Source: a virus. Taken from it: a stretch of 49,080 nt of DNA. This document shows, in pieces, positions 1-49,080 of this stretch; the stretch's first letter is position 1; every line of letters starts with the position of its first letter. Below the pieces are notes generated by a model. It did no database searches, was not told the origin of the DNA, and worked only from the letters and a program-made list of their open reading frames with translations. The stretch covers positions 1 to 49,080 of the IMG/VR virus record IMGVR_UViG_3300020219_000020, one strand, 5' to 3'. The position numbers and the translations under genes were made by a program.

Positions 1-659
1 TAGAGCCTCCTGATAATACGTTCGCCAGGATTGAAATCTGCCCTGAAAATGGCGACTATGTCAATCCTAGTACATGGGTATATGCAATAGATGAGAGAGT
101 GAAGCCTGAATGGTTGACAGATGAGCACGAAATAATGGCCTGGAGCGCCTGGAAACAGTGGATAAAAGAGCTAAGATCCCTGGTTGATATGTCCGGAGTG
201 TTGCAGCTAAAAAATCCTTTATTGTGCGTCCAGCCTCCTAGGAGGATTGAGAAAAAACATCTCGTACTATTAAAAGAAGTTTCCCGTGTCAGGTCCTGCG
301 TCAGGTCTTCCATCTGGGACTCTGTCGGGTACTGCGTCAATGATTCCGTATGGGACTGCGTCAGGTCCTGCGCATGGTTTTCCGTCGGGTGTTCCGTCCA
401 AGATTCCGTCAGGTCTTCCATCTGGGACTCTGTCGGGTACTACGTCAATCATTCCGTATGGAACTCCGTCGGGGACTCCGTCGGGGAATCTGTCAGGCCC
501 TGCGTCAGGGATTCTGTATGGGAATCCGTATGGGCGAATATTGGTGTTCATTTTGAAGGAATAAAAAAATGGGAATACACTAAAAATCTAATATATACGA
601 AATACCCTTTTATGGCAGAAGTGAAGCTCTGGAGGTGGGGAGTAGTACCTAGCTTTGAC
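1..659. repeat. Left copy of imperfect terminal overlap
   Basis: This stretch is repeated at the right end of the window (48374-49080). The copies align from first to last base with a handful of substitutions (around 21-26, 45, 127, 153-158, 217-220, 235 and 557) and a 48-base length difference inside a 12-bp repeat array. Exact terminal repeats would be identical. The mismatch suggests a circular genome closed over two population variants, or a tandem duplication of one gene. Confidence 0.9.
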
Positions 660-740
660 GGGACAATCTGGAGACTACACGCAGGTAAAGACGCAAAAAT
701 ACTATGGAGCGGTACGCAGGAGGAACTAGATAGAATGTGA
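3..740 (+). CDS. SVxx tetrapeptide-repeat phage protein, 5'-truncated copy
   Basis: The frame is open from base 3 and has no start in the window, so the N-terminus is cut off; the right-end copy (48253 onward) supplies it. Order of parts: a conserved N-terminal block (PPDNTFARIEICP, then VKPEWLTDEH), 20 tetrapeptide units of the type SVRS/SVGY/CVND, and a C-terminal block with YPF and VVPSFDGTIWRLHAG. From memory, both end blocks and the central DSVxDSV-type repeats match a widespread unnamed family in phages and bacteria of unknown function. A GTG at 99 could start a shorter product, but the codons before it read on in the same conserved frame. The gene lies in the early arm. Presence of the gene is certain; its role is unknown. 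Confidence 0.85.
   Translation, partial: EPPDNTFARIEICPENGDYVNPSTWVYAIDERVKPEWLTDEHEIMAWSAWKQWIKELRSLVDMSGVLQLKNPLLCVQPPRRIEKKHLVLLKEVSRVRSCVRSSIWDSVGYCVNDSVWDCVRSCAWFSVGCSVQDSVRSSIWDSVGYYVNHSVWNSVGDSVGESVRPCVRDSVWESVWANIGVHFEGIKKWEYTKNLIYTKYPFMAEVKLWRWGVVPSFDGTIWRLHAGKDAKILWSGTQEELDRM
289..528 (+). repeat. 12-bp minisatellite, 20 units
   Basis: Twenty consecutive 12-base units of the type TCAGGTCCTGCG or TCGGGTACTGCG lie inside the SVxx-repeat gene. There is also a higher-order period of nine units (108 bases): the block of units 2-5 recurs as units 11-14. Because 12 is a multiple of three, unit gain or loss keeps the frame. Several other frames on both strands also stay open across the array. 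The right-end copy has 24 units. Confidence 0.95.
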
Positions 741-761
741 ACACTGAAACGGGGATTTACT

Positions 762-890
762 ATGAAATATTTATATATCAAGAATAAGGACCTGGTGCTT
801 GTTGTTGAAAAAAAATATATATACCCAACCGTATTGTCCGTTGTTTCTTTTATAGTCGGGTATGTGCTGGGTTACATTGTTTTTTTATGA
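762..890 (+). CDS. Small single-span membrane protein (42 aa)
   Basis: A short ORF starts at ATG 762, and its TGA overlaps the next start as ATGA. The N-terminus is polar (MKYLYIKNKDLVLVVEKKYI) and is followed by one hydrophobic span at about residues 22-42 (YPTVLSVVSFIVGYVLGYIV). There is no recognisable family. The overlap with the following gene suggests translational coupling. Tiny membrane proteins are common in phage early regions, where some act on host envelope functions; nothing here shows which. A chance ORF is possible, but the tight coupling argues against it. Confidence 0.55.
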   Translation: MKYLYIKNKDLVLVVEKKYIYPTVLSVVSFIVGYVLGYIVFL

Positions 891-1120
891 AAAAATATAT
901 CAAGATTGTCAAAAAACTGAATACATACCGGCCCGGATCTTCTGTGCCTCGCGTACAGTATCAGGCAGTGCTTCGCGAATATGCTATCACAAAAGGGGTA
1001 AGACGTCATTTCCATGTAATAACGGAACAAGAGGCATTTTATGTGAGAAACACTCGCGGGATGCCAATAGAGGAAGATACTTCGCTGGTGCGAACACCTT
1101 GGGAAGGACTAGATGAATAA
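887..1120 (+). CDS. Small basic hypothetical protein (77 aa)
   Basis: It starts at ATG 887 inside the stop of the preceding gene. The protein is basic (MKKYIKIVKKLNTYRPGSS start, central ITKGVRRHFHVITEQEAFYV) with an acidic C-terminal end. No known motif is visible. An overlapping longer ORF in another frame (862-1116) is a shadow: it lacks a linked start and has an irregular composition. The gene ends just before a sigma70-type promoter, so it probably closes the first early transcription unit. Confidence 0.6.
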   Translation: MKKYIKIVKKLNTYRPGSSVPRVQYQAVLREYAITKGVRRHFHVITEQEAFYVRNTRGMPIEEDTSLVRTPWEGLDE

Positions 1121-1123
1121 TCA

Positions 1124-1150
1124 TTGACATTTCCTAGTATGTAGTATACT
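1124..1150 (+). promoter_or_regulatory. Probable sigma70 promoter
   Basis: TTGACA at 1124-1129 is followed by TATACT at 1145-1150 (15-base spacer) or TACTAT at 1147-1152 (17-base spacer). The HTH gene starts at 1160, so its mRNA would have a very short leader. The site lies between two genes on the same strand and probably starts a transcript with the HTH gene and those after it. Confidence 0.6.
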
Positions 1151-1159
1151 ATACCCTGT

Positions 1160-1330
1160 ATGAAAGACATATATAGAGATAAAGAAGATCAGTCCAGAAT
1201 AATGACAACTAAAGGTCTAGCGGCGCATTTCGGCGTACATTTTATTACGATAAGAAATTGGGCTAAGAGTGGAAAATTGAAATACAGGAAGCCGGGTCGT
1301 TCTTATTTTTTTGATTTAGACAACTTGTGA
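1160..1330 (+). CDS. Helix-turn-helix excisionase/MerR-like regulator (56 aa)
   Basis: The short protein has the layout of an excisionase-type winged helix: TTKGLAAHFGVHFITIRNWA (about residues 16-35) is a helix-turn-helix, then SGKLKYRKPGRSYFF forms the wing and the typical R/K-x-Y readout strand, ending DLDNL. Proteins of this class bind DNA as regulators or as directionality factors. No integrase is visible in the window, so a regulatory role is more likely than excision. It directly follows a good promoter and could regulate it. Confidence 0.75.
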   Translation: MKDIYRDKEDQSRIMTTKGLAAHFGVHFITIRNWAKSGKLKYRKPGRSYFFDLDNL

Positions 1331-1341
1331 GAGGAGGAAAT

Positions 1342-1644
1342 ATGATGGATTTGGATAAAATAAATGACCGGATGGAAAAGATTATTCTGGAGATGAGCGC
1401 AAAGTTGCCACAGTTGCGCGTATCAGAATGGAAGTATGATAAACGGTTTTACCAGCTCATATTGAGCTCCGGTATCGGCAATCAGGCGGGCCGGGAAGCA
1501 GAAGCAAAGCTGACGTGTGATGCTGAGGGGTTATTTAGTCCCCTAGCTGATCTGCGCGGGGAAGTGCGTGCGCTAATCAATGAGAAAGAAATGCTGACGG
1601 AGATAAGTAAGAACATTAGATCACTAATGATGAGTAATTTTTAG
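1342..1644 (+). CDS. Hypothetical protein, 100 aa
   Basis: The start was set at ATG 1342 because GAGGAGG lies just upstream; the frame itself opens earlier. The sequence looks helical at both ends (DLDKINDRMEKIILEMSAKL near the start, INEKEMLTEISKNIRSLMMS at the end) around a central part with WKYDKRFYQLILSSG. It has no cysteines or metal motif and resembles no family I can name. It sits one gene before a long coiled-coil protein and may be co-transcribed with it. Confidence 0.65.
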   Translation: MMDLDKINDRMEKIILEMSAKLPQLRVSEWKYDKRFYQLILSSGIGNQAGREAEAKLTCDAEGLFSPLADLRGEVRALINEKEMLTEISKNIRSLMMSNF

Positions 1645-1673
1645 ACATATCAAGCAGTGGGAGAATATACCTG

Positions 1674-1775
1674 AAAAGAAACTATGAATGATCTTGTAAA
1701 ACTAACCCAAGAACTATCAGTGCCAAAAGAAACTATGAATGATCTTGTAAAACTAACCCAAGAACTATCAGTGCC
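1674..1775 (+). repeat. Perfect 51-bp tandem duplication at a start codon
   Basis: Bases 1674-1724 are repeated exactly at 1725-1775. The unit carries the AAAAGAA leader, an ATG and 13 following codons, so the gene has two equivalent in-frame starts (1684 and 1735) and the longer product repeats 17 residues. The lack of any substitution points to a recent duplication or an assembly artefact. Confidence 0.95.
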
Positions 1776-2718
1776 AGAGGCGATAACACAAACGCTCATG
1801 GAAAAGATGTCCTCATTCTTCAACGAAATAGAGGCGCAAAAAGCAGTGATTGAGGGTATTGTAGTCACAGCACCAGATCAATTAGCGGAGATGCAACAAG
1901 CCAGAGGCATCCGCTTGATGATCGCTAAAAAGAGATTCAATGCCAGAGACATCGTAAGAGAAGAACGAGAAAAGTTAAAAAACGCAATGTCAGACTTCAA
2001 GCTGCAAGATACATTGTGGCTAAAGTCATTCCAGATGCTTGAGGCAGTCTGTGACAACTTAGAGAGCAAGTGTGAAGAAAAAGAAAAGTTTGCAGAGCGT
2101 TACGAGGCTGAGCAGAAGCAGTTGAGATATGAGTCTAGGGTTCAAGAGCTACACCAGTTTGGAACTGATCCAAGTATCTATGCGCTGGCAGATATGACTG
2201 ATGAGGCGTTCAAAAGACTATTGACCAACGAAAAACTAGCTTACGATGCACGAATTGCAGTACAGCAAAAAGCCGAAGCGGAAGAACAGGCAGCAGTAAA
2301 AGCAGAAGCCGACAGACTAGAAGCTATCAGAAAAGAAAATGTAGAGCTTAGGGCGCAGGCAGAAACAAAAAAAATAGAGCTTGCCAAAGAGCGAGCAGTG
2401 CAACAAAAGATACTAGGCGATGAGCGTAAAGCCATGGAAGCAGTTGAAGCTAAAGCAAGGGCGGAAAAAGAAGCACAGGCAAAAAAAGACGCAGCAGAAA
2501 CAGCACGGCTTGAAATTCTCCAAAGGGCTGGGGAAGATGAACAACGCAAAAAACTACTAGCACCGGACAAAGATAAGTTGCTGGAACTGGCAAGCATGAT
2601 CGAACAGATTGGTATGCCGGCAGTAAAAAGCAAAGAAGCATCGTCAGTGATTAGAGCCACCGAGGACATGCTTGGAAAAGTTGCAAACTATATTAGGGAG
2701 AAAGCAAAAACTTTATGA
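1684..2718 (+). CDS. Long coiled-coil protein (344 aa), possibly recombination-associated
   Basis: The N-terminus MNDLVKLTQELSVP occurs twice because of a 51-bp tandem duplication; the ancestral start may be ATG 1735, giving 327 aa. Residues about 60-150 (VVTAPDQLAEMQQARGIRLM, then AKKRFNARDIVREEREKLK) resemble the layout of the phage DUF1351-type proteins found beside recombination genes, an uncertain match. Residues about 195-300 are an Ala/Glu/Lys-rich continuous coiled coil, and the C-terminus returns to a compact helical end (ASMIEQIGMPAVKSKEASSV). It overlaps the next gene by ATGA. The coding assignment is firm; the function is a guess. Confidence 0.75.
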   Translation: MNDLVKLTQELSVPKETMNDLVKLTQELSVPEAITQTLMEKMSSFFNEIEAQKAVIEGIVVTAPDQLAEMQQARGIRLMIAKKRFNARDIVREEREKLKNAMSDFKLQDTLWLKSFQMLEAVCDNLESKCEEKEKFAERYEAEQKQLRYESRVQELHQFGTDPSIYALADMTDEAFKRLLTNEKLAYDARIAVQQKAEAEEQAAVKAEADRLEAIRKENVELRAQAETKKIELAKERAVQQKILGDERKAMEAVEAKARAEKEAQAKKDAAETARLEILQRAGEDEQRKKLLAPDKDKLLELASMIEQIGMPAVKSKEASSVIRATEDMLGKVANYIREKAKTL

Positions 2719-3005
2719 AAAGACCAAACAACCCAAAAGAAGGAGACAAGTCAATCAGAGATGCTCAAGTTGGGGATATTATGATTGGGAAGAACCATGG
2801 CGCAGAGTACATGGTTCTTGAGAGATTTCAGAACACCGTTGTACTTTCAAGCGTTAATGAATTCAAAAAGGCAAATGATAGTTACCACTTTGATGAACTA
2901 GAAGAATATTACACCCTCAAAGATGAGCCAGAGGTAGTAGACGACAAAATAGCTGAGGCGATGAAGGTTTTGAAAGAGGCTGGATATAAAATAGTTAAGG
3001 AGTAA
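2715..3005 (+). CDS. Hypothetical protein, 96 aa
   Basis: The start overlaps the preceding stop (ATGA). The N-terminal half reads DAQVGDIMIGKNHGAEYMVL followed by a strand-rich stretch, which looks like a small beta-barrel of the kind used for length- or substrate-sensing proteins. The C-terminal part is a helix (DDKIAEAMKVLKEAGYKIVK). There are no catalytic motifs. Translational coupling with the coiled-coil gene suggests a joint role. Confidence 0.65.
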   Translation: MKRPNNPKEGDKSIRDAQVGDIMIGKNHGAEYMVLERFQNTVVLSSVNEFKKANDSYHFDELEEYYTLKDEPEVVDDKIAEAMKVLKEAGYKIVKE

Positions 3006-3009
3006 CTCT

Positions 3010-3198
3010 ATGAATGGACTACTTATAGGTATTGGTTGGTTTGCATCATTTATGAAAACTGATTTAGACAAAGAAGGATATTATAAGAAGCCAGTAATTG
3101 TAGGTAAATGTCCTTTATGTGGGAGTCCAGTTGAAACAATAAGACCATGGGGACATATGTATTGCACTAAAGACAGTTGTCCTTATGATACAAGTTAG
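3010..3198 (+). CDS. Small zinc-ribbon protein (62 aa)
   Basis: An AAGGAG site precedes ATG 3010. The first 15 residues are hydrophobic (NGLLIGIGWFASFM). Residues about 34-58 carry CPLCGSP and YCTKDSCPYD, four cysteines spaced as a zinc ribbon. It may bind nucleic acid or a host protein. It is one of about ten small Cys-rich proteins in this genome. Confidence 0.65.
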   Translation: MNGLLIGIGWFASFMKTDLDKEGYYKKPVIVGKCPLCGSPVETIRPWGHMYCTKDSCPYDTS

Positions 3199-3222
3199 CC
3201 CAGGATAAATCGGAGATACCGA

Positions 3223-3232
3223 CTTTACTTAT
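3223..3232 (+). repeat. CTTTACTTAT boundary motif, copy 1
   Basis: CTTTACTTAT directly abuts the ATG of a tiny gene at 3233, with no purine-rich ribosome-binding site between. It is one of five copies found only between genes of the right arm (others at 3813, 4581, 10373 and 15388). Confidence 0.7.
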
Positions 3233-3289
3233 ATGAAAAAACTAACTAAACAAGAACAAGCTATGCCAGACACATATGAATACGAATGA
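3233..3289 (+). CDS. Tiny leader-like ORF (18 aa), MKKLTKQEQ type
   Basis: ATG 3233 opens an 18-codon ORF beginning MKKLTKQEQ. The same start is used by a 48-aa protein at 14872 (MKKLTKKEQ), and a close one by the protein at 12245 (MTKLIKQEQ). It ends inside the next gene, whose ATG lies at 3276. This may be a translated leader or the remains of an N-terminal cassette whose body was replaced. Confidence 0.35.
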   Translation: MKKLTKQEQAMPDTYEYE

Positions 3290-3683
3290 AATACTAAAAC
3301 AATTCGATGAGAAGTTTGGATTTTATGAAATATATATTTGTGCCGATTGTGGACACACAAAAGAAGACCATTATTGGAATGGTGGCGGTTGTTTAGAAAA
3401 TAGTGGATATGATAGTTGTAGGGCGGATAATTGTAAATGTATAAGTGAAAACTGGAAAATTGAAAAGCAAAAAGAAGAAAATAAAGCTTTCAAAGATTTC
3501 CTCGCCGAATCAATCCAACAAGCAGTAGCAGAAGAGAGGGCGAGGGCGGTAGGGGAGGGAGTACATTTGGGAGTAAATAACTTTGAAACTTGGATGAAAC
3601 AGTATCATGAAGATAAAGATTTTGTAGGTAGTTTTGGTGATTGGATTGATAAACTACTTACCTCAACCCAAGAGAAGGACTAA
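3276..3683 (+). CDS. Zinc-binding N-terminus with AVAEER motif (135 aa)
   Basis: The N-terminal half has ICADCGHTKEDH, then GGCLENSGYDSC and DNCKCISENW, a set of cysteines and histidines that fits one or two zinc sites (residues about 21-70). The C-terminal half contains a helical stretch with SIQQAVAEERARAVGE (about residues 90-105), also seen in the protein at 3827. From memory, this AVAEER..VGE module recurs in small proteins of environmental phage and Patescibacteria contigs. The function is unknown. A two-module build is suggested by its sharing of parts with neighbours. Confidence 0.65.
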   Translation: MNTNEILKQFDEKFGFYEIYICADCGHTKEDHYWNGGGCLENSGYDSCRADNCKCISENWKIEKQKEENKAFKDFLAESIQQAVAEERARAVGEGVHLGVNNFETWMKQYHEDKDFVGSFGDWIDKLLTSTQEKD

Positions 3684-3686
3684 CCT

Positions 3687-3815
3687 ATGACAGACACAAA
3701 AGAACTTATCTGGAAAAAAGGCAAACAAAATAAAAAGATGGGATTTACTTCGGAATATACAGTTGTTTTACCATTAAAGGGAACAAAACCAATTTATAAA
3801 AAGACACTTAAATAA
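3687..3815 (+). CDS. Small basic hypothetical protein (42 aa)
   Basis: ATG 3687 follows the previous stop by a few bases. The protein is Lys-rich (MTDTKELIWKKGKQNKKMGF) with a strand-like middle (EYTVVLPLKGTKPIYK). It ends at the second CTTTACTTAT boundary motif. No family is recognised. The size and place between two cassette-like genes support a real small gene, but not strongly. Confidence 0.45.
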   Translation: MTDTKELIWKKGKQNKKMGFTSEYTVVLPLKGTKPIYKKTLK

Positions 3816-3826
3816 CCTTTACTTAT
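3813..3826 (+). repeat. CCTTTACTTAT boundary motif, copy 2
   Basis: TAACCTTTACTTAT overlaps the stop codon of the preceding gene and ends immediately before ATG 3827. As at 3223, it takes the place where a ribosome-binding site would be expected. Confidence 0.7.
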
Positions 3827-4132
3827 ATGAAAATTAGAGAAAAACTTAAAGCACTTGAGGAAGACTACCTTGATATCTGGGAAGGTGGCGTAGAGTTCAA
3901 AAAAGGATATAAAGGATATGATGGGTATTTGTCAGATATTGATGAATCAATCCACCAAGCAGTAGCAGAAGAACGGGAGAGGGTGGTGGGGGAGATGAGG
4001 AAAGGATTTGGTGAATTTTCATTACAAGATTGGAGTGGTGAAGCAGAAGTGTATTCTGAAATAGATAGATTAAAAAACGACCTCCTCTTTGTTTTAGACA
4101 AACCATTAACAGATAAAGAAAGGATGATATGA
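3827..4132 (+). CDS. AVAEER-motif helical protein (101 aa)
   Basis: The protein begins MKIREKLKALEEDYLDIWEG and carries DESIHQAVAEERERVVGEM at about residues 38-56, nearly the same module as in the gene at 3276. The C-terminus (SEIDRLKNDLLFVLDKPLTD) is helical. It is acidic overall and has no cysteines. ATGA overlap couples it to the next gene. It appears to be a mix of a private N-terminus and a shared central module. Confidence 0.6.
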   Translation: MKIREKLKALEEDYLDIWEGGVEFKKGYKGYDGYLSDIDESIHQAVAEERERVVGEMRKGFGEFSLQDWSGEAEVYSEIDRLKNDLLFVLDKPLTDKERMI

Positions 4133-4156
4133 ATGACAAATATATAGCTGAGAGTA
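4107..4156 (+). repeat. 50-bp direct repeat, copy 1 (leader plus MNDKYIA codons)
   Basis: This stretch matches 4599-4648 at 48 of 50 positions. It carries the AAAGGAT ribosome-binding region and the first codons (MNDKYIA) of the gene at 4129. The second copy does the same for the gene at 4621, although the two proteins differ afterwards. Confidence 0.9.
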
Positions 4157-4545
4157 AGAACAACGCCGTAAAGGTAGATATTATGCGACAGAAAAAAAGA
4201 CAATCAATTAAATCAACATATGACAGTCATAAGGACGGCTTTCAGTACATGGTCAGTACATCCGTAAACGATAAGCCACTAGACAGTAGAGATATTGCAG
4301 ACCCGTTTGTGATACAAACCGTTCATGTCTCTCTTTGGGACACTCTCAAAGGCTTGCTTAGAGGTGGTGTTAAGCTTGTGGTAAATATTAATCCAAAGAA
4401 CAATCGTATTGTCGAGGATGTAATGGAGTTGGACGATCAGTATTTGGGACTAGGTGCGAACACGAGAAGAGAAAATTTCAATAATCAGATCATGAATAGT
4501 GGGATTCGGCAAATGGATAATATGGAAGACATGAGTAAAAACTGA
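4129..4545 (+). CDS. Hypothetical protein, 138 aa
   Basis: It starts MNDKYIAESKNNAVKVD, with the first seven residues shared with the gene at 4621 through a 50-bp direct repeat. The middle reads FVIQTVHVSLWDTLKGLLRG and GGVKLVVNINPKNNRIVEDV, a strand-rich part. The C-terminus is polar, with RRENFNNQIMNSGIRQMD. There is no signal peptide or metal site. No family is recognised. It overlaps the preceding gene by ATGA. Confidence 0.65.
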   Translation: MNDKYIAESKNNAVKVDIMRQKKRQSIKSTYDSHKDGFQYMVSTSVNDKPLDSRDIADPFVIQTVHVSLWDTLKGLLRGGVKLVVNINPKNNRIVEDVMELDDQYLGLGANTRRENFNNQIMNSGIRQMDNMEDMSKN

Positions 4546-4580
4546 GTCGCATAACTCAACGCCAGACGACATGAGCTAAA

Positions 4581-4593
4581 TAAACCTTTACTT
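4581..4593 (+). repeat. TAAACCTTTACTT boundary motif, copy 3
   Basis: The motif lies between the gene ending at 4545 and the 50-bp repeat that leads the gene at 4621. Here it does not abut a start codon, so it is not simply a ribosome-binding variant. Confidence 0.7.
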
Positions 4594-4598
4594 CCCGG

Positions 4599-4648
4599 TA
4601 ACAGATAAAGAAAGGATAATATGAATGACAAATATATAGCTGGGAGTA
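4599..4648 (+). repeat. 50-bp direct repeat, copy 2
   Basis: This is the second copy of the leader-plus-start block at 4107-4156 (two mismatches). It gives the gene at 4621 the same ribosome-binding site and MNDKYIA start as the gene at 4129. Confidence 0.9.
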
Positions 4649-4920
4649 TCGAGAGGTTTCAGGAAAGATTTACTTTTGGAGGGCGAGTTGGGGTAGTTGC
4701 ATTTAAGAAGATTGACCCTAGCGCTTGGGAGGTTAGTGACTTTCTCAAACAAGAACTTCAAGTCATAGCAGAAAAGACGAGAGAGGATACATTACGGGAA
4801 GTCTCAACTGAAGTTCGTAATATGACAAATAAAAATAGGGAGGGATACATGGCAGCCGTGGTTGATGTTAGGTTAATCCTTGCCAACCTCAGCCGAAAGG
4901 TGAAAATATATGAAAAGTAA
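4621..4920 (+). CDS. MNDKYIA-start helical protein (99 aa)
   Basis: After the shared MNDKYIAGS start, the sequence diverges completely from the gene at 4129: FQERFTFGGRVGVVAFKKID, then a helical stretch QVIAEKTREDTLREVSTEVR resembling the layout of the AVAEER module, ending ILANLSRKVKIYEK. The shared upstream and N-terminal DNA suggests that a start cassette was copied onto a different body. The function is unknown. Confidence 0.6.
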   Translation: MNDKYIAGSIERFQERFTFGGRVGVVAFKKIDPSAWEVSDFLKQELQVIAEKTREDTLREVSTEVRNMTNKNREGYMAAVVDVRLILANLSRKVKIYEK

Positions 4921-5263
4921 AATTATAAAAGCAGTAATCATCATCGTTATCTTTTTTGCAGGTGTTGGAATCGGAAATTCTGACGACAATCCTGTTGTTG
5001 AAAGAGAAGTTATCAAAGAAGTAACAGTTGAAAAAATTGTTGAAAAAAACAACGATGACTGGAAAGATCTCAAAACTATTGATGATGAGACATTTATTGT
5101 CGCTGGTGAAACAATGGGACTTTGTGGCCAAGGCTATAAAGCCATTTTTGCTGATGATGTCAATAAACTTGAGCAGATAAACAAGCAGACAAATGAAAAT
5201 ACTGCAAAGATAAATAGTCTTGGAACAAAACGTCAGGCTATTTTGAAACGACTTGGATATTAA
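4910..5263 (+). CDS. Membrane-anchored coiled-coil protein (117 aa)
   Basis: The N-terminus MKSKIIKAVIIIVIFFAGVG is a signal anchor with positive charges on the cytoplasmic side and one span (about residues 5-22). Then comes an acidic stretch with VEREVIKEVTVEKIVEKN (heptad-like) and a C-terminal helix with KLEQINKQTNENTAKINSLG. Two cysteine-poor domains face the outside or periplasm. Possible roles include envelope surveillance or superinfection exclusion; nothing proves this. It overlaps the preceding gene by 11 bases. Confidence 0.65.
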   Translation: MKSKIIKAVIIIVIFFAGVGIGNSDDNPVVEREVIKEVTVEKIVEKNNDDWKDLKTIDDETFIVAGETMGLCGQGYKAIFADDVNKLEQINKQTNENTAKINSLGTKRQAILKRLGY

Positions 5264-5266
5264 TTT

Positions 5267-5419
5267 ATGATGATCGTACTATTCGCGCTTTTAACGCTAT
5301 CATTGTTCTTTTTAGAACGCGCCTCCAGAAATGAGAGGTGCTGGAAGTGCGGAAGAGCAGTAGTGCAACTTAGAAACAAGAAGGTTACTTGTAAGTGTTG
5401 CGCTCTAGGGAAAGTATGA
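5267..5419 (+). CDS. Small membrane protein with CxxC pair (50 aa)
   Basis: It starts at ATG 5267, three bases after the preceding stop. Residues about 2-16 form one hydrophobic span (MIVLFALLTLSLFFLE). The rest has RCWKCG and TCKCCALG, a compact zinc-ribbon pattern. The stop overlaps the next start (ATGA). The combination suggests a membrane-tethered zinc knuckle. Confidence 0.5.
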   Translation: MMIVLFALLTLSLFFLERASRNERCWKCGRAVVQLRNKKVTCKCCALGKV

Positions 5420-5646
5420 TAGCAACTATCGTTTGTCATCTTTGCAACCGTTGCGCTTTGTACGGCTCTTCTTCTCTTGAGAGGGAAATGGATGCGCACA
5501 GTGAGATTGCTGACTACTACGTCACTTGTAGATTCTGTAATAGACAAACAGGGACAAAAAAATATTTGCAGCCACTTATCGACTTGTTGTTAGACGCAGG
5601 GGGACCGGACCCTGACATGGAGTATGAACGCAGCTTAAATATCTAA
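5416..5646 (+). CDS. Small zinc-finger protein (76 aa)
   Basis: The start ATG 5416 overlaps the previous stop; the frame opens seven codons earlier, but that part belongs to the neighbour. VCHLCNRCAL and CRFCNRQTG give four well-spaced cysteines (about residues 7-44) for one zinc. The C-terminus is acidic with LLLDAGGPDPDMEYE. No family is recognised. It is the last gene of the small-gene stretch before larger metabolic genes. Confidence 0.6.
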   Translation: MIATIVCHLCNRCALYGSSSLEREMDAHSEIADYYVTCRFCNRQTGTKKYLQPLIDLLLDAGGPDPDMEYERSLNI

Positions 5647-5651
5647 TATAT

Positions 5652-6473
5652 ATGTCAATTGAAAAAAGGGAAAACATGATTACGCCTGATACGAAAAAAT
5701 ATTGGAAGAATCTTGCACAGATTCCTTGGAGTAAACGGGGAGAAATTCGTACCAAACTTGTTCCCTGGATCTATACCAACGACCATAAATTCGATGAATT
5801 GATACCAAAGATTCATCTAGCGCTAAACACACAGAATAGAAGTGGAAAGCCACGCGCAGCCGTTCTTTCTGGGGTTGGATCAATTCTCAACATTGCTCCC
5901 TGGATAGACGTTGATTTTTTCGTCAGTGTTGATCGCAACTCATTTATCCTAGATCAAGTCCGACGTATGGTACAAAACGTACAAGACGCAAGCACTGTGC
6001 AAGAGTATGACCAGATAGACCAACGAGAAACAATGTTTGCTGACCTTGCCGCTATGGGATCTGATCCAAAACCATATTTTGATATAGAGAGGGAATCATT
6101 TAGTCTTTGGCATTTTACAAAAAGTCATGACTTGTACCAATTGGCTAAAAAAAGAATGACAGAAACTCCAGTCTATTACACTCAGGGCAATTTTGCTCAT
6201 AGACCATATGTGCAAGCATTGGGACAAGCGTTAGACGGCGTAGATGTGACGTATGCGAGCTTTACTGATCTAGGTGAATGGAGTCCGGAGTTTTTAGATG
6301 TCGCTCATTATCTTCCAACGATAGCTGATAGTGTGATTGTTTGGTCCACGAATCAAGGTCAACCAGAGGGAAAACCACTTGCCAGAATGTCTATTGGCTT
6401 AGATCAGTATATTTCCCAGCAAACAGAAGCGTTAGTAGGTAATGATGTTAAATATTTTCAAAGTCATATATGA
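5652..6473 (+). CDS. Unknown protein, possible Rossmann-like fold (273 aa)
   Basis: The start at 5652 or the internal ATG nearby (MITPDTKKYWKNL, residue 9) is uncertain. The middle reads AAVLSGVGSILNIAP, followed by DVDFFVSVDRNSFI. A glycine-rich turn then an acidic residue at the end of the next strand is the layout of a nucleotide- or SAM-binding Rossmann fold. I cannot assign a family. It overlaps the APH-type kinase gene by ATGA and so probably acts with it. A methyltransferase-like role is an inference only. Confidence 0.55.
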   Translation: MSIEKRENMITPDTKKYWKNLAQIPWSKRGEIRTKLVPWIYTNDHKFDELIPKIHLALNTQNRSGKPRAAVLSGVGSILNIAPWIDVDFFVSVDRNSFILDQVRRMVQNVQDASTVQEYDQIDQRETMFADLAAMGSDPKPYFDIERESFSLWHFTKSHDLYQLAKKRMTETPVYYTQGNFAHRPYVQALGQALDGVDVTYASFTDLGEWSPEFLDVAHYLPTIADSVIVWSTNQGQPEGKPLARMSIGLDQYISQQTEALVGNDVKYFQSHI

Positions 6474-7288
6474 CACCTATCATTGAAATTGAAGGGGGAA
6501 CGGTTAATAGAGTCACACTAGACGAGAGAACGGGCATAATTAGGAAGGAATTTGCTCTAGGTAACGGAGTGGAGGTGTCGATTGCGAAGAGACTTGTTTC
6601 TGAGTGGGAATCTATGCGCAAAATTAAACAAACTCCGGTAGCAAAGGGAATTTTAGATTCTGTGATTTTTATGTCTTACGTTGATGGAGAAAAACATCTT
6701 GACCAAGCGATTGATTCTTATCCTGTGGGAACAGCAGCGCGAATATACCAACAGGCAGGACAATCACTTGCAGATATCCACAACGTTATCCACATGAATG
6801 CGAGTAGATATCACAAGGCACATGAGGTCAAATACTACGATCTTATTAGACGCAATGAGGACAACTTGAAAACTGTGGGCGTTTCTTCTCTTGCTTTATA
6901 CGAATCACTAAGAGACTCCTATGATAAAAAAGAAATAGACAAGCAGGGTCTTGCCTGGACACACGGAGATTATTGGCTTAACAACCTTATTGGTAAAAGG
7001 ATCAATGGTCATTTTCAGCTAAACGCAATTATAGACTGGGAGCTTGCAGGACTAGGCTCTCCTTACGAAGACTTCGCTATAGTGAAGATGTCTATTGAGG
7101 ATCAGCATGAGCAAGCAACGCAATCATTCTGGAAGGGATATGGAGCAAAGCCAAAACCAGAATTACAAAGACATTTTGCGATTGTTAAAACACTTGAATG
7201 GATGGTTTCTGACGAAGAAGGAATTAGCGAAAAGTTTGAAACAGACTTTTATAAACCAAAAATTGCCCAGATACGAAATGTTTTATGA
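6470..7288 (+). CDS. APH/choline-kinase-type phosphotransferase (272 aa)
   Basis: The two diagnostic motifs of the aminoglycoside/choline kinase fold are present: HGDYWLNN (residues 165-172, catalytic Asp and Mg-binding Asn) and IIDWE (187-191, metal-binding Asp). The N-lobe has RKEFALGN and a Lys (K40 in VSIAKRL) in place of a standard P-loop. Length is near the usual 260-300. The family phosphorylates small alcohols such as aminoglycosides, choline, homoserine or sugars. The neighbours are an unknown Rossmann-like protein and a sugar isomerase-like protein, so a sugar or head-group kinase is more likely than drug resistance. It overlaps both flanking genes by ATGA. Confidence 0.8.
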   Translation: MTPIIEIEGGTVNRVTLDERTGIIRKEFALGNGVEVSIAKRLVSEWESMRKIKQTPVAKGILDSVIFMSYVDGEKHLDQAIDSYPVGTAARIYQQAGQSLADIHNVIHMNASRYHKAHEVKYYDLIRRNEDNLKTVGVSSLALYESLRDSYDKKEIDKQGLAWTHGDYWLNNLIGKRINGHFQLNAIIDWELAGLGSPYEDFAIVKMSIEDQHEQATQSFWKGYGAKPKPELQRHFAIVKTLEWMVSDEEGISEKFETDFYKPKIAQIRNVL

Positions 7289-7491
7289 GTAAAGAAATGG
7301 GAGACACGTTTTTTCAAGGAATTAATGGTGGAGAAAAGCCAATTATAGGAGCAACATTGCCAAACGGGACTCGCGTAGTGGGAACGAATGCAGAGTGGTT
7401 ATTAAAACTTCTACCTAAACTGAGTTCGATACCACCAGAAGTGGAGGTGTTACAACCAACTAGCGCGCAGGTTATAAAGGATAGGGACTAA
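7285..7491 (+). CDS. Hypothetical protein, 68 aa
   Basis: The start overlaps the kinase stop (ATGA). The sequence reads MSKEMGDTFFQGINGGEKPI, then LPNGTRVVGTNAEWLLKLLP, and ends SAQVIKDRD. It is small and soluble with no known motif. Its position inside a tightly packed operon, with a stop one base before the next start, supports a real gene. Confidence 0.6.
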   Translation: MSKEMGDTFFQGINGGEKPIIGATLPNGTRVVGTNAEWLLKLLPKLSSIPPEVEVLQPTSAQVIKDRD

Positions 7492-7492
7492 T

Positions 7493-8065
7493 ATGCGAGA
7501 ACAAGATAATCACTATCATGCCCGTAGTCGGTACAAAGAAACTGAGCCAATAGACTATCTCAACTTGATACAAGATATTGCAGAGGTTCAAGAAAAAAAA
7601 GGAGCATCACTCAATGTTCATTTACCGCTCGAAATACAGCATCCCGACGTCTATTCTGATTTAGACCAAGGTGTGAATTTTATCTTATTTGCAGAAGTAG
7701 CAAAAAAAGCATTCAATGTTTTGTTGTATTGGGAAAATTCGCCGGAACAAGTGTACGACGGGGAAGATTGGGTATTGAAGCATGGTCAAACAAATTGGGA
7801 GAATATACCTGATACGATTGATCTGACTCTTGATACAGGCCACTTGATGCTTGGAGCAAGGGATATTGCAGAGGCTAGGGATCGCTTAGAAAATGTTCTG
7901 TTTATCTATGGCGAGCAAATCAAGCATGTTCATGTTCACGAAAATGATCTGGTCCACGACGATCACTTAGCTACTGGGACCGTTATAGATGAAGCGCTAT
8001 TAGAAAAACTTAAACAAGGTAGAACGTATATCTTTGAACGACCAGAAGTACCAAGTAAAACTTGA
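7493..8065 (+). CDS. Xylose isomerase-like TIM-barrel protein, short (190 aa)
   Basis: The sequence has the marks of the sugar isomerase/endonuclease IV TIM-barrel superfamily: LLYWENSP (Glu81, a usual metal ligand), LTLDTGH (Asp114, His117), KHVHVHEND (His147, His149) and DDHLATGTV (His158). At 190 residues it is much shorter than the usual 260-300 and lacks the first strands. It may be a truncated or minimal version. Family members isomerise or epimerise sugars, or cleave at abasic sites. The adjacent kinase and nearby glycosyltransferases favour sugar chemistry. Confidence 0.7.
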   Translation: MREQDNHYHARSRYKETEPIDYLNLIQDIAEVQEKKGASLNVHLPLEIQHPDVYSDLDQGVNFILFAEVAKKAFNVLLYWENSPEQVYDGEDWVLKHGQTNWENIPDTIDLTLDTGHLMLGARDIAEARDRLENVLFIYGEQIKHVHVHENDLVHDDHLATGTVIDEALLEKLKQGRTYIFERPEVPSKT

Positions 8066-8092
8066 TTTTATAAATATTCACAGGAGGACTCT

Positions 8093-8932
8093 ATGACAGG
8101 ATTTGATGAACTAAAAGAAACAGCAGATGCGATTCGTGAGCAGGTGGAAGCCAGAAAAGAACAGGAAAGGGGGGTGGCGGTCAGTGGTGGAATGGCAGCT
8201 ATTCAAGCTAATGAAACTTTGCGTAAGCTCTACAAGGACAATGCGCAGATAGGAAGCGAGAACGTCGGCGATACAATTCCTATGCTCAAGATTCATAGTA
8301 CCGGCAAGAGCAGTACTAACGAGCTGGCTGATGGATCAGAGCCGGATAACGGAAGCTACTTCTACACCAAGACCAGAGAGGCTTGGAAAACAGTGGATAT
8401 TCATGTTGTCACTATCTCTAGGGGGTATAAGTCTGAGGGAATTAATGATGATCCGATAACTGGAAAGAAGAAACTAGTGTTCACTCAGATCATGGCTGGA
8501 GTAATTATCACGCAAAATCCTGGATTACCTGCCTCATTGCTCCCGTTTTTCATGTACTTGAGTGGAAAGAAGTTGCAACCCTTATGGAGCTTTGGGAAGG
8601 AAGCGAGTGCTTACACGAAACATACCAGCCTTCCGATCCCTTTGTTCTGCCTTACTATTCAGCTTGGCGCGAAACAAGAAAAGACATCTTTTGGTAATAT
8701 TTGGCTTCCCACCTTTTCCATACTTAAGGATAATACAGGATTTCCGGTGGTTATAACCGATGAAGCGCTTTTCCATAAGCTGAATCGAGCAGTGGTAAAG
8801 GCGGGAGAAACTGTAGCGCAGATTATCAGTAGTAGTGAAGTGATCGCCGATAAGTCAGACAATCTACAGTCACTTGGAGAGAATCAAGGAGCCTGGGCTA
8901 ATATTGCCGACGCGACTGATATTCCATTTTAA
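8093..8932 (+). CDS. Probable ssDNA-binding/recombination protein with SSB-like tail (279 aa)
   Basis: An AGGAGG site precedes ATG 8093. The N-terminus is a charged helix (DELKETADAIREQVEARKEQ). The central part (residues about 55-220) is strand-rich, and the final residues ANIADATDIPF closely match the acidic Asp-Ile-Pro-Phe tip by which bacterial SSB proteins recruit partners. The next genes are a ParB-like protein and a RusA resolvase, so a DNA-replication or recombination role fits. I infer a phage ssDNA-binding protein; the body of the protein matches no OB-fold family I can name. Confidence 0.55.
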   Translation: MTGFDELKETADAIREQVEARKEQERGVAVSGGMAAIQANETLRKLYKDNAQIGSENVGDTIPMLKIHSTGKSSTNELADGSEPDNGSYFYTKTREAWKTVDIHVVTISRGYKSEGINDDPITGKKKLVFTQIMAGVIITQNPGLPASLLPFFMYLSGKKLQPLWSFGKEASAYTKHTSLPIPLFCLTIQLGAKQEKTSFGNIWLPTFSILKDNTGFPVVITDEALFHKLNRAVVKAGETVAQIISSSEVIADKSDNLQSLGENQGAWANIADATDIPF

Positions 8933-8974
8933 TTAGTGAAGAAAAGTATAAAGAAAGGAGGTGAATTACTTTTT

Positions 8975-9733
8975 ATGAGTTTTGTACCAAACGAAAACAA
9001 TGTGACGGAAATGAAAATATATAAGACAAAAGAGTACGGTATGTTTTTAATTATCCCTGGGAACAGGGAAATAAATAGACTCGACGTACAGCGATTAGCG
9101 GAAAAAATATCACACAGAGATAAGTTGAATGTTAATCCAATAATCGTAAACGAACATTTCGGTATTGTTGATGGACAGCACCGCTTAGAAGCTGCCAAGA
9201 TGCAAGAAGTGTTTATTTATTACATGATTGATAAAGACGCTACTCTGGAGGACGTGCAAATGCTTAATACATTTGTTAGACCATGGTCGTTACCCCATTA
9301 TCTCAGTAGTTATATTCAAGGGGGTGGTGAACGAGCTTACCATTACCAGAAGTTAAGCGAATTTGTCGCTAGTTACGGATTATCTCCCAGCCGGAGTGCA
9401 TCTCTGCTTATGGGTATTAACTCAGTAAGCAATAAAGGTATGTATTCTATAATCAAACAGGGGGATTTTCGCGTCCGGGATGAAGAGAAAGCAAAGGAGA
9501 TAGCGCGAGAATTGATTGCTTTGCAAGAAATGTCAAAGGGGTCTGTTGCTCGCAGTCGGATATTTATTGCTGCTCTTTCGGCAATGAGAAAAATAGTTGA
9601 CATTAATGAAATGATTATTCTGATGCGCAAAAACAGAAAAATGTTGTCACAGCAATCGACAATTACGGGATACAAAGAACACTTGGAAGAAATTTGGAAT
9701 AGCATGAACAAGAATAAAATAATTATCCGTTAA
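8975..9733 (+). CDS. ParB/Srx-fold nuclease-like protein (252 aa)
   Basis: The start was placed at ATG 8975, after AAAGGAGGTGA (8955-8965); an in-frame GTG at 8936 lies before that site. Residues about 38-75 carry the ParB N-terminal signature: RLAEKI, then NPIIVNEHFGIVDGQHRLEA with the GxHR motif (GQHR, 67-70). Family members load onto DNA with CTP, or act as nucleases or ATPases in phage. The C-terminal half is helical and has an SPSRSASLLMG helix-turn-helix-like part. A perfect inverted repeat follows the stop. The role may be partition, transcription control or DNA processing. Confidence 0.7.
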   Translation: MSFVPNENNVTEMKIYKTKEYGMFLIIPGNREINRLDVQRLAEKISHRDKLNVNPIIVNEHFGIVDGQHRLEAAKMQEVFIYYMIDKDATLEDVQMLNTFVRPWSLPHYLSSYIQGGGERAYHYQKLSEFVASYGLSPSRSASLLMGINSVSNKGMYSIIKQGDFRVRDEEKAKEIARELIALQEMSKGSVARSRIFIAALSAMRKIVDINEMIILMRKNRKMLSQQSTITGYKEHLEEIWNSMNKNKIIIR

Positions 9734-9745
9734 TGCTTGTTACAT

Positions 9746-9774
9746 CCCAAGCATATAAGACAGATATGCTTGGG
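9746..9774. other. Perfect 11-bp inverted repeat
   Basis: CCCAAGCATAT (9746-9756) and ATATGCTTGGG (9764-9774) form a perfect stem with a 7-base loop, 13 bases after the ParB-like gene. There is no T-run after it, so it is not a typical intrinsic terminator. It could be a protein-binding palindrome, a processing site or a weak terminator. Confidence 0.75.
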
Positions 9775-9792
9775 AAACAATAATGAATAATT

Positions 9793-9930
9793 ATGAAATC
9801 GTTGATTTGTGAAGACTGCAAAAGAACATATTTGAGAAAGTTTTCAAGATTTTGCGATTTTTGCGTTACACAGAGAAGGAATAAGAGAATTAGGTTAAAA
9901 AGAAGGAAGAATACCGGACTTACGCATTAG
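9793..9930 (+). CDS. Small basic zinc-knuckle protein (45 aa)
   Basis: ATG 9793 opens a protein with ICEDCKRTY and RFCDFCVTQ (two CxxC pairs, residues about 6-25), then a very basic tail (RNKRIRLKRRKN). This suits an RNA- or DNA-binding zinc knuckle. The -1 frame directly after the A-rich stretch near 9897 continues with a well-formed 44-residue sequence up to 10028, so the gene may be longer through a frameshift, or be broken. Confidence 0.5.
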   Translation: MKSLICEDCKRTYLRKFSRFCDFCVTQRRNKRIRLKRRKNTGLTH

Positions 9931-10028
9931 AAGATGCGAACTTCCATACCGACAATGAAGCAATCCAAGTACTTAGTGATAATTTGAAAGCGAAATACAA
10001 AAAACTATGCCGATCACATATAGATTAG
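9894..10028 (+). other. Open frame without start, possible frameshift extension
   Basis: From GTT 9894 to TAG 10028 the frame reads VKKKEEYRTYALEDANFHTD and then QVLSDNLKAKYKKLCRSHID. It has no start codon and begins just after a stop, but overlaps the A-rich end of the zinc-knuckle gene in the -1 frame. The composition is protein-like. Either a frameshift (programmed or mutational) joins the two, or this is a remnant. Confidence 0.3.
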
Positions 10029-10375
10029 ATATTACCCCCGTAGCAAAACCCAGAATGACTCAGGCTGATAAGTGGAAAAAAAGACCCTCAACGGATAAGT
10101 ATTGGCAATACAAAGATGATTTGCGCAAGCTGTGTATGGCCTATCACTACAAGATTACAAACCAACTGGATGTCATATTTTATATTGAAATGCCGAGGTC
10201 TTGGTCAAAAAAGAAGCGGGAGATGATGAGAGGGGAACCGCACCAGCAGGTTCCAGATACAGATAATCTTATGAAGGGGTTCAAAGACGCACTTGCTGAC
10301 CAAGATTGCGCTATTTGGGATGAGCGTGGAAGAAAATATTGGTCAGAGAAGGGAGCGATAGAAATCCATAGTTAA
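10007..10375 (+). CDS. rusA: RusA-type Holliday junction resolvase
   Basis: The 122-residue length and the motif PDTDNLMKGFKDAL (residues 83-96, with Asp84/Asp86-Asn87, Lys90 and Asp94), followed by a further acidic position near 100 (QDCAIWDE), match RusA resolvases. These cut four-way DNA junctions as dimers using clustered aspartates. In phages the enzyme resolves recombination or replication intermediates before packaging. The usual DD pair after the Asn-Lys-Asp core is here QD, a small deviation. The neighbouring SSB-tail and ParB-like genes fit a DNA-processing group. Confidence 0.85.
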   Translation: MPITYRLDITPVAKPRMTQADKWKKRPSTDKYWQYKDDLRKLCMAYHYKITNQLDVIFYIEMPRSWSKKKREMMRGEPHQQVPDTDNLMKGFKDALADQDCAIWDERGRKYWSEKGAIEIHS

Positions 10376-10390
10376 CTAAACCTTTACTAT
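10373..10390 (+). repeat. TAACTAAACCTTTACTAT boundary motif, copy 4
   Basis: The motif lies directly after rusA and before the next small gene. With copy 5 at 15388 it shares the longer form TAACTAAACCTTTACT. Confidence 0.7.
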
Positions 10391-10419
10391 TGATAAGAGT
10401 ATGTAGTACATTTGACGTA

Positions 10420-10665
10420 ATGCTCGGTAAACAAAAGACTATCAAAGATTTGCATGACCGGTTGAAACAAGAAGGTATTGAAGGATACGGAACTGTTCAT
10501 AACTTTCGGGATAAATGGCTTATTCCAAGAGAACGGGGCGGTTCTTTTTGTTGCCGGTGGGATGAAAAACACAAGTATTACCGGACCTTTACCCAAGAAG
10601 ACATAGAAGAGATAGTCGTTGCGTTCAAGGATGGGGGACCGCAGAAATGGAGCTATATAATATGA
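10420..10665 (+). CDS. Small putative DNA-binding protein (81 aa)
   Basis: The ATG at 10420 was preferred; the frame is open from a TTG at 10390. Residues TIKDLHDRLKQEGIEGYGTV (about 7-26) followed by HNFRDKWLIPRERGGSFCCR fit a helix-turn-helix with a wing, in the manner of MerR-like or excisionase-like proteins. The C-terminal part (FTQEDIEEIVVAFKDGG) is typical of the second helix of such proteins. A regulator is likely, with no known target. Confidence 0.55.
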   Translation: MLGKQKTIKDLHDRLKQEGIEGYGTVHNFRDKWLIPRERGGSFCCRWDEKHKYYRTFTQEDIEEIVVAFKDGGPQKWSYII

Positions 10666-10895
10666 ACTCGCTTGATCTAATGAACATTACAGTCATTGGT
10701 GTTGATGGGCGTGTACGAACGGTTCCTAGTCATCTAAAAAAACAATTACTAGCTCAGGGATTTCGGATCATTACCAATGCTAGAGAGGAATATTATGCGC
10801 AACACGACAAGACGCTAAAAGATGGTGGCTGGCAGCAAGAGAATATTATTGAAGATATAGATGCTGTGAATTTTCTGGAAGTTGAAAAGATATGA
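10647..10895 (+). CDS. Hypothetical protein, 82 aa
   Basis: It overlaps the preceding gene by 19 bases; ATG 10647 follows a GGGGGA site, and a second ATG lies at 10662. The sequence TVIGVDGRVRTVPSHLKKQL, then AQGFRIITNAREEYYAQ, is compact, and the C-terminus is acidic. No family is recognised. The stop overlaps the start of the glycosyltransferase gene that follows, suggesting coupling. Confidence 0.6.
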   Translation: MELYNMNSLDLMNITVIGVDGRVRTVPSHLKKQLLAQGFRIITNAREEYYAQHDKTLKDGGWQQENIIEDIDAVNFLEVEKI

Positions 10896-12007
10896 TATCT
10901 GTTAAATATTTTGCTCCCTGGAAAGATCACAGTGGTTACGGTAACGCTTCACGCGCTTTTATTACTGCCCTTTACTGTGCAGGGGTCAATACCACGACGG
11001 AACTAGTGGTACAGGTTCCTGAGAAATCACATTACGGATTGCCAGAACACATTGCCAGTTCGCTAGAGAATCGGGATATTGATTACAAAATAAAGATACT
11101 TCACTGTACGCCGGATATGATTCCTCGTTACATGGAGGCTGGAAAATATCATATTTCCCATTTGTTTACCGAAACAGACCGGCTTCCCGCCAGTTGGATT
11201 GCACCTCTGAATACAGTTGGGGAAATATGGACAGCGTCAGAAAGACAAGCGCAGATGTTTCGTGGTTCTGGTATAAAAGTGCCGATACACAGCTTTGCGC
11301 AGCCAATAAATATCATGGCAGGGGAGGAACGGATTGCTCCCCTTGAAATACGATATAAAAAGGATTTTACTTTTTACAGTATCTTTCAATGGATTGACCG
11401 GAAAAATCCGCGAGGACTACTAAGAGCGTACTGGCGGGAATTCGAGGGAAATAATAACGTAACTTTACTTCTTAAAACTTATCGGGTGAATTATAGTGAA
11501 AGGGAGTATGCTCTTATCAAAAGCGATATAGCTGCGTGGAGATTAGAATTGAATCAAGGCCATTATCCGAAAATATTGCTGGTAAATAAATTGCTACAGG
11601 AACGGGATATGCCTCGTATTCATGCCTATGCAGATTGTTATGTGAACGCTAGTAGTTCTGAGGGGTGGTCAAGACCGGTACATGAGGCAATAATTATGGG
11701 AAAGCCAGTTATTAGCGCCGATAATGGAGGGATAACTGACTACCTGACTGAGGATTCTTACTACCGCGTCAAGAGCTTTCCGGTTGTTGCTACTGAGGTA
11801 TCTCATATTCCTTGGTACACAAAAGACCAGAGTTGGTGGGATATTGATGAAGCAGATTTAGGCAATACAATGAAAACTGTGTTCTTAGAAACTAATCGTC
11901 ATGCAAGAGCTGGCAGAGCAAAGCAGTGGGCTATGGAACATACATCATATCAAGAAGTTGGACGACAGATGAAAGAACGGTTAGTGCAGATCAGTAGAAT
12001 CTTTTGA
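10892..12007 (+). CDS. GT-B glycosyltransferase, family 4-like (371 aa)
   Basis: The C-terminal domain carries the GT4 nucleotide-sugar site: YVNASSSEGWSRPVHEAII with the E-x7-E type acid pair (SSEGWSRPVHE), then GKPVISADNGG. The N-terminal domain has SGYGNASRAFITAL, the glycine-rich acceptor-side loop. The two Rossmann domains span about residues 1-165 and 170-371, the normal length. Such enzymes retain the sugar configuration and build polysaccharide, glycolipid or glycoprotein. This is the first of a run of glycan genes; the start overlaps the preceding stop (ATGA). Confidence 0.85.
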   Translation: MISVKYFAPWKDHSGYGNASRAFITALYCAGVNTTTELVVQVPEKSHYGLPEHIASSLENRDIDYKIKILHCTPDMIPRYMEAGKYHISHLFTETDRLPASWIAPLNTVGEIWTASERQAQMFRGSGIKVPIHSFAQPINIMAGEERIAPLEIRYKKDFTFYSIFQWIDRKNPRGLLRAYWREFEGNNNVTLLLKTYRVNYSEREYALIKSDIAAWRLELNQGHYPKILLVNKLLQERDMPRIHAYADCYVNASSSEGWSRPVHEAIIMGKPVISADNGGITDYLTEDSYYRVKSFPVVATEVSHIPWYTKDQSWWDIDEADLGNTMKTVFLETNRHARAGRAKQWAMEHTSYQEVGRQMKERLVQISRIF

Positions 12008-12009
12008 CC

Positions 12010-12261
12010 ATGAAATCACGGACTGGAAAAGATGAAAACTCACAGGAGAATTGCACTAGTTGTCTTATGAGCAAAACGAAGAAGGATATGCTGCGCATTG
12101 CTTCTGAGAGAAAAGATCGTTGGTACTGTATTTCTTGCCTACTGCGCTCATTACCGGCAATGATGGTAAGGAAAGGCAAGAGCGAAGATGATATGTCGTT
12201 ATTATTAGGAATAAGATATTTTCTGAAAAAGAAAGGACTTGTAAATGACAAAGTTAATTAA
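12010..12261 (+). CDS. Small zinc-ribbon protein (83 aa)
   Basis: ATG 12010 was taken; a TTG at 12004 overlapping the upstream stop is possible. NCTSCLMSK and WYCISCLLRSL give two CxxC pairs about 25 residues apart (a zinc ribbon). The C-terminus is basic with KKKGLVNDKVN. It interrupts the glycan cassette and overlaps the next gene by 17 bases. A regulatory or nucleic-acid-binding role is possible. Confidence 0.55.
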   Translation: MKSRTGKDENSQENCTSCLMSKTKKDMLRIASERKDRWYCISCLLRSLPAMMVRKGKSEDDMSLLLGIRYFLKKKGLVNDKVN

Positions 12262-12625
12262 ACAAGAACAGCCAACACAACAGTTAGCAACGCCAGAGCA
12301 AATACAGGCAATATCGACCATAAAAAATGCTGCTAATGCCACATACGCTGCGGCACAGGAGTTCACATTAGTTATTGAGCAGGTTCTTATGGATCAGTTT
12401 GGATTCACAGAGGAGGAAATTAAAAAACTTCATCGGGAAGTGGAGCGCATACTGACCGTTGTTAGGCAAGCAGAAGGAGCAGGGCTAAATAGTGTGGGAA
12501 TAAGGACTATTAAGATGCTGTCTGAGATAGCTGAAATTAGGCAAGAACGTGAACGTATTGAAGCAACAGGGATTAAATTGCCACCAGTAAACCAGAACGC
12601 TGTCATTATGAAATTATTAAAATAA
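12245..12625 (+). CDS. Helical hypothetical protein (126 aa), MTKLIKQEQ start
   Basis: The N-terminus MTKLIKQEQPTQQL resembles the MKKLTKQEQ starts at 3233 and 14872. The rest is helical: QAISTIKNAANATYAAAQEF, then DQFGFTEEEIKKLHREVERI and IRQERERIEATGIKLPP. There is no cysteine or membrane span. A small coiled-coil adaptor is plausible; no family is recognised. Confidence 0.6.
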   Translation: MTKLIKQEQPTQQLATPEQIQAISTIKNAANATYAAAQEFTLVIEQVLMDQFGFTEEEIKKLHREVERILTVVRQAEGAGLNSVGIRTIKMLSEIAEIRQERERIEATGIKLPPVNQNAVIMKLLK

Positions 12626-12663
12626 AGCGATGAGTTAATATTCGTAGAGTTGCTTACGACAAA

Positions 12664-12700
12664 AAGCGGGAAAGCCCACTTCTTTAGAGGCGGGATGAAA
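12664..12700 (+). mobile_element. Hairpin element resembling an IS200/IS605 right end (copy D)
   Basis: GCCCACTTCTTTAGAGGCGGG (hairpin at 12675-12694, loop TTTA, one mismatch) is flanked by AAGCGGGAAA and ATGAAAGC. From memory, this arrangement, a subterminal hairpin ending in GGGATGAA, is common at the right ends of TnpB-carrying IS200/IS605 elements. No transposase or tnpB is present. The following glycosyltransferase gene starts 20 bases after it. Confidence 0.5.
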
Positions 12701-12719
12701 GCACCAATCAATAGGTAAT

Positions 12720-13739
12720 ATGGCTAAAATACTATATTTAAGTGTACATTCTGTGCTAGAGAGGGATGAAGTATCCCTCTTCCAAGAGTTGGGTCATACT
12801 GTTTTCAGCTTGCATGGAGCCTATCAGTTTGGATCTGGGGACGGGAAACGTCCAGCCCTGCCAATGGAGGTCGAAGCACATCTTCATGACCTAGCTTTGC
12901 AATGTAGTAGAGACAATCTTTTGCCGGAACTTGTTGATTGGGCTGACATCATTATGTTCATGCACAAGACAGATTGGATTGAGAATAACTGGAGTAAAAT
13001 AAAAAACAAAAAGGTGATTTGGCGGTCTATTGGACAGAGTTCTCAACTAGACGAACAGGAATTATCTCGGTGGCGAGGTAAGGGACTCAAGATTGTTCGG
13101 TATTCCCCTCGCGAAGATACCATCCCTAGCTTTCAAGGAAGAGATGCTCTCATTCGTTTTTATAAAGATGAAGAAGAGTACGCAGGGTATATTGGCGCTA
13201 ATCCCCAGGTGATTAATGTGTCTCAGGCTATGTTCGGTAATGAAACCGTAGGTTCGCGGGGAGATCACATGAATGTGGATATATTAAAGAATGTCTTGGC
13301 GGGAATGCCTTGGAAGATATTTGGTCCTGATAACGACTTTGCCGCAGAGCATAATGGTGGGTCGCTCCCGTTTGATGATCTAAAAAACATGCTCCGGTTT
13401 AATCGAGTATTTTTCTATACCGGTACTGCTCCTGCTGCCTACACGCTTAGTTTTATCGAGGCAATGATGACTGGTATACCTATTGTAGCCATCGGCCCTA
13501 AGCTGGGCAACAGTGTTTACCCGCAACAACAGACCTATGAGGTCCATGAGATTATACAAAATGAGATAAGCGGGTATTGGTCCGATGAGGTTCCCAAGCT
13601 GCGGGAGTATATCCAATTGCTTCTTGACGATCATGAGAGAGCTAAAGTAATCGGCTCCAGAGGGAGAGCGCGGGCAATCGAATTCTTTGGGAAAGGCAAG
13701 ATACGCCAAGAATGGAAGGTCTTTTTAGAAAATTTGTGA
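12720..13739 (+). CDS. Glycosyltransferase-like protein, GT-B fold (339 aa)
   Basis: The N-terminus MAKILYLSVHSVLERDEVSL is a Rossmann strand-turn. The C-terminal half includes FYTGTAPAAYTLSFIEAMMT followed by GIPIVAIGPKLGN, the pattern of the GT-B donor site (E-A-M-x-x-G-x-P). The last part (HERAKVIGSRGRARAIEFFG) is the typical C-terminal helix. Sugar and acceptor are unknown. It overlaps the methyltransferase gene that follows by 28 bases. An IS-end-like hairpin lies just upstream. Confidence 0.75.
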   Translation: MAKILYLSVHSVLERDEVSLFQELGHTVFSLHGAYQFGSGDGKRPALPMEVEAHLHDLALQCSRDNLLPELVDWADIIMFMHKTDWIENNWSKIKNKKVIWRSIGQSSQLDEQELSRWRGKGLKIVRYSPREDTIPSFQGRDALIRFYKDEEEYAGYIGANPQVINVSQAMFGNETVGSRGDHMNVDILKNVLAGMPWKIFGPDNDFAAEHNGGSLPFDDLKNMLRFNRVFFYTGTAPAAYTLSFIEAMMTGIPIVAIGPKLGNSVYPQQQTYEVHEIIQNEISGYWSDEVPKLREYIQLLLDDHERAKVIGSRGRARAIEFFGKGKIRQEWKVFLENL

Positions 13740-14419
13740 ACTACCACCACAATATGCCAATAGTAACTGATTATTTAGCAAAAAAATCTAGTGGCCTTGT
13801 TTCTACTATGCCGGAGGTGCGGGATGAGGGGCGTGGATACATGATGTATGATTCGGGAGGAGTTGAGGCTGAGGTGGGGGAGCTTATCTATGGATTTATA
13901 AGAGCTTTGAAACCGAAATCTATACTAACTACTGGAATTTACACAGGAATATCAGATATGTATATCGCACTCGGATTATCAGAAAACCGATACGGACACA
14001 TTGACGCTATTGAATATGAATATCAGCACATTGAGCGAGCAAAGCGGCTATGGCAGACGGTAGGAGTTAGTGATCGTATCTCTGCGCACCATACATCTTC
14101 TTTGGATTTTCAACCAACCAAACAGTATCAATTCATGTTTCTTGATACGGAATTGCATCTCCGGTTCCATGAGCTTGTAAAATTTTATCCGTACCTAGAC
14201 CCCGGCGGCTATGTGTTTATCCACGATATGCCGGTATCTCTTTGTCAAAATAATGTCAATCCCGATCATCCTGATTTTAAGCATTGGCCGGTAGGGGAAA
14301 TCCCTGTTGAGGTAAAGAATTGGGTGAAAGACGGGGAACTGCGTCCAATGTTTTTTCCTAATCCAAGAGGAATGTTGGGGTTTTATCGTTCTCGAAGCGA
14401 CGAATATAAATGGCTATGA
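13712..14419 (+). CDS. Class I SAM-dependent methyltransferase (235 aa)
   Basis: The Rossmann core is visible: KSILTTGIYTGISDMYIALG (motif I, residues about 69-88), HIDAIEYEYQHIERAKRLW (motif II with the acidic ribose-binding residue), then FMFLDTELHLRF (motif IV) and YLDPGGYVFIHDMP (motif V). It resembles sugar or O-methyltransferases of the TylF/MacC or family 24 type. Within this cassette it likely methylates a sugar or glycan end. The start may instead be ATG 13754 (MPIVTDYL), which would remove the long overlap with the previous gene. Confidence 0.8.
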   Translation: MEGLFRKFVNYHHNMPIVTDYLAKKSSGLVSTMPEVRDEGRGYMMYDSGGVEAEVGELIYGFIRALKPKSILTTGIYTGISDMYIALGLSENRYGHIDAIEYEYQHIERAKRLWQTVGVSDRISAHHTSSLDFQPTKQYQFMFLDTELHLRFHELVKFYPYLDPGGYVFIHDMPVSLCQNNVNPDHPDFKHWPVGEIPVEVKNWVKDGELRPMFFPNPRGMLGFYRSRSDEYKWL

Positions 14420-14514
14420 AAAATATATTGCGTTTAGGGTTGGTTCAACCCTTTGGCCAGAATAGCTCATTGGAGCGTTTTATTACCCAAGAAGCCCACG
14501 GATTTATTCGTGGG
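14418..14514 (+). mobile_element. Structured IS200/IS605-end-like element (copy A)
   Basis: About 97 bases match the reverse complement of 22792-22899. They hold three hairpins: AGGGTTG-gtt-CAACCCT, GCTC-attg-GAGC and CCCACGGA-TTTA-TTCGTGGG (14495-14514). The element begins at the end of the methyltransferase gene and stops where a DnaB-like frame resumes. No transposase is nearby. It may be the scar of a transposition-linked deletion. Confidence 0.7.
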
Positions 14515-14875
14515 TAGATTCACCGTTGTCGATTTTGTCCAAAACATCATGGTCACAGGCATGGAAGAGTATCAAAGATTGTCTCATGTAGCTTTGTCTC
14601 TGCAAAAGCTGGCCAAGGAAAAGAACTGTTGCATATTGCTTCTCTCTCAGCTGTCAAACACCGCAGCACGGGATAAGGACGATAGCGCACCGGTGGAGTA
14701 TAAGGGGTCCGGATCAATTGCGACGGTGTGCGATCTTGGGTTTGTGGTGACGCGCACGACCGGTTGGGACGCAGGAGAGAACGCAGTCCGTTTGTTTTTA
14801 CGAAAGAACCGCCGAGGGCCATCAGGTAAGTATTTCGATCACACGTTTGTCATACCGGGAGGGTGGATAAAGTGA
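14515..14875 (+). pseudogene. C-terminal fragment of DnaB-type replicative helicase
   Basis: The frame resumes right after a hairpin element with RFTVVDFVQNI (motif H3-like, usual IDYLQ), then LSLQKLAKEKNCCILLLSQL (the ALAKE..VPVI.LSQL block) and EYKGSGSIATVCDLGFVVTR (the RESGSIEQDAD block), ending in FLRKNRRGPSGKYF. These are the last ~120 residues of a RecA-fold helicase of about 450. The ATP-binding motifs are absent from the window, so the gene looks truncated. A TTG within the element could start a fusion product, but that is unlikely to work. Confidence 0.75.
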
Positions 14876-15018
14876 AAAAACTAACTAAAAAAGAACAAAT
14901 AGCCGAGGCAATGAAAGTCTACCGAGCAAAGTATGGGGAAATAGCACACCAAGCACGCCAGATAAATGAAGCCTACCTAGCAAGGCTCAAGGAGATAGAG
15001 AAACAAGAGGAAAAATAA
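14872..15018 (+). CDS. Small charged protein (48 aa), MKKLTKKEQ start
   Basis: A GTG start overlaps the helicase fragment's stop. The protein reads MKKLTKKEQIAEAMKVYRAK and EIAHQARQINEAYLARLKEI, an amphipathic helix with no cysteine. The first 30 bases are nearly the same as those of the tiny ORF at 3233. It looks like a member of a start-cassette family with a different body. Confidence 0.55.
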   Translation: MKKLTKKEQIAEAMKVYRAKYGEIAHQARQINEAYLARLKEIEKQEEK

Positions 15019-15019
15019 T

Positions 15020-15244
15020 ATGAATAAAATAACAGCTTATTTAAGATTTGCAGGTTTTGAGCGAAAAATGAAAATAGAAAGGTTACCTGAAATTAGGATA
15101 CCGATAACATTACCTTTAACTATTAGTTATTTACAAGAAGCTTTTCTTCCCAGCAGCCCAAACAAACATCCAGTATTAGTCTTTGAATGGAAAAGGCAAT
15201 TAACTAAGTATACACACGAATATTCTTTGAAAGAAATAATATGA
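15020..15244 (+). CDS. Hypothetical protein, 74 aa
   Basis: ATG 15020 follows AAGAGGAAAAATAAT. The sequence has LRFAGFERKMKIERLPEIRI, then LPLTISYLQEAFLPSSPNK and FEWKRQLTKYTHEYS, mostly strand-like. It is translationally coupled (TATGA) to the next membrane protein. No family is recognised. Confidence 0.55.
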   Translation: MNKITAYLRFAGFERKMKIERLPEIRIPITLPLTISYLQEAFLPSSPNKHPVLVFEWKRQLTKYTHEYSLKEII

Positions 15245-15390
15245 GAAAACTAAGATTTATAAATATAATTATATCAATTATTGTGTTTCCACTTGGATCA
15301 TATTTGATCTACAGTTTTGGTAATTGGCAGTTATTGCTTGGAATATTTTTGCTTATGTGGGGAAACAACATTGCTCAAGATAAAACCTAA
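15241..15390 (+). CDS. Small two-span membrane protein (49 aa)
   Basis: The start overlaps the preceding stop. Two hydrophobic stretches, IIISIIVFPLGSYLIYSF (about residues 9-26) and WQLLLGIFLLMWG (about 29-41), are joined by a short turn, with a basic N-terminus. This is the pattern of a small hairpin membrane protein. A boundary motif overlaps the stop codon. The function is unknown. Confidence 0.55.
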   Translation: MRKLRFINIIISIIVFPLGSYLIYSFGNWQLLLGIFLLMWGNNIAQDKT

Positions 15391-15406
15391 CTAAACCTTT
15401 ACTTAT
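15388..15406 (+). repeat. TAACTAAACCTTTACTTAT boundary motif, copy 5
   Basis: This is the longest copy. It overlaps the stop of the small membrane protein and lies 30 bases before the start of the next glycosyltransferase. It includes stop codons in more than one frame. Confidence 0.7.
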
Positions 15407-15435
15407 AAATAAATAGACGAATTGGCTACAATCTT

Positions 15436-16329
15436 ATGAATACCCGCGCAATTCTTACTTGTTGGCATCGCTACCAGCCCTATGGAGCGAAATATTACGA
15501 ACCTTTGCTGGATTTCTATATCCAAACGATGAAGAGATATGAAAACGAGTACGATAAGATTTATTTTCTGGATAGTAATTGGGAAATAGACCCTAAGAAA
15601 ATAGAGGGATTAAAGGCTGAGATCGTGCGCATTGGTCCACATGAGAGGTATTATGACGCATACAAGAAATTTCTTCCGGAGGTAAAAGAGGATCTGGTGC
15701 TTCTGATGGACAACGATATGCTGGTGTACCGGACAGGCATCATTGGCTCGGCATTTCTAAAGATGAATGAAGGGTATGGTGCTGCGAGCATTTTCGATAC
15801 TATTGGTGATTGGACGTTCTCTCAGTTCAATGGAAAATCTAAAGTGTGTCCATATTTCTTCTGTACTCGCAAGGAACTTCTAATGAAGTACCGGGACTGC
15901 GAGTGGGGTCCTGCAATGCCTCAGCACGAAACGCTAGGGATGTTGTCAAAGGGCATGGCTGATGATGGAGTAAAGGTGTTTGAGTTTGAGGAGGATAAGT
16001 CTAACTGTCTTTTTGATGGAACCAAAGATGGGGAGAAAAGCAAGAATCTAGGCTACTATCACATAAGAGCGGGGAGTGTTCCCGCTGTTTTATTAGCTTA
16101 TAAAGACAACGATGAGGATCAGTATTGGTCTTACCTAAACACACAGCCAAAGACGGAGTATTTACGACAGTTTGTATGGTATTGGTATATGTGTAGGCGA
16201 ATAGCACCATTAGATAGTCCCATGCACATTAAAGCAATAGAAGATATTTTGAGAGATTGCGGGATCAAGCGTAGCTCGCAGTGGAGAGAGTATGTTGAGA
16301 GATTTATTGAATATCACGGACTATTGTGA
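15436..16329 (+). CDS. GT-A glycosyltransferase-like protein (297 aa)
   Basis: The sequence DLVLLMDNDMLVYRTGIIGS has the DxD-type metal/nucleotide-sugar site (DND at residues 92-94). It is followed by SIFDTIGDWTFSQFNG and FFCTRKELLMKYRDC, as in the acceptor half of GT-A folds. The start ILTCWHRYQPYGAKYYEPLL resembles proteins that open the GT-A Rossmann part. The length is normal. The sugar is unknown. It overlaps the metallophosphoesterase gene by four bases. Confidence 0.75.
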   Translation: MNTRAILTCWHRYQPYGAKYYEPLLDFYIQTMKRYENEYDKIYFLDSNWEIDPKKIEGLKAEIVRIGPHERYYDAYKKFLPEVKEDLVLLMDNDMLVYRTGIIGSAFLKMNEGYGAASIFDTIGDWTFSQFNGKSKVCPYFFCTRKELLMKYRDCEWGPAMPQHETLGMLSKGMADDGVKVFEFEEDKSNCLFDGTKDGEKSKNLGYYHIRAGSVPAVLLAYKDNDEDQYWSYLNTQPKTEYLRQFVWYWYMCRRIAPLDSPMHIKAIEDILRDCGIKRSSQWREYVERFIEYHGLL

Positions 16330-16955
16330 AAATAATTTCTGTATCTGATAGCCACGGTAAACATGAGAGGCTCACAATTCCTCCTTGCGATTTGTTCATT
16401 CATGCTGGGGATTTTACTCATTGTGAACCAGCACAAGTTAGCGACATTCTTCATTTCAATGCTTGGTTGGGAAAGATACCTGCGAGACAGAAAATAGTTA
16501 TCGCTGGAAACCATGACCGCTTATTTGAAGGCATGTATGCTCGTTACGCCCAATCAATAATAACTAATGCTATATATCTAAGAGATAGTGGAACTATCAT
16601 CAGTGATGAAAAAGGGAAAGACTGGTCAGTGTGGGGTTCTCCGTATACGCCATATTATCGAAACTGGTCATTTAATGTGCAGGGTGAAGGAATTAAACGT
16701 CATTGGGATATGATTCCTGAAAATACAGATATCCTTGTTACTCATGGACCTCCTAGAGGCATACTGGACAAGGCAAGAGGAGAACATCTTGGATGCCCGT
16801 ATCTGTGGGATAGAGTTGTGCAGTTGAAACCTAAACTGCATGTCTTTGGACACATCCACTCAGGGTACGGGAAAGCGGAAAATAGATTTATCAATGCAGC
16901 GGTTTGTGACGATACGAACCAATTGATACATCCACCAATTGCACATTGTACATAA
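16326..16955 (+). CDS. Calcineurin-like metallophosphoesterase (209 aa)
   Basis: All family motifs are present in order: DSH (Asp8, His10), GDFTH (28-32), GNHD (61-64), TH (His140) and GHIH (175-178). These ligands bind two metals for phosphoester hydrolysis. The GTG start overlaps the glycosyltransferase stop. Phage versions can act on nucleic acid or nucleotides. In this position it may remove phosphate from a sugar intermediate or polymer. It is complete, with no missing ligand. Confidence 0.85.
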   Translation: MKIISVSDSHGKHERLTIPPCDLFIHAGDFTHCEPAQVSDILHFNAWLGKIPARQKIVIAGNHDRLFEGMYARYAQSIITNAIYLRDSGTIISDEKGKDWSVWGSPYTPYYRNWSFNVQGEGIKRHWDMIPENTDILVTHGPPRGILDKARGEHLGCPYLWDRVVQLKPKLHVFGHIHSGYGKAENRFINAAVCDDTNQLIHPPIAHCT

Positions 16956-16962
16956 GTAGGAT

Positions 16963-17160
16963 ATGGAAAAAACAATAGGTTCATTGATTGACGAAATTTC
17001 AATCGTTAATATTAAGATTTATCACCTTGTCGAGAAAGTGCAGTCTGGTAATTTTGAGAAAGAAGATGCGAGCAAGATACAATTGCTCAATAATTACCGG
17101 AGCCAGATCACTAATGCTATTAATGAATTCTTCAAGGAACGAAAAGAAGTAAAAGTATGA
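16963..17160 (+). CDS. Small helical protein (65 aa), DUF4254-like
   Basis: The sequence TIGSLIDEISIVNIKIYHLV, then SKIQLLNNYRSQITNAINEF, is all-helical. It follows the pattern G-x-L-I-D-x-L-S-x-x-N-x-K and L-N-x-x-R-x-x-L that I associate with DUF4254-like small proteins encoded in glycan and phage gene clusters; this match is tentative. It overlaps the epimerase start (ATGA), which supports a role in the same pathway. Confidence 0.5.
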   Translation: MEKTIGSLIDEISIVNIKIYHLVEKVQSGNFEKEDASKIQLLNNYRSQITNAINEFFKERKEVKV

Positions 17161-18014
17161 ATATTCTAATCAGCGGGGCAGCAGGATTTGTCGGCAGTCA
17201 CCTGTGCGACTACCTCATTGAAAACGGTCATACCATCATTGGGATAGATAATCTTTCCACAGGAGATATGAAAAATGTTCATCCTAAAGTAGATTTTCAT
17301 TATCTTGATATATTCCATGAACCAAAGCGGATAAGTTTATTGCTTAAAGATTACAAGCCTGACTGGGTGTTTCATGAGGCTGCGCAGTGTCGCACACAAC
17401 TTTCTGTTGATGACCCATTGCAAAACCACGATACGAATATAACAGGAACGCTTAATATGCTCCTTGCAGCATGTGCCGCAGAGGTAAAGCGCTTTATCTT
17501 TGCCTCTTCCTGTATTGTTTATGCCCCCAATACTCCCTACTATGTCAGCAAGCTGGCTGGAGAAGAGTATTGTAAAGTATTCCATAAACTTTACGGGTTA
17601 TCTACAATTTCTCTGAGGTATTCCAACGTCTATGGATCGCTTCGTCAGTCAGAGAAAGGCAGTCATGTCAATGCGATTGCATCATTACACAAGTCAAAGA
17701 GGGAAACAGGGCGCTTGTGGATAACTGGTGACGGACTCCAAACAAGAGACTGGTCGCATGTAACGGATGTTTGTCGGGCAAACCTTCTTGCTGCACAATC
17801 TGATATAAACGGTGTCTTTGATATTTCTACGGGCGTTAGCACTTCTATGAATGAGATTGCTAAATACTTTGACTGTCCTATCGACTATGTGCCAGATAGG
17901 CTGGGCGATGCGAAACATCTAAGTGAACAGCAAACCCCAATACCAGCAGAGTTAGCTTTTGGGTATAAAGCAGAGATACTTCTTGGGCTGGAGTCAATGA
18001 AGCCGTACCTATGA
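17157..18014 (+). CDS. NAD-dependent sugar epimerase/dehydratase (285 aa)
   Basis: This is an extended SDR fold. GAAGFVGS (7-14) is the NAD-binding GxxGxxG loop, DNLS (31-34) binds the adenosine ribose, ASS (116-118) and YYVSK (Y128-K132) are the catalytic residues. RYSNVYG (about 154-160) and WSHVTDVCRANLLA follow as in GalE/RmlB-type enzymes. It is about 30 residues shorter than typical. The likely reaction is 4-epimerisation or dehydration of a nucleotide sugar, supplying a donor for the flanking glycosyltransferases. Confidence 0.85.
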   Translation: MNILISGAAGFVGSHLCDYLIENGHTIIGIDNLSTGDMKNVHPKVDFHYLDIFHEPKRISLLLKDYKPDWVFHEAAQCRTQLSVDDPLQNHDTNITGTLNMLLAACAAEVKRFIFASSCIVYAPNTPYYVSKLAGEEYCKVFHKLYGLSTISLRYSNVYGSLRQSEKGSHVNAIASLHKSKRETGRLWITGDGLQTRDWSHVTDVCRANLLAAQSDINGVFDISTGVSTSMNEIAKYFDCPIDYVPDRLGDAKHLSEQQTPIPAELAFGYKAEILLGLESMKPYL

Positions 18015-18991
18015 GACAAGCATTTATTTCTAGTTGTTCTGATCCATTTCTTTTGCTACTTGTTCACAAACTCTTTCGAGAGCGTTGGTATGAAGAAGTA
18101 GATTCATTCCTGGTAAACATAAATAACCACTGTGGAGTGCCGCAAGATGTAGTGTCTGAATTATTGGGACGATTAGCACAAGACAAGAAGACGGAGATTA
18201 TCTATCATCCTCAAGGGATTGGAAATGGCGCTCCAATCACTGAAATGACTCTCATTTCAAAGGCAGATACCGTGATGCTCATGGAGGATGACGGATTTTG
18301 CTTTACTCCCGGCGTTATAGATCAAGCATTTCAGCAAATAGAAAGCGGTTTTTCCGATGTTGTTGGATCGCCTCGGTTCTCCTGCGGTGTCGAAGTGGGG
18401 GAAGCAGCAAAGGAAAAATACAATCTGGATTATTCAGGCTACGGGGATGTGGGACCCAATCTGTGGCCGAATATGATGTTTATCAAAAGAAAAGATCTAC
18501 TGAGAACTGATTTAGATTTCTCTAGTCACACTTGGCAACCAGGGGAATACTCAAAAGAACTCGACCATACCTTCAAAGACATAAATCACGGCGATACAGC
18601 GGTATGGATGTGCGTACAACTCAAAGAATTAGGGCTGAGGTTTCACAATATTGCGCAGTACCATGCCGATCCCTACGAGATAGACAATAAAACAAAGAAG
18701 CAAATGAATTGGATTAACGGTCCTCCGACTCATATTCACGGTGGCTCTCTCTCGGCAGGCTGGAATGGTTATTTATCTGGCAGAATACCAGAGGCAACGG
18801 ATGATTCCTCTATTCAGGAGATGGAAACTAGAGTAGCGTTTTGGACGATAGCCAGCGCGTGTACTGATGGTTTTGAAGAGTTCAAGAAAGAATATCAACG
18901 GGGAATAGTGCAGCTAACTCATGATGCCAAATTAGATACGAGAAGAATAGAGAAAAAGATGAATATTTATCGGGATTTATTTCGCATATGA
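18011..18991 (+). CDS. GT-A-like glycosyltransferase (326 aa)
   Basis: The site VMLMEDDGFCFTPGV (EDD at residues 92-94) has the acidic cluster of GT-A enzymes. It is preceded by ITEMTLISKADTV, as in family 2-like enzymes, where a helix leads into the DxD strand. Downstream are NMMFIKRKDLL and DTAVWMCVQLKELGL, then THIHGGSLSAGWNGYL. The family is divergent, so the assignment rests on layout. It overlaps the epimerase stop and is probably made together with it. Confidence 0.65.
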   Translation: MRQAFISSCSDPFLLLLVHKLFRERWYEEVDSFLVNINNHCGVPQDVVSELLGRLAQDKKTEIIYHPQGIGNGAPITEMTLISKADTVMLMEDDGFCFTPGVIDQAFQQIESGFSDVVGSPRFSCGVEVGEAAKEKYNLDYSGYGDVGPNLWPNMMFIKRKDLLRTDLDFSSHTWQPGEYSKELDHTFKDINHGDTAVWMCVQLKELGLRFHNIAQYHADPYEIDNKTKKQMNWINGPPTHIHGGSLSAGWNGYLSGRIPEATDDSSIQEMETRVAFWTIASACTDGFEEFKKEYQRGIVQLTHDAKLDTRRIEKKMNIYRDLFRI

Positions 18992-19012
18992 TTGTAAAAA
19001 AGAGGAGAATGA

Positions 19013-19804
19013 ATGAACAAACCTGACCTACTCATTACATGGCACGAATCTGCTGACTACCCCATTGCTAGGGAAATGCTACGTAGACACCGTGACTTTT
19101 TTGGAAAAATAATTATCTATTGGAGTCAACATTTCCGCTATCCTATCTTTAGTCATTTTATCCAAACTCAACTTCACGATCTTGGAAACATCACCTTCCT
19201 TGATCCGGTTAACTACGAGTTTGGGATACAGGACTGGAGGAATGTTGCGACTAATGAAATGCTCAGGTATAGCAATAGCGAATGGATTTGTAGTATCGAG
19301 CAAGACTGGTTTAGCACTGACTGGAATCGACTGCTAGACATGACAAAAACCGCTATGGAAAAATCTGACATGTGTGGTTGGATGAGTGAAACAGCAGCGC
19401 CATATATTCATCCAGCATTCTTTTTTGCTAAACGAGAAATCATTGAACGCGCAGGATATGATTTTACCCCACATCCAGAGATTAATGGTAGCGATCACTT
19501 TGCTGCGATCACCTGGCGGGCGAAGGAGTTAGGAGCAGTAGTAACCGGACTTCCAGTTGGAGAAGTGACCGATCAATCCCTAGCATTTCATTTGGGTGGT
19601 GTAAATCAAAATTATCTTGAAGGATTGAAACCTGGATATGCATTTCATAGGCCGGAGATATTTTATGTCTATAATTATTGGAGTCGGAGAGCGAAAATAA
19701 ATAAAAAGTTCCGAGACTTGTGCCTTGATATCGACTCAATATTGCGCCCGCAATTCCCGAGTGTTTATCCGCACACAAGTCCTTGGGCTGATTTTTTTAG
19801 ATAA
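19013..19804 (+). CDS. GT-A-like glycosyltransferase, paralogue A (263 aa)
   Basis: It has WICSIEQDWF (EQD at residues 96-98) where the DxD motif is expected, then HPAFFFAKREIIERAGYDF and LAFHLGGVNQNYLEG, followed by HRPEIFYVYNYWSRR. These features recur in order in the next gene (FLEQDF, HLGGLTQNYH, PNEFYTYNYLS), so the two are tandem paralogues. AGAGGAGAATG precedes the start. Donor and acceptor are unknown. Confidence 0.65.
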   Translation: MNKPDLLITWHESADYPIAREMLRRHRDFFGKIIIYWSQHFRYPIFSHFIQTQLHDLGNITFLDPVNYEFGIQDWRNVATNEMLRYSNSEWICSIEQDWFSTDWNRLLDMTKTAMEKSDMCGWMSETAAPYIHPAFFFAKREIIERAGYDFTPHPEINGSDHFAAITWRAKELGAVVTGLPVGEVTDQSLAFHLGGVNQNYLEGLKPGYAFHRPEIFYVYNYWSRRAKINKKFRDLCLDIDSILRPQFPSVYPHTSPWADFFR

Positions 19805-19808
19805 AACT

Positions 19809-20561
19809 ATGACCACTGCTGTATTCGTTGTGCAACCAGTTCACATTGATTATCCCCTGTTTCGTCATCGCCTCACTCAGCTTCACCGATTGGTAAAGGA
19901 TATCTACATCGTTTTTTCTGACGCACAATTCCTTCATAATTACCAGAAATTTATTGTCAATAGTTTGCCGTTTGTTCACTTTGTATCCCCAATGAAAACA
20001 GAACCCGATTGGCGCGATGATGCTATCCGCTCCATTTTAACTAGAAGTATTGAAGCAGATCGGATTCTCTTTTTAGAACAAGACTTTCTTTTTACCGATC
20101 AGTTCATGCCCTGCATTTTATCTGCTGAATTTAATGACTATGATTTTATCTTTTATAAAGAGGGTGATCGGTATCATCCAGCGTTTTGCTTAGTAAGATA
20201 TGATCTTATCGTTAGGACCGATTGCAACTTCGCTGCCAAGCCACCGGCCTACGATCATTTTGGTTCGTTTTTTAAGCAAGTCCTTAATCTTTCTAAATAC
20301 TCTCTTGATATCGAACAGGTAGGATTTAAGAAACAACAGGATTTCTGTCATCTCGGCGGATTGACCCAAAACTATCACTGCTTAGACAACAACCAACCAC
20401 TCTATAAACCGAATGAATTCTATACTTACAACTATCTCTCTATAAATGTTCCTGTCATACAGGATAAGCACTGGTATGATCGTATGGGTCGGATAAATAC
20501 CGATGTTTCTGAAAAAGAGTTTGTTCCTTGGATGAAACAAATTTTTGCTGATACGCTATGA
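19809..20561 (+). CDS. GT-A-like glycosyltransferase, paralogue B (250 aa)
   Basis: The start was set at ATG 19809 (MTTAVFVVQPVHIDYPLF); the open frame extends 28 codons further into the preceding gene, but without a site. It shares with its upstream neighbour the EQD site (residues 90-92), HPAFCLVRYDLI, HLGGLTQNYH and the FYTYNYLS block. The pair suggests duplication with divergence, perhaps for different linkages. The stop overlaps the next start (ATGA). Confidence 0.65.
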   Translation: MTTAVFVVQPVHIDYPLFRHRLTQLHRLVKDIYIVFSDAQFLHNYQKFIVNSLPFVHFVSPMKTEPDWRDDAIRSILTRSIEADRILFLEQDFLFTDQFMPCILSAEFNDYDFIFYKEGDRYHPAFCLVRYDLIVRTDCNFAAKPPAYDHFGSFFKQVLNLSKYSLDIEQVGFKKQQDFCHLGGLTQNYHCLDNNQPLYKPNEFYTYNYLSINVPVIQDKHWYDRMGRINTDVSEKEFVPWMKQIFADTL

Positions 20562-20725
20562 AAAAGTTGTTCTCATCTCTACCTGTTAAAAAGAGAATAC
20601 GATTATCGCGCAAAGAAATGAAGCGGGAGTTTCACTATCTCATTGATGAAAAAGGATACAGTCATCTATCGTGCTTATTGTGCAATAAGGTGGATCACGA
20701 TTGTCCTGCTCATCTAAAAATATGA
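20558..20725 (+). CDS. Small basic zinc-binding protein (55 aa)
   Basis: The protein is basic at its N-terminus (MKKLFSSLPVKKRIRLSRKE) and ends with SHLSCLLCNKVDHDCPAH, a Cys-x2-Cys and His-x-Cys set able to hold one zinc. It overlaps both neighbours by ATGA, so it is tightly embedded in the glycan operon. The role is unknown. Confidence 0.55.
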   Translation: MKKLFSSLPVKKRIRLSRKEMKREFHYLIDEKGYSHLSCLLCNKVDHDCPAHLKI

Positions 20726-21774
20726 ATATTCTAATTGATAATCATCACTTAGATTTGACCCACTCACTGAATCTTCTTTTTGAAGGGCGGCTAGGTCACA
20801 CGGTGTATCGTCAGATCGGGATGTCGTGGGCAGATGAGGGGTATTGGTCAGTATACAACCATCCAGATACCGCGAAACAATATCTTATGGATGGGTTTAT
20901 CCCTAAGGACGGGACACCGCCACTCAATGGTGTAAGCCGGATTAAGAACGGCGTCCACGTCATCAGAGATGAAGCACATTATAGCGAACAGAAAGCCATA
21001 ACGCTAGAGCAATTTAAGGAGATGAAGTTTGATATCGTTATTGCTAGCATTCCCCAACACATAGAACCGTTTAAGAAGCTGATCCGGTTATACCAGCCGC
21101 AAGCAAAATTTATCTTCCAGCAAGGCAATCATTTCTTGCAAACAGATCATTATATAAAAAACGGGATGATCGAAAATCTTCTGTCATCCACTGTAGAATA
21201 CCCTGTTCCTGCTACTTTGAATGTCTGTTGGTATCATCAAGAGATGTCTCTTGACGTTTTCAAGCCATCGGAATTTTCTCCAAGAAAGAACATAACGAGC
21301 TTTGTTAATCTTCTTCCAACAACGGCAAAGGCATATCTCTACTACATGCTGAAACAAGAAATGCAGGAGTATGAATTTAAGAGCTACGGTATTTTATGCG
21401 ATGACGGGATCATCTCAGGAGTAGATAAGATTGCTAGAATCATAAATCAAAGTATGTTTGGTATTCATGTTAAGTCAGGTGGTGATGGCGCGGGGCATGT
21501 AATTCATAATTTCTATGCTTGCGGTAAACCAACTATAGTGAGTTACGATGACTATAAAGACAAACAAGCAGGTAAATTACTTGTTCCTGATGAGACTTGT
21601 TTTGTTCTCGACAGCATTAAAGATGTCCAAAGAGTCGCAGAGGAAATAAGGAAAATATCTCCTGAAAAATATGAGTGGATGTGCCAACAAGCGTACAAGA
21701 AGTTCAAAGAGGTGGTAAACTACGATGAAGAATCGGAAAAGATTCAGGAATTTTTACTTCATGTTTTATTATGA
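20722..21774 (+). CDS. GT-B glycosyltransferase-like protein (350 aa)
   Basis: The start was placed at ATG 20722, which overlaps the upstream stop. The N-terminal domain starts MNILIDNHHLDLTHSLNLLF. The C-terminal domain has MFGIHVKSGGDGAGHVIHNF followed by ACGKPTIVSYDDYKD and AGKLLVPDETC, the GT-B donor pattern. IASIPQHIEPFKKLIRLY lies at the domain border. It is divergent but the length and layout fit. It is the last clear glycan gene of the cassette. Confidence 0.65.
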   Translation: MNILIDNHHLDLTHSLNLLFEGRLGHTVYRQIGMSWADEGYWSVYNHPDTAKQYLMDGFIPKDGTPPLNGVSRIKNGVHVIRDEAHYSEQKAITLEQFKEMKFDIVIASIPQHIEPFKKLIRLYQPQAKFIFQQGNHFLQTDHYIKNGMIENLLSSTVEYPVPATLNVCWYHQEMSLDVFKPSEFSPRKNITSFVNLLPTTAKAYLYYMLKQEMQEYEFKSYGILCDDGIISGVDKIARIINQSMFGIHVKSGGDGAGHVIHNFYACGKPTIVSYDDYKDKQAGKLLVPDETCFVLDSIKDVQRVAEEIRKISPEKYEWMCQQAYKKFKEVVNYDEESEKIQEFLLHVLL

Positions 21775-22208
21775 CAATGCAATGCCCTATTCATGGCGAT
21801 TTTCCAACAGAGGAGGCGTATTTACTTCATATAAAAATGGACCATAGTGGTGCTTCTCCTGAAATGGATTTAATAAAAATAAAAGCAAATGGCCTCCCGC
21901 CTGGAATACCTGAATCAGCAATTCCGACTCCTGATTTTATCGTTCAAGTACAAAGGATCGAAGCGCAGAAACAAGCTGCAATGCAGAAGGTGGCTCCTCC
22001 TCTGCTACCTCTGCTTGCGCCAGAGCCTCTGGTACAAGCAGTACTCAAGGAGCTTCACCTAGAGTACTGCTATACCGGCAACTGCCCCACCTGTTCTGGC
22101 GTCAATATCAGTACACTGATGATTGAGGTGGAAAAGAATATGATTGCTGTTGCTCTATGTGAATCGTGTCGAAAAAGTGTTAAGCAAATAAAAGTGAAAC
22201 CGTTATAA
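21771..22208 (+). CDS. Zinc-finger protein (145 aa)
   Basis: The N-terminus has a single C2H2-like finger: MQCPIHGDFPTEEAYLLHIK, with MDHSG completing it (residues about 4-27). A Pro-rich middle (APPLLPLLAPEPL) links to a C-terminal zinc ribbon with GNCPTCSGV and ALCESCRKS. Two zinc modules around a linker suggest nucleic acid or protein binding. It overlaps the preceding gene by ATGA. Confidence 0.65.
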   Translation: MTMQCPIHGDFPTEEAYLLHIKMDHSGASPEMDLIKIKANGLPPGIPESAIPTPDFIVQVQRIEAQKQAAMQKVAPPLLPLLAPEPLVQAVLKELHLEYCYTGNCPTCSGVNISTLMIEVEKNMIAVALCESCRKSVKQIKVKPL

Positions 22209-22236
22209 ACGGAATCAAAAAGAAGGGAGGAACATC

Positions 22237-22479
22237 ATGGGAGCAATGGCATTAAAACAAAAGTTTCCGTTCTTGCGAAGATGCGAGCTTTGCCAAGTAG
22301 CAAAAAAAGAGCTATACCAAGTGCAGTTTGATGGGATTACATTTTTGTTCTGTTCTGGATTCTGTGTAGATAAAGCGCAGCGCAATTGGCAAGAGAAGGA
22401 GGAAAAGGGAATCAGTCCTTCACGGCCTATAGAGATACCACGGGAAAAAGAAGAAGACAATATTACTGACTATTCTTGA
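22237..22479 (+). CDS. Small TRASH-like zinc protein (80 aa)
   Basis: GGGAGGAACATC precedes ATG 22237. RRCELCQVAKKELYQV, then ITFLFCSGFCVDKAQ, is a Cys-x2-Cys and Cys-x3-Cys arrangement as in TRASH or MYM-type metal-binding domains. The C-terminus is acidic with REKEEDNITDYS. Likely a small metal-binding adaptor. Confidence 0.6.
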   Translation: MGAMALKQKFPFLRRCELCQVAKKELYQVQFDGITFLFCSGFCVDKAQRNWQEKEEKGISPSRPIEIPREKEEDNITDYS

Positions 22480-22490
22480 AAGGAATATCT

Positions 22491-22790
22491 ATGACTAATA
22501 CAGTAACCGCAGAACAAAAGTACTCGCCAGATAAATATAAACGAATGGTTTTTTCTTTTACCAAAGCAGAATTAGCGAAACTCATCTCTTTTGAGTCAAT
22601 GATGGAAATGGGCAAAACAGCAGAAGCATTGGTGAACAGGATGTTAAATGTAATCTGTTTGCCACGGGTGGGAATCAAAGACCAAGGAGCAACGATGATG
22701 GTCGAATATGATGTTTCTAATGGAACTTTTATTGTTTATGCACCACGAGCGGTAAAACAACCAGCGGAACCTAACGAGAAGGTTGAGTGA
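22491..22790 (+). CDS. Hypothetical protein, 99 aa
   Basis: The start ATG 22491 is preceded by AAAGGAATATCT. The sequence DKYKRMVFSFTKAELAKLIS, then MEMGKTAEALVNRMLNVI, looks like a small helical domain, and the C-terminal part (MMVEYDVSNGTFIVYAPRAV) is strand-like. It is the last gene on this strand; a structured element follows directly. No family is recognised. Confidence 0.6.
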   Translation: MTNTVTAEQKYSPDKYKRMVFSFTKAELAKLISFESMMEMGKTAEALVNRMLNVICLPRVGIKDQGATMMVEYDVSNGTFIVYAPRAVKQPAEPNEKVE

Positions 22791-22791
22791 T

Positions 22792-22899
22792 CTGACATAC
22801 TCCCACGGCTAAAGCCAGTGGGCTTCTTGGGTGATAAAACGCTCTAATGAGCTATTCTGGCCAAAGGGTTGAACCAACCCTAAACGCAATATATTTTTC
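22792..22899 (-). mobile_element. Structured IS200/IS605-end-like element (copy B) at convergent junction
   Basis: This is the fullest copy. Reading the minus strand it has AGGGTTG-gtt-CAACCCT, GCTC-atta-GAGC, then CCCACTGGC-TTTA-GCCGTGGG, ending AGTATGTCAG. The hairpin bases differ from copy A but still pair (GGC/GCC in place of GA/TT). It lies between the last rightward gene and the last leftward gene, where a bidirectional terminator would be useful. From memory, the CTGACATACTCCCACGGCTA end is typical of IS200/IS605-type elements. Confidence 0.7.
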
Positions 22900-22961
22900 C
22901 TTGCGAGGTGGGATTGCGGGCAAAGTCACTTCACCCCCCCCTGCATAGTTCTGTTTTAGTT

Positions 22962-23225
22962 TTACTTTTTCCCGTCTCGGAGCTTGAGAAAGAAATTGAT
23001 GCAGATACCAACGGCCCACCCTTCAATCGCACCTATGGTCGTGAAATTAGGAATGAAATCACCTGTCGATACCATTGCTTCTTGTGTAAGTATTGCTTGT
23101 AACTGGCCCAAGTACATGAGAATAGGAGCTGCAAAAAAGATCAGCGCACTATTGGCTATTTTTCGCAGATCAAGCTCATTCAACTGTCCTCTTGGTGAAA
23201 TTTTCGCTTTCGTAAATATGTCCAT
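22962..23225 (-). CDS. Holin-like membrane protein (87 aa)
   Basis: The start was set at ATG 23225 after AAAGGAACTATTTT; the frame opens 16 codons earlier. After a charged N-terminus (MDIFTKAKISPRGQLNELDL) it has two hydrophobic stretches, ALIFFAAPILMYLGQLQAIL (about residues 28-47) and TIGAIEGWAVGICINFFL (about 63-80), and a basic tail KLRDGKK. That is the layout of a two-span phage holin. It lies next to two cell-wall hydrolase genes, so it is the best holin candidate. Confidence 0.65.
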   Translation of the reverse strand: MDIFTKAKISPRGQLNELDLRKIANSALIFFAAPILMYLGQLQAILTQEAMVSTGDFIPNFTTIGAIEGWAVGICINFFLKLRDGKK

Positions 23226-23238
23226 AAAATAGTTCCTT

Positions 23239-23352
23239 TCATCTTGTAAATAACATTGCATATGCCATGACAAATCCAGCCAGAATATATTTTGTCCATT
23301 CTAGTATTGTTTCAATTTTCTTCGTTCTTATACGCTCTGCATTGTTCTTCAT
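23239..23352 (-). CDS. Small single-span membrane protein (37 aa)
   Basis: A 37-residue ORF with a basic start (MKNNAERIRTKKIETILEW) and one hydrophobic span (YILAGFVMAYAMLF). It ends 13 bases before the holin candidate. Its size and place fit an antiholin or accessory lysis peptide, but nothing in the sequence proves this. Confidence 0.45.
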   Translation of the reverse strand: MKNNAERIRTKKIETILEWTKYILAGFVMAYAMLFTR

Positions 23353-23415
23353 TACTAATATATATGCTCGAACATACAGAACCATAGCAACTGATCGAAA
23401 CAGAACCCTCCAATC

Positions 23416-24486
23416 TTAGAATGTCGGTGTATTGAGCTTGGTCCACTTACCACTAGAGAACTTCCAAAGATTACCCTTCGAAGTTACGGCCACGATTGTC
23501 GATATTCCTTCTGCACTGATTATACGTTCCGGTTCTCCTGTAGGAGGTACGGGCGTAGGTGTAGGAACGGGAACCGGTGTTGGTTCTGGTGCTGGAGTGG
23601 GAGAATTGTCCCACCACGCCTTTAGTGACTTACCTGTGTCATTTAGTGCGTACAATCCATTCACCTTGTCAACGATAGATTCGGGGTTCCCTGCCCATCC
23701 GCTCCAAGAGCCAAACCCTGACAAGATACCTTCGTCTGCGAGTTTTTTATTAACTGCAAAATAGGCATCTGCCTGAGCTCTTGTTGGTCTATTAAACCGG
23801 TCCGGTGCACCTTCTTGAACGTATACAGGCTTTGCGTATTTATTCTTAATTGCCCGTACCTCACTCTCATAGAGCGCGATGTCGTTATCTCGGTAGTGAT
23901 CGACAACTACCACTGAAAAAGTGTCGGATATACTCCGTGGCATCCATCCAGACAGTAGCTCTGATGCGTTGTTGGCACTTAATCCGACTACTGCTCCGGC
24001 TGGAAGGACTGCTTTACACGCATTATGCATGTCGATGAAAAACTGTGCATAGCTTCCCGGTAATCCGTCAGTTAAAAGCGCTGTATTAGGATCGAATATC
24101 CCTTCTGTTCGTTCCGGGTAAATAGCCCACTCATCTCCTGCTTTCACCGTATCACCAAGAAACTGCGCTGCTTTCACCGCTTCATCAATCCAAAACTGTA
24201 CAGGTTTTCTATTCCCTCCAACAAATTTTGGTTGTCCATACAGTCCTTCCATGTTCCAGTGGGCACAACGCCAAGTGACTTTCATGCCCTTTACATGTAT
24301 TGCATCAGCCCATTGTTTCGAATAGGTATCAAAATTAGGGTGTCTAATGACACTTGCTACCTCAACATGGCTTGCTCCTGCATCTTTGAGCACGTCCAAG
24401 AGCTGATTCATTTCTGCAACCGGCATGGGGTTATCCATGCGGTCTTTTACATGCTTCATCGCTGAAATCATTTTTGTATTAATCAT
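23416..24486 (-). CDS. Glycoside hydrolase-like lysin with C-terminal binding module (356 aa)
   Basis: Residues 1-290 look like a TIM-barrel glycosidase: VLKDAGASHVEVASVIRHP, MKVTWRCAHWNMEGLYG, AIYPERTEGIFD (Glu125/Glu128, possible acid) and KPVYVQEGAP (Glu225, possible nucleophile). A Pro/Thr linker (TPAPEPTPVPVPTPTPVPP, about 293-313) leads to a C-terminal module with ISTIVAVTSKGNLWKF. The linker-plus-module design is typical of secreted wall- or polysaccharide-degrading enzymes. No signal peptide is visible. It lies between the M23 peptidase and holin genes, so a role in lysis is likely. Confidence 0.65.
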   Translation of the reverse strand: MINTKMISAMKHVKDRMDNPMPVAEMNQLLDVLKDAGASHVEVASVIRHPNFDTYSKQWADAIHVKGMKVTWRCAHWNMEGLYGQPKFVGGNRKPVQFWIDEAVKAAQFLGDTVKAGDEWAIYPERTEGIFDPNTALLTDGLPGSYAQFFIDMHNACKAVLPAGAVVGLSANNASELLSGWMPRSISDTFSVVVVDHYRDNDIALYESEVRAIKNKYAKPVYVQEGAPDRFNRPTRAQADAYFAVNKKLADEGILSGFGSWSGWAGNPESIVDKVNGLYALNDTGKSLKAWWDNSPTPAPEPTPVPVPTPTPVPPTGEPERIISAEGISTIVAVTSKGNLWKFSSGKWTKLNTPTF

Positions 24487-25163
24487 ATTGATACCGAGTT
24501 CAATGCCTTTCTCGCCTCAACGATGGCGGTTTTTAATCCGTTGTATTTAACATGTTGATCCATAAGATCAAATTCTAATGTCCTTGCGCGATTTTCCCAC
24601 TCTCTTTTTTGCTTGTCCAGGTCATTCTTCTCTGCCTCTAGTTCTCGTATCTTTTTATCTCGTGGGTCTTCGGTTGGTGGTACTGGCGGAGTTGGTTGAT
24701 TGGATTCGTATCCAGTAAACCAACTATCCATCAAGGGAAAAGGATCGACCACTGTCTCTCTGCTGCGAATTTCCCAGTGAACGTGATTGCCGGTGCTATT
24801 GCCCGTCGATCCCACTTCCCCAATTTTCTGACCTTTTCGTACCTGAACACCAGGAGTAACGGTAATACTCTTATGCTTCATGTGGGCATACAGTGTCGCC
24901 ATGCCACCCCCATGATCTATTTTGACGAAGTTGCCATAATCCTCTTTTCGTAATACCCGAGGATGGGGAAAAGGATCGTTATTACTATTGGCGATCCATT
25001 GTCTCACCTCATCATTTTTAGCAATTGTTACCTTCCCCGATTCCGAAGCATAGATTGGTGTACCGTCAGGATATCCGTAGTCTGTCCCCTTATGATTCGG
25101 ACCAAAAGGATTAGTAACGTTAGTTTGCTGCCCCTTTGTGTTTATAGGTCGTACAAATAACAC
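24483..25163 (-). CDS. M23 endopeptidase (endolysin) with coiled-coil tail (226 aa)
   Basis: The start was placed at GTG 25163, after GGAAGGAG; the open frame extends upstream into a hairpin element. All zinc and catalytic residues of the LytM/M23 family are present: HKGTD (His24, Asp28), LYAHM (His94) and HVHW (His127, His129). This domain cuts peptide cross-links in peptidoglycan. A Pro-rich linker (about 156-166) joins a coiled coil (IRELEAEKNDLDKQKREWEN). Coupling to the glycosidase gene by ATGA suggests a two-enzyme lysis set. An activity shared with the virion is also possible. Confidence 0.85.
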   Translation of the reverse strand: MLFVRPINTKGQQTNVTNPFGPNHKGTDYGYPDGTPIYASESGKVTIAKNDEVRQWIANSNNDPFPHPRVLRKEDYGNFVKIDHGGGMATLYAHMKHKSITVTPGVQVRKGQKIGEVGSTGNSTGNHVHWEIRSRETVVDPFPLMDSWFTGYESNQPTPPVPPTEDPRDKKIRELEAEKNDLDKQKREWENRARTLEFDLMDQHVKYNGLKTAIVEARKALNSVSI

Positions 25164-25187
25164 ATATTCTCCTTCCTCACTTATATC

Positions 25188-25224
25188 CTGACATACTCCC
25201 ACGGCTAAAGCTAGTGAGGCTCTC
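25188..25224 (-). mobile_element. Partial IS-end-like hairpin (copy C)
   Basis: Only the terminal hairpin part (CTGACATACTCCCACGGCTA on the + strand, then AAGCTAGTGAGG) matches copy B. The stem is weakened by substitutions. It lies just before the M23 gene, and its sequence is in frame with it, adding 21 apparent codons. Confidence 0.65.
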
Positions 25225-25267
25225 ATTCTTCATCGCCAGAATTATTCCTAAAACGCTCACATGAACC

Positions 25268-25627
25268 TCACCCTCCCATCAACTTTTCCTTCTCCAATTT
25301 CTTAGGTAATTGCTTCAGAGCATCTCGCATTTCAAATAATACATCAATCAACTCTGGGGACTTCCCTTGAAATATACGGGTAAATTCTTCGAGCTTCTTA
25401 TCCTTCTCTAGCAGTTGCTCTTTCAAAGAAGCAAGATCCAATGCTAATTCAGCAATTCTTGCTTGAGCATCTTTCAGTAACAGCTCTAGCTGGTCTTGTC
25501 TTTCTTTATATGCAACTATGACTTCCCTTGCTACGTCTTTGCCGCCAAAGTTGAGCTGAGCAAATATATAGCCAATGAAAAGCAGAACGAGGCCTATAAG
25601 GTTCATGTATGGTAAAAAATCTATCAT
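25268..25627 (-). CDS. Membrane-anchored coiled-coil protein (119 aa)
   Basis: The start is taken at ATG 25627 (MIDFLPYMNLIGLVLL); the frame is open upstream, but without a clear site. One span covers about residues 7-24 (YMNLIGLVLLFIGYIFAQ). The rest is a long coiled coil (LELLLKDAQARIAELALDLA, then LKEQLLEKDKKLEEFTRIF). A single anchored coiled coil beside lysis genes could be an i-spanin-like or Rz-like protein; it lacks clear proof. It precedes the endopeptidase gene in the operon. Confidence 0.6.
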   Translation of the reverse strand: MIDFLPYMNLIGLVLLFIGYIFAQLNFGGKDVAREVIVAYKERQDQLELLLKDAQARIAELALDLASLKEQLLEKDKKLEEFTRIFQGKSPELIDVLFEMRDALKQLPKKLEKEKLMGG

Positions 25628-25693
25628 AGCTATAAAGACATAATAGTCAGAGGTAGCCCATGTTCCTGCCCGGACATAGGTTACCTGCAAATA

Positions 25694-25756
25694 TTAGTAG
25701 CCTTTTTTGGGCATGGGGGACATTGGTTTCTTTTTTTCAGGTTTTTTCTTTGCCAT
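25694..25756 (-). CDS. 20-residue basic peptide with strong ribosome site
   Basis: The minus-strand sequence GGGAGGTGATGTATT precedes ATG 25756, a near-perfect Shine-Dalgarno. The product is MAKKKPEKKKPMSPMPKKGY. It is Lys/Pro-rich with no hydrophobic part. A second frame across the same bases encodes a 41-residue sequence with CPPCPKK, but has no such site. The strong translation signal is the main argument for a real gene. Confidence 0.5.
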   Translation of the reverse strand: MAKKKPEKKKPMSPMPKKGY

Positions 25757-25831
25757 AATACATCACCTCCCTTCTTCTTGAATATATTTTCACAAAAATA
25801 AGTCATTTTATCAATATGGCCAACCTCTTAT

Positions 25832-26737
25832 TTAAATCACAGTCCGTTTGACAAGAGATCTTCCCCACACTGCGTAGTAAAATGTTTTCCCACTATTATT
25901 TGCTGTCTGATCCGTTCCCACAGTAAACCCTCGCCCATTAAAAGACGTTATTACTTGCCCTACGGCAACGGTAGTGCCAAAGCTCTTCCAAGAGTCTGTT
26001 CCTGTTTGATCTGGAACCCTTTGAACCGCATTATCCGTAAAGTCAACTTTTATCCAAGCCATGACAGGAGTAAATTCAAGTCCCGTAATATCAAGGCTTG
26101 ATCCCGTTCCCACATAGGTTCCTGACGTGAAATATTGGGTATTTGTCTTAAAAGCAAACCAGTAAAAGGTTAGCGTGTTTTCATTCACTGCTGTTTCAGA
26201 CCCTAGTGTGAATGTGTTGCCTCCTCCAGTAGAAAATGCGGTGATGAGATTAGTTCCCAGTCCTGAAATAGTGTTATTTTCAAATGATAGACAATCGGTG
26301 GTTATGTTCGCTGCTATTTTCCATCTAGGGCGACTCGTAGAATCTTTTTTCGTCACGACAAGACCAGGATCAAATCCATTGACTGCAATCGTTCTTCCTG
26401 CTGTTGCATTACCTACATAAGTTCCTGTATCAAAATCGTTTGACCCATCTTTGGCAAAAGCCACCCAATAGACAGTTTTTAGATTTTCATTACATTCAAC
26501 ACCCGTTCCTACAGTAAAACCGTTTTCATTCAAAGAGGTAATACCGCCGGCAAAGTTGGCGATTGAACCAAACAAAGAAGCCGTTTTGTCTCCCGTCATA
26601 GACGCTACTCGAAAAGAGGTTGACGTTAAAGCTGTTGCAGAATTTACTCGAATAATAACGAGTTCTGGCTTAAAGCCAACGGTATCAATGATTTTACTTG
26701 CCCCAGTTCCCGTAAAAGTGCCATTTGCAAACTTCAT
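25832..26737 (-). CDS. Triple-repeat tail/receptor-type protein (301 aa)
   Basis: The protein consists of three repeats of about 100 residues, each with a GTYVGxG or GTFTGTG start, an aromatic GFxPxLV strand (GFKPELVIIR, GFDPGLVVTK, LEFTPVMAWI), and a GFTVGT or FTLGSE strand followed by AVNE and a YYxVAF end. The design is all-beta. Such repeats occur in phage receptor-binding or capsid-decorating proteins. It lies in the late operon between other tail proteins and the lysis genes. Confidence 0.6.
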   Translation of the reverse strand: MKFANGTFTGTGASKIIDTVGFKPELVIIRVNSATALTSTSFRVASMTGDKTASLFGSIANFAGGITSLNENGFTVGTGVECNENLKTVYWVAFAKDGSNDFDTGTYVGNATAGRTIAVNGFDPGLVVTKKDSTSRPRWKIAANITTDCLSFENNTISGLGTNLITAFSTGGGNTFTLGSETAVNENTLTFYWFAFKTNTQYFTSGTYVGTGSSLDITGLEFTPVMAWIKVDFTDNAVQRVPDQTGTDSWKSFGTTVAVGQVITSFNGRGFTVGTDQTANNSGKTFYYAVWGRSLVKRTVI

Positions 26738-26739
26738 AA

Positions 26740-28095
26740 TTATTCCTCCGTCCAGGTAATATCTATGTCTAAACTCCCCCCAGCCATCGTAGTGGTATTC
26801 AAATTGATTGATAAAACCTGTGCTATTCCTCGAAGCACAGTAGCCCGTTCTCCCCGCATTTCAAACCATATTTCATTAGGACTATTAGAAATAGATCCTG
26901 CCGGGGTGGTTACAGTGATCTTCTTGACCTGCATATTTCCAACGAGTGTTCCTGTTGTAGGATTGGCGGTATAGGCATTCACTGTCGCAGTTGCATTAGG
27001 ATCAGCCGTATCGTGGGAGCTAATAGTTGGAGCAGTTGAAGTGCCACCGGTATTAGCAGTTGATCGTCGCAGAACAACAAGGCTATATGCTCCCGCGGCG
27101 GTTGCTGTTCCACTGACCTGAATACGAGTGATACGAATTGTTTTTGTCGCCGATCCCGTAATGGTGAAAATATCAGTTGCGCTTGCTGCGGGAGCAAGTC
27201 CAATTACGCCGACACTATAAGTAGCCTTTTGTCCTTCTGAATAGGCGGTTATTGAGTCAATGGTTTGTCCGAGCGCTGTACCTAAATCCACCCGCTGAAA
27301 CCCGTTAACTGTCCCTTGACTATCAACTCTCTGTAGATTGGTGACTGTAATCTTTGTTGAGTTGTAAACAGACCCCATTTTAACTGGGTTTCCAGAATCC
27401 GTAGCAGCCGAAGCCACGTTACCTGTTGCGGTTACTGCGCCAATCGTATTGCTGCCCGTAGGAAGTGCAACGTCCGTTGCCAAAACCATGCGCTGGGTGA
27501 GTGCATTTGCGCCTCCTGATCCACCCTGTACCCCTATTTGTCCCGCTATTGTATTTACTTTTGCCCTGTCTGTATCGTCCCAATCATCAATGACAGAAAG
27601 TGACGCACTGATAGTTCCTAGTAGCGTTTCGATTCCATCGACATGTCCGATGATTGTTGTTTGGTTAGCTGAGGTCGCAAATCCTGTGATAGCAGCAACA
27701 GGAGTGAGCGTACTAAGTTGTGCCGCTGTTAAGACAACCGGAAGAGAGGAAGCTGAAAGTGCTTGGCCGAGTGCTGGTGTCTTTGTATCTATTGAGGCAA
27801 CAGATGTTGCAATGTTCCCCGTATCAGTGTCTATTGTCGTTAAGAGTGCTTCGATTCCATCGACATGTCCGATGATTGTTGTTTGGTTAGCTGAGGTCGC
27901 AGCTCCCAAAGGAAGAGGGATAGATGATGCGAAGACAGGAATCGCACCTTGATCTGAGGCAATAACCACAGGGAAGGAACTAGCCATTGGCTTTTGCCCA
28001 AGACTAATGGCTGATCCAGCAACCTGTGTCACGTTGACATCGCTCACGGCTCCTGACACTGACCCCGCAAGAGCTGGGGTTCCAATTCCACTCAT
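26740..28095 (-). CDS. Ala/Thr/Ser-rich tail or virion protein (451 aa)
   Basis: The N-terminal third is low-complexity, with SLGQKPMASSFPVVIASDQG and two copies of SANQTTIIGHVDGIE (about residues 68 and 145). The C-terminal part is strand-rich (RITRIQVSGTATAAGAYSLV, then EIWFEMRGERATVLRGIAQV). From memory, the ASSFPVVIASDQ pattern is common in phage virion-associated proteins of environmental contigs. No enzymatic motif. The internal repeats sit exactly between short Val/Ile strands, as in fibrous tail parts. Confidence 0.65.
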   Translation of the reverse strand: MSGIGTPALAGSVSGAVSDVNVTQVAGSAISLGQKPMASSFPVVIASDQGAIPVFASSIPLPLGAATSANQTTIIGHVDGIEALLTTIDTDTGNIATSVASIDTKTPALGQALSASSLPVVLTAAQLSTLTPVAAITGFATSANQTTIIGHVDGIETLLGTISASLSVIDDWDDTDRAKVNTIAGQIGVQGGSGGANALTQRMVLATDVALPTGSNTIGAVTATGNVASAATDSGNPVKMGSVYNSTKITVTNLQRVDSQGTVNGFQRVDLGTALGQTIDSITAYSEGQKATYSVGVIGLAPAASATDIFTITGSATKTIRITRIQVSGTATAAGAYSLVVLRRSTANTGGTSTAPTISSHDTADPNATATVNAYTANPTTGTLVGNMQVKKITVTTPAGSISNSPNEIWFEMRGERATVLRGIAQVLSINLNTTTMAGGSLDIDITWTEE

Positions 28096-28098
28096 AGT

Positions 28099-29169
28099 TT
28101 ATTGTTGAACATTTGCTGTTTGATCTTTCGAAACTTCTAAAACCCTGACATTATTGCCGCCTTGTGCCGCAACGCCGTACACATGAAGGTTGTATCCCGC
28201 ATCAATAGGAGGAGAATAGGAGTAAGCCGGAATAGGAAGTCCATTGCTAACTGTGACCTCAGAACCACCGATATAGATCGTATTAGCGCTATTGTTGTAA
28301 ATTAAAAGCGCTCTTCTATTGAAAAGCTGACCATAATCAGGAAGCCTGACAACAGATGTCCCAACGGTGGCAAATGTTGTTTCTATGAACCCTTGGAGCG
28401 CATTTATGTTTATATTTGTGACCGGAGTCGATACCATTGTCGGTGGGAAATTGCGAATATCAATCGCTGTTGGATAATCTATCTCTTTGTTGTAGATGCG
28501 CTCCAAGGCAACTCTGATCCCTTCAAACATTGTTACCAAGTCTTCACGAAATTGTTCATTTATTCCTGAGTCTTGCGGTTTTTCCACAACCTTTGGTTCT
28601 TTTTTCATTAAAAGGTGTATTTCTTGCAGTCCTTTCACGGCTTTTACTATTGAGGACAGGTCTGGCGGGGGTGTTGGATTGTTTATGGTCACATTTCCAG
28701 TTATTTCTTGTGTTTTATCAAGAGCTTTGACCGTTTTTTGCAGTTGTTCTATCGCTTTTACGACTTCTGCTTGGTTTTTTACCGTAACGCTGGTAGGAAT
28801 GTCGGGAAATTTAATATCACGAAAAACATCAACGAGGTGTTGAATTTGGTCTGGGTTGACAGATACCGTGTCAAGAGGTTGAGGAAATTTCAATGCTCGC
28901 ACTGCTAGTGCAACATCAGCGACTTCCTCTTTTGTCGGTGTCAATTTTGTTACTTCAAGAAAATGAGTATAAATATCTCTCAAGAAGCCTAACGAAAACT
29001 TCCCAATCTTTGTCTGCTGGACTACTTCCTGTTCAATTTGTTGAATAGGACCAACCGTTGGGTCTTCTTTATCTATAATCGTTTTGCCGAGCTTACTTAC
29101 GACAGTATCGGCTAGTCGCGCCGTTTGTCGTTCAGAGATAATGCGTTCCCGCGCTTTTAGGTCAATCAT
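28099..29169 (-). CDS. Virion protein with coiled-coil N-terminal half (356 aa)
   Basis: The N-terminal half is helical (LKARERIISERQTARLADTV, then VKAIEQLQKTVKALDKTQE). The C-terminal part is a small beta domain with RRALLIYNNSANTIYIGGSE and the GLPIPAYSY strand, as is usual for tail or head-closure attachment domains. It overlaps the next gene by ATGA. The exact role is unknown. Confidence 0.6.
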   Translation of the reverse strand: MIDLKARERIISERQTARLADTVVSKLGKTIIDKEDPTVGPIQQIEQEVVQQTKIGKFSLGFLRDIYTHFLEVTKLTPTKEEVADVALAVRALKFPQPLDTVSVNPDQIQHLVDVFRDIKFPDIPTSVTVKNQAEVVKAIEQLQKTVKALDKTQEITGNVTINNPTPPPDLSSIVKAVKGLQEIHLLMKKEPKVVEKPQDSGINEQFREDLVTMFEGIRVALERIYNKEIDYPTAIDIRNFPPTMVSTPVTNININALQGFIETTFATVGTSVVRLPDYGQLFNRRALLIYNNSANTIYIGGSEVTVSNGLPIPAYSYSPPIDAGYNLHVYGVAAQGGNNVRVLEVSKDQTANVQQ

Positions 29170-30329
29170 AGTCGTTGCTGTTGGCCTGATTTGCTAAAGG
29201 ACAATGCGTCTAACGCGCTTTGAGGAATCATTAAGCCTCCCGATAAAGCACCCAAAGAAAGAGAATGGGCAGCGGCAGCAACAGGTTGCGACAATGCTCC
29301 TGCGTAACGATTTGCTATTTCAAGGTATGTTTTACGATATGCTGGGTCAGTAAGGCTCTCTGCCATTTTTTTTGCTTCCGCAAATTTTCCTGAATGAAAT
29401 AATGCGTCTATTTTTATTACTTCAAGTGGTCTTGATGGTGCTACTTGTTTATATAGTTCTTCTATTTTTTTCAAATCACCACTGGCGATAGCACGTTCCA
29501 TTAACATGCCAGGATTATTATCAAAATTACTAACTGCTCCGGGCAATGCTGATCCCAATGCTCCTAAACTTCCTATCATCACGGGGAATACACGGCCTGT
29601 TTTCGGATCAAACGTAAACCGATTTTTTATATCAGTAGATCGTCGTTCAATGCCTTGTACGCCTTGTTGTACCCCCTGGGCAACAACTTGTGAGCCCTGT
29701 TGAATTACTTGTCCAACAGACTTCATCGCCTCCCTAGCCTGAGCAACCCCACCAGCAAAAAGTTGGCTTAGGTAAGGGGAATTATCAATATCGGTCAACT
29801 TTCCGTCTTTGTAGTATTCCAAATCAAGATGTGGTCCGGTTACATTGCCTGTTGCCCCCGTTAGACCAATCGTTCCACCTTCAATGGTCTGTCCCTGTTT
29901 CACTTGTGGCTGTTGCAAGTGAGAGAATCGCAACATCTCATTGGTTTGTGCATTTTTCACCAACACGCTATTTCCGTACCCCTTATTCTCCTTGTTGCCG
30001 ATATACCCTTTCCCTTTGGCTCCTTCATAGCTTTCTACAATCTGCCATTTCCCAGCAGGAGTAGATATAGGTGTTCCAACAGGTGTACCGATATCTGTTC
30101 CCGTATTGATACCACCTTTAGAAAAGACTTCAATCGCCGGATTTTTAACTCCGAACTTCTGAGTAATTGCATATTTCGGTTGCGCTACCGGAGCCTTTTG
30201 CTGGATTGGAACTTTTGGCTGCATAAGAACTTGTTGCTGCTGTTTCACCTGTGTTTTGACCGCTTGGGGAATAGCAGCAACAACGGGACGAGCTGGGCCT
30301 ATAGTTGGTTGTTTTTTTTGGATAGACAT
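29166..30329 (-). CDS. Virion-associated protein with degenerate M23 domain (387 aa)
   Basis: The N-terminus is Gln/Pro-rich. Residues about 55-172 have the M23 fold layout: GGINTGTDIG, MLRFSHLQQ, TGATGNVTGPHLDLEY. Compared with active enzymes the first zinc His is Asn (N75) and the HxH motif is HLD (H167, D169), while Asp79 and His137 remain. This suggests lost or altered catalysis. The C-terminal half is helical (DPAYRKTYLEIANRYAGALS). It may be an ejection protein using the domain to bind peptidoglycan. Confidence 0.7.
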   Translation of the reverse strand: MSIQKKQPTIGPARPVVAAIPQAVKTQVKQQQQVLMQPKVPIQQKAPVAQPKYAITQKFGVKNPAIEVFSKGGINTGTDIGTPVGTPISTPAGKWQIVESYEGAKGKGYIGNKENKGYGNSVLVKNAQTNEMLRFSHLQQPQVKQGQTIEGGTIGLTGATGNVTGPHLDLEYYKDGKLTDIDNSPYLSQLFAGGVAQAREAMKSVGQVIQQGSQVVAQGVQQGVQGIERRSTDIKNRFTFDPKTGRVFPVMIGSLGALGSALPGAVSNFDNNPGMLMERAIASGDLKKIEELYKQVAPSRPLEVIKIDALFHSGKFAEAKKMAESLTDPAYRKTYLEIANRYAGALSQPVAAAAHSLSLGALSGGLMIPQSALDALSFSKSGQQQRL

Positions 30330-30398
30330 GATATAATGTGATCTAGTATGACATTGATAATGTTACTAACAATTGTAATTTTCTTTCTCTGGGCGCGA

Positions 30399-31769
30399 TC
30401 AGCGGAATAATTTATTCGCACCAGAAACACCTAGTCGCTGCAACAAATCTGTTATCACTTTTGTTGATGGTGCAGCAAGCTGGTTAGAGATACGAGTAGC
30501 AATCGCTGGATTCGTTGCAGCTTCAACTATTGCTGATCCTGCTGCTACTGGTACGTTTCCTGTCAATAGCCCATAGATAGCTCCCGCTGGGAGTCCTAAA
30601 TTCTGCAATACATCCTGAAGATTTTGGATAGCTCCAGGGCTAGATAATCGCTTACCGAGACTACTTGATATTTTCGATGATGCTTGTAAAAGCTCCTGTG
30701 AGTATTTTACCGTCTGTGGATCAGCAGACCGATCTTGAATTTGTTTAGATAAGAATCCGTACGTGGACTTACCGACTTTACTCATTGCGTCCGTTGCTTT
30801 TCCTGTTGCGATCCGTTCCCACCGCGACCCTAAATCTCCTCCAACATTTTGAAGTTGGTCCTGCCAAAAAGATAACGGGAGATTAACATTTCCCGATTGA
30901 ACCTCGTTGAGCGCTTTAACAGAACTCATGCCTTGACTCTCTAAATATTTCTTCGCTACTTTATTGATTGCCTTTTGTTTAAGAGCGATATATGCTAAAG
31001 CATCCTGTTTTTGTGTATCCGGTATTTTCTCTAGCGTCTTTGCCATCACCCCATCTTTTCCATAGACTTCCCCTAAATTGATTGTTCCCTTAGACTCGCT
31101 CAGTGTTTTTTCTATGCTTTTTCTGATTGGTTCTGTCCACTCAAAGATATTGTCTTTCACCGTTTTAGCGCTTCCCTGTATCTTAGTACCAGATGCTTTG
31201 GAAAGCTCTGGCAACCTTTCTCCGCCGGGACCAAGGGATACTCTTCCTAGTCCCTCTGAAATCTTCTTCGTAATTGCTGGTAACGCTACGTTTAACGCAC
31301 CCCCTAAAAAAGCACTTCCCGCTACTGAAGGTAATGTTGCATCGTCTTGTGATACCCCATGGAGTGCCCCTGACGTTGCGCCAAGACCGGCGCGAGTCAA
31401 TGCTGTCTTTGCCCCCCCTAAAGGCACGCCGTAAGCAGCAAGTCCCGCTGTATCTTTTGCCCATTGTCCGTACCCCTGAGTCATTTTTTCACCCAATCCA
31501 ATATCAGTCCGTCCTGCTTTGGGGAATTGTTTCTGTACTTGCTGCTGAGTGCGAAAGGGATTGCTGTAGTTATTTTTCGTATCAATCTTTTTCCCCGACA
31601 TAACGGTATTACCTATATCTGTCACATTAGCAGCGAGATTGGGAATAGCACCCAGCCCTATATCACGCAAGAAATCAGACGATCCCTGCGCTATGCTTGG
31701 TTGCGCCTGTTGCTGTTGTGGTGGTTGTAAGGACACCGGATCAATGCTACCAGTCAATTTTCGTGCCAT
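30399..31769 (-). CDS. Ejection/internal virion-type protein (456 aa)
   Basis: The sequence is rich in Gln, Ala and Gly. Residues about 100-180 contain glycine-alanine stretches able to enter membranes (AALAAYGVPLGGAKTALT-like, then SVAGSAFLGGALNVALPAIT), and the rest is helical. Its position among other Gln-rich proteins between tail and head genes fits the internal (ejection) proteins of podoviruses that pass into the host cell with DNA. There is no lytic-transglycosylase motif. Confidence 0.6.
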   Translation of the reverse strand: MARKLTGSIDPVSLQPPQQQQAQPSIAQGSSDFLRDIGLGAIPNLAANVTDIGNTVMSGKKIDTKNNYSNPFRTQQQVQKQFPKAGRTDIGLGEKMTQGYGQWAKDTAGLAAYGVPLGGAKTALTRAGLGATSGALHGVSQDDATLPSVAGSAFLGGALNVALPAITKKISEGLGRVSLGPGGERLPELSKASGTKIQGSAKTVKDNIFEWTEPIRKSIEKTLSESKGTINLGEVYGKDGVMAKTLEKIPDTQKQDALAYIALKQKAINKVAKKYLESQGMSSVKALNEVQSGNVNLPLSFWQDQLQNVGGDLGSRWERIATGKATDAMSKVGKSTYGFLSKQIQDRSADPQTVKYSQELLQASSKISSSLGKRLSSPGAIQNLQDVLQNLGLPAGAIYGLLTGNVPVAAGSAIVEAATNPAIATRISNQLAAPSTKVITDLLQRLGVSGANKLFR

Positions 31770-31770
31770 A

Positions 31771-32862
31771 TTATTGTGGGATAAATCCCTGTTCTAAATC
31801 TGATTGATAATCAGGATCACTGATATTATCGTAAGAATACAGCTCACCAGTTTGCGGATTAGCCAACTGTACCGAAGCCTTTGTTCCTGGAATATTGCTG
31901 TATTTAGCATTAATCTTATTTTGTAATTTATAGAGATTGTTTATGTTGGTTTTCTTAGAATGGGTCAACCGTGGAATAAATGGCATCAATTCTTGCTTCT
32001 CAGTTGCCGTCAACGCCTTTCCTCCGACAGTAAACATAGCATCAGAACCTAAATACGATACAGAGTTGTAAAAACTGCGCTCATCATCTGAGATCATGTT
32101 GTTTAGTCCGGGAACATTTGCTGCGTTATACCAATAATCATATCCTGTTCCCGTTCTGATATTCTTTGTTTCATCATTAAGCATTTCTATCACACTATTA
32201 ATCTCTCCTAGCTTATAATCACGTTCATTGAGTTCTTTTTGCAAATTCAATGACTGTTGTGCTGTTAATCGTTTGGTGTCCCTTAGTTGCACCGCTTGCA
32301 ATTTTGAGTTTTCGATAGTGAGATTGTTCCGTTCACTTATAACAAATTTCAATAAAGCATCTATTTTGTCAGTCGCTTTGAGCTTTGCATCTAGGTTCCT
32401 CTCATACATCCGCGCTTGCTGGCCAGATTGTTCTCCTAAAATATCAAAGTTCTTACCAACCAGATCATACAAAGAACGAATTGTATCCGTTACTCCCTTA
32501 AATTCATTGGCTCCTGCTTGATACGCTGCAAGGGGATCTTGCAATCCTGAAAACGGCGCGTTGATGTTATCTGGTGTTAGTTGAACTGGAAGATCGGTGG
32601 GACTACTAGCTCCCAGAACTGCTGGAGTTTGGCTTTGATATTTTTGAGATAAATTCTGGTCGTGAAGATACATATCTACCATCTTTTGGGCATCAGCCAT
32701 CGGCGCTTGAGTGTTAGACTGCCCTTTTAAGGTCTGGAAGGACTGCTCGACTTGCTGTGGCTGAGGAATAGACCCCTTAATCTGACCCAGAGCAGACTGA
32801 TATTGGTCAAGACCTTGACCTTGAGGAGTATTACCGGCGGAAGGCGTGTATAAAGTTGCCAT
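31771..32862 (-). CDS. Gln-rich virion protein, ejection-type (363 aa)
   Basis: The N-terminus is low-complexity and Gln/Pro-rich (QIKGSIPQPQQVEQSFQTLK). The middle is a long coiled coil (RNLDAKLKATDKIDALLKFV, then LTAQQSLNLQKELNERDYKL). The C-terminal domain contains PGTKASVQLANPQTGELYSY. The phrase QQSLNLQK also occurs in the next gene (QQQSLNLQKKQL), which suggests relatedness or a shared structural element. A role inside the virion is inferred from position. Confidence 0.6.
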   Translation of the reverse strand: MATLYTPSAGNTPQGQGLDQYQSALGQIKGSIPQPQQVEQSFQTLKGQSNTQAPMADAQKMVDMYLHDQNLSQKYQSQTPAVLGASSPTDLPVQLTPDNINAPFSGLQDPLAAYQAGANEFKGVTDTIRSLYDLVGKNFDILGEQSGQQARMYERNLDAKLKATDKIDALLKFVISERNNLTIENSKLQAVQLRDTKRLTAQQSLNLQKELNERDYKLGEINSVIEMLNDETKNIRTGTGYDYWYNAANVPGLNNMISDDERSFYNSVSYLGSDAMFTVGGKALTATEKQELMPFIPRLTHSKKTNINNLYKLQNKINAKYSNIPGTKASVQLANPQTGELYSYDNISDPDYQSDLEQGFIPQ

Positions 32863-32919
32863 AGTTTTGTTTAATTAATGTATAAAGCAAGATGATTGGC
32901 GCAGATTCCCGCAAAGCCA

Positions 32920-33924
32920 TTATTCACCGTGGTATCCTTCTGGCCTTTTTCCTTCATTCCCGTGTAACGCTGCCCACTGTGCGTCCCACGAAGCAGGGCC
33001 GGATGAACTACCATTACTACCGCTCATACCAAATCCTCCAGCGCTTGCATCAAGTTGTTTCTTTTGTAAATTCAATGACTGTTGTTGTAATGCCTGTGCC
33101 TGTTCAATAGATGCCATCTGCACTGATTTGTTCTGTCGATCTTCGGCTAAACCTTGCCGATAGTTACGTTGTCCAATGTCAGCATCTTGTGTCCCACGAG
33201 CAAATCCTTGCTCAGTTTCCTGACTTGATCTCGTTCCTTTGATTCCTATATCCATAATAGCCCTGTCACTGGTACGCTGTTGTGCTTCTTGTCGTAAGCG
33301 CTGTTGCAGTCGCAGTTGATCCATTTCAAATCCAGCCCGACCTTCTGTTGCTACATTTAACCCCCCACCTGGAGCATCTGTCAACGCCATACCTCTCTTA
33401 TTGAGCGTATCAAGCGCTCCTTCCGTTTCTTGACCGGATTGAATACCTAGTACTTCCAGAGCGCTTGATAAATCTTGTTGTTCCCGACCAGTACCTATAC
33501 CAACGTCCTGATTGGTGCGTCCAAGTTGTAACGCCCGGTCCTCACCGAGTCTATTTTTAGCAAGAGCAACGTCCCCGTTATTTTCATTTAGGAGCTTCGT
33601 ATAATACGACACCATCTCAGGAGATTCGTATATCTTCTTCAAGATGGTATTGAAATCCGGTACTTTATAGTCATTGGCATTGTATTGAATAGCGCTAGAT
33701 CGTACTTGAGGAACTTCTGGTATTGCGTTGGCATCAGACACAAGAGTATCAAGCGCCGCATTAGTTGATGCGGCTGAATTGTAGTACGGATTGATCCCCA
33801 CTTGTTGCGGTGTAGGAATATTTGCAGAAGGAATATATGCGGAGGGATACGCCCGTCCTTGGGGTGTGCTCATCGGTCCCTGAATCTTTGGGTCAATATA
33901 TGATTGTGGATACATTGTTGCCAT
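32920..33924 (-). CDS. Gln/Ser-rich virion protein, ejection-type (334 aa)
   Basis: A Pro/Tyr-rich N-terminus (YPQSYIDPKIQGPMSTPQGR) is followed by a helical middle (LRLQQRLRQEAQQRTSDRAI, then SVQMASIEQAQALQQQSLNL) and a Gly/Ser-rich C-terminus with GPASWDAQWAALHGNEG. It is separated by 57 bases from the downstream gene and 1 base from the upstream one. It fits an internal virion protein. Confidence 0.6.
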   Translation of the reverse strand: MATMYPQSYIDPKIQGPMSTPQGRAYPSAYIPSANIPTPQQVGINPYYNSAASTNAALDTLVSDANAIPEVPQVRSSAIQYNANDYKVPDFNTILKKIYESPEMVSYYTKLLNENNGDVALAKNRLGEDRALQLGRTNQDVGIGTGREQQDLSSALEVLGIQSGQETEGALDTLNKRGMALTDAPGGGLNVATEGRAGFEMDQLRLQQRLRQEAQQRTSDRAIMDIGIKGTRSSQETEQGFARGTQDADIGQRNYRQGLAEDRQNKSVQMASIEQAQALQQQSLNLQKKQLDASAGGFGMSGSNGSSSGPASWDAQWAALHGNEGKRPEGYHGE

Positions 33925-33925
33925 A

Positions 33926-34729
33926 CTAAATCATGTGAAATAAGAAACTTCCCCCCAGTGGTACAATTGAATCAATAATGTAACGAATGATAACGATACC
34001 TGATCCCCCAGACCCACCAGTATAAGACCCATTATTTGATCCTCCGCCACCACCGCCTCCCTTGTTGGCGGTTCCAGAAACTCCGTTAGCATTATTCCCT
34101 CCACCCCCTCCTCCTCCTGATCCTGCTGATCCTGCTGAGCAACCTCGAAAACTATCTGCTCCACCACCACCTCCACCTCCATACGTTACAGATGACCCAG
34201 AAATAGAAGAGGATGTACCATTTCCTCCATTACCAGATTGTGGTGATGAGGCATTCTGACCTACTGCTGATGCTCCTCCTCCACCTCCCGCATTGTAACC
34301 ATCGCCACTGCCCCCTCCTCCACTGCCAACTCTACCAGCACCCCCATTACTTCCTTGTCCCGCCGTTCCTGCACCAAATGAGGTGTTAGAATTGCTACCT
34401 CCACCCCCGCTGCCACCCGAAGCATCACTTTTTCCTCCTCCAGTAGCAGTGATAGATGAAAAAACAGAATTTGATCCATTATTGTTTGGTGTTCCTCCGG
34501 TCCCAACGGTTATAGCATAAATTTTAGCAATAATAAGAAGTCCAGTTCCAGTTAAGAATCCTCCTGCTCCCGCTCCTCCTCCTGTGTTGTTATCAGCTCC
34601 TCCCCCACCAGCAATTACCAGATATTCAACGCTCCCGCTTCCAGGGGATACGAAATTTCCATCCGATAAAAACGTATGAATGGTATATCCTCCCGCCGTT
34701 GTAATGGTTCCTCCAGTTGCATTTGCCAT
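33926..34729 (-). CDS. Glycine-rich tail adhesin-like protein (267 aa)
   Basis: The N-terminal part (GGYTIHTFLSDGNFVSPGSG, then VEYLVIAGGGG) is the start typical of the glycine-rich domain found in phage tail adhesins and environmental surface proteins. Runs of Gly (about residues 38-245) form polyglycine-II-like bundles in known relatives such as adhesin gp38. The C-terminus GIVIIRYIIDS ends the domain. Likely receptor recognition. Confidence 0.7.
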   Translation of the reverse strand: MANATGGTITTAGGYTIHTFLSDGNFVSPGSGSVEYLVIAGGGGADNNTGGGAGAGGFLTGTGLLIIAKIYAITVGTGGTPNNNGSNSVFSSITATGGGKSDASGGSGGGGSNSNTSFGAGTAGQGSNGGAGRVGSGGGGSGDGYNAGGGGGASAVGQNASSPQSGNGGNGTSSSISGSSVTYGGGGGGGADSFRGCSAGSAGSGGGGGGGNNANGVSGTANKGGGGGGGSNNGSYTGGSGGSGIVIIRYIIDSIVPLGGSFLFHMI

Positions 34730-34731
34730 AG

Positions 34732-35286
34732 TTATCTATTTTGAAAAACTATACATCCATCCCACGCTGTTGTAGAGGTGGGGGTTGCGAATCCAAGCAT
34801 ATCTGCTTTGCTTGCTGCTGTTGTCAGTACAGGTGTTGATCCAGCCCAACTAACCCCACCAGGCCAAACAACAGTTTTGCTACCAACAGAATCTTGTAGG
34901 ACGCGAATAACAAAGAACTGACCGACGACCCCGTTGGCAAAAGCTACAGTAACATTTCCTACTGGCATTGTAAGTAATATGAAGCTCCCTAATGAAAGAT
35001 CAATAGTTGCAGTACCTCCTGCTGCGGGTGCATAAGTCTGAACTGTTTGTTTACTAGATGTGACCGTCGGAGTTGTTAGTACTGGCGACGTTAATGTTTT
35101 ATTCGACAACGTCTGTGCATCCGTTGTCCCAACCATTGCTCCAGACGGAAATGAGGCATTGATCTTGCTAGTTGAAATGTTAGCAGATGCAGAAATATCC
35201 GCATTGGCAATTGATAGTGCGTTTAATAGGTTATTGAACTCACTGTTAAGCTGATTTGCTGTTAATACTGCGTTGTCAACGAACAC
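34732..35286 (-). CDS. Tail fibre-like protein (184 aa)
   Basis: The GTG at 35286 is preceded by AAGGACTTTA. The frame is also open further upstream (ATITRTLVFVDN), starting with a non-standard ATC. The protein has an N-terminal helical part (NQLNSEFNNLLNALSIANAD), the segment DAQTLSNKTLTSPVLTTPTV, a phrase common in phage tail fibres, and a C-terminal beta domain with GSFILLTMPVGNVTVAFANG. Its position among tail genes supports the call. Confidence 0.7.
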   Translation of the reverse strand: MFVDNAVLTANQLNSEFNNLLNALSIANADISASANISTSKINASFPSGAMVGTTDAQTLSNKTLTSPVLTTPTVTSSKQTVQTYAPAAGGTATIDLSLGSFILLTMPVGNVTVAFANGVVGQFFVIRVLQDSVGSKTVVWPGGVSWAGSTPVLTTAASKADMLGFATPTSTTAWDGCIVFQNR

Positions 35287-35328
35287 TAAAGTCCTTGTAA
35301 TGGTAGCGATTCTAGCACCCTTCCTTTC

Positions 35329-35520
35329 TTAAATTTCTAATGCTTGATATTCTGGGTATGAGTCCAAATCATTGAGTATTTGATTTTTTTCCAATGCGCT
35401 TGCTCCCTGTTGTGTCATAAATGTTGTGATATTCGTCCGTAAGGTTGCTTTTTGTTGCACGACGTCTACATCTGCTCTATACTCTTGCAGTTTCTCTTGA
35501 ACTTGTTTGCGTGTCAACAT
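35329..35520 (-). CDS. Small helical virion-operon protein (63 aa)
   Basis: The start overlaps the propeller gene's stop by one base. The sequence MLTRKQVQEKLQEYRADVDV, then TTFMTQQGASALEKNQILND, is helical and ends DSYPEYQALEI. It has no cysteine or membrane part. It may be a chaperone or minor tail part. Confidence 0.6.
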   Translation of the reverse strand: MLTRKQVQEKLQEYRADVDVVQQKATLRTNITTFMTQQGASALEKNQILNDLDSYPEYQALEI

Positions 35521-37082
35521 TAGTTGGCCCTCAATCCTTTTGGTAACGCATACACTTGATAGTCATGGATCGTCACTTCATTGTCAGAGGATTCCGTAAA
35601 CTTTATTTGAAATAATTTTCCAGTTAAATGCAAGAGCGTAACACGAGTGGTCGTTGTTGTATTTCCTCCCAGTGTTGAAATTCCCAGCATGAATGTTCCG
35701 GTTGGACCAAGACCCGGCGATGTTCCAAGAAGAGATATTGCTTGTTGAGTGCCAAAATCAGAAGCATTATCAATTCTTGCTTTGATCGTCAACGCGCTAC
35801 CGACGCCAGTATCGTAGCGAACATAGCAGTATTTCCATTTCATTTTGCGGGCCAAGTCATACGAAAAATTGCGAGTAATCACATCCATTTCAATGTTAGC
35901 TCCATCATCAGTCCGAATAGAATTATCAATCTTGAATACCTTTCCTGTTGCCGTAGCATTAGTAAAAAATACTTGAGAACCGCTACCGGAAATAGTGGAC
36001 GTTACGATATAGGAAGCATTTTTCCCAGTCATGGTGATCCAGGGATAGACCATGCTCCCACCATATTTTTGAATCTTCCAAGTATCTAAGGCAATAATTT
36101 TATTATTCGTTGTGGATGCCCCCGTTGGGATAGACCAGTAGGCGTAGCGACCATCAAATCCGCTGGATATTGCCTCCAACGCATTGCGATTTATCTCATC
36201 CATCGTTCCTGTAATATCGTTGGTAATAATACCTCCACCTAATACTTTAGCGAAGGATGTTAATTTCAGACTGCGGATACAAGGAGTGTTACCAAGCGTG
36301 GAGAAGAAGTAAATGTCGTTGCCAACCGGAACAATAGAAAATGGAGAGGTAGTGCCATAACCAAAGATTCGGGCATTAGTGTTTTGAGTTGCCAGTGTCG
36401 TTGCCGAAAATGAAGCACCGGAAAATCCGGTTATGGACCAGATCGTATTCCTTTTGAAAACAACGATTTCATCTTGTATCTTCCCAAACCCCATAATTTG
36501 GTCAGTGTCGCCTGGATTGACATCAACATAGTTAGCACCGCTGAAGGTGTTGGGTGTACCAAGGTTAGACCAGTAAAGACGGTTGGGTGCAGAGGAATTA
36601 TTACCACCAAATAAATAGTTGTGGAACCATGAGAAGTACTTGACGATAGGAATGCCAGCACGATTTTTTGTCACCGTTGTTCCGTCATAATCAACAACCT
36701 CTGTTCCATTAGCTCCGTAAAGAGAATTGGCGGCAGTTTCAAACCACATCTGCTTAGCATTGGTTAGATTAGCAGACCCAATTGCAGTAAACGCCCCTGA
36801 TCCCGTCCACTGATAAAGCTGGGCATTAGAAGCACCGTCGATATTGGCAATGAGATATTTGGAAGCTGATGCTATGTTCTCAAAAGCACTAAATCCATTA
36901 AACAGTTGAGAAGAAATTGCCACAGCAATCGCTGAGGAACCTGCAACCTTGACGATTTTCCGGTCAGCTAGAAACGCATTATTAGCCTTAACGAAATATC
37001 CCTTGCCTATTTCATGTGGTGGCAAGTTGTCATTTATCCCGATAAAAAAATTCTCAGTGATGGGGTTTAAGAAATCCTGCAT
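35520..37082 (-). CDS. Beta-propeller tail tube/stabilisation protein (520 aa)
   Basis: The sequence has several repeats of propeller type, with strands such as NRLYWSNLGTPNTFSGANYV, IQDEIVVFKRNTIWSITGFS and PVGNDIYFFSTLGNTPCIRS. The pair of a coordinate to WSN..P and a VVFK-x-TIW strand is typical of podovirus tail proteins of the P22 gp10 / T7 gp12 kind. It follows the adaptor gene directly, as in those phages. It probably forms the tail hub or nozzle. Confidence 0.7.
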   Translation of the reverse strand: MQDFLNPITENFFIGINDNLPPHEIGKGYFVKANNAFLADRKIVKVAGSSAIAVAISSQLFNGFSAFENIASASKYLIANIDGASNAQLYQWTGSGAFTAIGSANLTNAKQMWFETAANSLYGANGTEVVDYDGTTVTKNRAGIPIVKYFSWFHNYLFGGNNSSAPNRLYWSNLGTPNTFSGANYVDVNPGDTDQIMGFGKIQDEIVVFKRNTIWSITGFSGASFSATTLATQNTNARIFGYGTTSPFSIVPVGNDIYFFSTLGNTPCIRSLKLTSFAKVLGGGIITNDITGTMDEINRNALEAISSGFDGRYAYWSIPTGASTTNNKIIALDTWKIQKYGGSMVYPWITMTGKNASYIVTSTISGSGSQVFFTNATATGKVFKIDNSIRTDDGANIEMDVITRNFSYDLARKMKWKYCYVRYDTGVGSALTIKARIDNASDFGTQQAISLLGTSPGLGPTGTFMLGISTLGGNTTTTTRVTLLHLTGKLFQIKFTESSDNEVTIHDYQVYALPKGLRAN

Positions 37083-37088
37083 ACTTAC

Positions 37089-37814
37089 TTAAAAACTACC
37101 AAAATCAATATTGTCGCCCTCAGAGTCAGCAATCATCCTGACGCTGTCAGACTGGCGTTCAGAGAGAAATTGCTTCATTTCAGGTGTTCCCTGCTTATAT
37201 AACCCAATATATTTCGTACTAGAGCTTTCTGCCTGTTGTCCTTTAGATAAAAGAATAGATGCAGCCTTGAGTTCTATTAATTGCGCGAAATTATCGGCAT
37301 ACGGGATATTAACGTTATCACTATCAGCAGATAGATCGCTGGGTAAATCAATACCCCAGACAGAAATAGACTGCCCGCTCGTATCTGCAATCGTCGGAAT
37401 CGGGATAAAACCAATCTTTTGCGCGCCGATATTACCGTGGAGATAATATCCTGCGTTAAAAAGTGATCCAGAAGAATTGCTGTGAGCAAGGTTGGTTAAT
37501 ATCTCGTCCTTCTTGACCGGTAAAGCTCGCATGGCGCGGGAGTTACTATCGGTTGGCTTGTAGTTGATTTCCACTCGCGTCACTTTAATCAGTGACGAGG
37601 CAATGGTGTATTCCTGTTGATTAGCAACAATGGCGTAAGTATACGGTGTCGTTGTGGAGTAAAATTCTTCGTAGACTTCAATCACTTCCCTAACTACATC
37701 GTGATAGCCGTAATTCGCACTTCTTAGCACCTCAGCGGCAGTATAATCGGCAACAGAAGCCTCGTCCAAATAGACGCGAATACCCGTTACTAGATTAGCA
37801 AGCGTTTTAGCCAT
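37089..37814 (-). CDS. Head-tail adaptor protein (241 aa)
   Basis: An N-terminal helical part with YLDEASVADYTAAEVLRSAN, then a strand-rich middle (TPYTYAIVANQQEYTIASSL, then VTRVEINYKP) and a helical end (NFAQLIELKAASILLSKGQQ) match the layout of adaptors placed under the portal (T7 gp11 / P22 gp4 type). The position between capsid and propeller tail protein supports this. SD and start at 37814 are normal. Confidence 0.65.
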   Translation of the reverse strand: MAKTLANLVTGIRVYLDEASVADYTAAEVLRSANYGYHDVVREVIEVYEEFYSTTTPYTYAIVANQQEYTIASSLIKVTRVEINYKPTDSNSRAMRALPVKKDEILTNLAHSNSSGSLFNAGYYLHGNIGAQKIGFIPIPTIADTSGQSISVWGIDLPSDLSADSDNVNIPYADNFAQLIELKAASILLSKGQQAESSSTKYIGLYKQGTPEMKQFLSERQSDSVRMIADSEGDNIDFGSF

Positions 37815-37916
37815 ACTATTTTACTAGCGAATCCCAACTATGTACATATTGGAAGTTGAAGACGCGGTAATTGCCCAATTTTTATTCACCCCGCCACCGC
37901 TCTATCATTCGCTTTG

Positions 37917-37945
37917 TTTCGCTCCCCAAACAGTCAGGAGCGAAA
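37917..37945. other. 9-bp inverted repeat between late genes
   Basis: TTTCGCTCC (37917-37925) and GGAGCGAAA (37937-37945) pair with an 11-base loop in the 166-base gap 37815-37980. No T-run follows on either strand. It may tune transcription or protect mRNA upstream of the adaptor gene. Nothing else is seen in the gap. Confidence 0.6.
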
Positions 37946-37980
37946 AAAGAAAACGAGATTACCCTTTCGTTCAGTTAGAA

Positions 37981-38325
37981 TCAGACGGGTTCCCAAAGAA
38001 CAGTTATATTTGTTCCATCGGTATGAAATGATCCTCCATCGAGCTTTAATCCAGGGCAATCTGCTCCCGCAAATTCCGTTTTTCTTTCCCAATTTTTTCC
38101 CGCAGCTGCGGTTGCTTGCACTATGTGAGCTGCAAGAGAATCAGAAGATACAGAACCAATACCGGACGCGTGTCCCGCTGCTCGGTTTTTATTATAAAAA
38201 CGAACTATTTTACCATCGGTCTGTGTTCCCCAAATAATTGCTTTGACGAGAATATCTTTACCCTCCTCACCCAACGTCTCGGCTGCTCCGGTACTATTAT
38301 TAGAAGCTACATATGTATAAGCCAT
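37981..38325 (-). CDS. Small virion protein (114 aa)
   Basis: ATG 38325 follows GGGGGTGAATAATATT; a GTG at 38337 is also possible. The sequence AYTYVASNNSTGAAETLGEE, then DILVKAIIWGTQTDGKIVRF, and DGGSFHTDGTNITVLWEPV is beta-rich. Small all-beta proteins beside the capsid gene often decorate or cement the head. The strong ribosome site suggests high expression. The fit to a decoration protein is inferred from position. Confidence 0.6.
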   Translation of the reverse strand: MAYTYVASNNSTGAAETLGEEGKDILVKAIIWGTQTDGKIVRFYNKNRAAGHASGIGSVSSDSLAAHIVQATAAAGKNWERKTEFAGADCPGLKLDGGSFHTDGTNITVLWEPV

Positions 38326-38329
38326 AATA

Positions 38330-38968
38330 TTATTCACCCCCTTCTACAATAATGTTTTGTTTTGTAATCGGCTCTTTGTCTTCGATTTGATGAAGACCAT
38401 TGTTAATTTCTCTTTTCCCTAATTCTCTCAGTCGTAAATGACGACATTCTCCGGGAAGAACCGCAATGGTATATCCTTTATCTCTTGCCATACAGAAAAA
38501 GTAAATATCTTGGCCCCCATATACCTTGTCGGGATTCGTTGATTGCCAGGACCAGTCATTGAGCCGCAACGCAATATCGGTCCTGAAATACGGTTTCTCA
38601 AGAGCAAGAAATACCTCTCTCTTTATCAACGTGCATCCTAGACCACACCAGAGAACTTCCTGTGTCTTTTTCTCTGTACAAACACAGCCGTATCCTGCTA
38701 CCGAATAGTCAATGCAGACGATTGGCTGATCCTCTCTCATCATCTGCGCTAAGGCGAGCTCAGGCATGACCACATCTTCCTCAACAAACAGCAGGTAACT
38801 CGGTTCCCAAGCGAGGGCTTGGTCAACCAGTATATTTTGACACTCCGGTATTGGTAAGGTGCTGGACCGAAAAATTCGGTACCGATATCCCCACAGATTT
38901 TTTTCCAATGCACTTTGAGCGTCAGAAAAGATCATGCCTCTCGTGCATTGGATTACTGCAATATCCAT
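38330..38968 (-). CDS. GT-A-like glycosyltransferase inside the structural operon (212 aa)
   Basis: The site YLLFVEEDVVMPELALAQMM (EED at 63-65) is the DxD-type metal site. It is followed by GYGCVCTEKKTQEVLWCGLG and CTLIKREVFLALEKPYF, then YGGQDIYFFCMARDKGY, the acceptor-side Asp-containing segment of GT-A enzymes. It is shorter than most. Located between the capsid gene and a small virion gene, it may glycosylate a virion part, or be a cassette gene displaced into the late arm. Confidence 0.75.
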   Translation of the reverse strand: MDIAVIQCTRGMIFSDAQSALEKNLWGYRYRIFRSSTLPIPECQNILVDQALAWEPSYLLFVEEDVVMPELALAQMMREDQPIVCIDYSVAGYGCVCTEKKTQEVLWCGLGCTLIKREVFLALEKPYFRTDIALRLNDWSWQSTNPDKVYGGQDIYFFCMARDKGYTIAVLPGECRHLRLRELGKREINNGLHQIEDKEPITKQNIIVEGGE

Positions 38969-38980
38969 GATTTTATGTGA

Positions 38981-39007
38981 CTACTATACAGCTCAACCGT
39001 ATAGTAG
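38981..39007. terminator. 9-bp hairpin between capsid and glycosyltransferase genes
   Basis: CTACTATAC and GTATAGTAG pair with a 9-base loop, in the 82 bases between the capsid gene and the glycosyltransferase gene. On the minus strand it is followed by TCACATAAAATC rather than a clean T-run. It could act as a partial terminator lowering expression after the capsid gene. Confidence 0.45.
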
Positions 39008-39050
39008 CCTCCGCTTTTAAGCGCTGTAACAATCTATTTAATAAAATAAA

Positions 39051-39911
39051 TTATGAACGCATCTCTACACCCCCTGTGGTGCGAAGTGCGGTTACTCCGT
39101 AAATAACGTCAACGACAACTCTCCATGCTAAAGAAGGAAGCCAGTAGGCTGCCTGTAGGCGAGGAGCTTGTTGCAAAGCTAGTGCAAACGCTTCCTTGTG
39201 AATCAACAAATTGTGGTATTGGGTCGGTGTACCCGCATTTGCCGGAACATTGTTGGTGTAATACACTGGAACGCCGTAAATCTGCCCCCACATATATCGA
39301 CTATTTGGTCCACGCTTGACTGGAGTTGGCTGATTGTATTCTCCCAAGTAATCGGCTTTCACGAACTTATCTATCCTCATGATTGCGGCCATCTGTGATG
39401 GATGAATAATCATCGCCCGGTTTTCCAGCGGCATGTCATTGAGATTCAGCGTCAAGATTGCCGAAACGATGGTTGAATCAGAAATATCTGTACCGTAGGT
39501 TCCCACATCAGTTGTTGTCAGACCGGTGTACAGTCCCAAGACATCGGTATCTACTTGTTTTGCGATAGCATACCCTGCTTTTTGAGAATATTCAGAACGT
39601 AGATCGTAGTTACTTTGTACGGCTGCCATGTCTTCGATCCCGAAGCTAGACTCGTACCATTTGTTGATAGTGAGAGTCGTTGATGTTTCCGTAATTGCCT
39701 GGGTCGTAACATCAGTGTTTGCCGCCTTTGCTGTAACCGTTAAATTGGAAATATTAGGGATCTGAATCGCCTGTCCTCTCGATTTTACGAGAGAGTCGTA
39801 TCGTTTCACGAGTCCTGCTGCAACTAATGCGTTTTCTGTAGCCCTTAGTGTTTCTATTGACCAAATTGTTGGTAGAAATACTGCGGCTGTAGTGGTTGTA
39901 ATAAGTGCCAA
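39051..39911 (-). CDS. Major capsid protein, HK97-fold type (286 aa)
   Basis: The start is probably TTG 39911, set by GGGAGGGGGTGA seven bases before it; the frame opens 12 codons earlier. The N-terminus then reads MALITTTTAAVFLPTIWSIE, as in many capsid proteins. It has the usual order: N-terminal arm, long helix with TLRATENALVAAGLVKR, central domain with KWYESSFGIEDMAAVQSNYD, then DTDVLGLYTGLTTTDVGT and a C-terminal strand part (GVPVYYTNNVPANAGTP). The scaffold gene lies directly upstream. The high-affinity ribosome site fits heavy expression. Confidence 0.85.
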   Translation of the reverse strand: MALITTTTAAVFLPTIWSIETLRATENALVAAGLVKRYDSLVKSRGQAIQIPNISNLTVTAKAANTDVTTQAITETSTTLTINKWYESSFGIEDMAAVQSNYDLRSEYSQKAGYAIAKQVDTDVLGLYTGLTTTDVGTYGTDISDSTIVSAILTLNLNDMPLENRAMIIHPSQMAAIMRIDKFVKADYLGEYNQPTPVKRGPNSRYMWGQIYGVPVYYTNNVPANAGTPTQYHNLLIHKEAFALALQQAPRLQAAYWLPSLAWRVVVDVIYGVTALRTTGGVEMRS

Positions 39912-39986
39912 AAAAATCACCCCCTCCCAAAAGTTAACACTGTTCAATAAAAAGCAGTAAACAATAGGAAAAGGTGATTTTTTGCC

Positions 39987-40730
39987 TTAGTCAGTCGTCG
40001 GAGCCATTTGAGCGATTGCGCGGTTAATCTTATCCTGATTTTTGGTATACCATTCAGGACCATCGGGTTCTTTCAGACGGGCTTCTATTTGTTCAGGAGT
40101 CATTGCTGTTTCCCGAATTTGTGTCTTTATCGGTCTTAGTGATGGTTTTGACGAGGAACGGGTATCTCTTCCTGTTTGTCCTTCCCAATCCCTGAGTTCT
40201 TCCCTGTACATCTTTAGGTATACATCTTCGGGTAAATACCCTGAATATTCTGGATGCCTACTGATATAATCCTGGTACTCAACTCGATCAAATTTGGGAC
40301 GACCATCATCTCCGGTAAAGTTTTGTTCAAGCCGATCTAACTCTGTGTAGTAACGCATCCGAGAGAGACTTTCTTGGATTTTTTGATCCACAGTCTCATC
40401 AGTTGCTACTCCTACTTCCCGTAACTTGCGTATAGCATCGCTTATGGCTGGGTCGCGTTTAGGATCACCCTCGTATGGGTTTGGAGCTGGAGGCATTGTT
40501 TTTAGCCGTTCCAAATCCTGGGCCATTCTATTTTTTTCCTGAATCAGTTTCCTGATCCTATCTTGGGTTGGTCCTTTTAAGGCGCGAAATTCAACCTCTT
40601 CCGGCGACTGTAGCTCTGGGGCATCTAACGGCTCTCCTGAGTCAGTAGCTTGAACCCTTCTTTCTGCTGGTGGGACAGCCGGATCGGGTTCACTCTCCGG
40701 TTGCAGCATGGCGTCTATATCCTGTGCCAT
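39987..40730 (-). CDS. Scaffolding protein (247 aa)
   Basis: A highly charged, mostly helical, cysteine-free protein placed just before the capsid gene. It has acidic Pro-rich ends (PESEPDPAVPPAERRVQATD), the helical middle TQDRIRKLIQEKNRMAQDLE and a C-terminal helix-turn-helix of the capsid-binding type (MTPEQIEARLKEPDGPEWYT, then KINRAIAQM). Such proteins guide procapsid assembly and then leave. GAAAGGAGGTGAG precedes the start. Confidence 0.75.
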   Translation of the reverse strand: MAQDIDAMLQPESEPDPAVPPAERRVQATDSGEPLDAPELQSPEEVEFRALKGPTQDRIRKLIQEKNRMAQDLERLKTMPPAPNPYEGDPKRDPAISDAIRKLREVGVATDETVDQKIQESLSRMRYYTELDRLEQNFTGDDGRPKFDRVEYQDYISRHPEYSGYLPEDVYLKMYREELRDWEGQTGRDTRSSSKPSLRPIKTQIRETAMTPEQIEARLKEPDGPEWYTKNQDKINRAIAQMAPTTD

Positions 40731-40847
40731 TGTTGCTCACCTCCTTTCATTCTGGGGTTTACGACCCTCGATTCGTTGCGTTGACGTTTCGCACTACGGC
40801 AAGTGACGTTATCTTGCAAACGACTATTTAATTGTTAAAAGAAACTC

Positions 40848-40887
40848 TTTAGTTGGGCGCTTGAACGAGCGTAAGCGTCCAACTAAA
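40848..40887 (-). terminator. 15-bp hairpin in the gap before the scaffold gene
   Basis: TTTAGTTGGGCGCTT (40848-40862) pairs with AAGCGTCCAACTAAA (40873-40887), with one G-T pair and a 10-base loop. On the minus strand it is followed by GAGTTTCTTTTAAC, a T-rich stretch. This is the best terminator-like structure in the late arm. It would separate portal-side genes from scaffold and capsid genes; the rest of the 166-base gap may hold a promoter, though none is clear. Confidence 0.6.
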
Positions 40888-40896
40888 CAACTGCTT

Positions 40897-41124
40897 TTAT
40901 ATGGCTGATTTTTGAATAGTGTCAGGATTTTTTGTTCCTTGGTTTGTTGGTGTCCAATTTTCCGGTCCTCTGTAAGAAAAACCTTGAGGATCAAAGTTCT
41001 TTCCCTCGGAACCTGTTTGGTCATTACTAGCTCCAACAACGCCTTTAAGACGCGTTCCTTCGCCTCCGTGTTGGGGCAAAGTAGGTGAAGAAGTCACTTC
41101 TGTTAGTTTTTGATAATCACTCAT
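40897..41124 (-). CDS. Small Gly/Thr-rich hypothetical protein (75 aa)
   Basis: ATG 41124 follows GAGGTGAACATGCGATT. The sequence is polar and low in hydrophobic residues (LTEVTSSPTLPQHGGEGTRL, then GFSYRGPENWTPTNQGTKNP) and is likely disordered. The stop lies just before the hairpin at 40848. It could be a small virion or assembly factor; no family is recognised. Confidence 0.5.
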   Translation of the reverse strand: MSDYQKLTEVTSSPTLPQHGGEGTRLKGVVGASNDQTGSEGKNFDPQGFSYRGPENWTPTNQGTKNPDTIQKSAI

Positions 41125-41142
41125 AATCGCATGTTCACCTCC

Positions 41143-41331
41143 TTAGTACTGTGGTTCGCCAACACCAAGCATACTGAATCTGTGCCTGATATTTCTCTGG
41201 GACCGCGTTAAATTATCAGAAGCATTTTTATTTATTGCCACAAAACCTCCATTGATATCAATAGGAGTACAGCCATAACCTTCCCACTTTTCGGGATCGT
41301 TTAGATATTCCTGGACAAATACATCGCACAT
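41143..41331 (-). CDS. Small hypothetical protein (62 aa)
   Basis: ATG 41331 is preceded by GAAGGGGATTTT; the frame is open seven codons further up to a TTG. The sequence CDVFVQEYLNDPEKWEGYGC, then DINGGFVAINKNASDNLTRS, is compact and ends in HRFSMLGVGEPQY. It lies between portal and scaffold genes. No family is recognised. Confidence 0.5.
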   Translation of the reverse strand: MCDVFVQEYLNDPEKWEGYGCTPIDINGGFVAINKNASDNLTRSQRNIRHRFSMLGVGEPQY

Positions 41332-41380
41332 AAAATCCCCTTCGTGATCCAAATTTATATAAAATCTTGGTATTTGTCAA

Positions 41381-43528
41381 TTAGCGACGTGACGGATTGG
41401 TCACTTCATTGGGTAAAGGCAAGCTCATATTAGCAGCTCCCCCAAGAGTTGGACTGGGTGCTTGGGGAGCGGGAGGATCAAGTTGAACGGATGGCGCTGC
41501 CCCGCCTGGTTGTCCTTGACCTACTGCTGCTTGCCCTACCATACCCTGCGCAGTTGACGGACCGTTCTCTAAATAAATTTGATGACTGTCCATGTGTTGT
41601 TTCAAAAGTTCATCATTGCCTCGACCAAGCATTTCCTGATGCAAAGCCATGTGGACGATATGATCGTCTGTTGGCTGAGGTAGAAGCGGCTTATTTTCAA
41701 AGACAATCATCTCATTTTCCGTCATAGCAAGGCCGTACTGGTCCTGTTCAGGCATCCCAGGCTGTGTTGGTTGAGACAAGCTCTTGCGAAGAAGCATTTC
41801 AATCCTGGTTTGCTGGACAATTTCATCAATATTGCCAAATTCCAGAAGGGTAAGAGCAGTCTTTTGGTCAATTAATCCTAGTTGAGCATATTTCATCACC
41901 TTTTGCTCCATCATCTCCTTGGTGTAACCAAGCCAAGAACCAATCGTCACTCGAACAACATTGTCTCCACCGATAATAGATAGGTCAAGCCAATCAGGAC
42001 CAATCTTCACCTTGCCACCATGCTCTTTGTTGCCGGTTTTGCCAGATCCCTTCCCGACCACGGCAAAATATTTTTCCTGGTTTTCCCGATACCCTAGTGC
42101 ATGTATTACTTGATAGTTTTTATAATTCTTTGATACCTTTTTAAGCACTTTTCTGCCAACAATTGCCAAGAAATCCTCCAAATTGTCTACTAAATCATCC
42201 TGATTACTGGAATCAGACTGTTTCAGCTCTGCAATACCAACTCCGGTGCGTACCCCAACCGGAACTCTCCCAAGAGTCGCGTCGTGAACACCCCCAATAT
42301 CTTCGATATAGCGCTGCATCCGTTCTATTTGATTGGCAACAGATACCGGAAGAGGTGGTAAATCGAGAGCGCGTACTTCACTGCCGCGATTTTTAGAGAT
42401 AATTTCTCCATGCGTGTTGTGAATAGCTCGAACACCCGAATCGCGGTCAACAACGATCCGGCCCTTAGCGATGCGGTGATTATAATCGAAGGCGGAAGAC
42501 TCTAGTGCGTCAATGACCCTGTTAATTGGCATGGTATGTTTCATCCAGGACTCTCCCAGAATTTCTTTAGGATTCAAATCAGCGTGATAAATTACCTGAT
42601 CGTACTCATCATCGTCGGTATCTTCCCAATAGAGAGGAAGGGAGTTTTGTTCAGTCCACTCTAGTTTGCGAATAAATGCTTTTCCTGTATCTGGATCGCG
42701 GATTTTGAAGTCACCGGAAAATAAAATGATACCGGGATTAGAATCCTCATCATATTGATTGACATGTCTAAGTGCCTGGATCATGAACTGTTTATACTCA
42801 GATACCGCCAGCCGTGATTCCCCTCCTGAAATTTCTCTTTTCGCAGCAGTACTATACTGAGGATTGGTCACGATCTCAGAATAAGGCCGCCTTGTTGCGA
42901 TAACTTGTCCTTCACAGTCTTCTCCCTCCTCAGCATTTGGATCAAAGTAGAAATCCCAAGGATCAACCAGATAGACCCCAACTTCTCTTTTAATCTCATC
43001 GTAATAGATTTTCCAAGGGCCACCTATGGAACATATTAAACCTTGCGTCACCGTTTCTTTGATTTTCTTTTTGAAATGTAAGTGTTCGTAAAAGTAGTCA
43101 AGGAGCCGCCCGCAATACCTAGCCTGAACTTTACTCTCCTCAGAAGAGAATCGTGGAAGACATTCAAATTTTGGCTTGAAACTCGTTACCTGATTGCGAA
43201 TTGAACGCATTTGAGCAGCAACGAGATTGACCGGAACTTTAGCACTTTGCCTAGACGCAAGCGTGATAGTGTTGGTCGAGGCTTGGAACTTAGAGAAGTG
43301 GTAGCCGCGCCAGAAGAGTTCACGCTGCATCCATTCGTAGTCGTAGCGCTGCCTTGAGTTTGCTGCGTTTTTTTGAAATGGCTTGGCAATCCGATTCAGA
43401 AACTCACGGCGCATTTCTAACTCAGGATCACGGACGGTATCGGGTTTCTTTTTATCTGCTCTTTTATCTATTAAAAGACCAGTTGCCGTATCAAGAGGAA
43501 CAATGGGTTGAGCAGTATTTTCAGTCAT
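41381..43528 (-). CDS. Portal protein, P22-like (715 aa)
   Basis: The size of 715 residues matches P22-type portals. Typical parts: an N-terminal charged region, the wing/stem start with YDYEWMQRELFWRGYHFSKF, the segment YLVDPWDFYFDPNAEEGEDC (a common D-P-x-x-F-Y-x-D-P motif of portals), and the central FDYNHRIAKGRIVVDRDSGV and IEDIGGVHDATLGRVPVGVR, then the stem and a Gln/Pro-rich C-terminal barrel/tail (LKQHMDSHQIYLENGPSTAQ). It makes the dodecameric DNA channel. Placed after the terminase, as usual. Confidence 0.85.
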   Translation of the reverse strand: MTENTAQPIVPLDTATGLLIDKRADKKKPDTVRDPELEMRREFLNRIAKPFQKNAANSRQRYDYEWMQRELFWRGYHFSKFQASTNTITLASRQSAKVPVNLVAAQMRSIRNQVTSFKPKFECLPRFSSEESKVQARYCGRLLDYFYEHLHFKKKIKETVTQGLICSIGGPWKIYYDEIKREVGVYLVDPWDFYFDPNAEEGEDCEGQVIATRRPYSEIVTNPQYSTAAKREISGGESRLAVSEYKQFMIQALRHVNQYDEDSNPGIILFSGDFKIRDPDTGKAFIRKLEWTEQNSLPLYWEDTDDDEYDQVIYHADLNPKEILGESWMKHTMPINRVIDALESSAFDYNHRIAKGRIVVDRDSGVRAIHNTHGEIISKNRGSEVRALDLPPLPVSVANQIERMQRYIEDIGGVHDATLGRVPVGVRTGVGIAELKQSDSSNQDDLVDNLEDFLAIVGRKVLKKVSKNYKNYQVIHALGYRENQEKYFAVVGKGSGKTGNKEHGGKVKIGPDWLDLSIIGGDNVVRVTIGSWLGYTKEMMEQKVMKYAQLGLIDQKTALTLLEFGNIDEIVQQTRIEMLLRKSLSQPTQPGMPEQDQYGLAMTENEMIVFENKPLLPQPTDDHIVHMALHQEMLGRGNDELLKQHMDSHQIYLENGPSTAQGMVGQAAVGQGQPGGAAPSVQLDPPAPQAPSPTLGGAANMSLPLPNEVTNPSRR

Positions 43529-43532
43529 GACA

Positions 43533-43985
43533 CTATGAGAGCGTTACGGGTAATGATCCCTCCTCATCTTCAAATTGAATTTTCATATTATCGGTAATAG
43601 GTATTCTCGTTTCTGGTCCTACGTCAATAGAGTCGTCAAGTGGGGCATCTATAGTATTTTCCTGTTCCTTTTGGGGCGCTTGTTTGGTTGCATAGTAACG
43701 GACGATATCTCCTGAAAGAAGTAGTTCCTCTGTTTTTTCTAAATGATCCATGAATTGTTTTTGCTGTTTAGTTAGTTGGTCAAATTGTTTGAGTGAAAAT
43801 TTCTCAAGCGCATCGTAATGCTGTTTTTGAAAGATAGTCATGGTGGCCCCATAGCCATCTAGTTGATCTTTTTGCGCACTGAGCACCTCTAAGAATACAG
43901 CCTCGTCCCTAGACATTTTTTTGGTAACAAAAAAGATGAAGCATATGAAGATTCCTAATAAAGCGACAACGACAACGATCTCCAT
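43533..43985 (-). CDS. Membrane-anchored coiled-coil protein (150 aa)
   Basis: The start was set at ATG 43985 after AGGATACAAACT; the frame is open 12 codons earlier. Residues 2-21 form one span (EIVVVVALLGIFICFIFFV). Then come a coiled coil (KFSLKQFDQLTKQQKQFMDH) and an acidic C-terminal tail (TIDAPLDDSIDVGPETRI). The stop is four bases from the portal gene. It is an unusual gene to have between terminase and portal; it could anchor heads to the membrane or act in lysis. Confidence 0.6.
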   Translation of the reverse strand: MEIVVVVALLGIFICFIFFVTKKMSRDEAVFLEVLSAQKDQLDGYGATMTIFQKQHYDALEKFSLKQFDQLTKQQKQFMDHLEKTEELLLSGDIVRYYATKQAPQKEQENTIDAPLDDSIDVGPETRIPITDNMKIQFEDEEGSLPVTLS

Positions 43986-44032
43986 AGTTTGTATCCTAGT
44001 CTCCCCCTGAGTCCTTGGCAATACCTAGTCCC

Positions 44033-44251
44033 TTAAATCCCCTTCTTTTCGAAGAGGGAAACTTTCTCACAATAAGATTGTATTGCCCGTTGTTTTGCGT
44101 CTAGTTCGCTGTAGAATGGATTTTTTGACATAATATGAAATTCCCTGTGCTCTTCACTGCAATAAGGGAAACGCTTGCTATTTTTACCAACGCTGCGCAG
44201 GACCCGTGTGAGCACCTGGGCGCAAAATTTGCAAAAGCGTAGTTTTCTCAT
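44033..44251 (-). CDS. Small zinc-binding protein after terminase (72 aa)
   Basis: ATG 44251 overlaps the terminase stop region (TAATATG). LRFCKFCAQVL and RFPYCSEEHREFH give Cys-x2-Cys and Cys-x3-His ligands for one zinc (residues about 7-37). The rest is helical. It resembles small HNH-like or cross-brace fingers without the catalytic His-Asn set. HNH proteins beside terminases help cos cleavage in some phages, but this one lacks the nuclease motif. Confidence 0.55.
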   Translation of the reverse strand: MRKLRFCKFCAQVLTRVLRSVGKNSKRFPYCSEEHREFHIMSKNPFYSELDAKQRAIQSYCEKVSLFEKKGI

Positions 44252-44252
44252 A

Positions 44253-45917
44253 TTAAAAATCAAGTGGTTGCTCTTGTTGCTCTTGATCCGGACCTGCGGG
44301 CATACCGTCTTTATCAAAGGATACACCTCCCATGAAAAATCCGCCAGATTGCAACAGATCACTTGATCTTTGTTCTATTTCGTTGCCACTATAGCGCGAT
44401 TGAGGCCGGGACAACATGCGAATGGCGATAAGAAGGGCCATGACCCTGTCATCGAAAGCGGATTTTGCAGCATTAGCGTGACCGTCTGCATCACGCACAT
44501 AAGAGAGCATTTCTGAGATCGTATTTTCGTCGTAGAGACGCAGCCTCTTATCCCTCAGCAGATTCGTGCCGTCACTGATTAACATTTCTTTGGTCATTCT
44601 ATCCGTCACCCAGCCTATTTGAGCGGTTATTTTTTCCGCAATTTCCCCGACCTTTTCCCTGTAGTACAGATTAGGATAATTGAGATCCCGAAGCACGATA
44701 AGGGGTGTCATGCCGATGGCGTTTCTCTCAACAGCTATTAGGGCGTTATTATAATACTTTCCAAGTAACTCTAGCTCACGTCCTAATTGGTCAGGGTCAA
44801 TGCGCCCATGCCAAACGGCGACTTGCTCAAAGGTTGTTTTATCAAGAACCTGAGCACAACTAGCATCCCGTTCTTTACCTCCCTCCATTTCGGTGACTAC
44901 TTTCCCTTCACTAACGTCACAGCCGATAACATAATAGTGAAACTCTTCCGGGGGCTTCCACATGCGCAAATGTCCTTTTTCGTTGAGTTCAAGGTTGACC
45001 GGATCAAAGCCCCTTAGTCCTCCCCTATATTTCTCCGGCTGTGTTTTTCTGATGTACCAAGTAAGAAGGGTCGGACTCCAGACAGAGGAGCCGGAAACAA
45101 TGAAGGCTTCCTCAGCGGTTGCAGGGAATTGTTCATTGAATTTATCTATATTGTCGTTTAGTTGAGCGAGCTTCCAGCGCCTCCAAGCGAGTTGATTGCG
45201 GTTCAGATGATAGGCGTTTTGAAGTTGCAATTCATCCTCTGTCGGGTCGCCTAAATCGTTATCGGGCATCTGATAGTCAGCTAGTTCAAACCAAGGGATG
45301 AAGTGAGTGCGAAAAGGATACTGAGTGTCTTTGTTTTTCTGCCAGAGTTTGTAGAAGTAATCTCCGTAACCATTCGCCGTTGTTTCGACAATAATGCGCC
45401 CATCTTTAGGGACAGCCTGGAGAAGTCCAGTCATCATATTCTCTTGCTCCGGCCACCTTGAGAGTTCAGAGATATGTAAGTTAGTGATCGTGTCCCCGTG
45501 ACCAAAAGACCTACTTCCTGCGGTTCCTAGATAGAAAGTGGCTCCATTAACGAGATTGACTAACTCTTTTCTGGAATTGTATTTAAGTTCGTAAGGAGGG
45601 GGTCCGGGCCAGGTTTTCTCCATGGAGTAGAGATAGTATTTAATTCGGTCAAATAACCGCTGGGTTGCTTTTTCTTCGTGAGAAATAACAACGCTTCTTG
45701 AATTTTCTACTACTAAAAAATCCAGAGTGAAGATAGCTAAGATGAGGGCGGAAATTCCTTCTTGCCTAGCCTTCAAGATGATGTCCATGTTAGAAAGATT
45801 ATGGAGTATGCGCTTTTGAGGGTGGTTCAAAATAAAAGGAACCGCAACTGTTTCCTTATTGACTATGTGGAAGAGTTTCTCTATTCCTTTTTGATAATAA
45901 TCAGCAGAGAGAGCCAT
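44253..45917 (-). CDS. terL: Terminase large subunit (554 aa)
   Basis: The ATPase part has KARQEGIS (residues 49-56, a Walker A variant as in terminases), TNLHISELSRW (145-155, Walker B region with the catalytic acid) and a VETTANG coupling motif (about 178-184). The nuclease part has GCDVSEG (332-338, first Asp), AVERN (395-399, Glu) and FDDRVMA (488-494, final Asp pair). The length and order are standard. It pumps DNA into the procapsid and makes the cuts. The small-subunit gene lies directly upstream. Confidence 0.9.
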   Translation of the reverse strand: MALSADYYQKGIEKLFHIVNKETVAVPFILNHPQKRILHNLSNMDIILKARQEGISALILAIFTLDFLVVENSRSVVISHEEKATQRLFDRIKYYLYSMEKTWPGPPPYELKYNSRKELVNLVNGATFYLGTAGSRSFGHGDTITNLHISELSRWPEQENMMTGLLQAVPKDGRIIVETTANGYGDYFYKLWQKNKDTQYPFRTHFIPWFELADYQMPDNDLGDPTEDELQLQNAYHLNRNQLAWRRWKLAQLNDNIDKFNEQFPATAEEAFIVSGSSVWSPTLLTWYIRKTQPEKYRGGLRGFDPVNLELNEKGHLRMWKPPEEFHYYVIGCDVSEGKVVTEMEGGKERDASCAQVLDKTTFEQVAVWHGRIDPDQLGRELELLGKYYNNALIAVERNAIGMTPLIVLRDLNYPNLYYREKVGEIAEKITAQIGWVTDRMTKEMLISDGTNLLRDKRLRLYDENTISEMLSYVRDADGHANAAKSAFDDRVMALLIAIRMLSRPQSRYSGNEIEQRSSDLLQSGGFFMGGVSFDKDGMPAGPDQEQQEQPLDF

Positions 45918-45943
45918 AGATAGATTAGCTTGCTTATTTTTTT

Positions 45944-46450
45944 CTAATCCTCACTGTTTTTTTCTCCATCGAGGATAAATTCTGTGACCGTCATTTTCCG
46001 TCTCAGTTGCCCAGGATGGCTTTTTAATACTGCGCTGGACAATAAACCCATTTGTTTCTCCCAGCGATCATATGCCTTTATCTGGGTGTCATAATCGGAT
46101 ATCTCTCTACCGCCTTTAGATATTTTCTTTGCATCTATCCACTCCTTCATCTTAAACGCCATGTAGTCACTCGATAGCCCTGCGTCCAACAGCTTCCCGT
46201 TCATTGACTCCAGAATACTTTTTACCCCATCTTTATTCATTAATTTTTGAGAAGGCTTAGCTGCTGATTTAGGAGAATACCCCGCTTTTCTCATAGCGGC
46301 AGCCTTACTCATCCCCTGATTGATGTACTGAATAGCCTTGATCTGCTTAATCGTTGGCTTAGTTCTGCGCGTTCTTTTGTGATAAGGCACTATAAAAGAA
46401 TGCTGCGCGGTTACTTGCGAAATAGGAAGAGGAGCTACGTCAAGTTTCAT
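45944..46450 (-). CDS. terS: Terminase small subunit (168 aa)
   Basis: The central part RRTKPTIKQIKAIQYINQGM, then SKAAAMRKAGYSPKSAAKPS (about residues 28-67) is the helix-turn-helix DNA-recognition domain seen in small terminase subunits, followed by helices for ring formation (LSSDYMAFKMKEWIDAKKIS) and a C-terminal TerL-binding tail. It is the first gene of the late operon and lies next to the repeat array that may be its binding site. The promoter -10 is only 10 bases before the ATG. Confidence 0.75.
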   Translation of the reverse strand: MKLDVAPLPISQVTAQHSFIVPYHKRTRRTKPTIKQIKAIQYINQGMSKAAAMRKAGYSPKSAAKPSQKLMNKDGVKSILESMNGKLLDAGLSSDYMAFKMKEWIDAKKISKGGREISDYDTQIKAYDRWEKQMGLLSSAVLKSHPGQLRRKMTVTEFILDGEKNSED

Positions 46451-46459
46451 AACAGTACT

Positions 46460-46488
46460 AGTCTACTGCTTCGCATTACCCTTGACAA
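46460..46488 (-). promoter_or_regulatory. Late promoter candidate for the structural operon
   Basis: On the minus strand TTGTCA (46488-46483) is followed after 17 bases by TAGACT (46465-46460), near the sigma70 consensus. Transcription would start about 3-6 bases before the terS ATG at 46450, giving an almost leaderless mRNA unless translation starts further in. Confidence 0.5.
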
Positions 46489-46539
46489 CAGGTTGACCCC
46501 TCTACACCTGCTGTACGGCTTTCTTGTACTGGCACAAGC

Positions 46540-46796
46540 GGTAGGCGTAAGACCACCTTTGGATTTAGCTGATACCGGTGGTAGGCGTAAGACCACCTTT
46601 GGATTTAGCTGATACCGGCGGTAGGCGTAAGACCACCTTTGGATTTAGCTGATACCGGTGGTAGGCGTGGGGCGCGGCGGTAGGCGTAAGACCACCTTTG
46701 GATTTAGCTGATACCGGCGGTAGGCGTGGGGCGCGGTGGTAGGCGTAAGACCACCTTTGGATTTAGCTGATACCGGTGGTAGGCGTGGGGCAGACT
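46540..46796. repeat. Array of 40-bp and 19-bp hairpin repeats
   Basis: Five nearly perfect 40-base units start at 46540, 46580, 46620, 46679 and 46738, each beginning GGTAGGCGTAAGACCACC and ending GATACCGG plus C or T. Three shorter 19-base relatives (GGTAGGCGTGGGGCGCGG, starting 46660, 46719 and 46778, the last truncated) are interleaved. At unit joints GGTGGT pairs with ACCACC over a 9-base loop. The only differences are C/T at the junction. This looks like an iteron- or pac-type recognition array. Confidence 0.95.
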
Positions 46797-46993
46797 AGAG
46801 GCAGGGAAGAAGAAAAGAGAAGATATATATGATATAAAATCTCCCTTTACTCCGAGTAGAAGCATCGTCAAGAGGCAAGTAGTACCCCTTTTTCACTGCA
46901 TGGGACTAGTTTTGCATTAAAAAACTTGTAGCCCCCTGATTTTTTCCTTAGCGCCTACAGTTCTACCGGTCCAAGAGAGCACCGCATGACTTT

Positions 46994-47083
46994 TGAGGCT
47001 ATATACAGCTTGAACAATGTCGCACAATATACATTCTGCGACGTCATGTACCGCAAGCCTAAATATGAGGCTATATACAGCTT
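46994..47083 (+). repeat. Pair of 18-bp direct repeats
   Basis: TGAGGCTATATACAGCTT occurs at 46994-47011 and again, exactly, at 47066-47083, 72 bases apart. The spacing is close to seven helical turns, so both would face the same side of the DNA. They may be regulator-binding sites or promoter parts in the control region. Confidence 0.85.
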
Positions 47084-47591
47084 AAATTAGTCCTATAGTT
47101 AGAAAATTGCTGCCACCTTCTCCCCCTCCCCTCACTGCGGCTTCCTCTTCTTCTACCTCTACGCCTTGCCCTTGTCTACCCCCAGCATTCTCCCTTCTCC
47201 TGATTACGCCGTTTCCTAAAAGCTCTATGATCCTGGTGTATCCCCCCCCTATGGTTGCTACATGATAAGGGTCATGTTCACTGTTTCGCTTTTGAGGTAT
47301 CCGTTAACAGTTCGGGCTTGTATAGTGGCTTTTTATTCGTAAACTCCTAAAGTTTTTTTAGTTCTTTACCGTAGGAGAAAAACCCGGCTTACAAGTAGTC
47401 TACTATCTAACCCCTAGAGTACCACTGTTGAATTGATAGCTGTCAATATGTCAATGTGCAGCCTGTATAGTTCTTTTTAAAAATTCCGCTCGGAAAAAAA
47501 TTTGTCACTGATTCGCCCTGTACGGGGTCTATGTATAGTATGAAGCTATGTATAGCCATCATTCGTATATTATAAGTATGTAGCATAGTCC

Positions 47592-47619
47592 TTGACATTG
47601 TCATATTGCATGATATAAT
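47592..47619 (+). promoter_or_regulatory. Strong sigma70-type early promoter
   Basis: TTGACA (47592-47597) and TATAAT (47614-47619), both perfect consensus, are separated by 16 bases. An A/T-rich stretch surrounds them. It would drive the rightward arm starting with the gene at 47680, across the contig junction. It is the best promoter in the window. Confidence 0.8.
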
Positions 47620-47679
47620 TCATATATACAGAGATACACATAGATGCATGAAGGTTATTAAGGCTACAATCAACACAAT

Positions 47680-48117
47680 ATGAAAAAAAGAACCAAACAA
47701 CAGAAAAAACGAGAGCAAGTACCGGAGGCGGATTTTTTGCGCAATCTATTTATTGAGCAAGATACAAGCACTATATGGGTTTACCAGAATCACGTCTCCC
47801 CGTCGGGTATGACGCGTGGCCTCAACTTGTATATTGTCTCAAAAGATCGCCGCCTCCACTGTATAACGGCATCGGTCGCAAAAGTGCTAAAGTGGCCATA
47901 TGTTTATAAACGCGGCTGGTTGAGGGTCAAGGGTTGCGGGATGGACATGCATTTTTACACTGTCTATACATTGGCTCGGGCTCTCTTCCCTACTGGTCAT
48001 ACTTGCATAGGTAACACACAATGCCCGTCTAATGACCATACTAATGGGGATCTTGTTTATAAAAAGGGAAAAATACATAAAAACGGCGGTTATTTTCTAA
48101 AACATGAGTCAATATGA
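47680..48117 (+). CDS. Conserved phage early protein with GCGMDM motif (145 aa)
   Basis: A basic N-terminal tail (MKKRTKQQKKREQ) precedes a conserved core: WVYQNHVSPSGMTRGLNLYI, then HCITASVAKVLKWPYV and VKGCGMDMHFYTVYTLARAL. From memory, the S-x-S-G-M-S-R and G-C-G-M-D-M-x-F-x-x-V-Y-x-L motifs mark a widespread phage and prophage protein family with no assigned role. The C-terminus adds two cysteines (TCIGNTQCPS). It is the first gene after the strong early promoter. Confidence 0.75.
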   Translation: MKKRTKQQKKREQVPEADFLRNLFIEQDTSTIWVYQNHVSPSGMTRGLNLYIVSKDRRLHCITASVAKVLKWPYVYKRGWLRVKGCGMDMHFYTVYTLARALFPTGHTCIGNTQCPSNDHTNGDLVYKKGKIHKNGGYFLKHESI

Positions 48118-48260
48118 CAGCAACAGATTTTAAGCAATTGACAGGTGGGGAGGCAATAGATATGTTTGGTCCGGACTATGAGAATATATTAAAAATGTAT
48201 GACACTGAGGAAGTAGAAAAAAAACATGACACTGCGGAGGTAGAAAAAAAATATGTGTAA
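48114..48260 (+). CDS. Small acidic protein (48 aa) with tandem repeat
   Basis: The start overlaps the preceding stop (ATGA) and its stop overlaps the next start. The sequence MTATDFKQLTGGEAIDMFGP is followed by two copies of a nine-residue unit, YDTEEVEKK and HDTAEVEKK, from a 27-base tandem duplication at about 48198-48251. No family is recognised. The tight overlaps suggest coupled translation with the SVxx-repeat protein. Confidence 0.55.
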   Translation: MTATDFKQLTGGEAIDMFGPDYENILKMYDTEEVEKKHDTAEVEKKYV

Positions 48261-49080
48261 AGCATTTAGCTGCATTATTACAAAACGAAATAAAATATAC
48301 TGGAAAATGGGGATGGACTCACATGAGGACATCCGGCACGAGTATATGAACGACCAGGACTTAAAGGACAATATAGAGCCTCCTGATAATACGTTTGCTA
48401 GGATTGAAATCTGCCCTAAAAATGGCGACTATGTCAATCCTAGTACATGGGTATATGCAATAGATGAGAGAGTGAAGCCTGAATGGTTGACAGATGAGCA
48501 CGAAAAAATGGCCTGGAGCGCCTGGAAACAGTGGAAGAGAGAGCTAAGATCCCTGGTTGATATGTCCGGAGTGTTGCAACTTAAAAATCCTTTATTGTGC
48601 GTCCAGCCTCCTGGGAGGATTGAGAAAAAACATCTCGTACTATTAAAAGAAGTTTCCCGTGTCAGGTCCTGCGTCAAGTCTTCCGTCGGGTGTTCCGTCC
48701 AAGATTCCGTCAGGTCCTGCGTCAAGTCCTCCGTCAGGTCCTGCGCATGGTCTTCCGTCGGGTGTTCCGTCCAAGATTCCGTCAGGTCCTGCGTCGGGGA
48801 CTGCGTCGAGTACTGCGTCTTGTGCTGCGTCAGGTATTCTATCTGGGATTCTGTATGGGACTCCGTCGGGGACTCTGTCAGGTCCTCCGTCGAACATTCC
48901 GTCGGGTATTCCATCAGGTCCTTCGTCAGGGATTCCGTATGGGAATCCATATGGGCGAATATTGGTGTTCATTTTAAAGGAATAAAAAAATGGGAATACA
49001 CTAAAAATCTAATATATACGAAATACCCTTTTATGGCAGAAGTGAAGCTCTGGAGGTGGGGAGTAGTACCTAGCTTTGAC
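48253..49080 (+). CDS. SVxx tetrapeptide-repeat phage protein, 3'-truncated copy
   Basis: This copy has the true start: MCKAFSCIITKRNKIYWKMG, then DSHEDIRHEYMNDQ, as I recall for this phage protein family. The frame stays open to the window end. Judging from the left copy the full length is about 302 residues. The repeat region has 24 four-residue units, four more than the left copy. If the genome is circular, this and the fragment at 3-740 are one gene in two variants. No membrane span or enzymatic motif is seen. Confidence 0.85.
   Translation, partial: MCKAFSCIITKRNKIYWKMGMDSHEDIRHEYMNDQDLKDNIEPPDNTFARIEICPKNGDYVNPSTWVYAIDERVKPEWLTDEHEKMAWSAWKQWKRELRSLVDMSGVLQLKNPLLCVQPPGRIEKKHLVLLKEVSRVRSCVKSSVGCSVQDSVRSCVKSSVRSCAWSSVGCSVQDSVRSCVGDCVEYCVLCCVRYSIWDSVWDSVGDSVRSSVEHSVGYSIRSFVRDSVWESIWANIGVHFKGIKKWEYTKNLIYTKYPFMAEVKLWRWGVVPSFD
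48374..49080. repeat. Right copy of imperfect terminal overlap
   Basis: These 707 bases correspond to 1-659, with a 48-base (four-unit) expansion and several substitutions. The unique length left after merging is about 48.37 kb. Confidence 0.9.
48662..48949 (+). repeat. 12-bp minisatellite, 24 units
   Basis: Twenty-four 12-base units (TCAGGTCCTGCG, TCGGGTGTTCCG and variants) are in the same frame as the left array but in a different order. For example, the segment CATGG-CTTCCG/TCGGGTGTTCCG/TCCAAGATTCCG is shared, while other blocks are private. This indicates reshuffling by recombination or slippage, not simple addition at one end. Confidence 0.95.

What the first reader, a model, noticed from the sequence alone, without database searches (positions are those of the whole stretch)
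10892..21774. Unusually large glycan-synthesis cassette in a phage
Over 11 kb, about a fifth of the genome, encodes two clear GT-B and four or more GT-A-like enzymes, a nucleotide-sugar epimerase, a methyltransferase, a metallophosphoesterase and small helper proteins, most with overlapping starts and stops. With the separate kinase/isomerase pair at 6.5-8 kb it could make a complete sugar chain. It may rebuild the host surface to block other phages, coat the virion, or modify DNA.
Basis: partly seen in the sequence, partly recalled or inferred. Interest (0 to 1): 0.65.

Follow-up and report, generated by a model that had tools for sequence, protein, structure and literature searches.

The report
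Phage sugar-coating gene cassette
This uncultivated phage carries at least seven sugar-transferring enzymes in one block, plus an eighth beside its capsid gene; the same block sits directly behind the capsid gene in many related phages, which suggests that these phages build sugar chains onto their own shell, as some algal and archaeal viruses do.

Summary
Window 10892-21774 (22% of a 49 kb phage record) encodes three GT-B and four GT-A glycosyltransferases, a nucleotide-sugar epimerase/dehydratase-type enzyme, an O-methyltransferase and a metallophosphoesterase. The cassette is not a chimera: the core order GTB1-GTB2-MT-GTA-GTB3 recurs in dozens of IMG/VR phage contigs (a GTB3 profile hits 136). 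No relative of the other core GTs tested was found in 50,697 cultured-phage records; GTB1 has only distant hits. In one lineage (19 of 21 usable loci) MCP is followed by a GT-B and then the whole cassette. In another, MCP is followed by the GT-A (29 of 34 loci). That GT-A is homologous to STIV A197, the proposed capsid glycosyltransferase of an archaeal virus; GTB1's best PDB match is chlorovirus B736L, listed among capsid-glycan enzymes. The cassette enzymes have no transmembrane or export proteins, and no thymidylate-synthase-type base hydroxymethylase was found. Best explanation: cytoplasmic glycosylation of the phage's own virion, most likely the MCP. DNA glycosylation and host-surface rebuilding are less supported. 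The kinase/isomerase pair is not part of the conserved module. No glycan has been seen; the acceptor is inferred.

The parts
10892..12007 (+). GTB1: GT-B glycosyltransferase, GT4-like; homologue of chlorovirus B736L
   Evidence: Pfam PF00534/PF13692 E 3.5e-7; PHROG 2170 glycosyltransferase; profile A14 vs PDB best hit 3oy2 B736L E 1.5e-13; in nearly all relatives
12720..13739 (+). GTB2: GT-B glycosyltransferase
   Evidence: Pfam PF00534 weak E 0.0017, below cut-off; profile A15 vs PDB: TarM E 3.8e-10; in all 14 relatives first fetched
13712..14419 (+). MT: O-methyltransferase (Methyltransf_24), probably sugar O-methylation
   Evidence: Pfam PF13578 E 4.7e-8; conserved position after GTB2
15436..16329 (+). 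GTA1: GT-A-like glycosyltransferase (DND motif)
   Evidence: hhalign to GTA2 family prob 99.3 E 1.5e-20; in the close relatives
16326..16955 (+). calcineurin-like metallophosphoesterase, lineage-specific accessory
   Evidence: Pfam PF00149 E 6.9e-13; no match in the 14 relatives by phmmer
16963..17160 (+). small protein with DUF4254 C-terminal match, accessory
   Evidence: Pfam PF14063 E 3.4e-6, bits 27.4 vs cut-off 27
17157..18014 (+). NAD-dependent nucleotide-sugar epimerase/dehydratase (extended SDR); relatives carry a different, only distantly similar SDR near this place
   Evidence: Pfam Epimerase E 2e-51; NCBIfam below all equivalog cut-offs, so substrate unknown; only 46-60 bits to relatives' SDRs
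18011..18991 (+). GTA2: GT-A glycosyltransferase (EDD motif), part of the conserved core
   Evidence: AF2 pLDDT 95.1; VIA top Z 14.3, GT-A enzymes; 19 viral contigs
19013..19804 (+). GTA3: GT-A-like glycosyltransferase (EQD motif)
   Evidence: hhalign of GTA3/4 family to GTA2 prob 97.9 E 6e-13; conserved in relatives
19809..20561 (+). GTA4: paralogue of GTA3 (EQD motif); listed ORF starts at 19725 but orthologues start near 19809
20722..21774 (+). GTB3: putative GT-B glycosyltransferase, most widespread cassette marker
   Evidence: profile vs PDB GT-B Alr3699 E 0.011, weak; 136 viral contigs
21771..22208 (+). Zn-finger/ribbon-like protein after the cassette, found near it in some close relatives
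   Evidence: weak, 19-40 bits; no Pfam match
38330..38968 (-). GTAcap: GT-A glycosyltransferase next to MCP, homologue of STIV A197; candidate initiating enzyme
   Evidence: AF2 pLDDT 95.8; Foldseek best PDB hit 2c0n E 2.8e-9; VIA Z 17.5, 160 aligned, 26% id; sequence profile vs 2c0n E 8.7e-5; 29 of 34 loci directly or nearly behind MCP
39051..39947 (-). major capsid protein, proposed acceptor
   Evidence: PHROG 267 E 1.2e-44, Pfam PF25209 E 3.4e-13

Best explanation
The cassette is a virion-glycosylation system. Soluble phage enzymes in the host cytoplasm build a short, probably methylated, oligosaccharide on the phage's own virion, most likely on the major capsid protein. A GT next to the MCP gene (GTAcap here, a GT-B in the sister lineage) attaches the first sugar or sugars; GTB1, GTB2, the GT-A enzymes and GTB3 extend the chain; the O-methyltransferase and lineage-specific enzymes decorate it. 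Donors come mainly from the host, tailored by the epimerase. Shown: folds or families of the GTs, conservation and order of the cassette, its linkage to the MCP, homology to A197 and B736L. Inferred: acceptor, order of reactions, sugar identity and benefit (masking or stabilising the capsid).
For: Fixed order MCP-GTBcap-GTB1-GTB2-MT-GTA2-GTA3-GTB3 on one strand in about 20 contigs; 19 of 21 GTBcap genes with upstream sequence have MCP as next or next-but-one ORF. In loci holding both, MCP and a cassette GT lie within 2 genes in 21 of 23, against 20% for random genes (loci partly redundant). GTAcap follows MCP in 29 of 34 loci, and long contigs of that lineage also carry the cassette: G000, G001, G005, G006, G007, G015, G018 and L156. 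GTAcap best match in all PDB by fold and by sequence profile is STIV A197; the STIV MCP is glycosylated and A197 is essential and its proposed glycosyltransferase (PMC10551542). GTB1 best PDB match is chlorovirus B736L, whose family is listed among enzymes for chlorovirus MCP glycans, a cytoplasmic system with mostly soluble GTs (PMC5408694). No transmembrane segments in cassette enzymes.
Against: In the window itself the cassette lies on the early strand after replication/recombination genes, not in the late operon; in a third lineage (L134, L142, L144) it sits between DNA polymerase and a RecA-like gene. GTAcap relatives also occur without a recognised MCP neighbour (5 of 34) and, outside this group, in cultured myophages. 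G016/G017 carry GTAcap relatives without GTA2. STIV A197's acceptor is itself unproven, and B736L's activity was unknown in the review read. No glycoprotein has been observed.
Confidence: 0.6

Rival explanations
1. DNA glycosylation: the GTs add sugars to modified bases of phage DNA to block restriction enzymes.
For: Cassette lies among DNA-metabolism genes in the window (RusA, ParB-like) and in the L144 lineage (DnaB, primase, DNA polymerase, RecA-like, DNA methyltransferase). Many phage GTs act on DNA (stated in PMC12619734).
Against: No thymidylate-synthase-type base hydroxymethylase in any of 17 records, with the control ringing in 9 of 14 genomes. Tet/JBP not found either, but that control was silent. 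No match to phage DNA-glucosyltransferase families in the Pfam scans. MCP linkage and A197/B736L homology point to protein.
Confidence: 0.12
2. Host-surface remodelling: the cassette alters capsule or O-antigen to exclude other phages.
For: Similar GT families occur in chromosomal glycan clusters of Paenibacillus and Cohnella with a GDP-mannose dehydratase-like gene, a mannose-1-phosphate guanylyltransferase-like gene and sulfotransferase-like genes.
Against: No priming enzyme, flippase or polymerase seen and no transmembrane helices in cassette enzymes. No integrase noticed in the ORFs examined. Linkage is to capsid genes, and most relatives found are phage contigs.
Confidence: 0.1
3. The glycan is put on another virion part (tail, fibres) rather than the capsid; the MCP linkage only reflects the late operon.
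For: Mycobacteriophages glycosylate tail tube as well as capsid (PMC12363180; PMC12619734).
Against: The GT follows MCP specifically in two MCP lineages with two unrelated GT folds, while cassette position relative to tail genes varies.
Confidence: 0.13

Closest known systems
Chlorovirus (PBCV-1) MCP glycosylation by virus-encoded GTs (incl. A546L/B736L)
   Same: Several mostly soluble virus-encoded GTs plus a methyltransferase domain, cytoplasmic, making a decorated oligosaccharide on the MCP; GTB1 best PDB match is B736L (PMC5408694)
   Different: Algal large DNA virus with double-jelly-roll MCP and GT genes scattered in the genome; here tailed phages with a tailed-phage MCP and GTs in one ordered cassette
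STIV A197 (archaeal virus GT-A; STIV MCP B345 is glycosylated)
   Same: GTAcap shares fold, DXD-type motif and detectable sequence similarity
   Different: STIV has one such GT and a jelly-roll capsid; A197 donor and acceptor unproven (PMC10551542)
Mycobacteriophage virion glycosylation (Che8 gp110, Corndog gp38, Myrna; Freeman 2023, read only through citing papers)
   Same: Tailed phages that glycosylate capsid and tail tube with their own GTs (PMC12363180)
   Different: Few GTs, actinobacterial hosts; homology to this cassette was not tested directly
gtr serotype-conversion clusters and O-antigen loci
   Same: Phage-encoded sugar transfer
   Different: Membrane-bound, lipid-linked and exported; no such proteins seen here

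Membership tests
Virus-encoded virion (capsid) glycosylation system | Virus encodes several genuine glycosyltransferases | tested here: met
Virus-encoded virion (capsid) glycosylation system | Enzymes soluble/cytoplasmic | tested here: met
   No TM-like segment in the window cassette; hydropathy only, family maxima 1.84 or lower
Virus-encoded virion (capsid) glycosylation system | GT genes linked to virion genes | tested here: met
   GTAcap behind MCP 29 of 34 loci; cassette behind MCP in sister lineage, 19 of 21; not in every lineage
Virus-encoded virion (capsid) glycosylation system | Glycan present on virion protein | not testable with these tools
   needs mass spectrometry of virions or co-expressed MCP
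STIV A197-like GT-A family (GTAcap) | Same fold as A197 with significant sequence similarity | tested here: met
   Z 17.5, 26% id over 160 residues; profile E 8.7e-5; single sequence E 0.0012
Chlorovirus B736L / GT4 family (GTB1) | Profile match to GT4 GT-B enzymes | tested here: met
   3oy2 E 1.5e-13 as best PDB hit; Pfam PF00534 above cut-off
Phage DNA hypermodification (hydroxymethyl base + GT) | TS-family base hydroxymethylase | tested here: not met
   0 of 17 records, control rings
Phage DNA hypermodification (hydroxymethyl base + GT) | TET/JBP hydroxylase | tested here: inconclusive
   0 of 17 but control silent
gtr serotype conversion / Wzx-Wzy polysaccharide locus | Membrane flippase and lipid-linked membrane GT | tested here: not met
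   no TM proteins in the window cassette; none of the conserved families has TM segments

The most novel reading that the evidence does not exclude
A widespread group of uncultivated tailed phages makes a complex oligosaccharide on its capsid with a conserved cassette of six to eight glycosyltransferases started by an MCP-coupled enzyme: a bacterial-virus counterpart of chlorovirus capsid glycosylation, and a function for PHROG 1574 (distant relatives in cultured myophages).
Probability: 0.5. Interest if true: 0.72.

Novelty: new variant of a known kind. Interest (0 to 1): 0.6.

Why it matters
Phage virion glycosylation is known from a few mycobacteriophages with few enzymes. Here a multi-enzyme cassette is conserved and often coupled to the capsid gene across many phages from metagenomes, yet its core GTs other than GTB1 were not detected in 50,697 cultured-phage records. 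If the capsid is sugar-coated, cryo-EM, adsorption and particle stability of these phages would need a new look, and virus lineages with unrelated capsids would share homologous capsid-glycosylation enzymes. It also gives a testable role to a phage family annotated 'unknown function' (PHROG 1574).

Tried and rejected
Nucleotide search of the cassette in INPHARED: nothing. tblastn of five cassette GTs and GTAcap in INPHARED: nothing; GTB1 gave only 21-26% hits in Streptomyces, Flavobacterium and Microcystis phages. GTA2 pattern scan of bacterial genomes: no relative, but those patterns were narrow, since a later scan with GTB3 brought in bacterial loci that carry GTA2 homologues. So 'virus-only' was rejected as a claim. 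Sequence profiles of GTA2 and GTA3/4 against PDB: nothing; the fold was needed. hhalign of GTB3 with GTB1/GTB2 and of GTAcap with GTA2: not significant, so GTB3 as GT-B rests on weak evidence. The kinase/TIM-barrel pair was considered as sugar activation and set aside because relatives lack it. Thymidylate synthase and TET searches for DNA modification: negative. Bacterial-contig chimera: rejected. Host identity unresolved: cassette-bearing contigs, two with a phage MCP, are binned in MAGs of Omnitrophota and Patescibacteria, which is only a hint. No tRNA and no Rfam hit.
Full report
WHAT IS THERE. The window is a complete IMG/VR virus record of 49,080 bases. Its two ends overlap in one repeat-rich gene, so it is near-complete and probably circularly permuted or circular. 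It has a tailed-phage gene set: terminase, portal, MCP, tail proteins. Between 10892 and 21774, 22% of the record, lie three GT-B-type and four GT-A-type glycosyltransferases, an O-methyltransferase, an extended-SDR nucleotide-sugar enzyme and a metallophosphoesterase, with small ORFs and a DnaB fragment in between. Eight of 16 junctions overlap; the rest have gaps up to 191 nt.

ARE THEY GLYCOSYLTRANSFERASES? GTB1 and GTB2 match GT-B enzymes by profile. GTA2 had no Pfam or PDB sequence match, but its model (pLDDT 95.1) is a GT-A fold: almost all of 998 PDB chains aligned at Z 8 or more, the best at Z 14.3, nearly all top rows GTs or related nucleotidyl enzymes. GTA1, GTA3 and GTA4 are linked to GTA2 by profile comparison (E 1.5e-20 and 6e-13), and 10 of 83 members of the pooled GT set hit Pfam Glycos_transf_2. 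GTB3 is the least certain: best PDB profile hit is a GT-B at E 0.011, and hhalign to GTB1/GTB2 is not significant.

IT IS A CONSERVED MODULE. Relatives of GTA2, GTA3 and GTB3 (136 contigs, 80 kept) were fetched. Annotating whole contigs shows the same core in the same order: GTB1-GTB2-MT-GTA2-GTA3/4-GTB3, with GTA1 and an SDR in closer relatives. Accessory genes differ between phages (acetyltransferase- and hexapeptide-type enzymes and a second methyltransferase in L003; the metallophosphoesterase in the window). The window's SDR is not an orthologue of the relatives' SDRs (46-60 bits). A constant backbone with changing decorations is the pattern expected of a surface-exposed glycan (inference). 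The kinase and TIM-barrel genes at 6.5-8 kb had no match in the relatives.

LINK TO THE CAPSID. In the sister lineage the order is MCP, then a 400-aa GT4-type GT-B (GTBcap; Pfam E 6.8e-16), then the full cassette, all on one strand; 19 of 21 GTBcap genes with upstream sequence have MCP as the next or next-but-one ORF. In the window's own lineage a small GT-A (GTAcap, 38330-38968) follows MCP with an 82-nt gap, and the same neighbourhood (at most two predicted ORFs between) holds in 29 of 34 loci. Contigs long enough to show both regions carry GTAcap and the cassette together; L156 holds cassette, terminase, portal, scaffold, MCP and GTAcap within about 18 kb. Among 23 GTB3-derived loci that contain MCP, a cassette GT lies within two genes in 21, against 20% for random genes. 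These loci are partly redundant, since one virus can be in several metagenomes, so the counts are not independent events.

WHAT GTAcap AND GTB1 RESEMBLE. The GTAcap model (pLDDT 95.8) has STIV A197 as its best match in the whole PDB by Foldseek (E 2.8e-9), by VIA-align (Z 17.5, 26% identity over 160 residues) and by sequence profile (E 8.7e-5). The next matches are lysyl hydroxylase LH3's GT domain (Z 15.5) and, lower, ColGalT1, both from protein-glycosylating enzymes. The STIV MCP is glycosylated and A197 is essential and proposed to do it, though its acceptor is not proven (PMC10551542; PMC4187194). GTB1's best PDB match is chlorovirus B736L (E 1.5e-13), a homologue of PBCV-1 A546L, which a review lists among the enzymes for the capsid glycans; most of those GTs are predicted soluble and are expressed early, and capsid glycosylation runs in the cytoplasm (PMC5408694). 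The early-strand position of the cassette in the window is therefore no argument against a capsid role.

MECHANISM. Most likely GTAcap (or GTBcap) puts the first sugar on MCP and the cassette lengthens and methylates it. No export or lipid-carrier machinery is present and the cassette enzymes have no TM segments, so the acceptor should be cytoplasmic: virion protein or phage DNA. No TS-type hydroxymethylase was found in 17 records; Tet/JBP was not found but its control was silent. In one lineage the cassette lies between the DNA polymerase and a RecA-like gene, so DNA is kept as a rival; in that lineage GTAcap sits just after terminase.

NOVELTY. Virion glycosylation by phage-encoded GTs is known (mycobacteriophages, PMC12363180). 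What appears new is the size, conservation and capsid linkage of this cassette in uncultivated phages. Paper searches found no description of it, but the library holds only open papers. Among cultured phages only distant GTB1 hits and distant GTAcap relatives in myophages such as Cr30 and phiM12, annotated hypothetical, were seen. Cellular relatives exist in Paenibacillus and Cohnella glycan clusters, so the families are not virus-only.

LIMITS. No glycan was observed. Hosts are unknown. Two structure predictions were allowed, so GTB3 was not modelled. Locus counts include near-duplicates.

Noticed in passing
1-740 and 48253-49080: Both contig ends encode the same protein with a run of variable 24-nt-phased repeats (S/C-V-x-x tetrapeptides); 85% identity over 707 columns with different repeat numbers, as if two population variants of one hypervariable gene closed the circle.
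   Followed up: partly
14453-14875: C-terminal DnaB fragment (Pfam E 1.2e-11) without Walker A inside the cassette; only one of 16 related records has any DnaB match.
   Followed up: partly
5652-8065: Unknown protein, APH-type kinase and AP-endonuclease-2/xylose-isomerase-like TIM barrel in a row; no match in related phages.
   Followed up: partly
L115, L116, L119: Paenibacillus and Cohnella chromosomes carry GTB3, GTB2, MT and GTA homologues in glycan clusters with GDP-mannose dehydratase-like, guanylyltransferase-like, APS-kinase-like and sulfotransferase-like genes.
   Followed up: partly
L113, L114, L120: Cassette-bearing phage-like contigs binned in MAGs of Omnitrophota, Patescibacteria and Gottesmanbacteria (MCP seen in L113 and L114): a weak hint at hosts.
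   Followed up: no
L004:13587-16193: 868-aa protein beside the cassette reads like a terminase large subunit with an intein-like insertion; HNH-like small ORFs also lie inside cassettes (e.g. L003:1160-1507).
   Followed up: no
L002, L069: Two short contigs from one other metagenome (3300007516) are identical in sequence to the window's TerL and GTAcap, so the same phage occurs in a second data set.
   Followed up: no
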